Origin: Auriscalpium vulgare
Taxonomy: Eukaryota > Basidiomycota > Agaricomycetes > Russulales > Auriscalpiaceae
Direction: 5' to 3'
Assembly (NCBI GenBank): GCA_019915015.1
Contig: JAHBBC010000001.1
Location: 124,001 to 188,000, forward strand
DNA: 64,000 bases
Every line of letters begins with the position of its first letter. Positions within the stretch are counted from its first letter, which is position 1. The notes beneath the pieces were generated by a model. The model was not told where the DNA came from and made no database searches. It saw nothing but the letters and a program-made list of their open reading frames with translations. The translations under genes were made by a program, and so were the position numbers. Below are positions 1-64,000 of this stretch, one piece after another.

Positions 1-52
1 CATGATATGTCACAGTCGGACTCGGCAGAGATTACAACAAATGCACACTTAC

Positions 53-308
53 GGAAGACGACCACGGTCCCTGCGATAACGCCCCCGACAGCCGTCATTG
101 ACAGCCACAAGACGGCAAAAATTGAGATACGGTGCTTCTGGTTGCGGGGCGCGGCTCGGATGAATCTGCCGATGATGAAGAGGGCGACCAGGGACGCCGC
201 CGCGGAGTAGTACAGTGCTATCCACACGCGCACACGCGCGACTAGTGCCCAGCAGGCAATGGGTGCGAATACGGCGAGCACGTTCAGGAGGATTGCAGTG
301 AAGGACAT
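53..308 (-). CDS. Membrane protein, 5' exon only (gene runs off the window)
   Basis: Reading the minus strand from an ATG at 308 gives an open frame to the window edge. The first 85 residues contain three hydrophobic stretches (roughly residues 4-23, 29-47 and 62-84) separated by short basic loops, as in small multi-span membrane proteins. A good 5' splice site, GTAAGT, starts at 52 on the minus strand, so the exon probably ends at 53 and the rest of the gene lies left of the window. The family cannot be named from one exon; a four-span fungal membrane protein is one possibility. The open frame and the hydrophobic pattern are seen directly; the intron is inferred. Confidence 0.5.
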
Positions 309-2690
309 CGTGGCGGTTGTCTGGAGGAGGTGGCTCGACGGAGAGCAAACTCGGGGAAGTCGATTTCCCACGCTCGACACGTGCGCCGGAGAATCGCCGC
401 AGGCTCTGACTTGCATACGACACCCATCCTCTCGGTACGTCCAAATTACGACCGACTACGCGAGGGATTTCATAGTGCTACCGTCTCATGCAGCTCTGCA
501 GGCGTCTCGGACCCTATGGATCACTGGTGCGTCGCCACGTCGTCCATCTGGCGCCCCAGCTGACACTCGCGAACTCATTTCACAGATCGAACTCCGGAGA
601 GCTGAGCGTCCATTCGTGACACGGAAATGCAGGTGTGTCTCCACGCCTGTCGCTCTCTGAACTTGAATCGCTCAAACGCGCCTGAAGGAGTGCGCCTGGC
701 GTGGCGGGGAGGAATGGGTACGTCGCCAGTCTTATCCCACCACGAGTGGTCCTGACCATCCCTTTTTCCTGTAGGAATTGCGCTGGCTGCGAGCATTGAA
801 CATGCCATCCACCGAGCGCCTTGACTCGACGCACGCCGCCCCAGATGCCCCGATGCCCACCTCGGTGCGCCGGCCCCGCCCCGCCCCGCCGACAAACGCC
901 ACACCAAGCGACGCCCTTCCAGAGTATCAAATATATCAGCTGCTCGCAAGAATCGCCGTTACTGCGAAAGACCGAGGGCGTCACGTTGCGCTCGCCCAAT
1001 GGTCTGAAGTTGCGCCTTCCAGATGCCCACGCTGTCTCAAGATAGATCGCTGCACGTCCAGCGAAGAACAAAGGCCATTGTGGCGTTGAGTCGTTGTACG
1101 TCTCCCGTCCTCTCACACGAGCAGTCTTGATGACGCGTGTCTCGTCGCCTTGTTCTTTTCGCCTTGTTCTTTTGTGCTACCCAAGCTCGGACCCAACGCC
1201 GCAGTTCCACCATACTCCTTCCCTGCTGCCACCTCGATCCGTTAATCCGTCCCAACAGAGCCCACGCACAGTCCTCTGCAATCTCTTCCACGCGCGACAC
1301 GACCCCTAGCCAGCCGTGCACGCTGAGGTCGACGACAACTCCCATTGGCCGAAACATATTCTCCATCGCGGTCAGGACAAACCTACGTGACGCTAGCCTG
1401 CGCAACTGGGTGCCAGGATCAGATTGCTCTCATGCGCTCACCACTGACGTCTTTTGTGTCTCCTCGGCGAAACGAAGCAGTAATATGGGGCGTCTTACCT
1501 GGTACTTCGCCCGCCCTTCCAACTCGACCAATCATCCTAACCTTTCTCTTCGTAATTAAGGCTTCGATCTGCTGGTCCACGTCTGCCTCCGACGTCCAAC
1601 TGTCAAGCCTCTCAATCCAAAGCTCGTGCTGTCAGCAAAGCGCTCTTGCCCGAGTCCGCTGGGCGAATGTCATGCAATACATCAGGCGCCTACACGTACA
1701 CGAGCCTGAAGTGAAGATGCTGGCGCTGGAGAAGAACATGAACCGGAGTCGCTATCGTTGGCATGGATGGTATCGTGGTGCGTTGCCCACTCGCATATCC
1801 CGGCGATCCTGACCCTTCTTTCGGATGTAGGCCATCTATGAATCTCTCGGACATGCTACGCGACGCGCGCGTCGCTCTGGCTCCCTCCGCCGACGGCCAA
1901 AACCTCTTCAATGGAAACTGGGCTGGCCGCTTGCAAGGGTTGCTGCTTCGACGAAAGACCAGGACACCGACTGGATCCAGTTTTCGCTGCCAGAAGCTGC
2001 GCCGCGCGCGCCCAACCGTGGCGCCCGTCCTTCCGGTGCGTCGCCTTGGCTTCTCGCCTTCTTGCGCGGGCTCACGTCGACAAACAGATGCGCTCGTTAC
2101 TCGGCCCATCACTACAATAAATGCGCTCCCTTGATCATTATTGCCTGAGCTGTATCCTCCAGACGCCTCCTCCTGGGACGGAATCTCGACTCGACACGAC
2201 ACGCGAAGCAGCTCTCCTCTCCAGCGTCGGCTTGGCCTCGCAAGCGTGGCGACCACGGGCCTGAACGACGGAAACGACGCTCGCGGCAGCTCGTATCATC
2301 GGCTTGTGCTCTCATAGGCCCATCTCTGCAGGCTCAGCGCGCGCTCAATGTACTATCTCGGTCGAAGCCTCGGTTTCTGTTGCCTCGCCTCGACCGACAT
2401 CATCGCTAGTCTGCACGGGGTGTGGCAGCTATATATGGACGACCCTTGCGGTGGGCAGGCTTGACCTTGCGTTCAGTTCTTCCTTGCGGCCTGGCGCGCT
2501 GTCGCGCTGTACGGTGTATTTCTGGAATGTATGCGCTCGTTTAACAAATACCCATGCTGCCATCTTAACCAATTGAGACGCAAACGCGCGTGTATAACTG
2601 GCAGGCAACTTCATCGCGTCGCGTTCGATATCGTCACGACCAGCGACGCCGGCCACTACATGCGGTGATACTTTGCCTTCAACTCTTCAG
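309..2690. other. No supportable gene
   Basis: About 2.4 kb of GC-rich sequence with many overlapping short open frames on both strands. None shows a recognisable domain, a signal peptide followed by a coherent protein, or a consistent exon-intron series. I see no strong tandem repeat. It may be intergenic DNA or strongly decayed copies of the array to its right. Confidence 0.5.
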
Positions 2691-2699
2691 TGTAGGTGG

Positions 2700-3300
2700 C
2701 CCCCGAGCTGAAGTTGGGCTCTCGGTCGCGTCAAGAAAAGCGAGAGCGCGGCTGGCAACCGGGTCATTCTAAGGCTAAGTACTCCACTTCCCGCGGGCCG
2801 CGGCCTTTTCGCCAATGGAGAGCCACGGAGGCGAGCTGGAAGCATGGCTCGGCCGATCGAGGCGTGGCGCAGGTGCGTGGCGAGACGGCCTTGCACTTCC
2901 ACTCTGCCATTGAATTACATTGCAAGAACGTTGCCTACGTTCTGCTGCCACGCTCTCGCGTGGCACACGTCCACCGCGTCGCCCTCCAATTGCACACGTG
3001 TCGGCCATGCACGTTGTCATTACGTGAGTTCTGCACGTCGATCGGTATTCACAAACCGTGAACGTCGAGATCCTCGCGGCGTGCCGAACACGGTGCGCGT
3101 GGGACGTGGTGAGACAGGCAGGCCGTGGCGTGCATGCGCTATGCGAACGCGTCGCGGGGCTGGGAGGAGTTTTCGTCTGCAGCTCGACGTTTGTCTCGAA
3201 GGTCGATACGCGAGGCAACGTATACCGGCGACGTGGGAGCCTGAGGCACGGTATGTGGCGACGTGGCTATACGTATAGTGGATTGGTATACTATATAGGC
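2700..3300 (+). promoter_or_regulatory. Duplicated 5' flank and TATA box of leucine-rich gene 1
   Basis: This flank shares long stretches with 8430-9090, upstream of gene 2: for example the tract at 2780-2880 matches 8521-8642 with scattered changes. At its 3' end both carry a TATA element at a similar distance from the start codon: CTATATAGG at 3291-3299 (88 bp before the ATG at 3379) and CTATAAAG at 9078-9085 (99 bp before the ATG at 9177). Conservation of the flank suggests that gene and promoter were duplicated together. Confidence 0.55.
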
Positions 3301-3378
3301 AGGAGCGAAGGGAGGCACAGGAGCTCATCCTGCCTCCTCATTCCCCAACGACCGCGTCGCACCGTCGTCAACTACTCC

Positions 3379-4368
3379 ATGGATGATGAATATGAAGAGG
3401 GAATGTTTGCAATGCTGCACAACCGAGCTAACGGCATTTGCTTGTTGGCCGGAGGCGGCATCAAACTGATACTCCCGAACGACACAGAGCGCATCTTTAC
3501 GGACGAAAGATCTATTCAGGCAATTTTCGAGGCAATGACGATGCCGCTAGAAGAACAATTTCGGAGTATCGAGGTACTTCAAGGGGCGCCATATGACAAC
3601 AAAATTGCGCTCGCCATCACCGCAACTGCACTGCGGGTTCGCACTCTCGTGCTACAGCTACCTCCCAACACAGAGACATGGCTGCCTTTGCATATCTTCA
3701 GCAAACTAGAGAATCTGACGCTAGAGGAAGGCCCCGAATGGAAACTAAGGAAACTGCCGCGCGTCCTCGGCCACTTGCCAAATCTCAAATCGCTTTCAAT
3801 CATTCGTATAACAATAATCCCGAAGACACTTGAGGAGACAAACCAAGAAGTGAAAAAATCTTACCGAGCCACATTGTACGGCCTCACGGAACTACATGTC
3901 GTCGACGATTTTCAAACGACACACTTCCTCCTGGTCAGACTGGTCACGCCAGCCCTCACATCTAGATCGATCACCATCGAAGTTATCCCGCGTTGCAAAA
4001 CATCTGTCATGGATATCGTGAAGATAGCTCTTTAAGTGCGGCAATACGAAGGGGAAGGCCTGGCAAAGAAAAAAAATTCGATCGATGTGGTTTTCAATGG
4101 CCACACATGCACGCTCTCAAGCACCATTACGCCTTTAGATGGGAAAGAAGTAACCACGAAAGCCAAGTTGTTCTGGGATGCCAAGAACGTCGACAAATAC
4201 TTGCGAGGAGAGGTTTTGGATGTTCTCCTGAACGTGTGCGAGGAGTCCAAAGGCTCCAATCGTATGAAAGAATGGGTGGGATCGCTTGGGGAGGGAACAG
4301 AGTGGACTGAGTTCATCAACAAATATTATGTGCCGACGAAGACAACAGGTCACGGTAAGAGCGAATGA
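3379..4368 (+). pseudogene. Leucine-rich protein, array copy 1, interrupted by an in-frame stop
   Basis: From the ATG at 3379 (88 bp after a TATA box) the frame is open for 218 codons, meets TAA at 4033-4035, and continues in the same frame for another 110 codons to 4368. The downstream part matches the C-terminal part of copy 2 (9177-10082): both have a KLFWDA/ELFWDA motif followed by a helix. The stop therefore truncates a single ancestral protein of about 329 residues. No usable intron spans the stop. The central part has irregular leucine-rich segments (LxxLxxLxL) resembling F-box/LRR proteins, but I see no F-box. It could be a nonsense allele or an expressed truncated protein. No function can be assigned. 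Confidence 0.6.
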
Positions 4369-7300
4369 ATAAGATATACATGCATTGGACGCTACACACG
4401 TACATGGCGGAATGACAGAGCATCACAGTTGTGGGTACCTCGTCCTGGTAAAACAAAAAGTAGTCACCCTGCATTATTTAGCTGCGGCAAAGTATTTAAG
4501 CCTATGTGTCCAAGAACGAGGGATATACTGTTGACGTACCCTTCCCGCCTGTCTGCGGCCGATCAGAAACATGACTTGGCACTTGCACGAGAACGCCCAG
4601 CTGCGGAAAAGCTGGTAGGGGAGCGTCCGACATCAGTCCGACATTCTCGTCTGGCTGCGGGATCGAGAAGTCATGTAAATGATGCGCCGGGCGCGCTGCC
4701 AGCGCTCTGTAGCTCCTGAAAATGGCAGCACGAGGGAGAGCGTCGACGCATCAGTCGGTCTGTAGAACTTGTGTGAGCAATTGAGCAGAAGCTTGAGGTA
4801 CGCTACGCACCTTCCCCAATGACCTCCCGCGCAGGCGCGATAGATGCAGAGCCGCGAGCATTTTGGCGTCAGATGGGGAGCCCGTAGTCTCCATGTAGTT
4901 GCGCGCCGGGATGGGAATTTTGATCTGCAGCAATGAGTGAGCAACATTTGCGCGAAGGCGAGCGACAAGATACTCAGCAGACTGAGATATGCATGGTACA
5001 CGCCTGATGTCCCGAGGACGTCAGACTGTCTGCGGGTCTGCTCACATAGGCCGCGGGTGTATCGGATGGAATATCTAGCCCGAACGTCAGACCGAAGGAC
5101 GAAAGCGAGCGATATGTTACTCACCAAATGCATATGCATCGTACGCGCCTGCTGGTCCGAAGATGCTTCTCGATGACAAGCCCTATGAAGGAGACCGAAC
5201 GCCATGCGTCAGTATGTATGATTAAGGACACAAGTAGACAAGGAACTGCGGTGATTGCGTCTGACGAGCTTGGGCGGCGACGCTGCGATTGATGGGCGCG
5301 CTCGACGAGGTGACGTGGCGAAAATTTCCCCACTTCACGGAATGAAAGACCCAAAGGAGGGGAGTTTCCACACTGCAGTCAGCGGCAATGCATTACAGAG
5401 GTGGATTCAACAGAGGATCTGATTGTGGTGGTTAGCTAGAGGGAACGGTTGACGGAGCTCGAGGCGTTCGGCCGTCGGGCCTCGGCCGGCAGCCGATGAC
5501 CACGTGAGCGCAACGCGTTCGGCGCGTCGGCCACTCGTATTTGTCCCTGAGCTGCAGACCAAACAAAACCCCAGCCCTATAAGAGACGAGCAGCTCGTAC
5601 GGCCTCTGCGATCACTCTTCTCCCCTCCCGCCATGTCCGCCCACGCCGCGCTCAGTCGTGACCCGACCGCACGTCAGCTAGCCCTCCCATCATGGTCTTT
5701 TCGTCGCCTCAGGTGCCTCAACAGGCTACTGCACTAGCACCGCAAACATCAGAAGATCGGGTGCGTCTGTTTGAATGGCGAGACTTCCATCGCCGATTTG
5801 ACACTCGCTGGCAGAGCGCACAGTAGCTTTATTCATGACCGAGATGCCAGCGGGCTATGTATGTCGATGGTTAGTACTTTCTTCAGTACTCACGGGCTCT
5901 AGACTGTTATGCACGCAGCTCTCGCAACGCTACGCCGCAATATCGACGTCTTGGTACGTCCTCGCATACATCTGTCGCCCGCGGAGTACCCTCACATTTC
6001 GTGCTTTACTTACCCCTTTTCTCTTCCGCAGCGTACGCTCTGCGGGAGCGCCCGGTGAGATGAACCGTCCCTATGTGCTGTATTCTCGCATCATCCAAGC
6101 ATTCTACGGGGTTCAGTGTGGATCTATGCGCCAAGCTGTACAGTTGTTCTCGCCGGAGATTAAATCATACACCATTGAAGTCTTACTGGTCTTGCATGCC
6201 GAGCAAAGAAGTGAGAGCACGAAAATGCATGCATATATTCTGGCTACCGCGCGATAAGTAGATAGTGACGTCGCGGACATAACGTCCTTCTGCGCCTGCA
6301 AGGAACCGCATCTAAAAGGCGCAGGAACATGAGCAGCGTCTCCGCCACAAGGGACAGATCCGCATAATAAGTCGCTGCGAAGTGCCGATGAGACAGGGCG
6401 GGCTGTGGCGCTCCCAAACGTCGGCAGGGTCTCGCAGCGGCGCAGCGGAGGACACGGCCCAAATCAAGTTTTCGTGCGACGATGGTGGAAGGCGGTCCGC
6501 CGATGCGCAAGAGGCGGGGTGAATGGGCTCGTCTATAATGACAGCGAGACCAGCTATGCAAATAAGATATGGCGTCAGTAGAATCGCATACCGGAGGCAC
6601 TCAGTGGCGACGTACCACGTATGGACGTATCCTCCGGGGCACCCTCTCCTGTGCGCACGCTCGCTGCCTAACCGACGGTGCCGAGAGAGGTTGGCCAGAG
6701 TAAGCCGAATACCGGTGTCGGCGCAGGACGCTGTGCGAGAGCAGTCCTGATGAATTTCCGTCAGTAGGGAACATATATTGTAAGGCATCGCGACCTACCT
6801 CTCACAGACTCATCGTCTTCCAGCTCACCTCCATCTGTCGATATTTTGATGGAAGTCACGGTAGCGGCACCGCGCAGCACCGATGCAGGCCTATAACAGA
6901 ATCGCTTGGTTAGGCACACCCGCAACGAAGGTTGCAGAAGACATACGAACGTGGGTGCGATCCCTATGAGCGTGGTGGCCGCAAGGCAGACGATCCAGAG
7001 AGCATAGAGCTACGCAGATCCAGAGAACGCTTGCGCAGGATAGCCCAAATGTCGGCACAGATAGACGTCGGCCTGGAGACGGCAGAGCGAAAAACATGGG
7101 CCAGATTTGTGCATGAAGAGCTGAAGGCAACTTTTGTCAGGACGAATGGCATCCTGAGGCGTGCAGTGGCGACATACCAAAGCCTGGCCATGCGGACGTA
7201 TCCTCCTGCTTACTCGAGTTCGCGCGCGTCCTCTGACTGCGAGACCGCCGATGTCGTAGGAAGCTGGATGACGACACGACCACGGTCAAGGAAAACCGGC

Positions 7301-8430
7301 GTAAGTATTGGACGACACGTGAGGACACTGACGATTTCCGTCATGAATCAGTAGAGATCGCTGCGGAATGTGGCGACGTACCGTACTTGCCCATAGCCAC
7401 GGTCCTCTCATCCAGTTCGTCGATGGCGAGGGAAGCAACGCCACTGATGGCGCCTATGTAGGCCGAGAAATGAGGCCGGTATTTGTCGGTGAGCAGCCTG
7501 GAGCACACGAAATGCGGGGACGATTGGGAGCCCTGTTGTCGAAGGGCGAGCAGAACAACGGCCGTGGCGCAGTTATTTGCGCATGTTTTGACGCGGCACG
7601 CCCACGGGCCGCACACGCCCGCCCGACCGCCACCCACGACCAGCACACCGCCGCAATGCAGCGCTATCGTTGCCTCACCTTCATCCCGCGACCTCGACAT
7701 TCAGCAAGCGACAATCCTCGTCGACATCTAGCGATAATTGACCTCCAAACCAACAAACGCGCTGACGAGTCAGGACCGCTTTCACAAGTAACAAACACAT
7801 CTAAGTCAATTTCTTCAAGCTAAACTAGCTCCACAAGACATATCGCATGAAGATCATTTTTCCAGCACCAGCCGAGACCATTCCAGCATCCCGCATAACG
7901 ACAGCAATCTCGGGCGAGACGCCATATTTCTTGTCGCAGTGGTGGCGGCGGCAGCCTAAGCTTGGTGCGCATCTCGAACTTGCAATACATATCGTCTACC
8001 GTTCGCTCACTCTGGACTGCGTGGAAATAGCCCAGGGTAATTGCGGCAGTTCCCCTTGGCGTATTCTGCAGCTACATCTGTCTCTGCCGCGCGCCGTGGA
8101 TTCCGCATGTCAGAAATGTAGACCCGACCATTGAAGTAGCGTCAGCCGCGCCGCGCCCCTTCCTCCAATGTGACGCAGCGCCTTACCTGCGATGCTTACG
8201 GCGTCATACAATCTCAAAACAAATGGGCTACAGTCGTGCGTGCATAACTGACAGGTAACTACAGTATGCGCGAGGCGCATAGGGGCAGGCGATTATCGAA
8301 GTATGGACCGGGCTCGGCCATCGGACTTCCTCCATCTCCCACGAGCTACCCTCGCATCGCGTTCGATATCGGTGCGACCAGAGACGGCGGCCACTCCTAT
8401 ACATTGGTATTGTGGCCTCAATTATAATTC
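4369..8430. repeat. Inter-gene part of the segmental array, decayed
   Basis: No intact gene seen. The first 130 bp after copy 1 match the 3' flank of copy 2 (10170-10280), with a shared cagtcaccctgcatta element. At 5540-5710 lies a TATA-leader module also found at 20.7 and 23.4 kb. A repeat with the core cagtggcgacgtacca (6582-6619; 7146-7182) recurs at 11.37, 11.91, 15.52 and 16.12 kb. On the minus strand at 6530-6610 a hydrophobic stretch (LRYAILLTPYLICIAGLAVI) suggests a remnant of a multi-span membrane-protein gene, but frames change within it. 7500-8200 matches 19450-20150. Confidence 0.45.
7500..8200. repeat. Duplicated block, partner at 19450-20150
   Basis: Two blocks about 12 kb apart align over roughly 700 bp. 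For example, cggcggcagcctaagct and the following tract at about 7949-8045 recur at 19857-19950, and the tract around 7640-7760 recurs at 19610-19700. Changes and small gaps are scattered along the alignment, so the duplication is not very recent. Neither copy carries an intact reading frame that I can defend. Confidence 0.55.
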
Positions 8431-9070
8431 TTCTTTGCACTTTGCGGCCCCGCCAAATTGGGCCCTTGGTCGCGCACCAGCGCAGTTGGCAAGTGGGTTC
8501 TCCTCAGGCTAAGCGCTAAGTACTCCACTTCCCGCGGCCCGCGACCATGGTAGGACTGTTTGCCAATGAAGAGCCATGGCGCGGCGGTGAGCTGGACGCA
8601 TCGCATGGATTTGGCCGATGGAGGCGTGGCGCAGGTGCACGGTGAGACCGTACGTATTGCTCTACGACTCAGACTACATGGCAGAATGTCGCCAAAGGTC
8701 TGCTGTTCCGCTCCCGTGTCGTAGACGTCTGCCGCTCGACGTGGGTTACTCTCCAATTTCGCACGTATCCGGCCTGCACGTTGTCACTACGTGGGTGTTG
8801 CACGTCGATCAGTCTTCACGTTGTCATTACGTGGGTATTGCACATCGATCCGTCTTCACAAAACATTGCGTGGCGTGCATCCGCTAGGCGAACGGGTGCG
8901 CGGTGTCCGGGAGCTTTTGTCGGCAGCGACGGTGGCGGGCTGATGCGCAGCCTCAAGCTCCGATCGACGAAGCAGCTCGGCGTTCGCCTTGAAGGTCGAC
9001 GCGCCATGCAACGTATACCGGCGACGTGGTAATTAAGGTGCGTGGCGACGAAGATGCACGTATCGTGTGT

Positions 9071-9100
9071 TGGTACACTATAAAGTCAAGAGCGACGGGG
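9071..9100 (+). promoter_or_regulatory. TATA box of leucine-rich gene 2
   Basis: CTATAAAG at 9078-9085 lies 99 bp before the start codon at 9177, in the same context as the TATA box of copy 1. Confidence 0.5.
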
Positions 9101-9176
9101 AGACCGAGGAGCTCATCCCGCCGTCTCCTATCCTTCGTCCCTCAAGTGCCTACATCGCTCCGCCGCACACCACGCC

Positions 9177-10082
9177 ATGGACGAATTCAACAACAGTCCA
9201 ATACTACAAATTCACGAGTCGCTACAAGACGTCTGCTTCATGGCCCACAGCGTCAAATTGACGATGAAAAACGAGTCGCGCAAATCCTCGGACAAGAGAG
9301 AGACCTGGTTACTCGGGGACGAATGCATTCAGCCAGTCATTGATCAAATGAAGATGCCGCTAGAAGCTCTTTCGATCATCGAAGTAGCTGGAGGGGCGAC
9401 ATGGGACGAGAACCTCGCGTGCGCTATCGCTGTGCAGACGAAGCAGCTCCGTACTCTCATTCTGCAGCTACCTACCGACACAACGATACGGCCGCCGTTG
9501 CATATGTTAAACCCTCTCCAGCATTTGAAGCTCGTGGATGGCTTCAAATGGAACGCACTCGATCTTCTGGACGTCCTCCAAAAATTGCCACACCTCAGGT
9601 CGCTTTCACTGAGCAATATCGCGGACCCTTATTCAGTTAGAAAGGCCGCAGAACGTCTCGAAGTCCCATTGCATGGGCTCAGAGAGCTAGAAATCCACGA
9701 GTCGATACCTATGACTCAAATCCTTCTGCAAAAGCTGGATACGCCTGCCCTCACATCAAGGACGATCACTCTCAAGGTTCTCCCGGATTCTACAGACTCC
9801 ATCACGGGCGTAGTGGGGACAGCTGTTCAAGGGCAGCAATCATATCACGTGGATGCCGATCTGGATTCTGATGTTCGCACATGCACGCTCATTAGCTCTA
9901 TAACGACTATCAATAAGGGAGTATTTGTCACCCTCACGACGACGGTCGAATTGTTCTGGGATGCCTCGAGAGACGACATATCATTGAGGACATATGTCTT
10001 GGATTTGTTCAAGACTGCGTGCACCGAGTCCACGGACTCCCAACATAAATATTGGGCTGGGCGGCTTGGAGTTACAGCATGA
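9177..10082 (+). CDS. Leucine-rich protein, array copy 2 (301 aa)
   Basis: Single-exon frame of 301 codons from the ATG at 9177. The protein has an N-terminal region of about 70 residues, a middle part with irregular leucine-rich repeats (segments such as LRTLILQL, LQHLKLVDG, LPHLRSLSLSNI), then a TPALTSRTITLKVLP segment and a C-terminal half with the ELFWDAS motif. The two subfamilies in the array (copies 1/2 and 3/4) share this order: leucine-rich part, a TPxLTxxxIxxx segment, then a WD-containing strand. No F-box, signal peptide or membrane span is evident. Fungal F-box/LRR proteins are the nearest general resemblance. Function unknown. Confidence 0.7.
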   Translation: MDEFNNSPILQIHESLQDVCFMAHSVKLTMKNESRKSSDKRETWLLGDECIQPVIDQMKMPLEALSIIEVAGGATWDENLACAIAVQTKQLRTLILQLPTDTTIRPPLHMLNPLQHLKLVDGFKWNALDLLDVLQKLPHLRSLSLSNIADPYSVRKAAERLEVPLHGLRELEIHESIPMTQILLQKLDTPALTSRTITLKVLPDSTDSITGVVGTAVQGQQSYHVDADLDSDVRTCTLISSITTINKGVFVTLTTTVELFWDASRDDISLRTYVLDLFKTACTESTDSQHKYWAGRLGVTA

Positions 10083-12590
10083 CGAGTGGAATGTCTCGCT
10101 CCATAATTTCTGGAAGATTCTGGAGGCAGAAGAAGACAACGTGTGGTAACGGACACGTAGCGTAGAAATGTATTGAATTGCTACGCACATACATGGCGGA
10201 ATTTCAGAGCTTCACCCCCCTGCACTGGTGTACTTTTCCCAGGCAAAGGCAGTCACCCTGCATTATATGGCTGCGCGGATTCTTGAAATACAATGAGGCC
10301 ATGTCTTGAACACGAAGGGAGATGCTGCTGACGTACCCTGTTCGCGCTTCTGCTGCCGATCGAATTTCATCGAACGACGTTAAGTAGCTGAGCGCTTGCG
10401 CGGGTCCGCCCAGCTGCAGACACTGGTGGAAACATTAGATATTCTCGTCTGGATGCGGGATCGAGGATATCAGGGAGATGATGCGGCACGCGCGCTGCTC
10501 GGCAGTTCATGAGTGGGAAGCCCGAGCGAGAGCGTCAATGCATTAGTCGGTATTTATATGAGTAATTTATATTCCGGCTATCGGATGATGCGCTAGTAGT
10601 CACCATGTAATTGCGCGCCGGAACGGAAATCTTGGTTTGTAGCAACAGGCAGGGATGAAGGAGGACTAAGCGTGTCGCAGGAGGCATCTGCGATCGCACT
10701 GGCGCCGGAGAAGAGTCAGACAGGGAGGAAAGGAGAGCAATCTGATACTCACTGAGGCGACCACTGGTCTGACGCATGTCAAAATAAAAGGTCTCTCCGT
10801 GCCTTCTCCAGGAAACGGCTGTCGCTTGAGCTTGGCCAGCGATCGATGGGCTAGCCGCTGGCAGACGAAGAGACGTAGCGTAAGATCCTTCACGACAGAC
10901 CGAAGTAAGATCAAAGAAGAATTCCTAGTCGTTTGACGATGTGTTTTCAGAGGATGTTCGTGATTGTGGTTCACCATCGAAATATTAATGGTCTTACACG
11001 CGAAGCAAAGTGAGAGCACAAAACTCCATGCATATATTCGGGCTACGTGACGGTAAGGAGATAGTGACGGCGCGGACGTAACGTCGTTCTGCATCAGGAA
11101 AGAACCAAATCCAGGAGGGACAAGAACGTGAGTAGAGTCGCCACGTGGAAAAGGATACTTAGAATACGGCGCTACGAGATTCAGATGAGACACGGCGAGC
11201 GGTGCTCACAAACGTCGGCACGAATCGACGCAGCGATGAACATGGCCCAAGTCGAGTCCCAGGAAGTTTGGCGATGATATCAAGGGTGAGTCGACGGTGC
11301 ACAAGGGGCGGGGTATATGGGCTTGTGCATGATATTACTGCGAGCACCGCTCTGCACATATATGTTCAGAACAAATCGCATACCGGAGGCGCCCAGTGGT
11401 CACGTACCGAAGTCTGGACATACGGAGGAAGCGGCTTGACCCGGGTATGTGGGAGAGCCGGTGTAGGCGTAGGACGCTATGTGAGAGCAGTCCTGCTAAT
11501 TTTCCGTCAGTGGGAATGACATGCTGTAAGGCGTGGCGACCTACCTCTCATGAGCCGCTATCGAGCGCGATTGTCTAATCCCTGCTCGTTTCCTCGTCGG
11601 TTTTGAAACGGAAGCAGCAATGGTGTCATCGCGCAGCCACGATGCAGGCCTAGAGACAAGATCGCTCGCTCCGGCGGAGGTTGCAGAAGACACGGACACG
11701 GTGTGCGGTCCCTTACATCGACGCCGCAAGGGATAGCGAGTTCCAAGGAGAGGCGAGCGGTGGCGTTGCCAAAACTGGCATGGATGAACCTCGGTTTGGT
11801 AACGGTGCAGCGACGGCGCAGGACGCGGGACGCGGAACAGATCCAACTCTGGGGAGGTTGGCGATGAAGACGGTGAGCGCAGCTATATCAAAATGTCGGT
11901 CAGGAGAGATCGCATGATGAGGCGTGCAGTGGCGACGTACCAAATCCATGCCATGCGTACATAATTCTCCTCCCACTCAGATCGGCGCGTGCTCGATCGT
12001 TGCGAGACCGCCGAAGTCGCTGGAAGGAGGTTTGATGAGGGCACCAGGGCCGGTAGACATATAAGACGCTATGCGAGGATACTGCGTCGTCCTCTCCCTC
12101 CCCCAGCAGCCAGCTCGCGTCCTGTCCGTCGGTGTGGCGAGAGGTGGCGATGATGTCACGATGTAGGCCTAGGGATGAGAATCTGGTGCGAGGGGTGATC
12201 TCGAAGATGGCATAATCGCAGGGCGTGTTACGAGCCACCGTCAGCCGAGCGGTGAGTGAGCAGAACGCGGACGTGGAAAGCGACGTGCCAGTCGACGGGA
12301 GGAAGTGAGCGTGGTTGTTTGCGCGTGCTATGACGCCCGGGGCCGGGCCGCTCGCCGCGTGTTGTCTCTTGTTGTCTTCGCCCGCCCACCCAGAACAACG
12401 AATGACCATGCAGAACTTGACATCTACGCAACCGTTGTATAACGAGTACGAGGTGAATTGTGAGCTTTTCACTTGTCCCCAGCTGGACCGTCTCGATTGC
12501 GAATCACAGCTCCAAGCTCGACTCGTTGAAAGCCTCAGCAAGGCGCCAGTATGCTTTTCGTGGGCATGAATCCTCACGCGACATCCAGCT
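10083..12590. repeat. Array spacer with repeated blocks, no intact gene
   Basis: The first 200 bp are the 3' flank shared with copy 1. Copies of the cagtggcgacgtacca repeat lie at 11374-11410 and 11909-11943. The stretch 12060-12440 matches 16320-16700 at high identity (both contain a tract with cagcagccagctcgcgtcct). On the minus strand near 11870-11900 a short hydrophobic frame (DIAALTVFIANLPRVG) matches one at 16.08 kb, but both are cut off by the same change of frame. I read these as decayed membrane-protein gene copies. Confidence 0.45.
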
Positions 12591-13275
12591 CCGTAGGGTT
12601 TTCCGCTGACATAGACCGCGGAGGTGAGGGCGCAAGTAACGTGGAAGGCCAGTGTGGACCCAAGGGCATAAAGGAGGCGTGGCGCCGGTGCGTGTCGACA
12701 TCCTGCGGGTCTTTACTCTGGTTTGATTGTTCATTTGCAGTGCACTTCTCTTTCTCTGCCTTCACGCTCGCGCGCCTCCGCGTGCCGCGGATCTCCACCG
12801 CGGGTCGTCACTCTCATCCAGGCGCACTCGCGTCGGCGGGCCAGCATGTACGCCACTGGATACTCCTCATCATTTGATTCGCACTTCACGTCGCCTTTTT
12901 GTTCTCGTGGCTGTGCGCTGAAGTCACGGCGGCGCTCAGGTAGGAGGTTCCTCAATGTGTTTTGGTAAGTACGCGCGTCGCGAGGCCACGTCGAATCGCG
13001 TGGAACAGCTGTCGGCGACGATGTGACGCCCCTTGTCCTTCGCGCTCGATGGAGCGGCACGGTGGCCGCCTCACTGACCCCGAGCCTTGGAGGTAATCAT
13101 GGACGTATGGCGATGAGCGGCGATCACAAGGTGGCGCATACGAGGGTGCCACCTCCATGAACAATATTCGGTACAAATGTGGATGCACAATAGACATCCC
13201 ACGTGGGGTTGGGCCGCCAAGATTTAGCGCGTCGGCCCTGTGTGTATTGTTGTATATTTCTGCATTATAAAGGAT
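12590..13275 (+). promoter_or_regulatory. Duplicated 5' flank and TATA box of leucine-rich gene 3
   Basis: This flank aligns with 17090-17725 upstream of copy 4 (for example gtcgaatcgcgtggaac at 12988-13004 and 17422-17438). It ends in TATAAAGG at 13266-13273; the equivalent in copy 4 is TATAAAAG at 17717-17724. The distance from TATA to ATG is about 185 bp in copy 3 and 80 bp in copy 4. The difference is partly due to the 22-bp triple repeat in copy 3. Confidence 0.5.
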
Positions 13276-13333
13276 GGAGCAGAGGCTACCATGATAGCGC
13301 GTCCTTCTTTCTTTCCTCCGCCGTACTACGCAG

Positions 13334-13399
13334 TCAACCCTCTTCGCACAACACATCAACCCTCTTCGCACAACACATCAACCCTCTTCGCACAACACT
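13334..13399. repeat. 22-bp tandem repeat, three units, in the leader of gene 3
   Basis: Three consecutive units of tcaaccctcttcgcacaaca plus two bases lie between the TATA box and the start codon of copy 3. Copy 4 has no such array, so the expansion is specific to copy 3. The frame stays open through the repeat, but homology places the start downstream at 13453. Confidence 0.85.
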
Positions 13400-13452
13400 T
13401 GGCAGCCATAGATCAAGGGCAAGCCATCCACCACCCCGACACCATTTCTGCG

Positions 13453-14382
13453 ATGGAGCTGTTGGTGCAAGAAACCGATGCCCTCCGCTTCACGACTAAA
13501 GCATTCAACATAATGTGGAATGATATGACCTGGACGAATCAAGAACCTGACGTCTTCGCGGAAGTTGCGAAGGCGTTGGCGACGGCTCCCACATTGAAGC
13601 TATATAGCCTTAGAGCTAATCAAGTTGCACCATGGCCCCGTCAGCTAGAGGATCTAAACTTGGGCTCGGAAAAGTTCGCCAACCTCAGGGAACTAAAGAT
13701 CAACGGCTGCGCAGTGTGGGCTAATCCCTACAAGATGCTGGTCACCCTACGCCAGATGACAGAACTCCAGTTCCTATCGCTCACCAATACCCATTTCCGA
13801 GACACCTTTAATCTATCGATGATCTCAAGATACTCCCGCAAAGTGATGATGCGCTGCTTGACGGGCATAGAACTCACCGACCCATGGGAAATAATGGACT
13901 GGCTCCTGAAACACCTCGAAACGCCCAACCTCACCCACCAGATAATTTCAATTCAGCTGCGCTTGGACTACATCAAGGACAGAAAGTTTCAGCAATTCTT
14001 GTCGGATGTACACGACCGACTGGCCGTCGGCGTCGATGTGCTCCCTTGTGTCAAAGTATTTGCAGAGCAAGATGAATGCAACACTGATCATCCGACGTCA
14101 ATAGGCCATAAATGCATCATACACCTCCTGGCCAGTGGGGAAGTCAAAGGCGTCGGATGGACCGTCGACACCAAGCTCGTCTGGGACGTCGCAGCCACAG
14201 AACTCGAAGGCAACAAGTCGCGGTTTGTACGCGTGCTAGCTGTCGTCCTAGATTCATACACTCCCAACTGCCGATGCGAATTCGAAGTGACCGACATGAA
14301 CATTGATAGCAGCATATTTTACTTTGTGAGAGCAGCGCGATTGTATCATGCAGTCGACAATTTACCGATCCTGCACAGCTAG
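13453..14382 (+). CDS. Leucine-rich protein, array copy 3 (309 aa)
   Basis: The frame is open from 13240, but I choose the ATG at 13453. There the protein (MELLVQETDA) aligns with the start of copy 4 (MDISYTVQEATA), while the upstream part is TATA-leader and tandem-repeat sequence. The middle contains leucine-rich segments (LRELKINGC, LQFLSLTNT) and a TPNLTHQIISIQLR segment equivalent to that of copy 2. The C-terminal part has a KLVWDVAATELEG motif shared with copy 4. No membrane span or signal peptide. Single exon and uninterrupted, so possibly expressed. Function unknown. Confidence 0.7.
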   Translation: MELLVQETDALRFTTKAFNIMWNDMTWTNQEPDVFAEVAKALATAPTLKLYSLRANQVAPWPRQLEDLNLGSEKFANLRELKINGCAVWANPYKMLVTLRQMTELQFLSLTNTHFRDTFNLSMISRYSRKVMMRCLTGIELTDPWEIMDWLLKHLETPNLTHQIISIQLRLDYIKDRKFQQFLSDVHDRLAVGVDVLPCVKVFAEQDECNTDHPTSIGHKCIIHLLASGEVKGVGWTVDTKLVWDVAATELEGNKSRFVRVLAVVLDSYTPNCRCEFEVTDMNIDSSIFYFVRAARLYHAVDNLPILHS

Positions 14383-17090
14383 CGTCGAAATGAGAACACG
14401 AAAACGTGGGCATCCAGGAGCAACCTCGAGATTATGAGGTGGCCGTTGCAAGACATGCCGCGCGGTCCTCAAAGTGATGTATTCCGGACCTATGGTAGCG
14501 GCAGCCCTGCGGGATAGTGACAACGAAGGAAGGGACCGGCGACAGCTGGATAGAATTTCTGCATAGGCTGGCGCAAACATGTATGGAGAATGAGCCATAG
14601 GTAATGATAGGTACAAGCGCGCGATACAGGCGAGCTCTAATGACGTACCACCACGCATGATCCTCTCCTTCCTGTTTGCCGATATGCATTGGACTGGCGA
14701 CGGAGGGGTGCGGCTGCCCGCAAAACGCAGTCATGAGCCCGCGCAGGCTCGTGCATGCGTCACAGGAACCAGGCGTATACAGCACGAGACAAGAGTGATA
14801 TCAGTAACGCTCGCACGATCTAGGCGTGCTGTAACGACGCACCACCGCGCGACATCATCTCGCTCACCCACGCAGCTGGTGGCCTGATGCCTAGACAGCG
14901 GTCGCAGTCTTGTACGTCTGGAATTTGCGGGAGAGCGTGCGATGCATGCACAGAGTGTTGATGACCTAGCGCGATGCTGGCGCGGGCTGCAGCAGGAAGG
15001 TTGGACGAGATCGGCAAGGCAGGTCGGAGCGCAAAGAAGATAGAGCACGAGCATCAGGAGCCGTAGTAAGCATTGCCAGCCGAGCTTGTGAGTGAGCACA
15101 CGGAAAGCGACGTGGTCGTGAGTTAGACCTTTTGTTCTTCTTGCTGGAGAGTACATTATACAATGTCGAAGGCTTACTGGTCATGCGTGCCGAGCGTCAA
15201 AGTGAGAGCACAGAATGAACACATATATTCGGGTTGCAGCGTAAGTAGACACACGGCGCGCGCCTAGCAAAAAGCCGAATCCAAGGGACACAGGAAAGTA
15301 AGCAGCGTCGCCTCCACGAAGGGAGAAAATCGCGGAATACGACGCCACAAGACTCCGGGATGGGGAGAGCGGTGGCGCTCCCAAAGGTCGCAGCGAAGAA
15401 CATGGTCGAAGTCGAGTTCTAGAATGTCTGGCGATGCGTCCGGATGGCGCTGCACAGAAGGCGGGGTGAATGGGCTCGTGCATTATATGAATGCGCAGCT
15501 ATGCAAATACGGCGTCAGCAGGAATCGCATACTGGAGGCGATCAGTGGCGGCGTACCAAAGTTTTGCCATACGGAAATATCCTCCGAGTCATACCCTCGT
15601 CTGCAAGCTCCCGGATTGACCGACGGTGCTGCAAGAGGCATGACCAGCGCATGCAGAGGCCGGGGTAGGCGTAGGAGCTATACGACAGCAGTCCTGAAGA
15701 TTTTCTTTCAGTGGGAATGACATACTGTCAGGTGTGGCGACATACCTCTCATAGACCGCTATCGCGCAACATCGTCGTCTCTCAGCTCACCTCTCAGCCG
15801 TCAGCATTTAAGATGGAAGTGGAGAAGGCGTCACCGCGCCGCCGCGGTGCAGGCCTAAAAACATGATCGACTGGTTAGGCACCCGCAACGAAGGTTGCAG
15901 ATGACGCGATGACGTGATGAGCCCGGTAAGAACCTAGCCGTCGCAAGGGAGAGCGCGTTCTGGGGAGACAGGGCGAGCGGTCGCGCTGCCAACATCGGCA
16001 TGGATCGGCCTCGGCTTAGTCATGGCGCAGCGACCGCGGGGGACGCGGGACATATCCAACTTGGGAGAGGTTGGCGATGAGGTTGGTGACGAGCGCAGCT
16101 ATATCAAGATGGCGGTCAGTAGGGATCGCATACTGAGGCGTGCAGTGGCGAGATACCAAGGTCCATCATACAGTCAGATCCTCCTCCTACTCAGAATGGC
16201 GCGTGCTCGATCGTTGCGGGACCGCCGAGTCGCTGGAAGGAGGCTTGCTGAGGGCACCAGGGCCGGTGTAGGTATAGGACGCTATGCAAGAACACTGATG
16301 ATTTCCGTCAGTATGGTCCCATGCTTGCCCGGTGTGGCGACGCACCTCATACCCACGCCATCGTGCGTCGTCCTCTCCCCCAGCAGCCAGCTCGCGTCCT
16401 GTCCGTCGGTGTGGCGAGAGGTGGCGATGGTGTCACGATGTAGGCCTAAGAATGACAATGCAAGGGGTGATCTCGGAGATAGCATAACCGCAGAGCATGT
16501 TACGAGCCACCGTCAGCCGAGCGGTGAGTGAGCAGAACGCGGACGCGGAAAGCGACGTGGTCGACGGGAGGAAGTGAGCGAGGTTGTTTGCGCATGTTAT
16601 GACGCCCGCCCGGGCCGCTTTCGGCGTGTTGTCTCTTGTTGTCTTCGCCCGCGCCACGCGCGCTCGCGCCCCAGAACAACGAACGACCATGCAGAACTTG
16701 TTGCCTATATATTCAATCGTTGGATGGCGTGCGTCGCACGAGGTAATATGTGAGCGCATCAGCTGTGCTCAACCGGATCACCCTAATTGCGAGCCACAGA
16801 AAGCGGCTGCCCCATGAACAACCCTACCGCTGCGCATCAGTACGTTTACCTCACAAACATCCATGCGATCCTGACATCTTCCCCAGATGCGCGCTGCGAC
16901 TGCGTGGCGTGCCAAACTGATCCTCAACGGTGCGCCCGTACAAATTTGTTGCTGCTGCGATGCTCACCGGCGGCACGGGGGCGATCAGCACTGAGGCTGA
17001 GTCGCTGACGGACGCCAGTATGCTTCCCATGGGCACGTATTATCCTCACGCGGCATTTAACCTCACATGCTGCATGCCCTATCATCTGAC
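14383..17090. repeat. Array spacer with repeated blocks, no intact gene
   Basis: Contains copies of the cagtggcgacgtacca repeat (15523-15561; 16125-16160), of the cgcgcgacatc motif found at 14850 and 19196, and of the block shared with 12.1-12.4 kb (16320-16700). Short minus-strand hydrophobic frames recur here as in the other spacers but do not extend into a coherent gene. Confidence 0.45.
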
Positions 17091-17799
17091 GTGGAGCTAC
17101 GGAGGCGAGGGCGTGAGTCGTGGAAGGCCGGTGTGGCCCCGAGGGAAGGCAGAAGGCGTACGTGTCGACATCCTTTGGGTCCTTCTTCCTCTGAAAGTCT
17201 GATATTGCTTTCCAGTGCGTTGTTCTTACTCCGCCTTTGCACAAGAACACAGCTACGCTTGCAGTGGATCTTCACCGCGGATGGCCACTCTCGTCCGAGC
17301 GCGTCGGCGGGCCACCACCGAATGCTCCTCGCCGTTTATTTTATGCTTCACGTCGTCGCTTTTTCTCGTGGATGGACGTTGACATCACGATGGCGCTCAG
17401 GCGTGGTTTGTACACGAGACGACGTCGAATCGCGTGGAACTTTCGCAGGTGGCGACGTGGCGCCCCTTGTTCTTCGCGCCTCGTGCTTCGTGCTCCACGG
17501 CATGGCACGGCGGCCTGAGCCTCGCTCGCTGCGACCAAACACTAGAGATAAGTCTGGGCAAGCGATAAGAAGGTGGCGCATGCGACTCGGAGGGCGCCAC
17601 CACCGTGGAACAACGTACATTACCACGGTGGATGCACGGTACCCGACCCACGTAGGAGGGTTGGTCCGCGAAAATGTAGCACGTCGCTCATGTGCGTATT
17701 GTCATATATCTCTGCATATAAAAGATGGAGCAGCGGCTGTCATGAAAGCCCATCCTTCTTCCTTTTCTGCAGTCGACTCTCTCCACACAGCACACAGCC

Positions 17800-18747
17800 A
17801 TGGATATCTCTTATACGGTGCAAGAAGCCACTGCCATCTACTTGACGGTTGGATACAGATGCGACATAATTACGGACAGCCTTCAGAGCAAGACGCTCGG
17901 ATCCGATCACTTCGCGACAGTTGTCCAGGCCATAGCGGATGCTCCGGAATTGCCGCTACTGTCTCGCCTTCAAGTTGCATCATGGCTCTTTTGCCTGGAT
18001 GATCTGAGGTTGTACAATAGATTCGTCGGCCTCAGGCACCTGGAGCTCAACGGTTGCACAGTGACATTGCGTAGGCACTTACACGCCGTCCTCTACCACA
18101 TTAAATTCACCCTTGAGTCCCTATCGCTGTGCGGTCTCTCTTTCATTGAATCCTACGATTATCAACATGAAGCGGTACCACTGCTCCGCCTGGAGAAGAT
18201 CGCACTCGCCGACACATGGAACACGATGGACTGGCTCCTGAACCACTTCACAATGCCCCGTCTCACCGACCAGTCGATTTCAATTCAGCTTCGATCGGAC
18301 TACATCATGAACGAGATGTTTTGGCGATTCTTGAAGGCTGTATACAACCTGCAGGACGGAATCGATGTGCTACCTTTGGTCACTGTATCCCCAGTGCAGA
18401 ATTATTCAAGACAGCACGCATGCACCATATGCATCCTGCCCGGCTGGGAACTTACAGGCGAAGGAAGGACCGTTGAGACGAAGCTCTTCTGGGATATCCC
18501 GGCAACAGAATTCGAAGGCATTCGTTTCGAACAGTTGCATTTTGAATATGTGCTAGCTGTCGTCCTTCTGTCCTTCAGATCAAGCGGCTTCCAAGAGATC
18601 GAGATGGATCATCGCATGACTTTCGCGACGGACGAGTTCCATGAACACGTCGAGACCTTGAGAGGAAACCGCGAACATTTTCGGATCACTCAGTCTTTTT
18701 GCGCAACTCCGACCCAGCAGGCATATTTGGACATTCATCCCCTGTAG
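17800..18747 (+). CDS. Leucine-rich protein, array copy 4 (315 aa)
   Basis: Single-exon frame of 315 codons with its ATG at 17800, about 80 bp after a TATA box (17717-17724). It aligns with copy 3 over its whole length: LRHLELNGC versus LRELKINGC, then NTMDWLLNHFTMPRLT versus EIMDWLLKHLETPNLT, then TKLFWDIPATEFEG versus TKLVWDVAATELEG. Spacing between copies 3 and 4 is about 4.3 kb, and between copies 1 and 2 about 5.8 kb. Intact; no recognised domain beyond leucine-rich character. Confidence 0.7.
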   Translation: MDISYTVQEATAIYLTVGYRCDIITDSLQSKTLGSDHFATVVQAIADAPELPLLSRLQVASWLFCLDDLRLYNRFVGLRHLELNGCTVTLRRHLHAVLYHIKFTLESLSLCGLSFIESYDYQHEAVPLLRLEKIALADTWNTMDWLLNHFTMPRLTDQSISIQLRSDYIMNEMFWRFLKAVYNLQDGIDVLPLVTVSPVQNYSRQHACTICILPGWELTGEGRTVETKLFWDIPATEFEGIRFEQLHFEYVLAVVLLSFRSSGFQEIEMDHRMTFATDEFHEHVETLRGNREHFRITQSFCATPTQQAYLDIHPL

Positions 18748-20719
18748 CAGATGTATTGGGCGAGGGATATATCCAGCATAGATAGAGTATATATGCGAGC
18801 AATTTGATTCCATATACAAGCACGGAAGAATAGCAATGAGTTCGTGAAAACGAGAGCAGCGGCGACACTTTACCGATCTTGCAGGGGGAGAGTCGAAAGG
18901 AGAACACGACACAGATATGATCAGCATGTCAGATAAGACGCAAGTACGGAGCGTGCATCTAAGAGCAAGTTACGATGCGGCCATTGCAAGAAATGTATGG
19001 AGACATCGCGTGGTCCCCGAATAGATGTAGCGGCGGACGGGGGCTAGCCCGGCGGATGGTGACATCGAAAGAATTTCCCGACGGCGCGCAAAGGCCGTTT
19101 ATACTCCGCAGAGGCCCTTGCCACAAACATTGAGACAGTATATGGCCAATCAGTAATCATCGCACGACGTAGGCACGCTGTAGCGACGTACCACCGCGCG
19201 ACATCCTCTTGTTCCTGCTGTCCTGGGCAGATGACGCCATTGCGACCTTCTTCTAGACATTCAAGCCATCCGGCACCAGCAGCCGTGCGATGTAGGTCTA
19301 AGACGTTAGGAGAGGCTTGATGACCGGCGCGCAGACGCCCACACTAGCGTAGACGGCAGCAGGAAGGCTAGATGAGATCAAACAGACAGGTCAGAGCGCA
19401 GAGAAAATAGAGCACCAGCATTGGCAGAAGCCATAGTGAGCACTGCCAGCCGAGCAGTTAGTGAGCACGCGGAAAGCGACGTGGTCGACACGGAAGAGCG
19501 GGCAGTTGTTTGCGCGTGTTGTGACGCCCGCGCCTGCGGCCCGATCTTCGCCCGCTCCGACGCTCTTTGAAATTTCGTCCACCCACCACGAGCTGCGAGC
19601 AGCACACCGCCCTCTCCCTCACCTTCATCCAGCGCCTCGATATTTAGCCGGAGACAATTCTTATCGACATCCAGCGATGATAGACCTAACAAACGCAACG
19701 ACGTGCGGAAGAGCAGGACCCCTGTCATAAGTGACAAAGTCAAAGACCTCAAGCTAAGCCACAAGGCGGACCGCGCCCCACAGCCCCCACCGCGCTCCGC
19801 ATCCCTTTCGATGACATCAGTCTTCGAAAACATACTTTTTGTTTCGCCGCAGTCGCGGCGGCAGCCTAAGCTCGGTACGCATCTCGAACTTGCTATCCAT
19901 ATCGTCTACCGCTCGCTTACTCTGGGCTGCGTGGGCACAGTGCAGGGGAATTGCGGCGGAAGGTGCACTGCGTCGTACCCGCAGCCGCATCTATCTCTGA
20001 CGCGCGCCGCCGGGCATTGCCCATGTCAGGGCTGCAGACCCAAGGTGCGTCAGCTGCGCTTCTTCCCCCGATATGACGCGGCGTCTTACCTGCAGCGTAT
20101 GCGGCGGCATCCAGCGGGCTGGAGAAGAAGCACGGATGCGTGTGGATCAACTCGTTCGCGCGGTCGCGGCCCTGTCTGCATGGTGCCGGTGACTCGGAGT
20201 GCCCCGTGCAAATTCAGCAGACGCTGCTGCTCACGTCGTCATTGGATTGCTCTCCAGTCAAATCCTGGGGTAGGCTGCGGGTGGCTATGCGCAGACCTCT
20301 GGGAGAGAGTTCTGGCGCTGTGTCACCAATTTTCACGATGCTCACGTCCGATGCGCTCGGGCTGGGCTGCACGGTAAGCACCAGGTGATATCGGCACGAC
20401 GGAAGCTCACCATACTCACAGACACCCGCTGCAGGTCCTTCTACGCGCAGCTTGCTGGGATTAAGATTCAAATGGGTGCACTGAGAACAGGTCCGTGGTG
20501 GGGCGAGTTCGCGCGTAGTTGGTCGTGCAGAATGCAAATGTTATACTCCAGAGACCCAACGTGAAGTCATTTGGCAAGGCATGATGAATGTGTGCGTGCG
20601 GGGTGGAGCGTACGACAAGGAGAACGCGGTGGCTGGTATGCATATGCCCGCGGCTTGTCGGCGCATGTATGCAGCGACCCATGTGACGCGACGCGTCGAC
20701 GGGTCCCTCCCTTGTTTGC

Positions 20720-20880
20720 TCCCCGCCCTCAAGCCAAACAGCCCATCCCCATATAAGGCGCACCTCTGCACCAAGGCGCCCCATCGCACTTTCCTCCCGA
20801 CCACATGCACGCGCCCGCATGTCCTCCATCGCCGCCGCCCCTCGTCATGGTCTTTTGCGAGTCGTCCCACCACAGATATC
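20720..20880 (+). promoter_or_regulatory. TATA-leader module (copies at 5540-5710 and 23400-23530)
   Basis: Three sites share the same order: a pyrimidine-rich stretch with aagccaaaca/aaacaagcc, a TATA box (5578-5586; 20751-20757; 23425-23433), then about 60-70 bp later an ATG in a C-rich context followed by tggtcttttc or tggccttttcc. The repetition suggests dispersed copies of one promoter and first exon. None leads into an intact downstream gene. Confidence 0.4.
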
Positions 20881-22401
20881 GCATGCTCTCAAGAACCTGA
20901 CTGTGTCGGCTATTGATTAGCTGGGGAGCCTTGCCCGCGTCATCTATCTCGGGCACATGTGAGAGATTCGACTCAAGCGTCCGGAGCTCGTCACTGACAC
21001 GTGTGCATTCTCGCAGGAAATGCCCTGAAGCGCCGCTCAGGAGGGGAGCACCGCGCTACGGGTCGCTATCCGTGGCGTCTCATATAGAGCTTACCATTCT
21101 GAGTGTCAATCGGTACGTCGGACTCCATGCATGCGGGGTGACTGGCTGACACTTCGTGCGCATACAGCTGCGCCCTCGCATGTGATGGCTCGGTGGTCGT
21201 TTGAGTATTCTCGAAATCATCTCTGCCGAGCAGCGTGTGTACAGGCCCGCACGCTACGAATAGACTAGTCCTGCATGTGTTGATGCGATCCGTGTATGCG
21301 CCGCCGTCACACATTCTCCCTTCTCATGTAGTCAGTAGTCTTATATGGCATCAGCAGCCCAAAGTGTCTATCATTCACGGTAAGATCTCCATAGTACATG
21401 CTGCTCGTTGGAATCCCGTCCGCAGTGACGCGTTGTGAGATGCGCGCGATAAGTGGCTATATGCGCCTATCCCGCGTCCCTGCAGCGACCGCAACCGCAC
21501 ACTTCGGTCTAGAAGCTGGTCTGCAACGTTACACCCGCGCGGTCCAACTGCATGGGACCCCATGCTGCTCCGCTGGCGTGATCGTGTATGGGCGACGATT
21601 GCGGTGGCACTGAGCGAACCGCTTGTCAATCGAATCGGAGGGCCAGGGAGTACATATGACGCGGAGGCAGACGCATTGCCCTGCGGTGAAGACGGTGCAG
21701 TAGAATGAGGTTCCACCGATGACGGCTAGAGCAGACGGAAATGCGCCGGATTGTGCGTGCATGTCGGGGATGGGGAGAGCGTGCGTCAGAAACGCCTGTA
21801 CTTCGTTAATTTAATCCTCAAGATACCGGATAAATTGTCGACGACCAACCTGGGTACGCTGGACCTTCCATGGGCCGAGAATCATATCCAGGCGACATCT
21901 TCTGGCCGCTAGGAAACGGCCTCAGTCAGCGCGCATAAATCGCACGAAAACGACACGAACGGAGGCGGGTGTGTAGAACGCCAGCGCGATGCGCCGGTCC
22001 CGACACACGTCAGCAAAACTCACTCTCATGCGATCCGGCGCATCGACAGCATGGACAGCATCCGCAGCGCCTGCGCTGCGCGCACGGCCGCATCGATGTG
22101 CCCCACGTCCGCACCGCGCCCCACGGGTTACCGGTACGCGCGTCAGCGAGGGTCCCTGAGGTGGGAGCTCGGCGTCCCAGTCGGCCGGGCGGGTGGAAAT
22201 GAGTCTCCGGGGACGCGGCTGGCGCACGACGTCTGGCGGCGGAATCTGTTTATCGATGCTCAGGGGCAGCACACAGCACGCGCGCCACACGCGGTTCAAC
22301 CACCCGGGAAACAGGAGCGCTAGACTGCACAGCGCGGTGAGGCCGTGCTCGTGCCCCCACGCGACGCGGTTCGCTGTGATCGAGAGTGACCGGACGCTGC
22401 G

Positions 22402-22446
22402 AGGGATGGGGATGGGGATGGGGATGGGGATGGGGATGGGGATGGG
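22402..22446. repeat. GGGGAT hexanucleotide microsatellite, about seven units
   Basis: A run of (GGGGAT) units with G-tracts on the plus strand, capable in principle of forming a G-quadruplex. It lies 3' of the F-box pseudogene in that gene's orientation. Confidence 0.9.
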
Positions 22447-22559
22447 TGAATGTTGGAGGGGATCGGCGTCGTCGGGGATGTCGTCGGAGTTGTGCTAGGT
22501 ATGCGTTTTGAGCACTTGCTCGGACGGCTGGAGATGGGCGCCGCGCGTCGCCGTCTCGA

Positions 22560-22987
22560 CGTCTCCGATGAGCCGTAAGGAAAGTGGTGAAGGGCGAGGG
22601 TGCGGAGGAGCTTGTCGAGCGCGAGGGTCCACGAGTCTTCGTCGCAGACGTCCAAAAAGATGATAGACTGGACTTGAGCGCAATGATCGAGGAGAAGGAG
22701 CGACACATGCTCCTGGAGGACGAGTCTATGTTGATGCGGAAAGAATGGACATATGAGAAGAGGCGTGGATTTGCGTGCAGAGAACGGCCAAATAGGTGCT
22801 TACTACGATATTCCATGACCAAGGAAGATGAAAATGCCGGTAGACGCCAGAAGAGCATGGCCTGCGCGTTGGGCACCCAGGCGCTGCAGACGAGGGCACA
22901 CGCACAGAGCGTCTAATAGTCAATGTCCGAGTGCTGAGACGAGCGGGTGACGGTGAGTTGGATGTCGAGCGGGACGACTGGCTGCAT
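22560..22987 (-). pseudogene. F-box protein gene remnant
   Basis: On the minus strand, from the ATG at 22987, the protein reads MQPVVPLDIQ and then, after an in-frame TAG at 22913-22915, TLCACALVCSAWVPNAQ in the same frame. This is the typical F-box pattern of mushroom-forming fungi (a proline-hydrophobic start, then LCACALVCxAWVP). Beyond residue 90 homologous-looking sequence (LLLLDHCAQVQSIIFLDVC) continues in a different frame, implying a further frameshift near 22.7 kb. F-box proteins bind Skp1 in SCF ubiquitin ligases; with the stop inside the F-box and a frameshift this copy is very probably dead. Confidence 0.6.
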
Positions 22988-24430
22988 GTCGCAGGAGAAG
23001 AAGAGGGAGGACTGGCAGTTGATATGGAGGCGTGGAGGACACAGGATTTGGAATCTGGTACAAACGATCAGAGAGAATAAGTAATAAGCGGATAGACAGT
23101 GTACCAACATAGTCAATAGAATGTGTAGTCGTCTTCGTCGTCGTCGATGGAAGAGCTGCTTGCTGGCATCAAATTGTTGGCCGGCCGGACGCTCCCGAGT
23201 CCGGCCGGCATGGCACCGCCGGACACCCCGCACCGAGTAAGTACTCTAATGCTCTCAATATGCACGCACCTCATCTGCATCGCAAACGCAGACCCTGGGA
23301 TTGCGTCTTCCATCGGCCATGCACCAGGAGCCTCGGACTCCGGCGCACATGTGCTCCCGACGCGTCGACGTGCAATGTCTGCACGCGTGTTTGCCACCCC
23401 TCCTCTAACCAAACAAGCCTTGCACATATAAGGCGCGCGCCTGCTCCCCCACACGCATGCGCTCCTTCGCCGCTCCCCCCATGTGCATCCCTCGCATCCG
23501 CCGCGCCTCCGAGTCCTCATCCTGGCCTTTTCCATGCCTTGCGACCATCCGCCGCCGCTCACTCGCACTCAGTTTCCTTTCTCCGCAACAGAGAAGCTGA
23601 GAGCGCACGCATGTGCGGTTGCCAGCCCCGCCCCGGCTGCGCACTTCACAATGCCGTTGTGAGGTTTACTGCAGGATCGTGCTAATGCTGTCCCGGCTGA
23701 CACTCCTCCCAGCAAGCAAACACGCTGAACGCATGAGGATACTGTAGTACATGAGATGGTCCGAGAAGCCTGATAGGGGCCGGCCCACTCGCCGGGCTAC
23801 TAAACGGTATGTTCGACTCTGTGCATATCTGCGCGCTTTCATGTGCTGACGCTGCCGCAGCAGTGTTTTCGGATGTGAGCTCGGGGCATCTATGGCGCCT
23901 CGCTGAGTATTCAGCTTGTATTCTCGCGATCATCTTTGTATTACTGTCTTCCATTCGCGGAATGCAGTTTGCGAGCTATGTACGGGCATAGAAAATCTCA
24001 CGTATGACCGGAAGAGCAAGAGATCGCGGTAATCGTAGCTGCATGTATGCGCCTGCTTGTTATTATGATAGCGCACTTGTGGGCGCGGGGAAGGCATACA
24101 TGACCATGTGCATCCTACGGCCTCAATCTATTTCAGTCCAGACGGCCGCGCAAACCCACACGAAATACCGCAAAGTAAGTTCCTCGGGATGCGCAGCTGT
24201 AGAGGATTGAAATGCTCGCAGGCGGCCGACGAACTGAACGTCGTCGACCAGACTTGTCACCTGCCCGCCACCTAGGAGCTATATCCAAGCTCTGGAGGCG
24301 AGAAGTTGTGTCGAGTGAGGCAGTGTCCTCAACGGGGTCATGTTTGCGCGCTGTAATTTAAACGCAAAGGTATAAGCCACATGGCTATGGAGGAAAGATC
24401 ACGCTCGCGCCGTATTACCGAATCAGAAGT
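22988..24430. other. No intact gene; TATA-leader module at 23400-23530
   Basis: GC-rich sequence containing the third TATA-leader module (TATAAGG at 23427-23433). At 23809-23990 a short plus-strand frame has a hydrophobic stretch (EYSACILAIIFVLLSS), perhaps a remnant of a membrane-protein exon. Nothing coherent extends from it. Confidence 0.4.
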
Positions 24431-24550
24431 CCATGCGTGCTGTATGCCCCGGATCGGTCGCGGGTATGCTGCGGTCCACGGTCAAGCGCAAGAATCATTC
24501 CTCTGGCCCGCCGAGGACGCCATCCGTGAGCGCGCTCACCGCGCCAACGG

Positions 24551-24970
24551 TCACGGTCCGAATTTGCCCATCTCACCGGCAGAGCACTTGTCCGCCAACC
24601 GCATCGAGGTGCGTGGCATATCCGACCTCTTCCGGCGAGAAGTTGCCTCGATCGAGGCGCTGCTATGGTCGCGCGCTGTGGAAGGCATCGGCAAGCGCAA
24701 GTATGAGGTGTATGGGTATAGAGTTAAGAGCGCGCGCGCACCGTAGGTCAAGGGCGCCGCATGCATCGCGTGCACTGCAGCCTCCAGCAGTCGAAAGACT
24801 GCGGTTCCTCCAAGGCCTCCAGCCTCCAGTGCAGCATAGAAGTCACCGCTGTCGATCACAAAGCGGCCGGAGTATCGCCAGCTGGCAGTCGCGGTCCTGT
24901 AGTCCGTTGAAATTAGGAGCGGGATTCGTAATGCCAGCGCACCGGTTAGATCGAGGCGCCCGAGATTCAA
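24551..24970 (-). pseudogene. Possible decayed coding remnant, family unknown
   Basis: The minus-strand frame over 24740-24970 reads like protein (DSGDFYAALEAGGLGG, VFRLLEAAVHAMHAAP). The likely continuation after a putative intron (GTGCGCG donor near 24745, CACAG acceptor near 24680) contains two in-frame TGA codons (one of them could be part of a splice donor) before 24430. A long plus-strand frame over the same DNA (24433-25662) is probably its shadow. I do not recognise the family. Confidence 0.25.
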
Positions 24971-25958
24971 GAGGCTGTAGCTATAGAATTAATCATCTCG
25001 AGGTACTAGGGATGGAGAGGGCGACAGAATGCGAGGGCGAGTTAACAGGACGTGGAGGCAGGAGGAAAAAAAGTATAGGTGCTAGTCGGCGCCCGGCCGA
25101 TGCCGGCGTCCTCCGCTCTCGCCTTGTCCGAGACGTCCGAGTCCGTTCCTTCGACCTCCACCATCCTGCGCTTGCTACACCTCCTCACACACCCAAACAC
25201 CAATCCGAGCCGCGCACGAGGTACCTCGGCATACTGGTGCGTATCCGGCCTCCAGTACCCTGGGCCTGCGATGTTGACTATGCCTCCCAGTTGCTCCGAT
25301 TCATCCCATTTGGCATCATCGCACGGCCATTGATCTCGCGATCGCTGCTCCTGGAGTACACCAGACGGAGGGAGCTAATGTCGCGCGTCCAATGTGTACC
25401 AAGTACGTTGCGAGCGTCACTTCGGGCCCAGATATTGAATACCTTTCCAGATGCCATTCCTCGTCAACCTACCCAAGACGACGCCGCATCCTTCTTCTCC
25501 GCCCCGGTTGCCCCGGCTTTGGTCCTCACGATCCGCGCAACCCGGCGCTCAATATCCAAGACCGCAAAATATTCCGCCGGGCACGGGCCGCGAGGAAGTG
25601 TGTTTGGCCGTCTGTGTTCGCGGGCTCGCCGCGCGTTTGATCTGCAGAGCGTAGAGCAATAAGCATGTCGTTCCCAGTATCATGTAAGTTCTTGATAACT
25701 CCTTGCTGTTGGCCTCGCAATCTTCCTGATACCGATTCCTCGTGTACTAGTAGCGCATACAGCCCGTCCGAAAATCGACAGCACGCTTGCGACCACACGA
25801 TGCGGCGGTGCATTGGACGTTCCATTGCGCGCCTTTTGCTGGCGTTGGACTGCGGGAAGCTGCTCGGTTCTCCGAGGGTATGTGGTATTTCCGCCGAAGA
25901 ACGTGGACTAGCTTTTAGAGAGCCATTGCAGAGCATGGCGGTACGATTCCGGGATTCT
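24971..25958. other. 3' side of the Helitron, terminus not resolved
   Basis: No supportable gene. The Helitron 3' terminus (CTRR preceded by a hairpin, minus strand) should lie here or just inside 25.9 kb. CTAG occurs at 25748 and 25909, but I could not see a convincing adjacent hairpin, so no end is assigned. Confidence 0.35.
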
Positions 25959-28900
25959 TTACACATACAAGGCGAGGGCAGCCATGCGATCATAGGCGCG
26001 GTATAAATCCACATTGTCCTTGAGACCTTCTGATATAAATTTTGTCTTTGTTGAAACCCCATCATGATACCAGCATTGATCATACAAGTCAAACACGCGG
26101 GCAGTAAAATGGAAACTACCATGATAAATAATTCCTGCCAGACGAAAAGACCTGTTTGCAGAAGGAGATGAATAAGATATATGCTTGCTTAGAGATATTG
26201 TGTTTCCTGTCAAGGAGATCATGATAACAGGGGGTAGCGCCCCTTGAAACTGCACAGACTGGATCAATGGCAAGTTGCATTGATTGCAATTCCTAGATAA
26301 CACGTTATGTAGCACTTGTTGGAAGAATTCATCAGTTGATTTGGCAGGTGAATTAGCAGGATCCAATAGAGGTCCTGGCATACGATGTTGTGCATAAATA
26401 ATGTGACAGGAAGGACACTGTTCTATTTGCTGTATTGACCCATGCGAAGTCTTAAAAAGTTCAAGACACATGCTTCTGATGTCCGTGCCATCTGTGGAAT
26501 TGTTTGGGAATTCTCGAACATTGGTATGTCGGATACTAGCCCTGACTAAGTCACGTTCAGTTTCAGCAGATCTCGCTGTGACAGGACTTGACCATAGTGT
26601 GCTCAATAACTCAAGATGGTCATTACTGTTTGCAATGTACTGAGTCCAAGTGGGACTGTCGGTTGCAAATATGTTACGCAAAATGGTAAAAGTACTGTCA
26701 TATGCACAACTCAAAGTTCTCTTGTCCCAGCGAAGACCTTTGATCTGTATTCGATGCATGTCTTTGGCGGAAGAGAGTCTAGGACGTTTAGCTTTTTCTA
26801 GTTCCGTCTGGTTTGTGATGGTTGTTGTCCTGTCTGCAACTTTACGTTTGCGAACTTGTGTCGGCTTTGTAACTTGTGGTGCATTTGTATTACTTGTAGC
26901 CTTAGTCGTAATTTTGGAGCCTGCTGGTGGTTTCTTTATGAGACCCCATGGAACCTCAGGTTGTTCAGGCAGTCTATCCATCGGCTCTTTTGGTGACCAT
27001 TTGATCGCGTTATGCAAGTGATTTGGGACAAGAGGCTGGCCACTTGACTTTCGGTATTCTTGATATTGCACAATAAGTGCTGTCCTTGTGCGAGCATTGA
27101 TCTCCGGAGGCAGTTTACCCATATAACGCAGTGTGGTAATGTGGTCGAGGATTTCAAGTTCTCTAAACTCCTGTCTCAACCACCCAGACAGACCACCTTG
27201 TATCCGTTGTGGGAAGAAACCTTGCACGATCAGTGTCCCATGTAAAGAAGAACCTCTGGACAGTGCAGTATAGTATGCTTGGTGTGTACGACAGTTGTGC
27301 AGGTCAACGACATTGAATTGTCTTGTTCTACCTTGCGCGGCAAAATCTGTCATTGCGTAGTTCGGCACTACAGGCACTTGTTGCCGTGATATGTTCCATG
27401 CTGAGTCGTCTGGCATTTCACATGTAAGATCCAGAGTCTGATGGGACACAGGCACAACATTGATGTCAAGCCCTGGAAGATGGACAGGTTTAGTAGGGTT
27501 TGTCAGGCGGACAAACAGCGTATCTAACCCCTGACGTTTGTTGCCAATGTCAAATGCCTTCCACCCTGTGACAATTCCTTCGGCACCATTGGTCACACCA
27601 ACCTCTGTGGCTTCATTTTTCTTGATCATTACATGCATTCCTTTACACAGTGATAGAATACCCGGGTGATTGTTGGTGACCGCATGCGGTAGATTCCAAA
27701 GTGTTTGTTGAGCACTTAGTGCAATAGAATTCACAGTGCGCAAGGGATCGATTACATTTTTAAGTTTTCTGGATTGCTCATGATCAGCAGATCCCGTAGC
27801 ACGACCTCTCCACTTATCAACGGAGTATAACTTGACCAGTTGCCTTCCGTTATCCTTAGCAAACTGTTTGCTGTTCAATTCATTCAACCTGTCACGATGG
27901 GAGTTGAGGCCTGTGATTATTGAGACGTATCTGAATTGAGGGTCATTAATGTGGGGCTGTTCCGGTCGCTGGCCTGCAATCCTTGTTCGTAAGAGCGCTA
28001 TGTCCTCATCTGTGCAAGCTTTGTAGCGCATGTTTTCGAGTGCCGTACGAAACTTGGCATCCTCCTCTGACTGTGTTTTCTGCCTCATGTTTTGTCTGAG
28101 GATCACCGCATGAGTTGTTTGATGCCATGTGGCCTTTCCCATTGCAGCTTTCTGCGCTTTGTGGCTATGCGTAGTATGCAAGGTTGAATCTGCCGTTTTG
28201 TAGTATAAGGCTGGGCTTGTTGACGGTGGCGGTAGTTGTGCGAAATCGCCGGCAAATACCATATTTTTGCCTCCAAACGGGACATCGTATATTTGCATGG
28301 CCAAGCACATCTGGGCGCTAATATTATACAAGCTCTCACAGTCGACCATGGAGATCTCATCTAGAAACACATACTGCACATGCTTTATTCGATCGCGCAC
28401 TTCACTAATGGCAGCTGTAGACTGTTTAACACCAAATCCGTTGATGCCCAGCACCGAATGATAGGTTGAACCGGATACCAAAGCGGCAGCAGCCCCAGTT
28501 GGTGCAAGAACAAGAAACTTGTAGTCTTGGCTCAGTTTTTCGAAGAAGTACATCAAGGCTTTTATGACTTGTGATTTTCCTGTTCCGCCCATTCCGCCGA
28601 GATACATCTTGAGCTGTTCCGATGCAGGATCTAACGCATGATTCGCAACGATACGGAATGCACGTTTTTGTTCAGTATTAAGCGTAAACAACTTTGCGGT
28701 TTCGGTCGCCACATCTTGCTCTTGTTGCGTACCTGGGTGATGTGCCTCTTGAAGGTAGGCAAGATCAACAAGCTTGACGGCGTCAGCGGATTTCGGGTCG
28801 GCATGTTCAGCCGAATTCCGGCCTGCTGCCTTTTCAGCTTGTGCAATCCTGCTATCAATGATTGCCTGTTTTTCGACAGCCAAGACGTTCTTCCAGTAAC

Positions 28901-31900
28901 TCGCAGCCCTGTCACCACCCATGAAATGAGGCTCCATGTCATGATCCGGGGCGTCTTCTGTAGCACGATCTAACCACCCGCACTCCAACATCACTTTCTC
29001 AATCTGATCCATTTGACTCCTACGATTTAACGTCCTTTTACCTATAACTTGCCATTGAGCTTCTAACTGTTGAACGAGTTCTTCCACATTCAGAGTATCG
29101 TCAATATCATGCACACCGGCCTGGGGTTCCATATCATCTATGAATTGGTTGATTATATCTGGACTTAAGTTGCCTTCCGCTATTCCGGCCTTCCTCCTGG
29201 CTGCATAGTCGTCCCGGGCGTCGTTGCATTCATAGCGGATTTGCATAAAGTCCATAAACCGTTTTTCCGGAGAAGAAAAGGTATGGCGTTCGAACGTCTC
29301 CTGCCAGGACAAGTGCTCTTCTTTAAGGTCCGCAGGGTGACACCAGGGTTTAAACAAAACAAGCATCGCCATGCAGTATTCCTCGATATTGCCTTGATCT
29401 CGCCTGGGCATTGCGCCTCCTATGAAATTCGGCACTTTCGCTTCTTTACTAATACGTACGGCGTGACTTTGACTTTGCGGGTGCGTCGAAGGGAACCTGT
29501 GAGGTGTCGACTTTGCCTTGGATGGTTTTGGAACTGACCGTGTTGGCTCATAATCAGAGTCTGGATCATTTGCCGCTAAAAGCAGGCCTTCATCGTCTGA
29601 GTCCAAGTCAGAGTCTAAGCCATCATGCTCCGAGCCATCCGAGTCGCTTTTCCGGTCATCGGACGTCCGTTTCTCTTTGCGTTTTCGGACTAAGACTTTG
29701 GAGCATAGCATGGTCCAAGTGTGTAGGCTCATATCCTTCAATGATGCAGGTCTATGTGTGTAATCCATTGTGTTAGATTGGCCTACAATATAACCTTTGA
29801 TGTTCTTGACTACAATCGTTGGGTCGGATGTTTCAGACTCTTCCTTAGTAAGACGCCAAAAGTGAGCGACCTCGTTGACATAATTTTTCCAGTACAGCTT
29901 GGCAAACTGATGCTTCGTGTAGTGATCCGGATGCTGTAGAAGGTACAAGGAAGCCATCGGACCTCCCGTCTCCTGCTTTGAGGTCAAATTGTTGACCACC
30001 TGTACCATGATTCTTTTGGCCTTCTGTGTGCTTGACAAAGAGCTATCATCTATTATGGCGTTTCTTTCAAATATGGATCTCACAGCTTCAAACATAACGT
30101 GAGTGTTCAAAGGGGTCTTGGTAATATAATCCGTTACATACGCTATGACGGATTTAATTGCGGTTCCAGACAGCAGACTTTTCACATCGGAATTGCAACG
30201 TAAGACGTATGTGAGTACGTACGTGAAGGTATTGAGCCAAGACTCGCCATGTTTCATAGTGATACTGCCGTTGTCTGGGTCTACTGTGGTAGTAGGAAAG
30301 GTCTCTCTGGGAAAGCGCGATTTGCAGGTGTCGTACTTTTGATTGATACAGCCGGCGTGATGTTTGTGCTTGTTCAACCTAACTAGCAAGTCATCTACAG
30401 TTGACTCATATAGTGCTTTCCATTTGCCGTATTCCACACAGGTATGACAGTTGTGTACAGACCGCACGGTGTGGGTATAGCACATGGCCGGAGGGGCAAC
30501 TGGCAAATTGAGTGCGGGGTTAATATAGTCTATCTCGCCTTGAGCCTCTTTGATATAGCTGTCAAAGTTCTCTATCGTTCCTGTCGACAGTTGGCCCGCG
30601 TGTACGCTCTCCAAGTATTTTATAATCTCTCTCTGGAAATCTGACTCCGGATCAAGCACTTTATCCCGGATTTCCTGTGGCGTCGGAGCGCCCGCGATCC
30701 ACAGCAACAGATGCAAGTGAAGCGTGAGACGACCCTGCTGTTCTACAGTTCCGTAGTATTTTGCTGTTTTACCGTATACCCCATTGTGGTCCGCGTCGAC
30801 ACCGAGGACATGTTTTATAAAGAGCTCCACCATCAGGTTGAAGAACTTGGCACCGGCCACGGGGTTGTTGGCAATGAGGCGGACGCGCTCGTCCTGGCTG
30901 TAGAATGTAGGATATATTGCGGCATCTTTATCAGCGTAATATAATGCGATCGAATGGTTGACGTCCGAAGGAGAGAATGTGATAAACCATGAAGGGGCCC
31001 CAAGATATGAAATGAGGGACCATATCTCTGTCCGCATATTTTTCTTACTTGTCTTCGACCCTGGTACGTTCGCCGCGACGTAATCAAGGTCGTTTAACAC
31101 CTGATAGCAATTCTGTTCCATCTCTGTCTTGTTTGTGATCCGCTCACCTTTGGAGAGACGTTCAATCAATCCGTTGAGAACAGCCGTATCTACTTTGCTC
31201 AGACGTTCCTTGATGTGATCGAAATTAGCCTGCTTAGCTAGAAGAAATCCTCCTAAACCACCTTGTTTGATTTGCTGATGGTTCAGTGCGATTAGCGGAA
31301 ACATAGGCTCCTGCTGGAATCGTTTATCATGGTATAGCAACAAGTCACGTATACGTTTCTTGTCGTTGACGCGTCTGACGCCATTAACGTTACCCACCCC
31401 ACCCAACCCGTACGGGAACAACCATGGGAATATTTGAGGGTATAGTTGCGGATTGGCATACAAGGACATTGGCTTTTCTGAATGCCCAATTCCCAAGGCC
31501 TTCCCGCCCTGCATCAAGTGTTTCAATGCTATGCCGCGTAGTTGCGCGGTAGACTTGTGTTCCAGCTCGTCACCAGTCAGTCCGTGTATCGTGAACGCGC
31601 AGTCGCCTTCCGACGTTGTCGTGTCTTCGGCGTTATACACTGGTCGGTTTTCCCCAGTCTCGCCGTCTGTTGATAATTTATACTGTGTAACCACGGGCAC
31701 GCCCTCTTCCTCATACTGAGCCAGGTTCTCGTATGAGATATTGAGATCTCTGTAGTCCGCATGGTTGCGTTTCAGCCATTCCAGGGCACAAGCGACCTTG
31801 TTCCGCCTAACTAATAAAGGCGTACGGCGAAGATCCTTATCTGTCGGTTTTGTGGGACCTATGTACACGAAACCCAATACCTCATCCAGGTCTTCTCTTG

Positions 31901-33257
31901 GGGGTGGAAGGGCGGCGTATACCTTCGCAGTAGGAGTTGCGAAGAAGACGGCGTTCGCGCTCATTTTGTGCATTCCTGAGGACACGACCCGCACAACAGA
32001 CCGGTTGTGGCACACTCTTGAAACGAGCATTTTTTCAGCCCAAGACAAATTTTGAAGCTGAGGGGGTACATCTCCCAACCAGTTTCCGTTTGCTAAAGCA
32101 CTGGGAGGCATGCGGCCTTTTTTCAGCGGCCCGTAGCAGGACTTGCATACGAAAGGCGTTCCGATCATTACGGGCCCGTCATGGGCTCGCGGTTCCTCAG
32201 CGACGCTCTGCCTTTCCTTACGCGTGATAAATATGCTCTCAGACTCCAATAGCGATGTCTCGAACGCGTTATCCGATAACGGTAAGAGATCCTTCACGCG
32301 ATATAGGCACGCGCAAACTGAGCACGCGGCTTCTTTGATATGCACATCGTCCAACTCCGAGCAAAACCCTGATATAATCAGGTGCATTAGGTCGTCCGAC
32401 AGAGGGCTCGGTGGAAACACAGGCGTAGCTCCGTATGCGCTGTCTTCTACCGGCTTCGATTTCCGTTTCGTACTTGGCAGCCCAGCAGCCTTGAACAGCG
32501 TTATATGGTGGTTACATGCGTCAGTATGTACATGGTCACCGATTAGAACCCGCATATCAGAGACGGTTACGTTGGCGAGATGGCCTATTTCGTGCTGCGT
32601 GCAAACGCGCCTGAGGTTGTTTCGATTAGTACGCGTCAGCATCTGTATTGGAACAGAGGTGCGGATGTTGTCCTCTTCCGTCACGGACGGCGTCTTGTCG
32701 TCAGTAAAGTGGTCAAAGAATTCATAGAATCTGTCAGCACTCAGGGGTGCCGTTCCCGGCAACAGGTATGGCTGAAGTTCGTCGGCGGTCCACAGCGTTA
32801 CCTGTTTACCACGCCCCCCGCCGACGAGCGTAGGTAGTTCAGAGGGTTGTAGGCGATCATAGGCGTTGGCAAAAATGCACGAATCATCCCTTGTAGAGTG
32901 TCTTATCGGTACGCCTACGTACGCATTCGTGCGTGCCTTCAACGGATGAGAGATGGGGATGAGGAAGCGCCGTATCAGAAACAAAGCAGCGGATGTAAAG
33001 TGCGCCAGAGCAAATAACTCGTAGCAGGACGATCGAACATGCGGATCGCATGCCTGGACAGTTACGCACAGCAGCTCTGCATAAGACGCAAGTGAGCGAG
33101 ACCAGCCTCGCTGCAAGAGCGTCACGTATGCGAAGCACCCGCTAAATACCCAAAGGCACAGGAGGCCATGTAGCCACGATTGCTTTGCCCATATGGCGGA
33201 CCTGTTGGTCGTTCCATTGCCCATTGGCCACCGTTCTTTTGCCGTTATGGCGTACAC
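25959..33257 (-). mobile_element. Helitron RepHel protein (2432 aa) with C-terminal ubiquitin-hydrolase-like domain
   Basis: One uninterrupted frame. In order: an N-terminal region (the first 110 or so residues may be non-genuine or preceded by an intron); a DUF6570-like cysteine segment near residue 369 (CKSCYGPLKKG, then LANGNWLGDVPPQLQNL); the Helitron-like N domain (LGAPSWFITFSPSD) with the HUH motif HLHLLLW near 846 and the two catalytic tyrosines in YVTDY near 1037; an acidic linker; and a PIF1/RecD-type helicase with Walker A GGMGGTGKS near 1552, DEIS near 1634 and the late motif TALSRGSS. Such proteins nick and unwind DNA for rolling-circle transposition. Residues about 2180-2410 look like a C19-type peptidase: SCAYDS at the cysteine box, two CxxC pairs (CPSC, CNQC) as in the USP zinc finger, and HFTAR...WYHDG at the histidine box. 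All motifs are intact, so recent activity is plausible. Confidence 0.9.
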
Positions 33258-33486
33258 TTTAGTATCCTTTGGAATGTCTCATTAGACTCTTGGTCGACGT
33301 GAGCGTCTCGGGGATTGCGTTGGGTGTGGAGCATGGTGGAGGTGTGTTGAGGCAAGGTAGTATACGCCGATAAAATCGCCTCGGAGCAGGCGCGTCGCGT
33401 GCTCGTTTAAAATTGGGTCTTAGATCACGCGGTAATTCACGACAGGCATAGATTTGCATTGCACAATTGATGTTACGAGGTAGGTA

Positions 33487-36119
33487 CTATTTCCTAGCAG
33501 CGCGGCGGCGGGAACTGCCCTGCACAAACTCCGTGGCAGTAGATGCGGGGTTCGGGACATCCGAGAGCGGCATGGCAAGGATGAGCGCGCCCTGTATGTT
33601 GAACGATAGGGCTTGCTGCATCTGGTTGTTACGGAACGAGGAGATGGTGTGGAAGACGGCGACAAAAGAGTCGACCGGTATCTCCTTCTCCCATTTATCC
33701 GCATCGTCGCTGAACATCGTGATGATGTCCTCCGGCGCATCGCGGAGTTTGTCCGGGGCAGGCCCACGGTATCCAGAGCTGATGTCCCACACCGGCACTA
33801 CGCAGCGGGATTCAGCACTCGAGCCCCTGTATTGGACAGAACGTGCGTACCACTGTCCGCGGTAGAGAGCGCCTTACGAGTCATAGAGTTGAGGTCGACT
33901 GCCGTGCGGCCAGGTGCCGCGTACCGTTTACTTGATGGGCTCGTTGACATCCACCCTTTGTCCGGACCCTTGGGTGCCGGGGCTGTTACAGAGCCATGAG
34001 CGTGGTCCGAGTTATCGGGGTGTAAGCACGGACCTTCAGGCTTGTCTCCGAACGAGCTGAACCCAACCGTTCCATTGAGGGCGAACAGGTCAAAAGAGCT
34101 CTCCCGCATCACAGCGCCGCAGAAACCGAGGAGGCGTTCCCATTCAAGGGTGATGGCATGCAGGCGAATCTCTTTGTACAGGGTCGCTGCGCAGGCTCGT
34201 CAGCGGTGGCTCGAGATCGCGAAGGAAAGGACGCACAGCCGTTGTTCGTTGAGCGCGGCGTGAGCAGGTTACTCATGGTGATGAAGCCAAACGTGACCAT
34301 CAAGCACGTTTGGAAGCGGATGGCAATTGTACTGTTGCCGCCACGGGCAGCCAGCATAATTTCGTATTCTCCAGGGTCGGCCCGTGCCGGATTGACGAGT
34401 TTCGTTCCCTCACGGGCGAACGCGACTAGATCTGCCAGACCGCTGTTGCAACGCAGCGTTTAGGCTCTGAAAGCGCATGTGCGAGGAGATGACTTACGCG
34501 CAGTCAAGCTCGCCGTACAATTTGTTGTCCGTGAGCGCGCTGAAGCTACGCGTAAGAATGTCCGGGATCGTAACGACTTGCCTGTCGGTCGGCTAGTCAG
34601 CGACGTATAGAGGGCGCCTTGCGTGGGCCTACCTCAACGGAGCGAGGGCAGTTCTGTACGTGCGGATTAAGAGAGGGTCCATACGAGCGGGAATGGTGAC
34701 ATCGCAGCGCGTCATCGGCCTGCGGACGGTAGTCAACGATGGTACGGGCAGCATTTGTGGATGACGAACGTGACGGTTTTTCCTGCTTCGGCTATCGCTA
34801 GTGCGTCTTGGTGAATCAGCCTACGTTGCCGTCAAATAAATAGGGTTCCTGCCGGGCATGCAAATGCGCTTACACTGCGCGGTCCTCGGGCGTCATTTCA
34901 ACGTCCTCGACATCCACTATGGGCGCGGCGGTCTTCCTGCAAAGAGCGTTATCAGAAAGAGGGGTATGCAAGGTTATAGCGAAGACGAAAGCCGTACGAG
35001 GCATTGGTCTTAGACAATAACATCGGTTTCAGAGGCTCGTCGAAGTTGCCCAGGTCGTCGTCAGGATCCGGGGTGCTGAGTAATGTGAGCATCTCGAGCA
35101 ATTGTTGTATGCCGCCGACGTACGGCGTCCGCTTCGCGCGAGCCTTCTTCTTCTTGGTCCCGTCATCACCGGGCGGTGGGGATCTAAGAGGCTTACCTCA
35201 AGTCATAGACGAAAGTCGGTGAAGCGACGCTTACGGTGACGCATGGCGGGTTGCTTTGCCTTTTGCGGACTTTGACGGTGTGTTGTGCGCGCCCTTTGCC
35301 TTGCCGGACTTTGGAGTGCGACTGTCCGAAACGTGATTGGACCAATGCCATGGTGGCGGCAGATAAAGAAAATACCCACGTAGAGCTGCGTTTCCCGTCA
35401 CGATTCGTAGGGGCGTCATCACTGGAAGGGGTCCGTGAGACGCCGGTTTCTATTGAGAGATATAGGCGTACCTAGACATTGTAGACTCGACCGCTTCGTC
35501 GTCGATAAGCCTGTCGCGGTGACGCGCCCTCCCTCGGTCGCGCTTTGCGGCTTTAGGGCCGCTGTTCTCGGACTCTGTGGAGCTGTCGACACGGAAATGA
35601 GCGACGGTGTTAGGGCTGCAGCGCGACCGACGCATGAAGATCGGGACCGGTGGCGACGCTTCTTGCGCCTTCGCTGACGGCGAGATTCGTCGCTATGCTC
35701 TTGCTCAGAGTCATCCCTCTCAGATGAACTGTTCGGCGTGTGAGGGGGCGGTGCACGGCACGAGGGCTCTGACATACCGTGAACGGTGCCGTTTGGAACT
35801 GTCGTTGGAATGCGCGTCAGCTGGTAACGGAGGCCACGCAGAAGTACCCACCTCTTTTTCTTCCGCTTGCGGTCGCCGTCGCTGTCGAGGTCGTCAGGTG
35901 GGATTGAACATGGGCGACGCGTTTGCTCTCACCTGTCGTCTTCTTCGGCGGACAACATCTCCTGGTCGCTCGCAGACCTGAATACACGACAGCATGGTAA
36001 GACGCGGTGGAGAAAGCGGCAGAAGTTACGAACATTTCTGCCTTGGCTTTCTTGCGTTCTTGCTGCGCTGCCTTCTTTGGGGTTGGCTTGGGAGTACGAT
36101 TAGAAGCGCGAGGAGGCAT
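33487..36119 (-). CDS. Multi-exon nuclear-type protein: basic/acidic N-terminus and conserved C-terminal domain
   Basis: Reading down the minus strand from the ATG at 36119, exons separated by short introns encode a Lys/Ala/Pro-rich start (MPPRASNRTPKPTPKKA), an acidic-basic stretch (LSAEEDD, then RKRKKKR), an Arg/Ser-rich segment (RRQRRRKKRRHRSRSS), a Gly/Lys/Ser region, then YVGGIQQLLEMLTLLS. Globular exons follow: VVTIPDILTRSFSAL; LADLVAFAREGTKLVNPARA; AARGGNSTIAIRFQTCLMV. The last exon (33487-33798) starts near MPVWDISSG and includes EKEIPVDSFVAVFHTI. Frame, splice signals and amino-acid character agree for about ten exons, but borders are approximate. I judge it a member of a family seen repeatedly in Agaricomycetes; no function is known. 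It ends 230 bp from the Helitron ORF start. Confidence 0.6.
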
Positions 36120-36578
36120 GGCGGACGACTCCGACGGCGTGCCCTGAAAGAATAGAGGCGGTTTAGCTCGGCATTTTATAGCCGTACGAAGGCGAGCCTC
36201 GGATTAGGGCCACGAATCGGCGCACGACTTTGTCTCGGGCTTGTTCGGCCAGCGGGTAATGCCCAATGCATGCGGTCCGCATGGCTCCTGACTTTTACGA
36301 AGATCCGCAATCTTTTACGAAGCTCCGCAATCGGACGTCCATCATCCAATCCTGAACCGTCGTGATCGCATGTTATCGGTTCTCCTTTCGTTTCAGTCAA
36401 TGGCGATCCTTGGTTTGAAATACGCACATGCGGTCTGCGACAAAGGCCCGAGCCGTGCTGGCCAGGAGGTTTCAGTGTAATGGCGCGGAGATCAACCGAG
36501 TTGGCATGAAATCGTGTAGGCGTGAAGGCAGTGCCATCGTGCTTCACCCTCCCCCGCTGTGGGTATTCGACCGTCGCA
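36120..36578. promoter_or_regulatory. Intergenic region between divergent genes
   Basis: About 460 bp between the gene ending its 5' side at 36119 (minus) and the gene starting at 36579 (plus). It contains a short imperfect direct repeat, acgaagatccgcaatc/acgaagctccgcaatc, at 36297-36331. Presumed shared promoter region; no TATA box stands out. Confidence 0.35.
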
Positions 36579-37799
36579 ATGGACAGGCTGTTGTCTTACC
36601 TGAAGGCGGACAATCGTATTGGTGAGCGATATCTCCCAGAAGAGAGGTGATGCTCACGTAGATGGTAGTGGATCGCGTGTACCGCTGTATCGAGGGACTG
36701 GACAATGAGGAGACGGACAAACTGAAGCTACATGACATGGCCAACGTCAGTGCAAAGGAGCGCGCCTGACATCATGTTCGCTTACGTTTCTTAGATTGAT
36801 GCGCTGAGGAACAACATCGACGTATCGAGGACGGAAGAGGGGCGCACGCAGATAATGCTGAAGGAGAATGGCGAGGCGCTCCTGGATGAGGCCGTGTTCG
36901 TCTTGAGGGGCATCGTCATGGAACACGACCTGCCGCCCATAACCAACAAAACTCAGTAAGCGTCCTCTGACCCTCCTGGTCACAAACTTATCTTTCGATT
37001 TTCCCCAGGCTTCCACAGCACGCCATTTGGGCCAAGCAATCAGTCACCATCACAGGCCTGGATGCGCCCCAGTTCATCCAGTCAATGGGTGCGGTCCTTG
37101 GCATACACCAGCGCATGTCCGCGCTCTTCCGAGAGGGAGACTTCACGAGATGGCAGCCAGACTATATCGGGGACCTACCTTTGATAACGTTTTCAAACAG
37201 GTACGTGACGCCGAAGAGCGTCATGAAGGGCCAGGATGCGGTGCCGTTCCCAGACAACGTGGACCCACATGGCATCATTCGAAAGGCCTCGGCGCATCTC
37301 GGCGTGCACACGCAGGACAACGAAGTGCTCTATTTCGAGAAGCACACGTCTGTTCGGTGTGAGCCACCTCACGCCTTTCAGGGATTATGAATTAATGTGC
37401 CGATAGACGGGGTCACACGTACAGGCCTGCCGATCCGGCCGTCTTCCGTGTTGGCCAACTCGTCGAAGTTCAATTTACGCTTGGGTCAGTCCCGCGCATG
37501 GGCAAGAAGGCGAACGAGCAGATGATTCTCAAGATGGTGTCGTTGGCACTGCTAGACAGGGGCATACAGGAAGTGAGCATGCGTCGTGATAGCGTCTACG
37601 AAGATCCTGCTGACGACTACAGGCCTACGACCTGTCGCTCCTAGAGGCCGATATCACGAAATCGACGCAAGCCGTCATCGTGCGACCCAAGCGTCGTGTC
37701 GGTTACAATGAAGGAGCGGTGAAGAAAGCCAGGCTTGACGTCCAGGAGACGGAGGATGTTCCTATGTCGTCGGCGTCAGAGAAAGTGAAGGTAGATTAG
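36579..37799 (+). CDS. Conserved Agaricomycete protein of unknown function (323 aa, six exons)
   Basis: Exons 36579-36621, 36669-36745, 36795-36955, 37009-37356, 37407-37572 and 37623-37799 sum to 972 nt and stay in frame from MDRLLSYLKADNRI to the TAG. Introns are 47-53 nt with GT...AG ends. The protein has a helical N-terminus (VYRCIEGLDNEETDKLKL), a segment NNIDVSRTEEGRTQIM, a beta-rich middle (VTITGLDAPQFIQSMGAVLG), the sequence DPHGIIRKA, and FRVGQLVEVQFTLGSV, which resembles an OB-like or SH3-like strand pattern. The tail is basic (RPKRRVGYNEGAVKKAR), suggesting nuclear location. Function unknown; a ssDNA- or protein-binding role would be a guess. Confidence 0.8.
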
Positions 37800-37877
37800 C
37801 AGCGGTACAGCCAAACAGATGCAAATAAATATGTCATTGGCCAGACCTGTCTTAACGACAAACCACTAAGAGCCACT

Positions 37878-38605
37878 ATGTCCAGCCCAGTCCTCGCCGG
37901 CAACCCGAACAAAGACGTTCTTGTGGGGCGGCGTATGATCGTACGTGATTGACTGGTCGCTTTCCGTAGCATTGATAAACCCATGCCGCTACTAAGGTCT
38001 ACTGCGACGCCTGCATCCAAGGTGCGCTTGTCTGCTACCGCAGCAGCGCTCGCACGTGCATCGAGTGCCGAAGCAAACGCCGGAAGTGCGCGTATTCATT
38101 GGGCGTTCATGCATGCAGAGAACCCCCGTGCACTCTGTGTGCGCAGCGTGCCGTTGGATGCTACCAGCTGCAAGAAAGTGGATGCGTGAGGTGTTTGCAA
38201 ACGGGCGCTATGTGCTCCGTCGATGCAGGTGTGTACATCCAAGACAGAGCCGTCCCTGATTTCAATGGTGCGATAGGCCAAACCCAGGAGAACCTTGACA
38301 CTGCCCGCCGCTCGCCGTCGGCCGGCGACGCGGTGGAGGAGGCGGATGTCAACAAGGACGACCCTGAAGAGACCGCTCCGCTCGTCGAACCCATACAGGC
38401 GATCCTAAGGGACATCGCAAGCCTGCGCGCAGACATCCACAGCATAGAGTACGCGATGGAAACGGGGGCTTACAATGTGAGCGAAGGCATGGGAGAGGTG
38501 ATTGATCACGTCGCCAGGCTGGACAACCGAGTAGATAAAATGGATGGCAGAGTACAAGAGCTCGACGGTCGGGTTAAGACCTTGGAGAGAATGCTTAGCG
38601 ACTAG
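37878..38605 (+). CDS. Two tandem Zn2Cys6-like clusters plus coiled coil (223 aa)
   Basis: Two exons (37878-37940; 37997-38605) join in frame. After a short start (MSSPVLAGNPNKDV) come two cysteine blocks, each with spacing like a fungal Zn(II)2Cys6 binuclear cluster: C-x2-C-x6-C-x7-C-x2-C-x6-C from about residue 24 (CDACIQGALVC, CIECRSKRRKC), then a second from about 60 (CTLCAQRAVGC, CVRCLQTGAMC). A spacer with acidic stretches follows. The end is a heptad coiled coil (LDNRVDKMDGRVQELDGRV). Zn2Cys6 proteins are fungal DNA-binding transcription regulators, usually dimerising through a coiled coil. Two clusters in tandem are unusual. DNA binding is inferred from the spacing only. Confidence 0.75.
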
Positions 38606-38734
38606 TAGATGACAAGTTTGGTACGAAGCTTGCCCTTTCCCGACTCGCCGAGTTTGCGGATGAGTTATGAACAAAGCCGGCACATGGGGAATAGCCTGCG
38701 GTGGAAGTACAGAGCGCATCGTATAGAACATATA

Positions 38735-39082
38735 TTAGAGGCGCTCGACATGCACGAGCAACGTGTGAGGCGGCAGGCCTAGGGATGCAGCAGCTACAAA
38801 GTTGATAAGAGGGAATTGTATGAACGTGTGATGTTCGTCTTGGTTCGACAGGGTCTTACAGACGCTCTGGGTTAGCATAAGGCCCTCTGTGCGATCAGGT
38901 AGGTATGCGTCGACCAACACTCTAAGACCACGGTCCCTGGGTCTACGCGCCTTCCTCTCACGAAGATACTGTGCGCCAGAAAGTAGGACCGATGTCAGCG
39001 GACTCAAGGGTGAGAAAAACCAATAGATGCGAGTGGATCGGGCGATCATGATAAAAGCGCCATTCAATAACTGAATCAGCAC
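38735..39082 (-). pseudogene. 5'-truncated paralog of the gene at 40538-41659
   Basis: The last 80 or so residues align with the C-terminus of the 317-aa protein encoded at 40538-41659: VLVDAYLPDRTEGLMLTQSV versus VLVDAYVSDSTTSFVLTRSV, and FIQFPLINFVAAASLGLPP versus FIQFPIVDVGVVASLTLPP. I find no equivalent of the N-terminal 200 residues upstream, where sequence to 39500 has only short frames. It may be a truncated gene, or exons may have diverged beyond recognition. Confidence 0.5.
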
Positions 39083-39521
39083 ATGCGGAGCGCGTGATGT
39101 TCACGCAACGCTGTCATGCGACGCCGCCGCGCCCTTTGTGCCTATTCCGATAGCATCGCAATACCCTCCATCTGGGGGTCCTGGCGGCTCGCGTGCGCGC
39201 GCGGGAATCAAACGCTATCGAATAGGGTCCGCTCATGTCCGTGATCGCAGCCATGTAGCGATAAGGAAGGACACGCCGCGGAGGTTTTCGGTGGCGTATG
39301 AATCGAAACACATGCTCGCATTAAGGCTGCGGCGGCGCGCATCTTCCTATACGGGGTGGAGATACGGGGTGGCGCATCACTGACCGCTGTGGGCATTGAC
39401 TTGCATATACGCTGACGCGCGCGCGGAAATCATGCGAGTGGGATCATTGCATCCTAGCCGTAAGGGCGCTCACGTACGTTCTCATACACGATCGTAAGCA
39501 AGGCATTGTACGTCGCCGCGC

Positions 39522-40371
39522 TCAATTATCGATTAGCACGTTGTGCGACCAGTACGCGAGCCGGTACACCTTCAACAGTCGAAACCAAGCAAAGCCAGAG
39601 CCCTGTGGACCGCTCGAGTAGGAGCGGTATTGAACCTGGGCCTCCACCATAACGAGATCTCCGACGTCCATCTGCTCCACAGACATACGATTGGCCTCTC
39701 CCTTTGGCCAAGAGGTGCCGATCGTATCGAATACGGAATTGAACCGCTTGACCTGCGCAGAGGTTACAGGACGTGCAGGACAATGGTATGAAGACCTTAC
39801 GTAAATGGCGCCGTCGTCCCCGCGCACCTGAAGACGAGACGCCGTTATGTTACCAGAAACGTTGTTGTTGCGTGCAACTGATCAATCGTCAGTGACATAT
39901 CGGATTCGGTGCGTAAGAAGTGCGCACCGAATCTATGTGCGCCTCGCCGGCTCGTCGTGTAGAGCAGGTGCTCTGCCGCCACGGAGACAGAGTCTTCTAA
40001 CGGCTGCACAGAGATGCTCACCTCTCCCAAGGGGAGCGAGTACTCGTCCACGATATGCATTGCGGTAATTCGCCCATGATAGAACACGCGTATGGGTGGA
40101 CCAATCAGGCTCGTGCCATCGTCGCTCACAATGTTACGAGACAGCAGGTTATTATTCCATATGCAGGGGGGGTCGCTGACGCTTGGCAGCACGAACACGT
40201 CGTCGCTTTGAAAATCTGCCGCAGCGCAGGCAACACGGCTGCATATTCGTGAGTGCTAGAGACGCGACGATGGGCAATAACCACACACCCTTGCCACGTA
40301 CGTGAAAGCTCAACCAGGGACGAGGGGGATGTCATGGGGGTGGATGAAGAGGGGAGGATTAGGAGGGACAT
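39522..40371 (-). CDS. Small conserved protein, paralog of 45037-45863
   Basis: Exons can be traced by comparison with its paralog. Exon 1 starts near 40371 and ends ...RTWQG. An intron (GTGTGT...GCAG) leads to exon 2 with DDVFVLPSVS, IRVFYHGRITAMHIVDEYSL and PLGEVSISVQPLED. A further exon carries LQVRGDDGAIY. The last exon begins VKRFNSVFDTIGTSWPKG, has DVGDLVMVEAQVQYR and ends YWSHNVLIDN. Both paralogs splice at equivalent positions. The strand-rich content around DLVMVEA resembles an OB-like fold, but that is only an impression. Function unknown. Confidence 0.65.
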
Positions 40372-40537
40372 CGGTCTCTTAAGAGGCCCGGCGTAAGCCG
40401 GACCTACCCCTGATACCCATTTGCGTCGGTTGAGAGAGGTCCGGCTCCCATGGGGCAGCTTAGTGGAATGCCCCACCATGGTCACTAAGTTGGATACGTT
40501 TGTCAAGCGTTTAACATTACGTGAAAACTCAGTGAAA

Positions 40538-41659
40538 TTAGTGCGGTTCAGCATATACGAGCAACGGGTTGGGAGGGAGAGTTAAAGAAGCGACGACCCC
40601 GACATCGACGATCGGGAACTGTATGAAAGTATCGTATAAACCGGTGATACTCTCTGTGACACAGACGCTGCGGGTCAGGACGAAAGATGTTGTAGAATCA
40701 GACACATATGCATCCACCAGCACTCCAGCTCGAAGGAAAGCGCGGACGCACACAACCGTCCCGGCATCGATCAGCGTGCCTCTCACAAACACGCCGTGGA
40801 CCATAAAGTACAGCGACCCTGTTCGCATCTTCAACTCTCTGGATGGAGGAACACCATTATAGGTTGGATAGCCGTGCCATATCGGTGACAGGGGGCTATT
40901 AAAGGCGCCTGGGGTAGACGAGTTCATCGCGAAAGAGACAAAGTCTTTGAACCGGGGGAACTGTGTGACACACATGAGGACAAACAACGAAGGGCACTGG
41001 CCAGTACGCACGCTGTGAACCCTATTATGAGCATGCCGTCGAATAGCGAGACCGTAAAGCGTACCATGTTATGACGGCGTTTGTCCCACACTCACGTACG
41101 CGCTCTTCATACCGCCGCGTTGGCAAGCCTGCCAGGTTGAACAATATAGGGAGACTGCCTTTGTCGTACAGTCTACTTGTAGTCTTAATTAGCCACATGC
41201 GACCAAGCAGTAGCCTACGACGGACCTATTATCATGGGCTGCGCACACGATCTCCAAGGGACCACGAAGACGCGCTATATCGAGCGTCTCCAGAATAAGC
41301 ACCTCGCCATCCTCCCCATCAGCAACGAGCTCGTGAAAGACGCGGTACCGGTCGGTAGGAAGCAGCGGCAGGTTTCCTGGATGACCGTTGAAAAGTTCCA
41401 TGGCGAATAGGCAGGGGCGGGCGACGAGACCCGTGAAGTAAGTGTAGGAAAGATGTCCGGATCCAGTGGCCGCTGTGTTGTACCGCACGCCCGAGTCAAT
41501 CCACGCCCGCGTTGTCGCGGCGGGAAGAGGTTCGAAGTATCGCGGTGCGGAACGCAGCACGAGTGACGATGAAGACTTCTGCCCTAGGCTCCTCGGGTTC
41601 TCTAAACTCCCGGAGTTACCTAGTTGTTCGTTGTGCGATGGTTCTTCGGTGGTCCGCAC
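40538..41659 (-). CDS. Conserved protein of unknown function (317 aa, three exons)
   Basis: Exons 41659-41219, 41128-41100 and 41021-40538 sum to 954 nt and join in frame. The N-terminal exon has a Ser/Asn-rich start and a globular part (YTYFTGLVARPCLFAMELF, VLILETLDIARLRGPLE). The large 3' exon has FPRFKDFVSFAMN, then GSLYFMVHGVFVRGTLIDAG and the conserved end VLVDAYVSD...FIQFPIVD. A 5'-truncated paralog lies at 38735-39082, and the paired small-protein gene (39522-40371) sits between them. No signal peptide or membrane span. Function unknown. Confidence 0.7.
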
Positions 41660-42038
41660 TTATGTCGTAAGAAGTACCTGGGAAGGATCGAAGAGTCGAG
41701 TTCTGGAATCTGGTGAAGAGATCCAAAAGACGAAATGCACGGGGACGTGCGGAGGGTGTGTACGGATGTGCACGTAGATTGATATTGTCCGGAGATGCAA
41801 GAATACAGAGTACGGGTGACGATACTCTAGACGGGGACGTTCAACGGAGTACGACCGAAGAACGAGAATGAACCGATGGGGGAAAACACTAGACGGTGAA
41901 GTCGAGCAGGGATGGGGGGATATGCGGAGTGGATAACAGATGCGAACGTACGCGGACTTCAAGTAGACTTCGGTGGAACTCCCAACACAGATTCGACACA
42001 CGCAGAGGACAGGGTCAACACACGCAACGGACGGATAC

Positions 42039-42180
42039 GACAATAACACAGATAAGCACGAGGGGACACGTAAAGCAGAGCAGTCAACAACCAAGTCCGT
42101 AACAGTGACGACAATAACACAGATAAGCACGAGGGGACACGTAAAGCAGAGCAGTCAACGACCAATTCCGTAACAGTGAC
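42039..42180. repeat. 71-bp tandem repeat, two units
   Basis: Two adjacent units starting gacaataacacagataagc at 42039 and 42110, differing at only a few positions, which indicates a recent duplication. Confidence 0.85.
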
Positions 42181-42447
42181 GTCGATGAGAACTAGCGTTG
42201 GTGAGAATAGCGTCGATTGGAACACAAGAATACGAGTTGAACGGAGGGAACAACAAGGGTCGGCAAGTGACTGATATAGTCAAGGAGGCAAGCAGCACTC
42301 CTTCAACAATCAAGTCAAGGAAAAAGCAACTTATAGAATAAGAAGCTTTGTAGGGGGGAAAAGAGACACTAGAATTTCTCCAGAGGCCAGGTATTTATAC
42401 CTTTTCTCTTGTGGGAATATTCTACCTAACTAGGGTACTAGTATATG

Positions 42448-42553
42448 AAGGAGTCATAAGGGAGTCATGAAATAAGGGGAATAGAATGAGCCAGAATAAA
42501 AGGAGTCATAAGGGAGTCATGAAAATAAGGGGAATAGAATGAGCTAGAATAAG
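42448..42553. repeat. About 51-bp tandem repeat, two units
   Basis: Two adjacent units beginning aaggagtcataagggagtca at about 42448 and 42499, differing by one or two bases. Confidence 0.85.
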
Positions 42554-42747
42554 AGAAGTCCAAAGAGTCAAAAGGAGTCACATATGACCAGGCACCAGGA
42601 ACTTGGTGTACAGCCTCTAGACAGCACATGTTAAAAGGAATGCATGAGTAATACAGACCAGCAAGTGACCTTGGCTGGCAAGAAAATGTGAAGCATAGAT
42701 GAAAAGGGTAAGTGAGAAGCAAGTCATGTGACCCACCATCCATCTGA

Positions 42748-43953
42748 TCAGAGTCGTCGTTCAACCCTCTTTCCTCTCTCCACCTTCAGCCATCGATGGT
42801 CGTAGCTCAGCACGTACCCGTTCTCGTCGATCTCGGTCTGTGTCCTCTCGATGCGGTGGTCCTTCAGCTCGCTGTCCAGGTTGAGACCGCCCGGCATGTT
42901 CGAGACGCCAAACGCCGCAGCATTGCGTGCGACTGGACTGTCGAACTCGCCGTAAGGATCCTCCAGGCCGCGGAAAAGATCCACGAGAGCGTCAACGACA
43001 ACCGGTGTTGGCTTGGGTGGTGAACCGGAGCTGGACGAGTCCGGGAGTTCTGGATGTTCGATGATGATATGATGGGAATCGATGGTGTCGGTCTCGGAGA
43101 GCTCGATGATGGGGGCGAAGACCATTTCGGTGGGCAGAGTCGAAGGTGCACAATGCTCCAGAGGAACCTCGAGGAAGACAAAGCGCGGGCGAGAGTACTG
43201 GGCATGATGAGGTGCGCGTACCAGTAATGCGGCGAATACGGCATGTTGCTCATCTTGACCGAAGTAATGCATGATGTGCCCAAACTCCGTGTATCCGTCG
43301 TAGGAGAACCGCACATGAAGGTGTTCTGCGTCGAGCTGCTCCTGACCGCTAACTTCTCCGCACCATAGACGTCGGCGAGGCGGCGCAATATCGAGCTCGG
43401 GGCGAAGGAACATCTCCGAACGGGAATCAACGCAGGTGCTGGAGGAAGTGGGGAACGGATGGGATGCGAACGTGAATGTGCCAGTAGCCTTGAACTCCGG
43501 CAAAGGACTGAGCCGACCTAGAAGTGCGTTGTTCCAGATAGGTGCGACGAGGTGGGCAGGGCGAGACGGTGATGATTCCAGAGAGACGAATTCCGCCAGC
43601 GAATACAGCCGATTCGTCTGCTCTTCCTTCTCAATATCCTGGCTCGGACGGAACAACTCTTCGTCAGGCAATGCCACATAGTCTGAGAGATGCGTGGTGA
43701 TGGTACGGTCAGTGTCGTTAGGGAATCTGCGCATAAGCGCACATACTGGTGGCAGTCGTAGATTGGGCCAGGCGAGTTGTTGCGGCCCGGAGTCGATCGA
43801 CGGCATGCCAGATACTCGGCATAAGGGAGAAATGCATGATGGGGACTGGATAGAGAATGAAAGTGAAAGAACAAGGATTTGTTGGAAGCGAAGGAGTGTG
43901 GGGGAAAGAGTTGAAAGGAGTGGGCGCTCGACTTCATGGCAAAGTTGTATCAT
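42748..43953 (-). CDS. Single-exon orphan protein (up to 401 aa)
   Basis: An uninterrupted frame of 401 codons. Two starts are plausible: 43953, giving a leucine-rich first 45 residues that could be untranslated, and the internal ATG near 43806 (MPSIDSGPQQLAWPN), which I prefer and which gives about 352 residues. The protein is rich in Pro, Ser, Glu and His, with stretches such as HLHVRFSYDGYTEFGHIMHY, RFVFLEVPLEH and VVVDALVDLFRGLEDPYGEF, and a basic end (KVERGKRVERRL). No known domain recognised. Absence of introns sets it apart from its intron-rich neighbours, and it adjoins the LTR-like segment. It could be a mobile-element protein or a retrocopy. Confidence 0.55.
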   Translation of the reverse strand: MIQLCHEVERPLLSTLSPTLLRFQQILVLSLSFSIQSPSCISPLCRVSGMPSIDSGPQQLAWPNLRLPPVCALMRRFPNDTDRTITTHLSDYVALPDEELFRPSQDIEKEEQTNRLYSLAEFVSLESSPSRPAHLVAPIWNNALLGRLSPLPEFKATGTFTFASHPFPTSSSTCVDSRSEMFLRPELDIAPPRRRLWCGEVSGQEQLDAEHLHVRFSYDGYTEFGHIMHYFGQDEQHAVFAALLVRAPHHAQYSRPRFVFLEVPLEHCAPSTLPTEMVFAPIIELSETDTIDSHHIIIEHPELPDSSSSGSPPKPTPVVVDALVDLFRGLEDPYGEFDSPVARNAAAFGVSNMPGGLNLDSELKDHRIERTQTEIDENGYVLSYDHRWLKVERGKRVERRL

Positions 43954-45036
43954 TCAGTCGGCAATCGTCAAATACGATCTCGATGAGATCTCGCTTGGTT
44001 TTGAAGAGAATATCTTCAAACCATGTTGCGGCGCGACAGCGTATTGAGTCGAGCACCGAATCAGGGCAAGCGCTAAAGATCGGCTTTTCACAAGTGACGT
44101 CCGACAGGAGGTTGACTCAATGATGCGAAGAGCACTGGAGAGCTGAAAGCATAGGCAGTAAGTAATACCGAGTGCCTGATTATCGATGTCTAAGTGCGGC
44201 CGATGCCTTGAACGGAAGCCGCAACATAAAATTGAGACCACGCGCGATACCTATTCGACAGTGTCCCGGTATCTGCGGAATAACTGCGCCGCGCGGAAGA
44301 ATGCCCAGTGCTCATGTGATACCCACCGGGACACGAGGGACCTCCGACCAAAAATGCGCTACGTACCGCGCGCGTGCTCAAAGATCCGACCGAAGCCCGA
44401 GGTCAAGATAACGTCAAATTTGCGGAATAACTGCGCCGCGCGGAAGAATGCCCAGTGCTCATGTGATACCCACCGGGACACGAGGGACCTCCGACCAAAC
44501 ATGCGCTACGTACCGCGCGCGTGCTCAAAGATCCGACCGAAGCCCGAGGTCAAGATAACGTCAACGCATAACCGACTGGCAGGCGTTATCAGGGACACTG
44601 GCCTGATATCGGACGGGGGCTTCGACCGATGCGCTCCGATGCGACGGTCGAGGTGCTGATACGAACGCCGCCTACAACTGATGGTGTCTGCCGTGTTTGT
44701 CCGAGCGCAATACCGCGTTGCGAAGTTGCGCTTGTCACCGCGCGGACGAGGGCGCGGTGCGCATGGGACCCATCCGGCTCTGAGAGGGAACACAGCGCAT
44801 GATCGTCGCATTTACTGCGCGCTGGGCCGGTGATCCGAAGAGGGCCGGGATTTCAACCTGGCAACCGATGTCGACGAAAGGACACAAGGTGCCCCATCAA
44901 ACGGTTTCAGGTGAGAAAGGCAAGGCGCAACAGTCACGCAGAGATACGCAACGTAAAGCACACGTCCTGACGGTTTTAAACCAGGCACGGTAACCGGCGG
45001 CGACACGCAGGAAACATCAATCCGATTGAACTTGTT
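43954..45036. other. Intergenic region with a 147-bp duplication, no gene seen
   Basis: Apart from the tandem duplication at 44274-44565 I see no coherent exon series. Open frames on both strands are short and lack recognisable content. Confidence 0.45.
44274..44565. repeat. 147-bp tandem direct duplication
   Basis: The tract starting tgcggaataactgcgccgcg at 44274 is repeated from 44421 with only isolated differences (for example ccaaaaatgc versus ccaaacatgc). The near identity points to a recent event. Confidence 0.9.
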
Positions 45037-45863
45037 TTACGGCGTGTCTATGAGAATGTTGTGGGACCAATATGCCAGCCTGAACACCTTCACCAGCCGG
45101 AATACAGTGAACATTGTTTCGATCCCACCGTGTAAAACGATTCGGCGCTCTATGTTGGCCTCCACCATGACGATGTCGCCCACGCCGATCTCTCCGACAG
45201 GGAGCGTCACAGCGTCGCCTCTTGGCCACGTCGTGCCGATCGTGTCGTACACCGATCTGAACTGTTTGACCTGGGCCGACGATGAGAAAGGATCGTGATG
45301 CCCTACGGTATAACCTACGCACCTTAATCATCCCGTTTTCTTCTCGGACCTGGATGCGCATTGCCGTTACAACGTCACACGAGTTGGACCGACGCTTAGC
45401 TGAGTAAACATTAGCAGTAGTACCGTCAACGTAAACGATTACGGACCAGGACTTCCATGGAGAAGATGGTTCGCCGTGTAGAGCATATGTTCCGCAGAGT
45501 AGAAGACGTGTTTGTCCATCGGGATCACGGATATGCTGACTTCGGCCAGTGGCAGCGAGTAATCGTCTACCATGTTTAGTGCGACAACGCGTCCGTGGTA
45601 GAAAACCCGCGTGGGCGGCTGAATAGCGTCCAAATCATCGCTACGGGCGAGCAGGTTGTTCTTCCACACCCAGTGAAGCTCGCAGAGCTTCGGTAGGACG
45701 AATACGTCGACGCCCCCGAAGACCTGGCCAACAGCAGCGACACGCCTGTCCACATGTCAGAGCACAATTGCTTTAAGCAGACGAGAAACAGTCACCCCTG
45801 CCACGTCTGGGAGAGCCCGTCGTCCTCCGCGTCGGAATCATGCATGTCCGAAATGGGCGCCAT
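45037..45863 (-). CDS. Small conserved protein, paralog of 39522-40371
   Basis: Start at 45863 (MAPISDMHDSDAEDD). Exon 1 ends ...SQTWQG with a phase-2 intron (GTGACT...GACAG) into exon 2, which encodes RVAAVGQVFGGVDVFVLP, then TRVFYHGRVVALNMVDDYSL and PLAEVSISVIPMDK. A short exon with MRIQVREENGMIK and a final exon VKQFRSVYDTIGTTWPRG, VGDIVMVEANIERR, ending YWSHNILID, complete the protein. The intron positions match the paralog 5.5 kb away, so the two arose by duplication of an intron-bearing gene. Function unknown. Confidence 0.65.
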
Positions 45864-46227
45864 GGTGGATAAGCCGCGTAGAAGAACCGCGGGCACCCGT
45901 TTTATACGATTCGGCCTTCGCCGGCGCTATGACCGGGAACCAGCGCGGCAAGCACGAGCGGTCCATTTTCGGGCCAACAAAGCACCTCGCGCAGACTGAA
46001 ATGCAAACTGCCACGACGTACATACAGCCGCAGCGTAAACTGAGACCACGTTAGGCTGCGTATATTCTGTCCATGATCTCCGATAACATGACGCAGACGC
46101 TCTTTTGCTCAACAGCGGCGCGCCGCGCATGCCGAGCGCCGTTCATGAAAACGGCGTCGCATGCCTTCGAGTAATGCCTCGCCTTCGCAAACGCGTCCCA
46201 CCTCGAACCGTATCGAGGCACATTAGA
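45864..46227. other. No gene seen
   Basis: About 360 bp between two minus-strand genes, with no recognisable exon or repeat. Confidence 0.4.
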
Positions 46228-46831
46228 CTAAAGAAAGATGTTAGAGCTATGCGCGCGCTCGTGGTTAGAGACATTCACTGATTCGATGCAGTACTCGAGG
46301 TAGGCGGTGACCTCCTCAAGCGCCGTTGACGCGCTGGTATCGATCCACCACTCCGAGAGTCCCATAGCGTCATCGGGTAACTCAGCCGGGGTGTAAGGGA
46401 CGGCTCTGATCATCTCCCAGCGAAGGGTGCCGGCCTTCAGCTCTGGCATACAGAGGCGGAGAGCCTTGGGAATGACGAGGGTCACTTGGCCGAGTGACGC
46501 TACCCCGAAGAGGTAGGTAACCAGATCCTAACATGTGAGTGTGCGGCGTCAGAGCCCGTTGGTAAGGTGCAGCAGGACACCGCGCACCATCTCTTCCTTC
46601 AAGCGGGCGGCAGAATCGCCCGCCACGATGCCATGGGAGAAGTGTATTGCGGCCTCATACAGTCGCAGAGTCACAACGTTCACGAAGTGCTGGAGTTCAG
46701 TGCAAGCTAGTTCGGGCAGCATGAGGAGCGTGGTTAAGCCGAGGTCGCGGCGTGACAACGACTTTACAGGCGCTACCGGGCGCCGACTCACACGCGTCTT
46801 CATCCCGCGCATCATCATCGCCGCCAGTCAT
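46228..46831 (-). CDS. Small protein of unknown function, minus strand
   Basis: The final exon (about 46228-46521) reads DLVTYLFGVASLGQVTLVIP, then LRLCMPELKAGTLRWEMIRA, PDDAMGLSEWWIDTSASTAL and LEEVTAYLEYCIESVN. An upstream exon carries TTLLMLPELACTELQHFVNV and IHFSHGIVAGDSAARLKEEM, joined across a GTGCGC...GTTAG intron. A first exon starting at 46831 (MTGGDDDARDEDA) is possible, but its ATG overlaps the start codon of the plus-strand gene at 46830 within TCATGA, so the true 5' end is uncertain. No domain recognised. Confidence 0.5.
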
Positions 46832-47664
46832 GACTTCAGCTCGCACGAAGAGTTCAGTCAACCAGAGATGGCGTCCGTTTACAGAGAACGTGGAAACAGC
46901 ACAACTGTACGCCGCCACTGCCCGCATTCGGCTGGCATACCGGACACTGCCCCTCTACTCGAATCACCTCCGCTGGTTCTCTCAAGGCATTGCCCGCGAA
47001 GTTGTGCGTACAACGGCAACGTTTCGCTGTCAATTCACGTATACTTTACCTATAGGAATTCATACCAGCCTTGCTGGGGATGCAGATACTAGAGGAGACC
47101 GACGAGTTTTACATAACGAAGCCTGTCTGCGATATCCGCTGGTACGGACGATCGGCGGCCGTCGTGGAAGACAACCTGGACGTCATCTACAGCATGCTGC
47201 CGCAGGGACCTGAGCAACAGACTATGGGCTATACAGAGGCACGCATCGCCAATCCGTGGTGGGAAGAGTGTCAGCTTCATCAGAGCGAGATTAAGTGGGC
47301 CCTCTCAGACTGCTCCGAACGATGGTCGGCGAACCAGGTGCGTACCTGGACTCTATTATAACTAAACCGCATGACTCAAGTTCAGACAGATGGTGAGAGA
47401 TCAACCGGAGAAGAAAAAACTTTGGGTGCTTGATTTGGCCGCAGGTAAGAGCTCATTTATGTCCTACGTAGCTTCTTCCTCAGTCGCAGCCATATTAACA
47501 CAGACCACTTTCGATTGGGTGTCGAGAGACGCGCGCCAAGGATGGTAGACGACGTCCGCTTGTTGCGCGCAAAGGCGGCGAGCGTCATAGTGGCTGCGTG
47601 CGTAGAGAAACACCGCGTGGCCGCCAGTCTTGACAGAGCCATGTCCGCACTGTACAGTCGTTAG
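46830..47664 (+). CDS. Helical protein of unknown function (226 aa, four exons)
   Basis: Exons 46830-47003, 47056-47337, 47381-47444 and 47504-47664 sum to 681 nt and join in frame. The first exon (MTSARTKSSVNQ, ending SQGIAREV) has the same length class and C-terminal motif as the first exon of the zinc-cluster gene at 49955 (ending LQNLAREV), with a phase-0 intron after both. The rest is unrelated: YITKPVCDIRWYGRSAAVVE, WWEECQLHQSEIKWALSDCS, then a basic helical tail (KKKLWVLDLAA, VERRAPRMVDDVRLLRAKAA). The shared first exon suggests exon shuffling or a common ancestor. Function unknown. Confidence 0.6.
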
Positions 47665-47701
47665 GCCGCTTCACCTGAACCGCGTTATTATTCACAAAAT
47701 A

Positions 47702-49821
47702 TTACACATGGTGAGGGTCGTGAAGGAGATCGTCGAGATAGGATATATAGTTTTGTATGGTGGCTCCGGCTTCGGATCCCAGCTGATCCACCTGGTCCCA
47801 CCTGTCCCAGTCTCGAAAAGCAGCGTCGGTTCGTTGAAGAAGATCAACACGCAACATAGTCTCCGCCAATGTTTCACCGGCTGTGGGAAATTTAGCTAAA
47901 CGACAAACAAGATATGTTCGACGGAACGCACTGAATACTTGCGGCTGCTGCCAGATCAACGTTCTCGCCCTCCAACGAAGGAGAAGAGTTCGGTCTAGTG
48001 CGCGTCATGCGTTGGTTTCGTCACAGGAACTTCGAACTCACCGTATCCGTCGAGGTTCTCCATCGGCTCGGGCTCATTTCCTGGCACCGGTCCTGGCTCT
48101 GTCACCGCGCTCGTCAGTAATTCGGACGGGCAGGCTCACAGCGCAACTCACCATATTCAACGAGGCCCGCCCTCGGCTGGAGCTCCTTTACTGGCTCCAG
48201 GCCCGTCTCTGCCACCGCGTTCGTCAGCGGTCCTCGCGCGCAGGCCCCCATTGCAACTCACCGAGCTCAGGTACGTCGTCCATCACGATGTCCTGCACGC
48301 CTTCTCCATCGCGTAATGGGTTCGTGGCCACCGAGGCGGTCGTGCCTGCACCCGGGTCTGACAAAGTGGCAATGAGCGAACGTCATTGCACGGCGCGTGC
48401 GACCGACCTGGCTGTTCGGTCAAAGCGCGCTCTCCCGAGTGTGAGGCATGGGCAGCGCTGGTTTCCGCGATGCCTTTGGGTTCAACGGCTGCTCGGGATG
48501 ATGAGAGACGGGGACGCGCAAGGATGCACGATACGATACTGACCACGCCGTTTGCCTCTCGCCCGATCCGTGAGGTCGGTAGAGGTCGCGCCGGTGGAGT
48601 TGCCTTCGGGCGGATCAACTGTACGAACAGGCGATTGAGGTTAATGCGCCAGAACAGTAAGACATCACGGACCTCGCGCGTTGCGACCGCTGTCCAGACC
48701 TTCCATGTCCGGAGACGTGCGCGGCTCTGCATGCGGTGTTAGAATGTTTAAAGCGTGCAATGTAAGCACGTACCGTTCGCCTCGCCTTTGAACCCAAGCG
48801 AAAACAAGAACGGCGGCGGCACCAGCGGGGGATCGCCTGTCGGGTCGTCCATGGGGTGCGGAAGCTGTGTGGCGGGCCCGTCGCTTATGAACACCGCGCC
48901 GAGGGAACGCCCAGAAGCGGAGGTACACGCCAACGCACCTCTCCTTGCGCGTTGCGACCGCTGTCCAGACCTTCCTTTTCCGGGGACGTGCCTGACTCTG
49001 CATGCGGTGTTAGATCGTCTTACTGGTGTTATACAATGTAAGTACGTACCGTTCGCCTCGCCTTTGAACCCAAGCGAAAACAACAACGGCGGCGGCACCA
49101 GCGGGGGATCGCCTGTCGGGTCGTCCGGGGTGCGGAAGCTGTGTGGCGGATCCGTCGCCTATGAACACCGCGCCGCGGGAACGACCAGAAGCGGAGGTAC
49201 AAGTCAACGCACCTCTCCTCTCTCAACGAGGTTATGAATCTCATCCATCACGATGTCCGGCACGCCTTCACCACCGTGCGCTGCATTCGCAGCCACCGAT
49301 GCAGTCGGGCCTGCACCAGGGTCTGATAATGGCAATGAGCGAGCGTCCTTGCACGACGCATGTGACCCACCTGGCGGTTCGGTCGCAGTGCTCGCTCCTG
49401 ATTTTGAGGCATGGGTGGCGCCGGTTCCTGCGATGCCCTCGAGTTGAACGGCTGCTCGGATGATGAGAAACCTGCACGAGCAATGATGGACGGCGCGAAA
49501 CTCACCGCGCCCTTCGGCACTCGCCCGGTCCATGAGGTCAGGAGAGGTTGCGCCGGTGGGGTTGCCTTCGATGACTTTGACTGTGCGAACAGGTGATTCA
49601 GTTTAGTGCGCCAGAAGAGCAGCATGTCACGGACCTTGCCCGTGGTCACCGTTGTCCAGGCCTTCCTTGTCTTGCGACGTGCTCGTCTCTGCCCTTGGTG
49701 TTAGATCGCCCAAAATTTGGTTTATCCAATGTAAGGACGTACCGTTCCCGTCGCCTTTAAACTTAAGCGAAAAGAGGAATGGAGGGGCCACCAGCTGGGG
49801 ATCGCCTGTGGGATCGTCCAT
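47702..49821 (-). CDS. Modular protein with internally duplicated exon blocks
   Basis: On the minus strand, similar exon blocks recur. Block a (49821 to about 49200): DDPTGDPQLVAPPFLFSL, then VTTGKVRDMLLFWRTKLNHL, then VPDIVMDEIHNL. Block b, partial (about 49190-49050): DDPTGDPPLVPPPLLFSLGF. Block c (48852 to about 48280): DDPTGDPPLVPPPFLFSLGF, VATREVRDVLLFWRINLNRL, VQDIVMDDVPEL. Short Glu/Pro-rich exons follow (TGLEPVKELQPRAG, TEPGPVPGNEPEPMEN), each ending YGE before a GTGAGT donor. The last exon is helical (LAETMLRVDLLQRTDAAFRD...YISYLDDLL). Whether this is one gene or two tandem paralogs (starts 49821 and 48852) is open. An upstream ATG at 49956 overlaps the neighbouring gene's start. Function unknown. 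Confidence 0.5.
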
Positions 49822-49954
49822 GGTGGGAGTAGAGACGCGCGCAAGCCGTGTGGCGGTCCGCCGCTTATGAACACCGCGCCGTGGGAACACGCGGAAGCGG
49901 AGGTACCTACACGCCAACGCACCTCCCTTCCACTCTATCCTCTCCGCTGTAACC

Positions 49955-51818
49955 ATGGCTGCCATAGAAGAGCACGGCGAGTTCAACAGACGCGTGGCGC
50001 GCATTGTCGAAGCGGCGAAGAAGCTGCAAGAGTTAGGGCCCCTCCCTCTGTCTTCCTACCTCCAGAACCTCGCCCGTGAAGTGGTATGTATGATCCTACG
50101 GACTCCGGGGTATGCTAATGCATTTGCACAGACAGAAACAGTCCAGTACCAGAACAATGCCCGGGCCAACATACCTGTCCCTGGTGTCCTTAGAGTCGCC
50201 CTGGAGCAGGTCAAGTCTGCATTCGCTTCAAACGCCGAAGTCAACTTCCGCGCCATCCTCGACTGTCAAGACATGGTGGCCACCCCCTTGGCGCACGGAC
50301 AACACCTAGGCCCCGATCAGTGGTGGAACACTCTCGGTCCGTTGCGTTTAAATCTGCTTCCGTTGCTCTGCTCAATTACATGCAGCCCGATCACTTGCGC
50401 GGAAACCCCGGACTCCAACTGCTGGTGTCGAACACAAACAAGTCGGAAGAAAGGTGTCGCATCCGGACACACAACACACTCCCGCAGGCCGCCCGCCCCC
50501 TCAGACCAGACCAGCCGCGCGCGCTGGCGACGTTATCCGCCGCATCCCGATGATGACCACATCTGCCAGGAAAAGGCCCGGTCCTTCCGATCCGACTCCG
50601 ACTCCGCCCCGGAGTGAAGCGGATACCGGACCGAGAGACGACGGTAAAGTGAGGCCCTGACACCTTCGAAGGCGGGCGTAACGTTAACGTGTCCCGTCTC
50701 AGTGCGAGCGCTGCAAGAAGAGCAAAGTCGAGTGCATCAGGACCGCGCATGACGCGTGCCTGCCATGTCACAACGCGCGACAGAAATGCTCGCACTCATT
50801 GGGAAGGGGCAGATGGGGGCCACGGGCTCAAGAGAAGGCCGATGAAAGTCCGAGGACGACAGCGACGGCTCAAACGTCTGCAAAGAGGAAGAGGCGGGAA
50901 TCAGCCGAGTCCCAGGAACATAGCACAGGCCAGTTTCATGCTACGTAAGGTATCCGTCGACCTCGCGCTCACGCAGAGAATCAGAGCGCAGCCCGGATGA
51001 TGCGCCAACAGAAATAGTCGCAGTTGAACCACGCACCAAGAAGATGAGGACTCGACAGACTGGAAAGGGGAAGTCAACGAAGTCCGCGACTGTCAGTGAA
51101 GGTAGACTTGCTTTCCAACGCCAGTTACTGTCGACGACGTGCTCACGCGCGCCACCAGAGCCCGCAGTGCCACCACAGCACGCCCCAAAGGCAACACCGT
51201 CTCGCACAGGTGCGGTAGATTTGCACAGCCTCTGGCCTGTAGCTAACGATTTAAGCGAAGCAGCCAACGGAAGCAACGCGGTCGAGAGGGTCGCCGTGGC
51301 GAATGTCAAAGCGCTGGCTGTCGCGAAGCCCTTGCATTTGCCGCTCAAGGAGACGGACACGCCCGAGTTCGCCGCTCTCAGACATCTGATCACCGGACTA
51401 GAGAGTCTGACTCGGCGTGGCGACCGGTGGGACACGGGTCTCGAACGATTGGACGCGCAGGAGGCAAACGCAAAACGTAGCGCGGAGCAAGTAGCCTCGC
51501 TGGAGGCAGAAGTGAAGCGCGGCTCTGAAAGCCTGGCCTTGCTACAGGCGGAAGACAGGACACGAGCCGAGAGCCTGGCTACCTTGCACGCGCAGATGGC
51601 CAAAGTGCAGGCGCAAATGGCGTCCATCCGTACGTTTACACTGCGGTCCCGATGACGTGGTACTAACGATGGGCTTTGCAGTCATAGATCAGACAGGCGG
51701 CGAGGGAGCAACAGAGAGCGACACCCGACCGATGCGTAAGACGTTGGCTCGCCCCGCGCCTGCTTCCAGGGGCGGGCTGTCGAACGCACCAGACACTTCG
51801 GCTGTTGCGAGCGGCTAG
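49955..51818 (+). CDS. Zn2Cys6-like protein with long coiled coil
   Basis: Exon 1 (49955-50083) starts MAAIEEHGEFNRRV and ends LAREV. Exon 2 (from 50132) has VLRVALEQVKSAFASNAEVN; later exons give SVAFKSASVALLNYMQPDHL, a Pro/Arg-rich linker with RRIPMMTTSARKRPG, and then, after an intron ending at 50700, the cluster CERCKKSKVEC-x7-CLPCHNARQKC, which fits C-x2-C-x6-C-x7-C-x2-C-x6-C. A basic region (KRKRRESAESQ) and RTKKMRTRQTGKGKSTKSA follow. From about 51360 comes a coiled coil of some 90 residues (LERLDAQEANAKRSAEQVAS; LEAEVKRGSESLALLQAEDR). The last exon (51683-51818) follows an intron with a textbook TACTAAC branch site. Zn2Cys6 proteins are fungal DNA-binding regulators; the role here is inferred. 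Confidence 0.65.
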
Positions 51819-52134
51819 CTGCTCCCTGAAGGAAGGTTTGCTGACGACAAAGGGGCGTGATGTCGTATTTACCTCATATGGCCCATCTTTCTTGAGACGG
51901 TTAACGGGCGTTGTGGCGTGTTTTTCTTTCCAAGCGGCACACGGTTACTCATGTAATACCATAGCGCTGATTCGGGCTATACTTGTCACTCGAGGCATTC
52001 GAGCGTGCGATTAAAAGAGGAACGTGAGCCGCGCGCGAGACATCGGCAGCGCCAGGATGCGCGAAAGCCGCGCCGACGCAGTGGTCGGTTGCAGTGCACG
52101 ACCTCGGCAGCAAATACATTCGCGAGGCATCTGT
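51819..52134. other. Intergenic, nothing seen
   Basis: About 315 bp between convergent genes; presumably both 3' untranslated regions. Confidence 0.4.
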
Positions 52135-52918
52135 TCAACGTACGGTAGCCACGACGTAGTCACCACCGGAAACCATGAGAGTTTCTTTTATAGGTATCAA
52201 AGGAAACTGCCAACGCCAAATGCACCTGGACCTATCAGGACCCCATAAGAGAACCGCCGCGCGAGAGACCAACCAAGCATTCTCGTCACCATCAACAGGA
52301 TGAACGACGGCACCGCCAACCCAAAAGTCATCCAGCTGTACGACCACCGGAACAGGAAAGGCCTTCACGGTGTCCGGATGGCCCTCGTCGAGGCAAAGGA
52401 GGTGATACCGTTCACCGCGGACAAGTTGAACGTAGGTCGGAGGAGGTGCGCAGCACATGTCCGGTATACCCAACGACGCCCGCATCAAATCGCATGTCGG
52501 GGTAACGACGTGGTCAACGGCTGAGGCAATAACCGATGCGAGGTGTCGACACTGTGTGGATATGAGACAGGCGGAGGATACAAAAGCCGGAGCGCGTGCA
52601 TACCCTAGGGAGCAGTCAGAGAGGATCGAAAGGTATGGGCTGGGACCTACTCAGTAGCTGTCAGGTGGCAAATATCGGCTTTGCCAATGTACCGGAGGAT
52701 CTTTGGGTCCATTACCCTGTGATGATCGCTGATGAGGAGAAACGAGCTGCGAGAAAAACAGATACGGACATGGGATGGACGACTCCGATGTCACCTCCGC
52801 GGAGCCACAACAGCCTTGTTCTAACGCCAACGGCACCTACGACGCGGCTATACACTTGATGTAATCCGGTGAGGGCTGCATCGCTCGCGAATGCGTCGGA
52901 GACAACAACGCAGGCCAT
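52135..52918 (-). CDS. PPPxYLxLxRG family protein, copy 1
   Basis: First exon from 52918: MACVVVSDAFASDAALTG, then QVYSRVVGAV and the family signature LLWLRGGDIGVV. The 3' exon (52135 to about 52540) reads LASVIASAVDHVV, then APPPTYVQLVRGERYHLL, FPVPVVVQLDDFWVGGAVVH and SRCIWRWQFPLIPI. Four relatives in this window share the order: LIWLxGGxIG near the N-terminus, a helical exon, then PPPxYLxLxRGxxYxLL, a strand-rich stretch, and RCxWRxQFPLxPx near the end. The strand-rich part may form a compact beta domain. No catalytic motif or known domain recognised. Confidence 0.6.
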
Positions 52919-52984
52919 CGATGTTGGGGGAGAAGGGACGGCGCCACTGGGCTCCGGCCTGTATGCGTACGGAACAATTCGGGA

Positions 52985-53250
52985 TCGGAGTATGTAAGTA
53001 AGGTGGAAAAATAAGAGCCTCACGGGACAAAGGATCTGCTACAGGGTCCATATCTAAAGGGAGTAAAATGTACAGATGGCGACAGACGCAAGAGCCCATC
53101 GAAGGTGACCAGAACACAACCGTCTCGGGGTACAGGAGTCAACCAACCCAGTCTCCGTCAAAAAGGTAACCATGATGTAGGCGTCTGTAAAGTATTTGAG
53201 GCGGACGGTGGAAGTGTAGTTCTGTATCAGGTGTCTGCCTGGCTAAATAT
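52985..53250 (-). pseudogene. PPPxYLxLxRG family fragment
   Basis: The minus strand contains VLFWSPSMGSCVCRHLYILL PLD, the C-terminal signature of the family, preceded by a weakly matching stretch (YIMVTFLTETGLV) in a different frame. No N-terminal exon or PPPxYL motif is found. It lies between copy 1 and the zinc-cluster gene. Confidence 0.5.
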
Positions 53251-53373
53251 CGGCGGGTCCGCGCCCATTTGGCATCAATCAGGCGGGCATCAAAAATTTT
53301 CCCGGACCAGCGCAAGAGACCCGCGGCCGTGCGGCGATGCGTCCCTCTACAGAGTGCATTGGACGTTACGGAA

Positions 53374-54157
53374 ATGCCTAAGGCAACGTCCCTGGTAAAG
53401 TCCGCAGAGCACAAGGTTGGTCCCGCAACTGTGACCGGTTTTCGAGCTAACGTGCGTCGTTACAGATGGGGTGCGCCAGGTGCCAAGAAAAGAGTCTTGT
53501 CTGCGGCCGCAAGTCTCAGCATAAGCGATGCGCTCCCTGCGCGAAAGCGCATAGCAAGTGCGTCGCATTGTACCCTATGCCAGTTCCGCGGTGTGTACAG
53601 GCACGTAGATCGCGGGGTAAGGATAGCCATTACACTGACGAGACGTCAGAGCAAAGTCAGTGCCGTCCGCGGGTCGGAGACCCCGTCCGACACAAGCACG
53701 GACGAGGACGAGCGAGAAGCCAAGCGAATCCGTGCCGGATTCATCGACGGCGATGCTCTGTCAATGGATGGCGAAAAGATGGAGGTGCGTGCTTTTTCGC
53801 GGGGCATGGACGACCATCCCACTGACGAGGCAACGTCAGAGCAAAGCCAGTGCCGTCCGTGAGTCGGAGTTCTCGTCGGACACAAGCACGGACGAGGACG
53901 AGCGAGAGGCCAAGCGAATCCGTGCCGGATTCGTCGAAGGCGATGCTACGTCAACGGACGGAGCAAAGAACGAGGTGCGTGCTCCATCCCAGCCCGCGTA
54001 CACGTTGACAGAAGGCAGTCCACAGTACGTATCGATTCTTCGAAGCTCGTACGAAAGGCTTCTTCGGCAAGAGCAGTACCTGTGTGACACGCTCATGCGG
54101 ATGGGAAACGTTGCCAAAGCCAACATCCGTACACTGAAGGAGGCAGGGGGGAGGTAA
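53374..54157 (+). CDS. Zn2Cys6-like protein with tandemly duplicated exon
   Basis: Exon 1 starts MPKATSLVKSAEHK. After an intron ending TTACAG (53465), exon 2 begins MGCARCQEKSLVC and continues to CAPCAKAHSKC, giving C-x2-C-x6-C-x7-C-x2-C-x6-C, the Zn2Cys6 spacing. Two near-identical exon-plus-intron units follow (from about 53643 and 53833), each encoding SDTSTDEDEREAKRIRAG followed by a GTGCGTG donor. The final exon has a helical end (SILRSSYERLLRQEQYLCDT LMRMGNVAKA). The SDTSTDEDE block is acidic then basic, like a nuclear localisation segment. Exact borders around the duplicated exon are unresolved. A DNA-binding or transcription role is inferred from spacing only. Confidence 0.6.
53643..53970 (+). 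repeat. About 190-bp tandem duplication of an exon and its intron
   Basis: The tract starting cgtcagagcaaagtcagtgc at 53643 recurs from 53833 as cgtcagagcaaagccagtgc, with the acidic block in both. Identity is high, and both copies keep open frames and the donor. Confidence 0.8.
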
Positions 54158-54251
54158 ACTGAAAACATATGTGACCTACGCTCCATGTGAAGCCGATTGT
54201 ATACGTAGCAGCATCGTGCTCAACGCTCATTACGAATGGGAGGTGTGGTTA

Positions 54252-55094
54252 TCAAGGCGTAAGGACTACTGCATCGCCCGTTACCGGATGTGCGACAGGG
54301 CTAGTATCTAAAGGTAAGAGGGGAAACTGAAGTCTGCATATGCAGGAACCCGCGGACGGTGACCAGTAGGTAACAAGCACCGGCTTCATGTCGCTGTCAT
54401 ATCCTTCGTCACCATCCGGTTCTCCGCTCTCCGTAACGTAGGTGAAGCTAACGAAATCCTCACCGAAGTCATTCAGGCGAATGAGCAGCGGGTAAAACTG
54501 CGGAGTGGCAGGGTCGACAGGTACGCTCGAGTACGGGTACGTGCGATAGATCTGCCCTCGACGAAGATGCAGGTATCGCGGAGGTGGCGCTACGTATCTA
54601 AGCTGGTCACCCTCCAGCATGAGCAGCCTTCTGTCCATGGGGTTTGGGAATGGTATGATGTGGTCCTGCGACGCATGGACGATGGCATCCAGGTCGCTGT
54701 ACTGTGAGTTGATCAGTGACCGTGAGGCGGATAAGGTGCTGTGACCGACCCTGCAAGCGTGTTAACGAGGGCGGCGATGTGAGCGGATGATAGCACGTAC
54801 GTGTCAATGAAGAGGTGCTGGGGTTGCGCAATGAGGGAGGCGCTATACATCTCTGACTCCGCATATCCACCCCTGGTACACAGTGAGGACGGAGGGCATG
54901 CAGATAGGAGGTGGTTTGCACCTGTCTGTGTAGACGCCAATATGACCGCCATCAAGCCATATCAGGAGGGCATCCCCTACGGACCCAGTCACGTCCGCAT
55001 AGACGCGCTGAATAGGGCTCATTTCGCCCGAGGCCGTGGTCATAATACCGGTGTGGGAGTCGAGGGATGAAGCGTTATTCTCTATCTGGGGCAT
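54252..55094 (-). CDS. PPPxYLxLxRG family protein, copy 2
   Basis: Exon 1 from 55094: MPQIENNASSLDSHTGIMTT, then IQRVYADVTGSVGDALLIWL DGGHIGVY. A middle exon (about 54830-54755) encodes FIDTYVLSSAHIAALVNTLA. A GTCGGT...CTCACAG intron leads to the last exon: YSDLDAIVHASQDHIIPF, then APPPRYLHLRRGQIYRTY, FYPLLIRLNDFGEDFVSFTY, SPSAGSCICRLQFPLLPLD, ending GDAVVLTP. Close to copy 3 at 62.2 kb, whose final exon ends GDAIIT. Function unknown; the repeated copies and their position among zinc-cluster and oxygenase genes are the only context. Confidence 0.65.
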
Positions 55095-56035
55095 AGCAGG
55101 TGGACGCGGGCAGAGGCGAGTGCGAAGTTCGGCAGGTCCTTTTTTCTAAAGCCGACGAGCCGAGCGTTGTCCTAAATACCGATCACAATAGCACACCGCA
55201 TTTTCACGGACGGCTCATATGCAGCGCCGTATCTGAGCAGACATGTGAAGGTCGCGGTTGTTGTTCGAGACATTCATCAGAGCCGGTCCCTCTATGAAGC
55301 GCAAGTTGGGCTTGGCGTAGTGCGCGGCAGGAGGCGGCGGTCCCAACTGGAACTTGAAGGTAGGATGAGGCGTGAGGTTTGACGGGCGTGGGTTCGATTA
55401 CGTGTAAGCGCTGGATGGAGCGTTAGGTCACCAAACGCGTCCCGGCTACCACGACAGCATCCGGTCTGCCAGCGCATCCACCAACGTCCGCCAATCCACA
55501 CAAACGCACAGAAACCGCGATCTTATTAAAGGTATGCAAACCTCGATAGCGCATCTTCTACCGACGGGGAGCCGTCGTCTTCTACCAAAGTTTACACTCC
55601 AAGCCCGTGCGCATGAACAGCGTTCCATTTCCCCTTTCCCTGTGCCGCCATCCTGAATGCGAGCTGGGCACCCAACGGCCCTTTCGCGCAATCCTTTTCT
55701 TCCCTACGCCCTTTCGACGCACTCTTCAGTGCGAAAGGGTCACTCCTGGGACCCGACGTGACGTGGAGGACACCACTTAGCCCATGCGCCTCCTTCCCGC
55801 GTACAACTTCTACACGTCCTTCGATGCGAATGGGTCCATCCAGGGCCCCGACGCTTCGACTGTCCTTCTGCTACCTACGCATCTCACTGGTTGGCGCGAA
55901 AGGGACCTTGTTATGACAGATGCGATGTTGTGAGCCGCCTCCCTGCCCAGCCAGAGAGCAACGTCCACGCATTTCTCATCATAATGATATTACGCACGGG
56001 TATTCTGACAACATCGACTTTGTTTCACAGAATAC
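55095..56035. other. Intergenic region, nothing certain
   Basis: Short pyrimidine-rich repeats with a gcgaaagggtc/gcgaatgggtcc motif occur at about 55724 and 55823. No exon series recognised. It includes the presumed promoter of the dioxygenase gene. Confidence 0.4.
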
Positions 56036-58085
56036 ATGGCCGACCGACTGAAGGTGAGTTTTCGCTCAATGTAAGTTGCAGTCGTAGCTCATGGACCTTG
56101 TCAGTTTGCCAAGACACGATCAGGGCGTATATATGCACCAATCTCGCATCTGACGCCGCTGTCGACCAACCTCAAATACGAGCTGCTCCTTCAAAAGGCC
56201 GTCCAGCGCGACGACGAGGAGGCGGACGGGATGGACCTCGGAAGACGCATCGCACGGTTCTGCGCAGCAACTCTGGCGGCCGAACGCATAGGCCGCGACG
56301 GAATATCCGCACCGTCATCACCAACCTCTCTGTCTCCCCTCACGACCTCACCGATAACAAGCAGGCCGCCGTCAAGCAGCGGATCCGATAGCGACCGCTC
56401 GGACAGGTCGTACGAAGACCCTTCTGCGTTCGTTAAACCATCGTAATTCGTACTAACGACGCTGACGCCGCCAACAGGCTCGATCACACTACGGACAAAG
56501 GGGCGGCAGCCGCGAAGGCTTCGACGGCGTCCCAGAAGCGAAGGCGTCGACGGAGCGTCGCCATCACGCGACCGCACGACCGGCGAATGCCGACAGCTGA
56601 CGATGCAAGCACCTCGGTCGCAGGGCATCCCTCGCCCCGCGATCGCGAAGTTGCGGACGGGAGGGCGCCAACGGCGCCTGTGGCTGGCAGCCGGCCGGGT
56701 GCCGTATTCGAGCCGCGCATACAACATGGGCGCAAACCGTCGGCGAAGGCTGGCAAGACTCGGCGGCGCCGCCAGAAGCGTCAACGGGAAGCACATGAGA
56801 AGAACGCCTTGACCGAGTTACATGGAGCGAGCTTCATCAAAAACCACGCCGCAGCCGACATCATCGACGCCGAGGGCTTCGACGCGATGGAGTACTCGGT
56901 CACGCGAGGGGGGTACACCGTGAAGAAGCTAGGCGTGGAGGGTGATAGGCCCTGGACTGCGGAGGAACTCGACGACATGGGTATAGCGGAATTCCCGTGG
57001 GACGGGTGGTGAGCGAACACAGTTGGACCGGCACATAGCGGTGACGCTGACAGACGACAGCAACACGTACGCAATACTCGATTGCGAGGACAGAATCATC
57101 GCGGTTCTGCTCGGCAGACCGCAAGACGCCGAGGGCACGCCCCCAAACGAGTGCTGGAACGCGGTCATAGGCCGAGGCGGGACGCTCTTTGAAAGCGTGC
57201 GGCGCAGCGGTGAAAAGCGTCGGGCATTCCCCGCTAGACTAGCGCGTCACCGCCGAGGTGAATTCACGGCATTGTCTTTCGGCATCTCGTACGGAGGAGG
57301 TCAAACGGTAAGCGGGGCACTCATACGCCTGCATTTCAAGTGCTGATACGACGCGAACACAGAAGCCAGGAGAGCTTCGCCACTCGAAGACGAGGGGAAA
57401 ACTTGTCGAACGCATCAAGCGTTCTCCGGACATTCAACAAATCGCAGGTCACGCCAGCGGTGAGTCCCGTCGTCCACATGCACAGGCTCAATGCTTATGC
57501 CCTCTAACAGAGGGCCTTTCCTTGTTCTGTCCAAAGCCCGCCGTTCACATGCGCGAAGCCCTCCTCGATCTCCTGGAGTCCGATCCGAGTCTCAAGATGC
57601 CCTTTCGCAACAGCGTGTACCCCACCGCAACTGCAAATTTGGGTCCCTGCACCACCTGTCTGCTCCACAACGACTGCACAAACTTTCCTGGGCTCGCATG
57701 TGCAATCACGGCGCTTGGGTCGTTCAACCCCGTCGCCGGCGGCCACCTCGTCCTTATCGACTTGCGTCTGAGGGTCCGTTTCCCCGCGGGTGCGACTATA
57801 CTGCTGTCATCAGCAGGCCTTCGGCATGGGAACGTCCCAGTCGCGGCAGGTGAGCGCAGATACTCGTTTACGCAGTACTGCACAGGCGGCGTCATGCGCT
57901 GGGTTAGGCACAGCATGCGGCCAGCAAGCGACTTATCGGACGAGGAGCGCGTAGAACTCGACGGTCCCAACGGAGAGGGGTGGGCGCGCCAGCTTGGTAG
58001 ACTGAGCAAGTACAACGAGCTGGAAACAGACAGGTCATGCATGATTGACAGAGAAAAGGTGATCCGCGCTCGAAGCCGACTGTAA
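56036..58085 (+). CDS. Tet/JBP-like Fe(II)/2-oxoglutarate dioxygenase (589 aa, six exons)
   Basis: Exons 56036-56053, 56105-56406, 56478-57008, 57061-57307, 57363-57459 and 57511-58085 sum to 1770 nt, in frame. The N-terminal 290 or so residues are low-complexity and basic (RRRRRSVAITRP, KAGKTRRRRQKRQREAHEKN). A conserved part follows: WTAEELDDMGIAEFPWDG, YAILDCEDRIIAVLLGRP, FGISYGGGQ. The catalytic core shows HND near residue 450 (HxD metal ligands), GGHLVLIDL, the distal histidine in LRHGN near 504 and Arg in ERRYSFTQY near 514, which would bind 2-oxoglutarate. The pattern fits the double-stranded beta helix of Tet/JBP enzymes, which oxidise methyl groups of pyrimidines in DNA; fungal members are known as lineage-specific expansions. 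Substrate and Tet/JBP assignment are inference; a 2OG oxygenase is well supported. Confidence 0.75.
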
Positions 58086-58385
58086 TTCGCAAATAATCAA
58101 GGGTGATATTCACGTTAATCAGATGTAATTCACACATAAATCGAGGGTGATATTCATTTAAATCAGCTGTAATTCACACATAAATCGAGGGTGATATTCA
58201 TTTAAATCAGCTGTAATTCACGCATAAATCGAGGGTGATATTCATTTAATATAGCAGTAATTCACACATAATTCGGGTGATATTCGCTTTAAACAGTTGT
58301 AATCGAAGCCATAAAACGAGGATGATATTCATCGGTTGGTTGCGATATTGGTACGTAATTCGGAGATGATATTCATTTAATGCGT
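58082..58385. repeat. About 44-bp minisatellite, six to seven units
   Basis: Units of the type gtaattcacacataaatcga followed by gggtgatattcatttaaatc. They start at the stop codon of the dioxygenase gene and end about 100 bp before the preferred start of the JmjC gene. Units 2 and 3 are identical or nearly so, and outer units are diverged and shorter or longer (35-52 bp). It is AT-rich against a GC-rich background. Confidence 0.9.
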
Positions 58386-58485
58386 GAAATTCGTATGTAA
58401 TTTGATCGCGAAATTTCGGACGGCCTGCTTCCATCCTACCACGACCCTCAAACGCGCGTGGTCCATCTCACGGCCAAACCAACAC

Positions 58486-61181
58486 ATGCACGTAATCCCT
58501 AAGACCCTCCCGCCCCCTCCCTCGGATATACCGGATGGGGAAGAAATGAAGGCAGAGTGGTTCAAATGCGTTCACGACAACGACGCACCCGAACCACATT
58601 TCAATGCGGTCTATTGGGGTCCCCTAGCACCGGACGGACGAATATGCGGAGCAGGTGACGTGTGGGTCAAGACGAACGACACGAAGGCCGTGTGGGTATC
58701 AGACGGTAAGGGCAGATGGTCCGAGTGGCAGTTTCTCTACGGCCAAGCAAAGCACGTTCGGGGTGGGGATGCTCGGCACCCCGCGCACGACAGGTATCTG
58801 TCCTACCACATACCAAAGGGATGGACGTACGTGACCCGAAACTGTCTACGCGTCAACGCAAGTATGTTTGCGTCGGGCGCCGAGCCGAAGAGTTGGCTGG
58901 CAATCCGCCATCCGGGGGTCGAAAACCCGCAGGCTACAACGGCAGATGTCATTGACAGGTGGCTGGTAGACCGCGCAAGTACGTGGCACACGGTGTTCTT
59001 CCTTACAGTCCAACTGATCAAGTGTGAACATCACTCTCATCAGCGTCAGACAAGACTCAAAAGAAACGAAGGCGACGGCAATCACTCGACGGTGCGTAGC
59101 AGAGCATGCGGTCCGTGTCGGCGCCGCGTGCTCACCTGTGAGACGAATGTCTAGTTCAAGATCACGCGGCAAGTCAGCGCCAACCGACGGACATCCCACG
59201 CTCGCAATTCGAAGGCGTAAACCGACTGAAGACGGTACATCAACCCCCTCCTCCTTCTCCGGGCGTTGGGCTTGGCCCCCCACCCCCAGTACCTGCTTCG
59301 TCGTCGCCACATCACCAATCACTGAAAGCACACCCAACCCCAAGCACCCCTCATACTTCACCGGAGGCGGGCGAACGCAACATCGAGCACAGGACAGAGC
59401 GCTGGCCCGACGGGACGCGGTTCGTGGTGTGGGCAGAAGGCTTCGAAACGGTTCTGCCATACATAGGTCACGTCCTTGGGCGAGAGGTTGGTCCACCATC
59501 GCAATTGTAACGCCATCCATTGACAGATAAGCACGGGCCCACAGGAGGAACAGGATGATGACGTTCATGCCGTTCTGGACATGGCGGCGGCGGCAGTCGG
59601 CACAAATGAGGGCTCGCCTTTCGTTTTCCTCACATTCAACGCCGCAGAGCGGACGCACGCCCGCATTGCTGACGACATTCGCTATGCACTGGCCAGAAAT
59701 CATACCGTCGTTGTCCGGGGTGGCATCTCCGCGGGCAACTACGAGATAAACTTCGACAAGGAGTCACTGACCGACCTCGTCCGAGAGCCGACGATCACGG
59801 TCCAGGTTCATTGTAAGTCATAATATCTGGACATCCTCAATGGGGCGACCGAGCACGCAAGTGACCTATCGTTCTGCACACAGGTGCAAAAAAGCGAATG
59901 CATCCACAGGCGCCGAACGCGAACGTGACCATGTGTTATCTGGACTTTCTTGACAACGTCTCCCGACCGGATCAATGCCTCAACCTACTGGATCTTCCGG
60001 TACGAAAATGCGCACCGCCGGAGTATATGGAGTGGGTAACCTACCGACGGGGAGACGCGTTAGCTGACACAGTGCGCGTACGCAGGCGCATGCAAGACGA
60101 CGCAGGGGCATGGGATATAACAAGCCGGACCGGGTACCAGGAACAAGGCAATATCTTTGCGGCACAAGCTCGGAAATCCACGACGGCGAAGGCGTACTCT
60201 AAGCTCGTCGAGACATGGGCAAATCGCTCCAAGGACGTTGATTTCGACAGCATCGGACCTACGGTGCGGTCGGCAGACCTCTATGAACGGTGGCATATTA
60301 TAACGTCCGGTGGGTTCTACACTCGCACACATCACGACTCAGACGGGTTGTGCACCTGGGCGAGCCCACGGCACGGAGTCAAAATATGGGGCGTCGTCAG
60401 CTTCACGAGGGCAGTGACCCCGATCGCGCAACAGACAGTCATGGGTCTTTTCCGAGAGGTCATTGACTCCGGCGCTCATGGACTGGTGCTCAAAGACCCT
60501 CGTTTTTCACTGCACGTTGTGAGGTTGGACGTAGGGATGACGATGTGAGCACTGCATTTGCGGAATCCGTAACCTCGCTACATGCACTGAGCTATGGAGC
60601 AGCATCATGCCCCCGGGAACGTGGCACATGGTGTACACGCCCGTAGACAGCGTTATGTACGGCGGTCACTTTCTAACGTACGAGACGCTGCACTTGTCGG
60701 CCTGGTCCCGCGCCGCCGATGCAGACGAGGATGGAGCCTACGCGACAAATGCGGACCATCACGGGGTGAAACGAAACTTGGCAAGGATGGCAATGGCCTT
60801 GAAAGGACGTGTTGAAAGTGAGTGGCCCTACCCTTAGACTACAGTGGCATATCCAACATCTCACCGAACACGCAAGTGAATCGAAAGTCGTTTATGGCGC
60901 TTGCGAACATGATCGTCAACGCACACGAATTCCACGCCGAGGACAGCCGCCCACCTCCGAGAGGGCTGCAAGCAGAAGACGGGATGGACCACGTAGTCGC
61001 ATTTCGCACGGTGAAGGCAGTGTGTCTTGACAACGGCATACCGCGAGGCGCCCTGTCAAAGCCAATGGCGGACGACATCCCATGGGACCAACCTGGGGAC
61101 GCCATGGTGAGCCTGGCGATTCTGCGGGACGACATGGATGCACGGAGGTTGGCGATGATGAACGAGAACCGTACCTGGTAG
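58486..61181 (+). CDS. JmjC-domain-like protein (779 aa, seven exons)
   Basis: Exons 58486-58978, 59044-59091, 59155-59486, 59527-59812, 59884-60544, 60603-60817 and 60877-61181 sum to 2340 nt, in frame. The N-terminus (MHVIPKTLPPPPSDIPDGEE) is followed by GDVWVKTNDTKAVWVSDGKG, a basic KKRRRQ stretch and a Pro-rich linker, then WPDGTRFVVWAEGFETVLPY. The oxygenase part begins FVFLTFNAAERTHARIADDI, VVVRGG. Metal ligands appear as HHDSDG near 536 (HxD) and PPGTWHMVYTPV near 615 (distal His), followed by YGGHFLTYETLHL. JmjC proteins are Fe(II)/2OG oxygenases, many of them histone lysine demethylases; substrate here is unknown. An ATG at 58384 would extend the protein into the minisatellite and is less likely. 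Lies downstream of the Tet/JBP-like gene, same strand. Confidence 0.75.
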
Positions 61182-61402
61182 CTGTGGACGCGTAGCCGAG
61201 GGAAGTGACTTCATGGTTCTCGTGAAAACCTAAGAGCAAACGGACGCACGATATACGTAACGGTTATAGAACAATTGATGCCAAATTTGAAGGCTCTGGG
61301 TCGCGCCATCGGCCACACGGGCCGCACTCCGCATCTCCCCGCGTACGATACGATACCGACGGGCACTGTACGGACCAGATTCAATCCCCGCACTACCTGA
61401 CC
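61182..61402. other. Intergenic, nothing seen
   Basis: Short spacer with no recognisable exon. Confidence 0.4.
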
Positions 61403-61932
61403 ATGTCTTGCACGCGCGGACTGTCAAGGCTCAAGCAATGTGAGTGTATAGGCTATCAATGTTTGCTCCAACATCGTAACATACCCCCGCAGTACTTCGG
61501 CGGATGCTATGTCTATCGGCAAGTACAGACGACGGACAAAGGCGCAACACGAACCATCTCAACGCTCACGTACGTGACGCCCACTCCTTCGCTTTATGAT
61601 TCTTAACAGAAATGCAAGGGGGAAACCGGTGGGGCTCCCGAGACAGGCAACTATGGCAATTGCGTGGAGGAGGCAACGGCCACGGCGGTGAGCCAGCGGC
61701 CTTAGTACGCATTACGAAGGCTTACCGCCCCCGCTATCAGACATGCGCTTCCTCCAGCCGCATCTCCACACCTACCCTCGAGACCGCGTCAGACTCGACG
61801 GCGTCCACTCACAGCTCGATGCCCTCCCTTATATCCGCCCCGCAACCTGCTACGTCAACAGAGGTGCGAACGACCGCAATGAATGGTAGCCACCCACCAA
61901 ACTTACGAGATCGATCATACATCAGCGAGTAG
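61403..61932 (+). CDS. Possible small Ser/Thr-rich protein
   Basis: A model with three short introns can be drawn: MSCTRGLSRLKQ, then an exon with STDDGQRRNTNHLNAH, then KCKGETGGAPETGNYGNCVE, then a Ser/Thr-rich end (SRISTPTLETASDSTASTHS) finishing RDRSYISE at 61932. Splice signals (GTGAGT, GTACGT, GTGAGC donors; CGCAG, AACAG, ATCAG acceptors) are good, but there is no domain or paralog to confirm the frame. It is transcribed, if real, between the JmjC gene and copy 3 of the PPPxYL family. Confidence 0.35.
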
Positions 61933-62245
61933 ATCACGAGCGCACTGATAACGGTGCACAGGACTTGGACATGCGGGCCGTCGGTCTCTATGGCATCATC
62001 CTGTTCATAACAGAATGGACCGTCTCTGCCCAAAGCCAGGCTAATACGCGGGGCCTAAGCGTAGGATAGGGGGGGCGAGGTACTATACAATACGCACATG
62101 CGAAGAGCCCGCGTACTACAATTTAAATGCCGTGAACCCTAAGGAATACACTCACGTGACTGTCGTCGCATGACGGGGGCGTGAGACTGTAAGGGAATGT
62201 CAAGAGCACCCCCCGCTGACGTCTTTACCCATTGCAAGATACGCC
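61933..62245. other. Intergenic, nothing seen
   Basis: About 310 bp with no exon; presumed promoter of the next gene, without a clear TATA box. Confidence 0.35.
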
Positions 62246-63170
62246 ATGGCAGGTGAGTACGCAGCAAATGATGTGCTCGATATGTCCTCACACGTTTCGT
62301 CAGACAGGGGTGGCTCGGTGTTAGGCGCTTCAGACTCTACTAGAAGGCCCCTGGCTCGAGCAAGACGCACTGCGCATGGACCGCCCATGGAGCAGGCGAT
62401 CCCATTGCCCGTCCAGCAGGTATACCTGGAAGCAACAGGCATACATGAGCGGGAGGACAAGCTCATATGGCTAAGGGGAGGTCATATCGGCGTTGTAGAT
62501 TCGAAGTCAGTGCCCGGTCAAAGCACACACCCTCCCGTTTACAAATCCGCGTACCACAGCAGCAACCACAGGTACCGCACCGTTCATATGTTCGCGGGGA
62601 AATTGCAGCCTCAGAACGTCGACGACGAATGGTGAGCTTGCATGCATCTCGGTACACCCCACAGACCGCTGACTCCGCCCAGGGTACGTCGACGAAGTCA
62701 TAACGAACGCGGCGCTGACAACGCTAACGCAGTTCGATGAACTGGCCTCCGTCGCGTTTGCGGCGCAAGACCATCAAGTGAATCGCGCAAACCCCACAAG
62801 GTCTCGACTGTGCATTCTAGACCAAGGGCGCACTGTACACATCTCGCCCCCTCCCCGATACCTGCACATCGTCCGAGGCGAGAAATACCGGCTGCTACGC
62901 CATCTCGACGAAGACGAAAAGGACCTACCCATTAGGCGGTACCCGTGCATCATTCGGGTCAAAGACTTTGAAAACGACACCGTCACATTCTGCTACGGTG
63001 AAGAGGGTAGTCCCGGCGATAGCACTGCGGAATACTGCCTCAGTCGCAGACCTGTTTTGTTTTGGTCACCTTCCCTCGGTCATTGCGTTTGGCGCCTCCA
63101 GTACCCACTGCTACCGATGCACGTAGACCACGTCGCTCTTCCTGTTACGGGGGATGCGATCATTACATAA
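62246..63170 (+). CDS. PPPxYLxLxRG family protein, copy 3
   Basis: First exon: MAGEYAANDVLDMSSHVSSD, then LPVQQVYLEATGIHERED and KLIWLRGGHIGVVDSK. After an intron region ending CCGCCCAG (62681) the last exon reads YVDEVITNAALTTLTQFDEL ASVAFAAQDHQVNR, then SPPPRYLHIVRGEKYRLL, YPCIIRVKDFENDTVTFCYG, SPSLGHCVWRLQYPLLPM and ends GDAIIT. The helical segment before PPPRYL matches the middle exon of copy 2. One or two introns in 62500-62680 are not resolved. Function unknown. Confidence 0.6.
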
Positions 63171-63229
63171 TTCAATTGCGCATGGCCGTCGCTCGCTCGC
63201 CAAGCGGTCTATTTTCACTAAGCAGCCAC

Positions 63230-64000
63230 AATGCCATCCGTAGCACAGCACCAGCCAGCAACCACTCCGGGCTCAGATATGCTGTCGACAGTACAAGGCG
63301 TCTATTGTCATGTTTTCGGAACACCGTCCCCGGGCAATGGGCTTATCTGGCTGTACGGAGGAAGCATCGGCGAGCTCGGAGACCAGTGAGTGTATACCGA
63401 CGCCACGCGGGGACGTTTGCTTAATCGTCCTTGGTAGAGCGTCCGACAACGGGATCGTCGAGGCCGTAGGGCACGAGGCTCCGATAGCTTTGACGCTAGA
63501 CCAGTACGTCACGAACCGCACCTACTCACAGGCCAGCGTAACTGACCACATTCTAGGGTGAGCAATCCGCACAAGCGAGCGCATGGCAAAGCTAACCTTT
63601 TCCGCTTTTTTGATAGTATAAGGACCTCCGTGCAGTCATTAGCGTTGCAATGGACCACGATATCGGCACGGCGAGCCCCACCCAGATGGACCGCAGCAGA
63701 ACGCGCGGGTACTCCTGCCCCCCACCACCTCTTTACCTCAGGCTCGTACGAGACGCCCACTACCAACTATTGTGCCCAGATCTTGATAACCATGGGTGCA
63801 TTGATCTCCGCCCCCACCCTATTATTGTACGCATTGTTGACTTCATAGCGGACCTCGTCCACATAGAATGCGTGTCCACCACTTATCACGACCACGTGCG
63901 CAGACGAGCGCTGATGGTGCGGACGGCGGATAGCGGCAGATGGGCATGGCGTATGCAATTTCCACTTATGCCCATCGACTCGTCTAACATGCGTCAATCC
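63230..64000 (+). CDS. PPPxYLxLxRG family protein, copy 4, cut by the window end
   Basis: Exon 1: MPSVAQHQPATTPGSDMLST, then GLIWLYGGSIGELGDQ, intron GTGAGT...GGTAG. Exon 2: SDNGIVEAVGHEAPIALTLD, YSQASVTDHIL, intron GTGAGC...GATAG. Exon 3: YKDLRAVISVAMDHDIG, then CPPPPLYLRLVRDAHYQLL, HPIIVRIVDFIADLVHIECV, SGRWAWRMQFPLMPIDSS, still open at the window end. Introns fall at the positions expected from copies 2 and 3. It lies head to tail behind copy 3 with a 60-bp gap, so the two are a direct tandem pair. Confidence 0.6.

Follow-up and report, generated by a model that had tools for sequence, protein, structure and literature searches.

Two predicted 2-oxoglutarate (2OG) oxygenase genes, one of TET/JBP type and one of JmjC type, lie side by side in the basidiomycete Auriscalpium vulgare, and the locus raises the question of what brought them together and what they may do as a pair. 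The window, i.e., the whole stretch of DNA analysed, is 64,000 nt of the forward strand of contig JAHBBC010000001.1 (assembly GCA_019915015.1, positions 124,001-188,000). Our main reading, to which we give a probability of about 0.6, is that a Helitron carries the pair and that both enzymes would serve this element by counteracting its silencing.

The two oxygenase genes

Both genes are on the plus strand, have multiple exons and are spaced by 400 bp:

56036-58085, plus strand: gene 1, predicted TET/JBP-type 2OG oxygenase (homologues, ligands, fold)
56036-56053, 56105-56442, 56478-57008, 57061-57307, 57363-57459, 57511-58085, plus strand: exons of gene 1
58486-61181, plus strand: gene 2, predicted JmjC protein (homologues, ligands, structure profile)
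58486-59091, 59178-59486, 59545-59812, 59884-60544, 60603-60817, 60877-61181, plus strand: exons of gene 2

A sequence-only reading of this DNA had described the two genes as a tandem with intact metal ligands. The tandem is real, with both spliced models in frame to the stop codon, and the ligands (H463/D465/H516 in gene 1 and H544/D546/H623 in gene 2) are conserved in 10-row alignments. H463 and D465 are invariant and H516 is at least 90% conserved in the first alignment, and H544, D546, K561 and H623 are all invariant in the second; we take K561 to be the 2OG-binding lysine. The gene 1 product has 601 aa and its gene five introns, of which intron 3 (57009-57060) is backed by the Peniophora homologue P0003 and intron 2, at 35 nt, is unusually short. 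Gene 2, also with five introns, encodes 787 aa; its intron 1 (modelled as 59092-59177) is uncertain, with many in-frame alternatives. Nine homologues of each gene were among the matches listed, and a deeper profile search with gene 1 found 38. Thus, neither gene is a chance ORF.

The Tet/JBP-like character claimed for gene 1 holds at the level of the fold. The protein is predicted to form a double-stranded beta-helix, the fold that had been proposed as a check, and TET enzymes are its closest relatives among solved structures. On the other hand, it has no match to Pfam Tet_JBP (PF12851) at E ≤ 1. A search of the gene 1 homologue profile against solved structures gave low-complexity matches only, so the fold alone carries the TET assignment. 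On this modelled fold, gene 1 is a member of the TET/JBP oxygenase superfamily. In a 37-row alignment, H255 of P0001 is invariant and H202 and D204 are at least 90% conserved. The metal-binding motif is HND, followed by conserved N468 (HxD+3) and C474 (HxD+9). Gene 1 shares 14% identity with CcTet of Coprinopsis cinerea (PDB 7w5p, 8jkk, 7vpn), in which Gly331 and Asp337 correspond to Asn468 and Cys474. It therefore has Asn/Cys in place of the Gly/Ser and Asp that define the AG type of Kojima (2025), and it is not of the PE type, which has HxE (PMC12730594), as HxD is invariant among the homologues. In hTet2 the same two positions are Asn1387 and Thr1393, and Asn1387 holds 5-methylcytosine (5mC) (PMC11040006). 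Provided that the HxD segment is correctly matched without gaps, gene 1 would have Asn and Cys at these hTet2 positions. The TET domain has dN values of 0.27-0.30 relative to three paralogues, with dS values of 2.7, 3.0 and, for the third, not computable; we count this in favour of past constraint, though dS is at or past saturation.

For gene 2, the profile of its homologues matched 14 JmjC chains among solved structures (E-values from 1.8e-11 to 5.7e-4), including KDM2A (PDB 4qwn, 1.8e-11) and a KDM7-type protein (3n9l, 5.6e-11), both matched over the JmjC core. By this profile and its conserved residues gene 2 is a JmjC family protein, as had been claimed, although the spliced protein itself, like that of gene 1, matches no Pfam family at E ≤ 1. 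Reader domains such as PHD or CXXC were not detected in it by Pfam, unlike in KDM2A/KDM7-type demethylases. One of three scanned homologues of the gene 2 family (P0013) passed the Pfam JmjC cut-off, and the window was absent from both match lists when the genome was searched with Pfam Tet_JBP and JmjC. The N-terminal region of gene 2 is also conserved among homologues. An AlphaFold2 model of the JmjC homologue P0010 was discarded (mean pLDDT of 46). In the JmjC exons, dS was saturated or not computable in six of seven comparisons, so nothing is concluded about selection on this gene.

A giant Helitron2-like element around the pair

The features that place the pair in a transposable element are as follows (C9, C23, C4a and C4b are the copies of the element outside the window):

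25907-64000, minus strand (that of RepHel): giant Helitron, part inside the window, from ends common to five copies
25908-25950, minus strand: Helitron 3′ terminus, read from the ends of the five copies
25962-33278, minus strand: RepHel ORF, 2439 codons from stop to stop, identified by Pfam domains
41513-44038, no strand: 2.5-kb stretch of the window copy, missing from C23 and C4b
52138-55145, minus strand: two ORF groups of a paralogue family with no Pfam match, left of the pair; best ORF 54255-54761
62174-64000, plus strand: the same paralogue family, right of the pair; best ORF 62673-63167

As read from the DNA, the copies have common ends and occupy five insertion sites, with RepHel beside the CTAG end and the oxygenase genes inside. 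The sequence-only reading had offered “co-mobilised cargo” as one option, and this is borne out, as the pair is inside a Helitron with RepHel in the same window and both ends mapped. What that reading overlooked was the vehicle itself, whose RepHel ORF is 22.8 kb left of the pair. It had found no KDZ transposase by the pair, in agreement with our Pfam scan of 28 window ORFs besides the two genes and of three ORFs from the locus that supplied the 5′-end query, none of which is KDZ; a KDZ cargo reading was dropped on the basis of these scanned ORFs.

The RepHel ORF includes DUF6570, Helitron_like_N (E-value = 1.6e-33) and PIF1 helicase (E-value = 2.7e-23) domains, with an HLH (HUH) motif at 854, a candidate Y-x3-Y at 1047 and a Walker A motif at 1562. 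Thus, the HUH nuclease and PIF1-like helicase that define Helitrons are both present, the catalytic tyrosines as a candidate motif only. None of the six Pfam families detected in this ORF at E ≤ 1 is a Helentron endonuclease.

The element extends to C1:210422, 22.4 kb past the window. At the 3′ end, alignments of the five copies start at query position 4508 of window:21400-28000 in four cases and at 4506 in C9, and at the 5′ end all five stop at the same base (position 4105-4108 of a 4400-nt minus-strand query). The DNA left of 25907 has no high-identity repeats elsewhere in the genome. The 3′ terminus ends in CTAG (25908-25911), and the adjoining T (25907) can be assigned to neither element nor target. 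In all five copies a T precedes TACGATTCCC and a T follows GCTAG, the flanks differ and there is no target-site duplication. The 3′ terminus also includes GGAATCGTA (25942-25950), which repeats the 5′ end TACGATTCC in inverted orientation; this 9-bp terminal inverted repeat is asymmetric, 34-35 bp from the 3′ end, and such asymmetry is part of the definition of Helitron2 (PMC5148889). An imperfect palindrome, GCCATgctctgcaATGGC, occupies 25922-25939, and the hairpin stem drawn by folding is no stabler than those of shuffled sequences (z = -0.13). For Helitron1 (5′ TC, 3′ CTRR), the 3′ CTAG fits and the 5′ TTAC or TAC does not. The hairpin result and the 5′ end count against our reading; taking all features together, we describe the element as Helitron2-like and consider it very probable that a Helitron is the vehicle of the pair.

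Besides the oxygenase genes, the cargo includes the paralogue family that flanks them, with its left ORF groups at C1:176186-178707 and its right set, in the opposite orientation, at C1:186685-187982. A BTB-like ORF is also among the cargo.

Copies, decay and a trace of methylation

The genome contains five near-identical copies of the element at five different sites (window, C9, C23, C4a and C4b), with a core of about 41 kb and a size of up to 78 kb with insertions. The pair thus recurs in four further copies, as had been proposed as a check; counting the window, the genes are adjacent in three of the five and interrupted by nested insertions in the other two. Comparison of the window, C23 and C4b suggests that the 41513-44038 stretch is probably a nested insertion as well. 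The TET gene is open in the window, C9 and C23 copies and frameshifted in the remaining two. Only the window copy has a fully open JmjC gene: that of C9 stops prematurely, that of C23 contains a stop (contingent on intron 1, which is uncertain), that of C4b is frameshifted, and in C4a a 4.1-kb insertion splits the gene two codons past the start. Such decay fits silencing after insertion as well as it fits useless passengers. The two flanks of C9 appear, in our reading, to belong to the same Copia-like ORF, whose frame is continuous once a single T is removed. Searches of the genome gave neither an empty site nor an uninterrupted copy of the C9 target.

The 3′ end was detected at 21 further places and the 5′ end at 33. 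By hand count, 18 of the 21 further 3′ ends pair with a 5′ end in the correct order and strand, at distances of 2.1-21.5 kb. These 18 shorter relatives are all free of overlap with TET or JmjC matches, which indicates that mobility requires neither gene.

Of 117 private substitutions in the copies, 75 are C>T/G>A, and 62 of these 75 are in CpG, the context of 4542 of 13933 cytosines (odds ratio = 10, p = 4e-19). This bias, measured on the element copies alone, suggests that the copies may be methylated. Against our reading, the observed/expected CpG ratio (1.12 in the element, 1.13 in the left flank) shows no long-term CpG depletion.

Function of the pair and known systems

We propose that the element would transpose by rolling-circle replication via its own RepHel, that the TET-type enzyme would oxidise 5mC on element copies, and that the JmjC enzyme would strip a repressive methyl mark from histones (or other proteins) of the same chromatin, making RepHel expression possible. 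The pair could thereby open a silenced copy at both levels, in steps that need oxygen and 2OG. The sequence-only reading is partly supported, in the two enzyme types and in the co-mobilised cargo. The coupled chromatin/DNA activity that it suggested is an inference; that the two genes act together against silencing has, on our estimate, about an even chance of being right.

The five copies could instead reflect segmental duplication without transposition. This was our first reading, as the alignable blocks are unequal in length and have internal breakpoints. However, the breakpoints are nested insertions, beyond which homology resumes and reaches one and the same pair of ends in every copy, and the terminal sequences are common to many other elements. 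The reading was dropped because of these shared end points, and we consider it very improbable. If a Helitron is the vehicle, the genes may still be passengers, captured with a piece of chromosome that also held the paralogue family and the BTB-like ORF, and of no benefit to the element. Helitrons are known for gene capture (PMC6431247, PMC4289320), the JmjC model is damaged in four of five copies and the TET gene in two, and the shorter relatives move without either. Against this, the genome has about 100 relatives of gene 1, many in sets of identical score, and TET genes are on 11 transposon lineages (PMC12730594), both of which suggest repeated usefulness to transposons. At C12 a TET-like and a JmjC gene are again neighbours, which is also unlikely by chance, though a single case. 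(A pair at C2:3.02 Mb was not counted because its JmjC match is a short JmjC-like tail behind an apparent isoprenoid-synthase fragment and its TET relative is truncated.) On balance we regard passenger genes as unlikely.

A little less probable still is that the chemistry is different or directed at the host, with gene 1 making an oxidised or hypermodified base or acting on 6mA, and gene 2 being a protein hydroxylase or a non-catalytic anti-silencing factor. Gene 1 is outside Pfam Tet_JBP and without the CcTet Gly331/Asp337 pair, other activities are left open by Kojima (2025, PMC12730594), and Epe1, a JmjC protein of fission yeast, is reportedly non-enzymatic (PMC7192584). However, the Asn of gene 1 at HxD+3 is the residue that holds 5mC in hTet2 (PMC11040006), and gene 2 retains all metal ligands and the conserved lysine.

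The nearest known systems are the TET-encoding fungal Helitrons (Kojima, 2025), for which a role against silencing was likewise proposed: Helitron1 in Puccinia graminis and Pezizales and Helitron2 in Agaricus bisporus (PMC12730594). For Russulales that study reports TET genes on Kyakuja only, whereas here the carrier is a Helitron, and its main text never uses the term JmjC. In TET-encoding Harbinger families it notes a third protein that is unidentified, and it states that TET-encoding transposons encode no further modification protein, e.g., glycosyltransferases (PMC12730594). Searches of open-licence PMC papers listed no transposon that combines TET with JmjC.

Among basidiomycetes, the HELPO elements of Pleurotus ostreatus are likewise Helitrons with RepHel and have captured between one and four genes (Castanera, 2014), but these genes are of other kinds and the elements are 7.1-13.3 kb, compared to our core of about 41 kb (PMC4289320). 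The FoHeli elements of Fusarium oxysporum, which are non-canonical and Helitron2-like, resemble ours: their terminal inverted repeats are asymmetric, with the 3′ copy 20-40 bp from the terminus, they insert beside a T and their ends are not TC...CTRR. They differ in that FoHeli1 and 2 are about 5-6 kb, with oxygenases unmentioned in the text consulted (PMC5148889), and the present element has a 3′ CTAG. A 2019 review gives Helitron sizes of 14 kb in fungi and 39 kb in maize, both exceeded here, and describes full-length gene capture as exceptionally rare (PMC6431247).

The locus may, with slightly less than even odds, represent a complete anti-silencing kit that works at two levels, with a DNA demethylase next to a chromatin demethylase on the largest Helitron that we found mentioned; equally tentatively, it would be a basidiomycete rolling-circle counterpart of giant cargo-carrying elements. 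A role against silencing by methylation has been proposed for TET genes on transposons, and here one such gene is paired with a JmjC gene on a single young element, whose five near-identical copies, differing in which gene is open and bearing a CpG trace, make the anti-silencing idea directly testable copy by copy.

Ends, contents and relatives of a giant Helitron

The Auriscalpium vulgare assembly (51.6 Mb, 96 contigs; window at C1:124001-188000) holds five near-identical copies of the JmjC gene (gene 2), which adjoin five copies of the TET/JBP-type oxygenase gene (gene 1). We searched the genome with window:21400-28000 and with L050:1-4400, a stretch reaching the 5′ end of the surrounding element. 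The left end common to the five copies is one base, window 25907 (the C9 match is two bases longer), and the right end is the same base in all five. The C9 and C23 copies align to the window at 99.7% identity (over 17.9 kb and 25930-63554, respectively), and C4a and C4b align likewise. No high-identity repeats were found left of 25907 in the places tested. Segmental duplication, our first reading from differing breakpoints, was dropped given the same start and end base in every copy.

Copies of the element
Window copy: C1:149907-210422, 60.5 kb
C4a: C4:20763-80974, 60.2 kb
C4b: C4:1899296-1968458, 69.2 kb
C9: C9:335864-413503, 77.6 kb
C23: C23:441167-495023, 53.9 kb

Features of the window copy
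25962-33278 (-): RepHel ORF
56036-58085 (+): gene 1, TET/JBP-type 2OG oxygenase
58486-61181 (+): gene 2, JmjC gene
52138-55145 (-) and 62174-64000 (+): ~165-aa protein family beside the pair

With a 2.5-kb stretch (41513-44038) and the insertions right of 65585 left aside, the shared core comes to ~41.2 kb (15.6 + 21.5 + 4.0). The interior was read up to 359 kb, plus the end, in the C9 copy, and outside C4:22.9-50 kb in C4a and 1.9418-1.9684 Mb in C4b.

Judged from its sequence, the vehicle of the pair is a Helitron. Immediately within its left end lies an ORF of 2439 codons with Pfam matches to Helitron_like_N, PIF1 and DUF6570, carrying an HLH motif, a candidate Y-x3-Y and a Walker A site. 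On the RepHel strand the 5′ end starts T-TACGATTCC, and the 3′ end reads GGAATCGTA-CC-GCCATgctctgcaATGGC-tctctaaaaG-CTAG, then T. The T ahead of TACGATTCCC and the T behind GCTAG occur in 5/5 copies, within five different flanks. TACGATTCC and GGAATCGTA are inverted copies of one another, 9 bp long and set 34-35 bp in from the 3′ end, an arrangement described for Helitron2-type fungal elements. Canonical Helitrons begin with 5′ TC, whereas the 5′ end here lacks it. A folding program draws a 3′ palindrome whose stability is not above that of shuffles.

Elsewhere in the genome, the 3′ end is present at 21 more places and the 5′ end at 33. By hand count, 18 of the 21 3′ ends pair with a 5′ end in correct order and strand, 2.1-21.5 kb apart (for example C4:1362385-1365114 and C20:208876-230329). 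Inspection by eye shows no overlap between these 18 spans and the TET or JmjC genome matches, which makes the spans smaller relatives that lack this cargo; such shorter same-end elements probably moved in trans. Separately, C14:512811-523622 carries a related RepHel piece (69% DNA identity) ~9 kb from a gene 1 relative in the same relative orientation, and is possibly another TET-bearing Helitron.

The ~165-aa family, ending in GDAIIT or similar, lies to either side of the pair, oppositely oriented, at no fewer than four places, with further members on C2, C4, C9, C10 and C23 and no Pfam match. Near the element's 5′ end in C4 and C9 is a BTB/POZ ORF (E 4.4e-4; L050:4067-4591, -), which an insertion interrupts at C1:189585 in the window copy. 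The element also contains small ORFs rich in cysteine, with recurring CxxC pairs, at window 37979-38602 (+), which matched no zinc-finger family in Pfam, and 53451-53822 (+). The C9 copy sits inside an ORF (L033:2675-3877, that is, C9:334675-335877) that by eye resembles a zinc-knuckle Copia gag. Outside the Helitron, on its left, the long ORFs at window 3028-18744 match LRR families weakly, none of them reaching the cut-off (E 0.0017 to 0.1), and are perhaps an F-box/LRR cluster.

Age of the copies and a possible trace of methylation

Pairwise differences between copies are 0.16-0.28% over 13.4-34.7 kb. Just two sites set a pair of copies (C23 and C4b) apart from at least two others; relations among the copies are therefore star-like, indicating a recent burst. 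Sites covered in three or more copies show 117 substitutions private to one copy. Of these, 75 are C>T/G>A, in CpG (62), CpA (7), CpC (4) and CpT (2) contexts. As CpG accounts for 4542 of 13933 Cs, CpG transitions are in tenfold excess per site (Fisher p 4e-19). The usual cause of CpG transitions is deamination of 5-methylcytosine. One limit on a methylation reading is that CpG observed/expected is alike in element (1.12) and flank (1.13), and long-term depletion is thus absent. Kojima (PMC12730594) reports that CG methylation is nearly confined to transposons in Agaricus bisporus and that hypermutation is not detected in Agaricomycotina.

Partners or passengers

TET is open in three of the five copies (window, C9, C23) and has a one-base frameshift in C4a and C4b. 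JmjC is open in the window copy, with a premature stop in C9, a frameshift in C4b, and in C23 a stop that would vanish if intron 1 started earlier than modelled; in C4a it has no stops, but a 4.1-kb insertion two codons past the start splits the gene. Against three paralogues, the TET domain has dN of 0.27-0.30, with dS of 2.7, 3.0 and not computable (near saturation), and these values indicate that it was constrained prior to this burst; JmjC dS was not usable.

The best named relatives of both genes are from Russulales. Gene 1 has at least 140 matching pieces in the genome, at no fewer than ~100 separate places by hand count. Many of these form equal-scoring sets, suggesting that they were copied recently. 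Gene 2 matches are far fewer: beyond the five copies, relatives lie at C1:2.86 Mb, three places on C4, and C12. Six Tet_JBP (PF12851) matches with identical scores (e.g. C8:1578966, C13:416026) are another, canonical TET family, recently copied.

In Helitron transposition, RepHel nicks one strand and peels it away, and a copy of the element arises at a new site. On the sequence evidence, RepHel would copy the element to a new site. The host would then methylate the repeats, as the CpG bias suggests, with 5mC and heterochromatin silencing the new copy. Going by family membership, the TET-type enzyme could oxidise 5mC, and the JmjC enzyme could remove a repressive histone mark, each in trans on all copies.

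The leading alternative is passenger cargo, for both genes. Function is favoured by another pair of neighbours, a single case, at C12:496.7-500.9 kb (L042:1717-5866), where a TET-like ORF unlike gene 1 (Pfam Tet_JBP E 1.6e-6, below cut-off) lies ~0.9 kb upstream of a JmjC start on the same strand. This JmjC gene is that of the A. vulgare protein P0013, with identities of 98.6-100% in three of its four matched pieces, 81.9% N-terminally and 84.7% in a gapped stretch. At three other JmjC loci (C1:2.86 Mb, C4:350 kb and C4:690 kb), no gene-1-type relative was found within the 8-9.5 kb examined.

Comparison with known elements

Fungal transposons with TET genes, Helitrons among them, are already published, as excerpts of Kojima (PMC12730594) describe. 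As far as open-licence literature searches reach, what is new here is a JmjC partner of TET on the same transposon, a Helitron this large, a TET subfamily that belongs neither to Pfam nor to the AG or PE type of that work, and a TET-bearing Helitron in Russulales.
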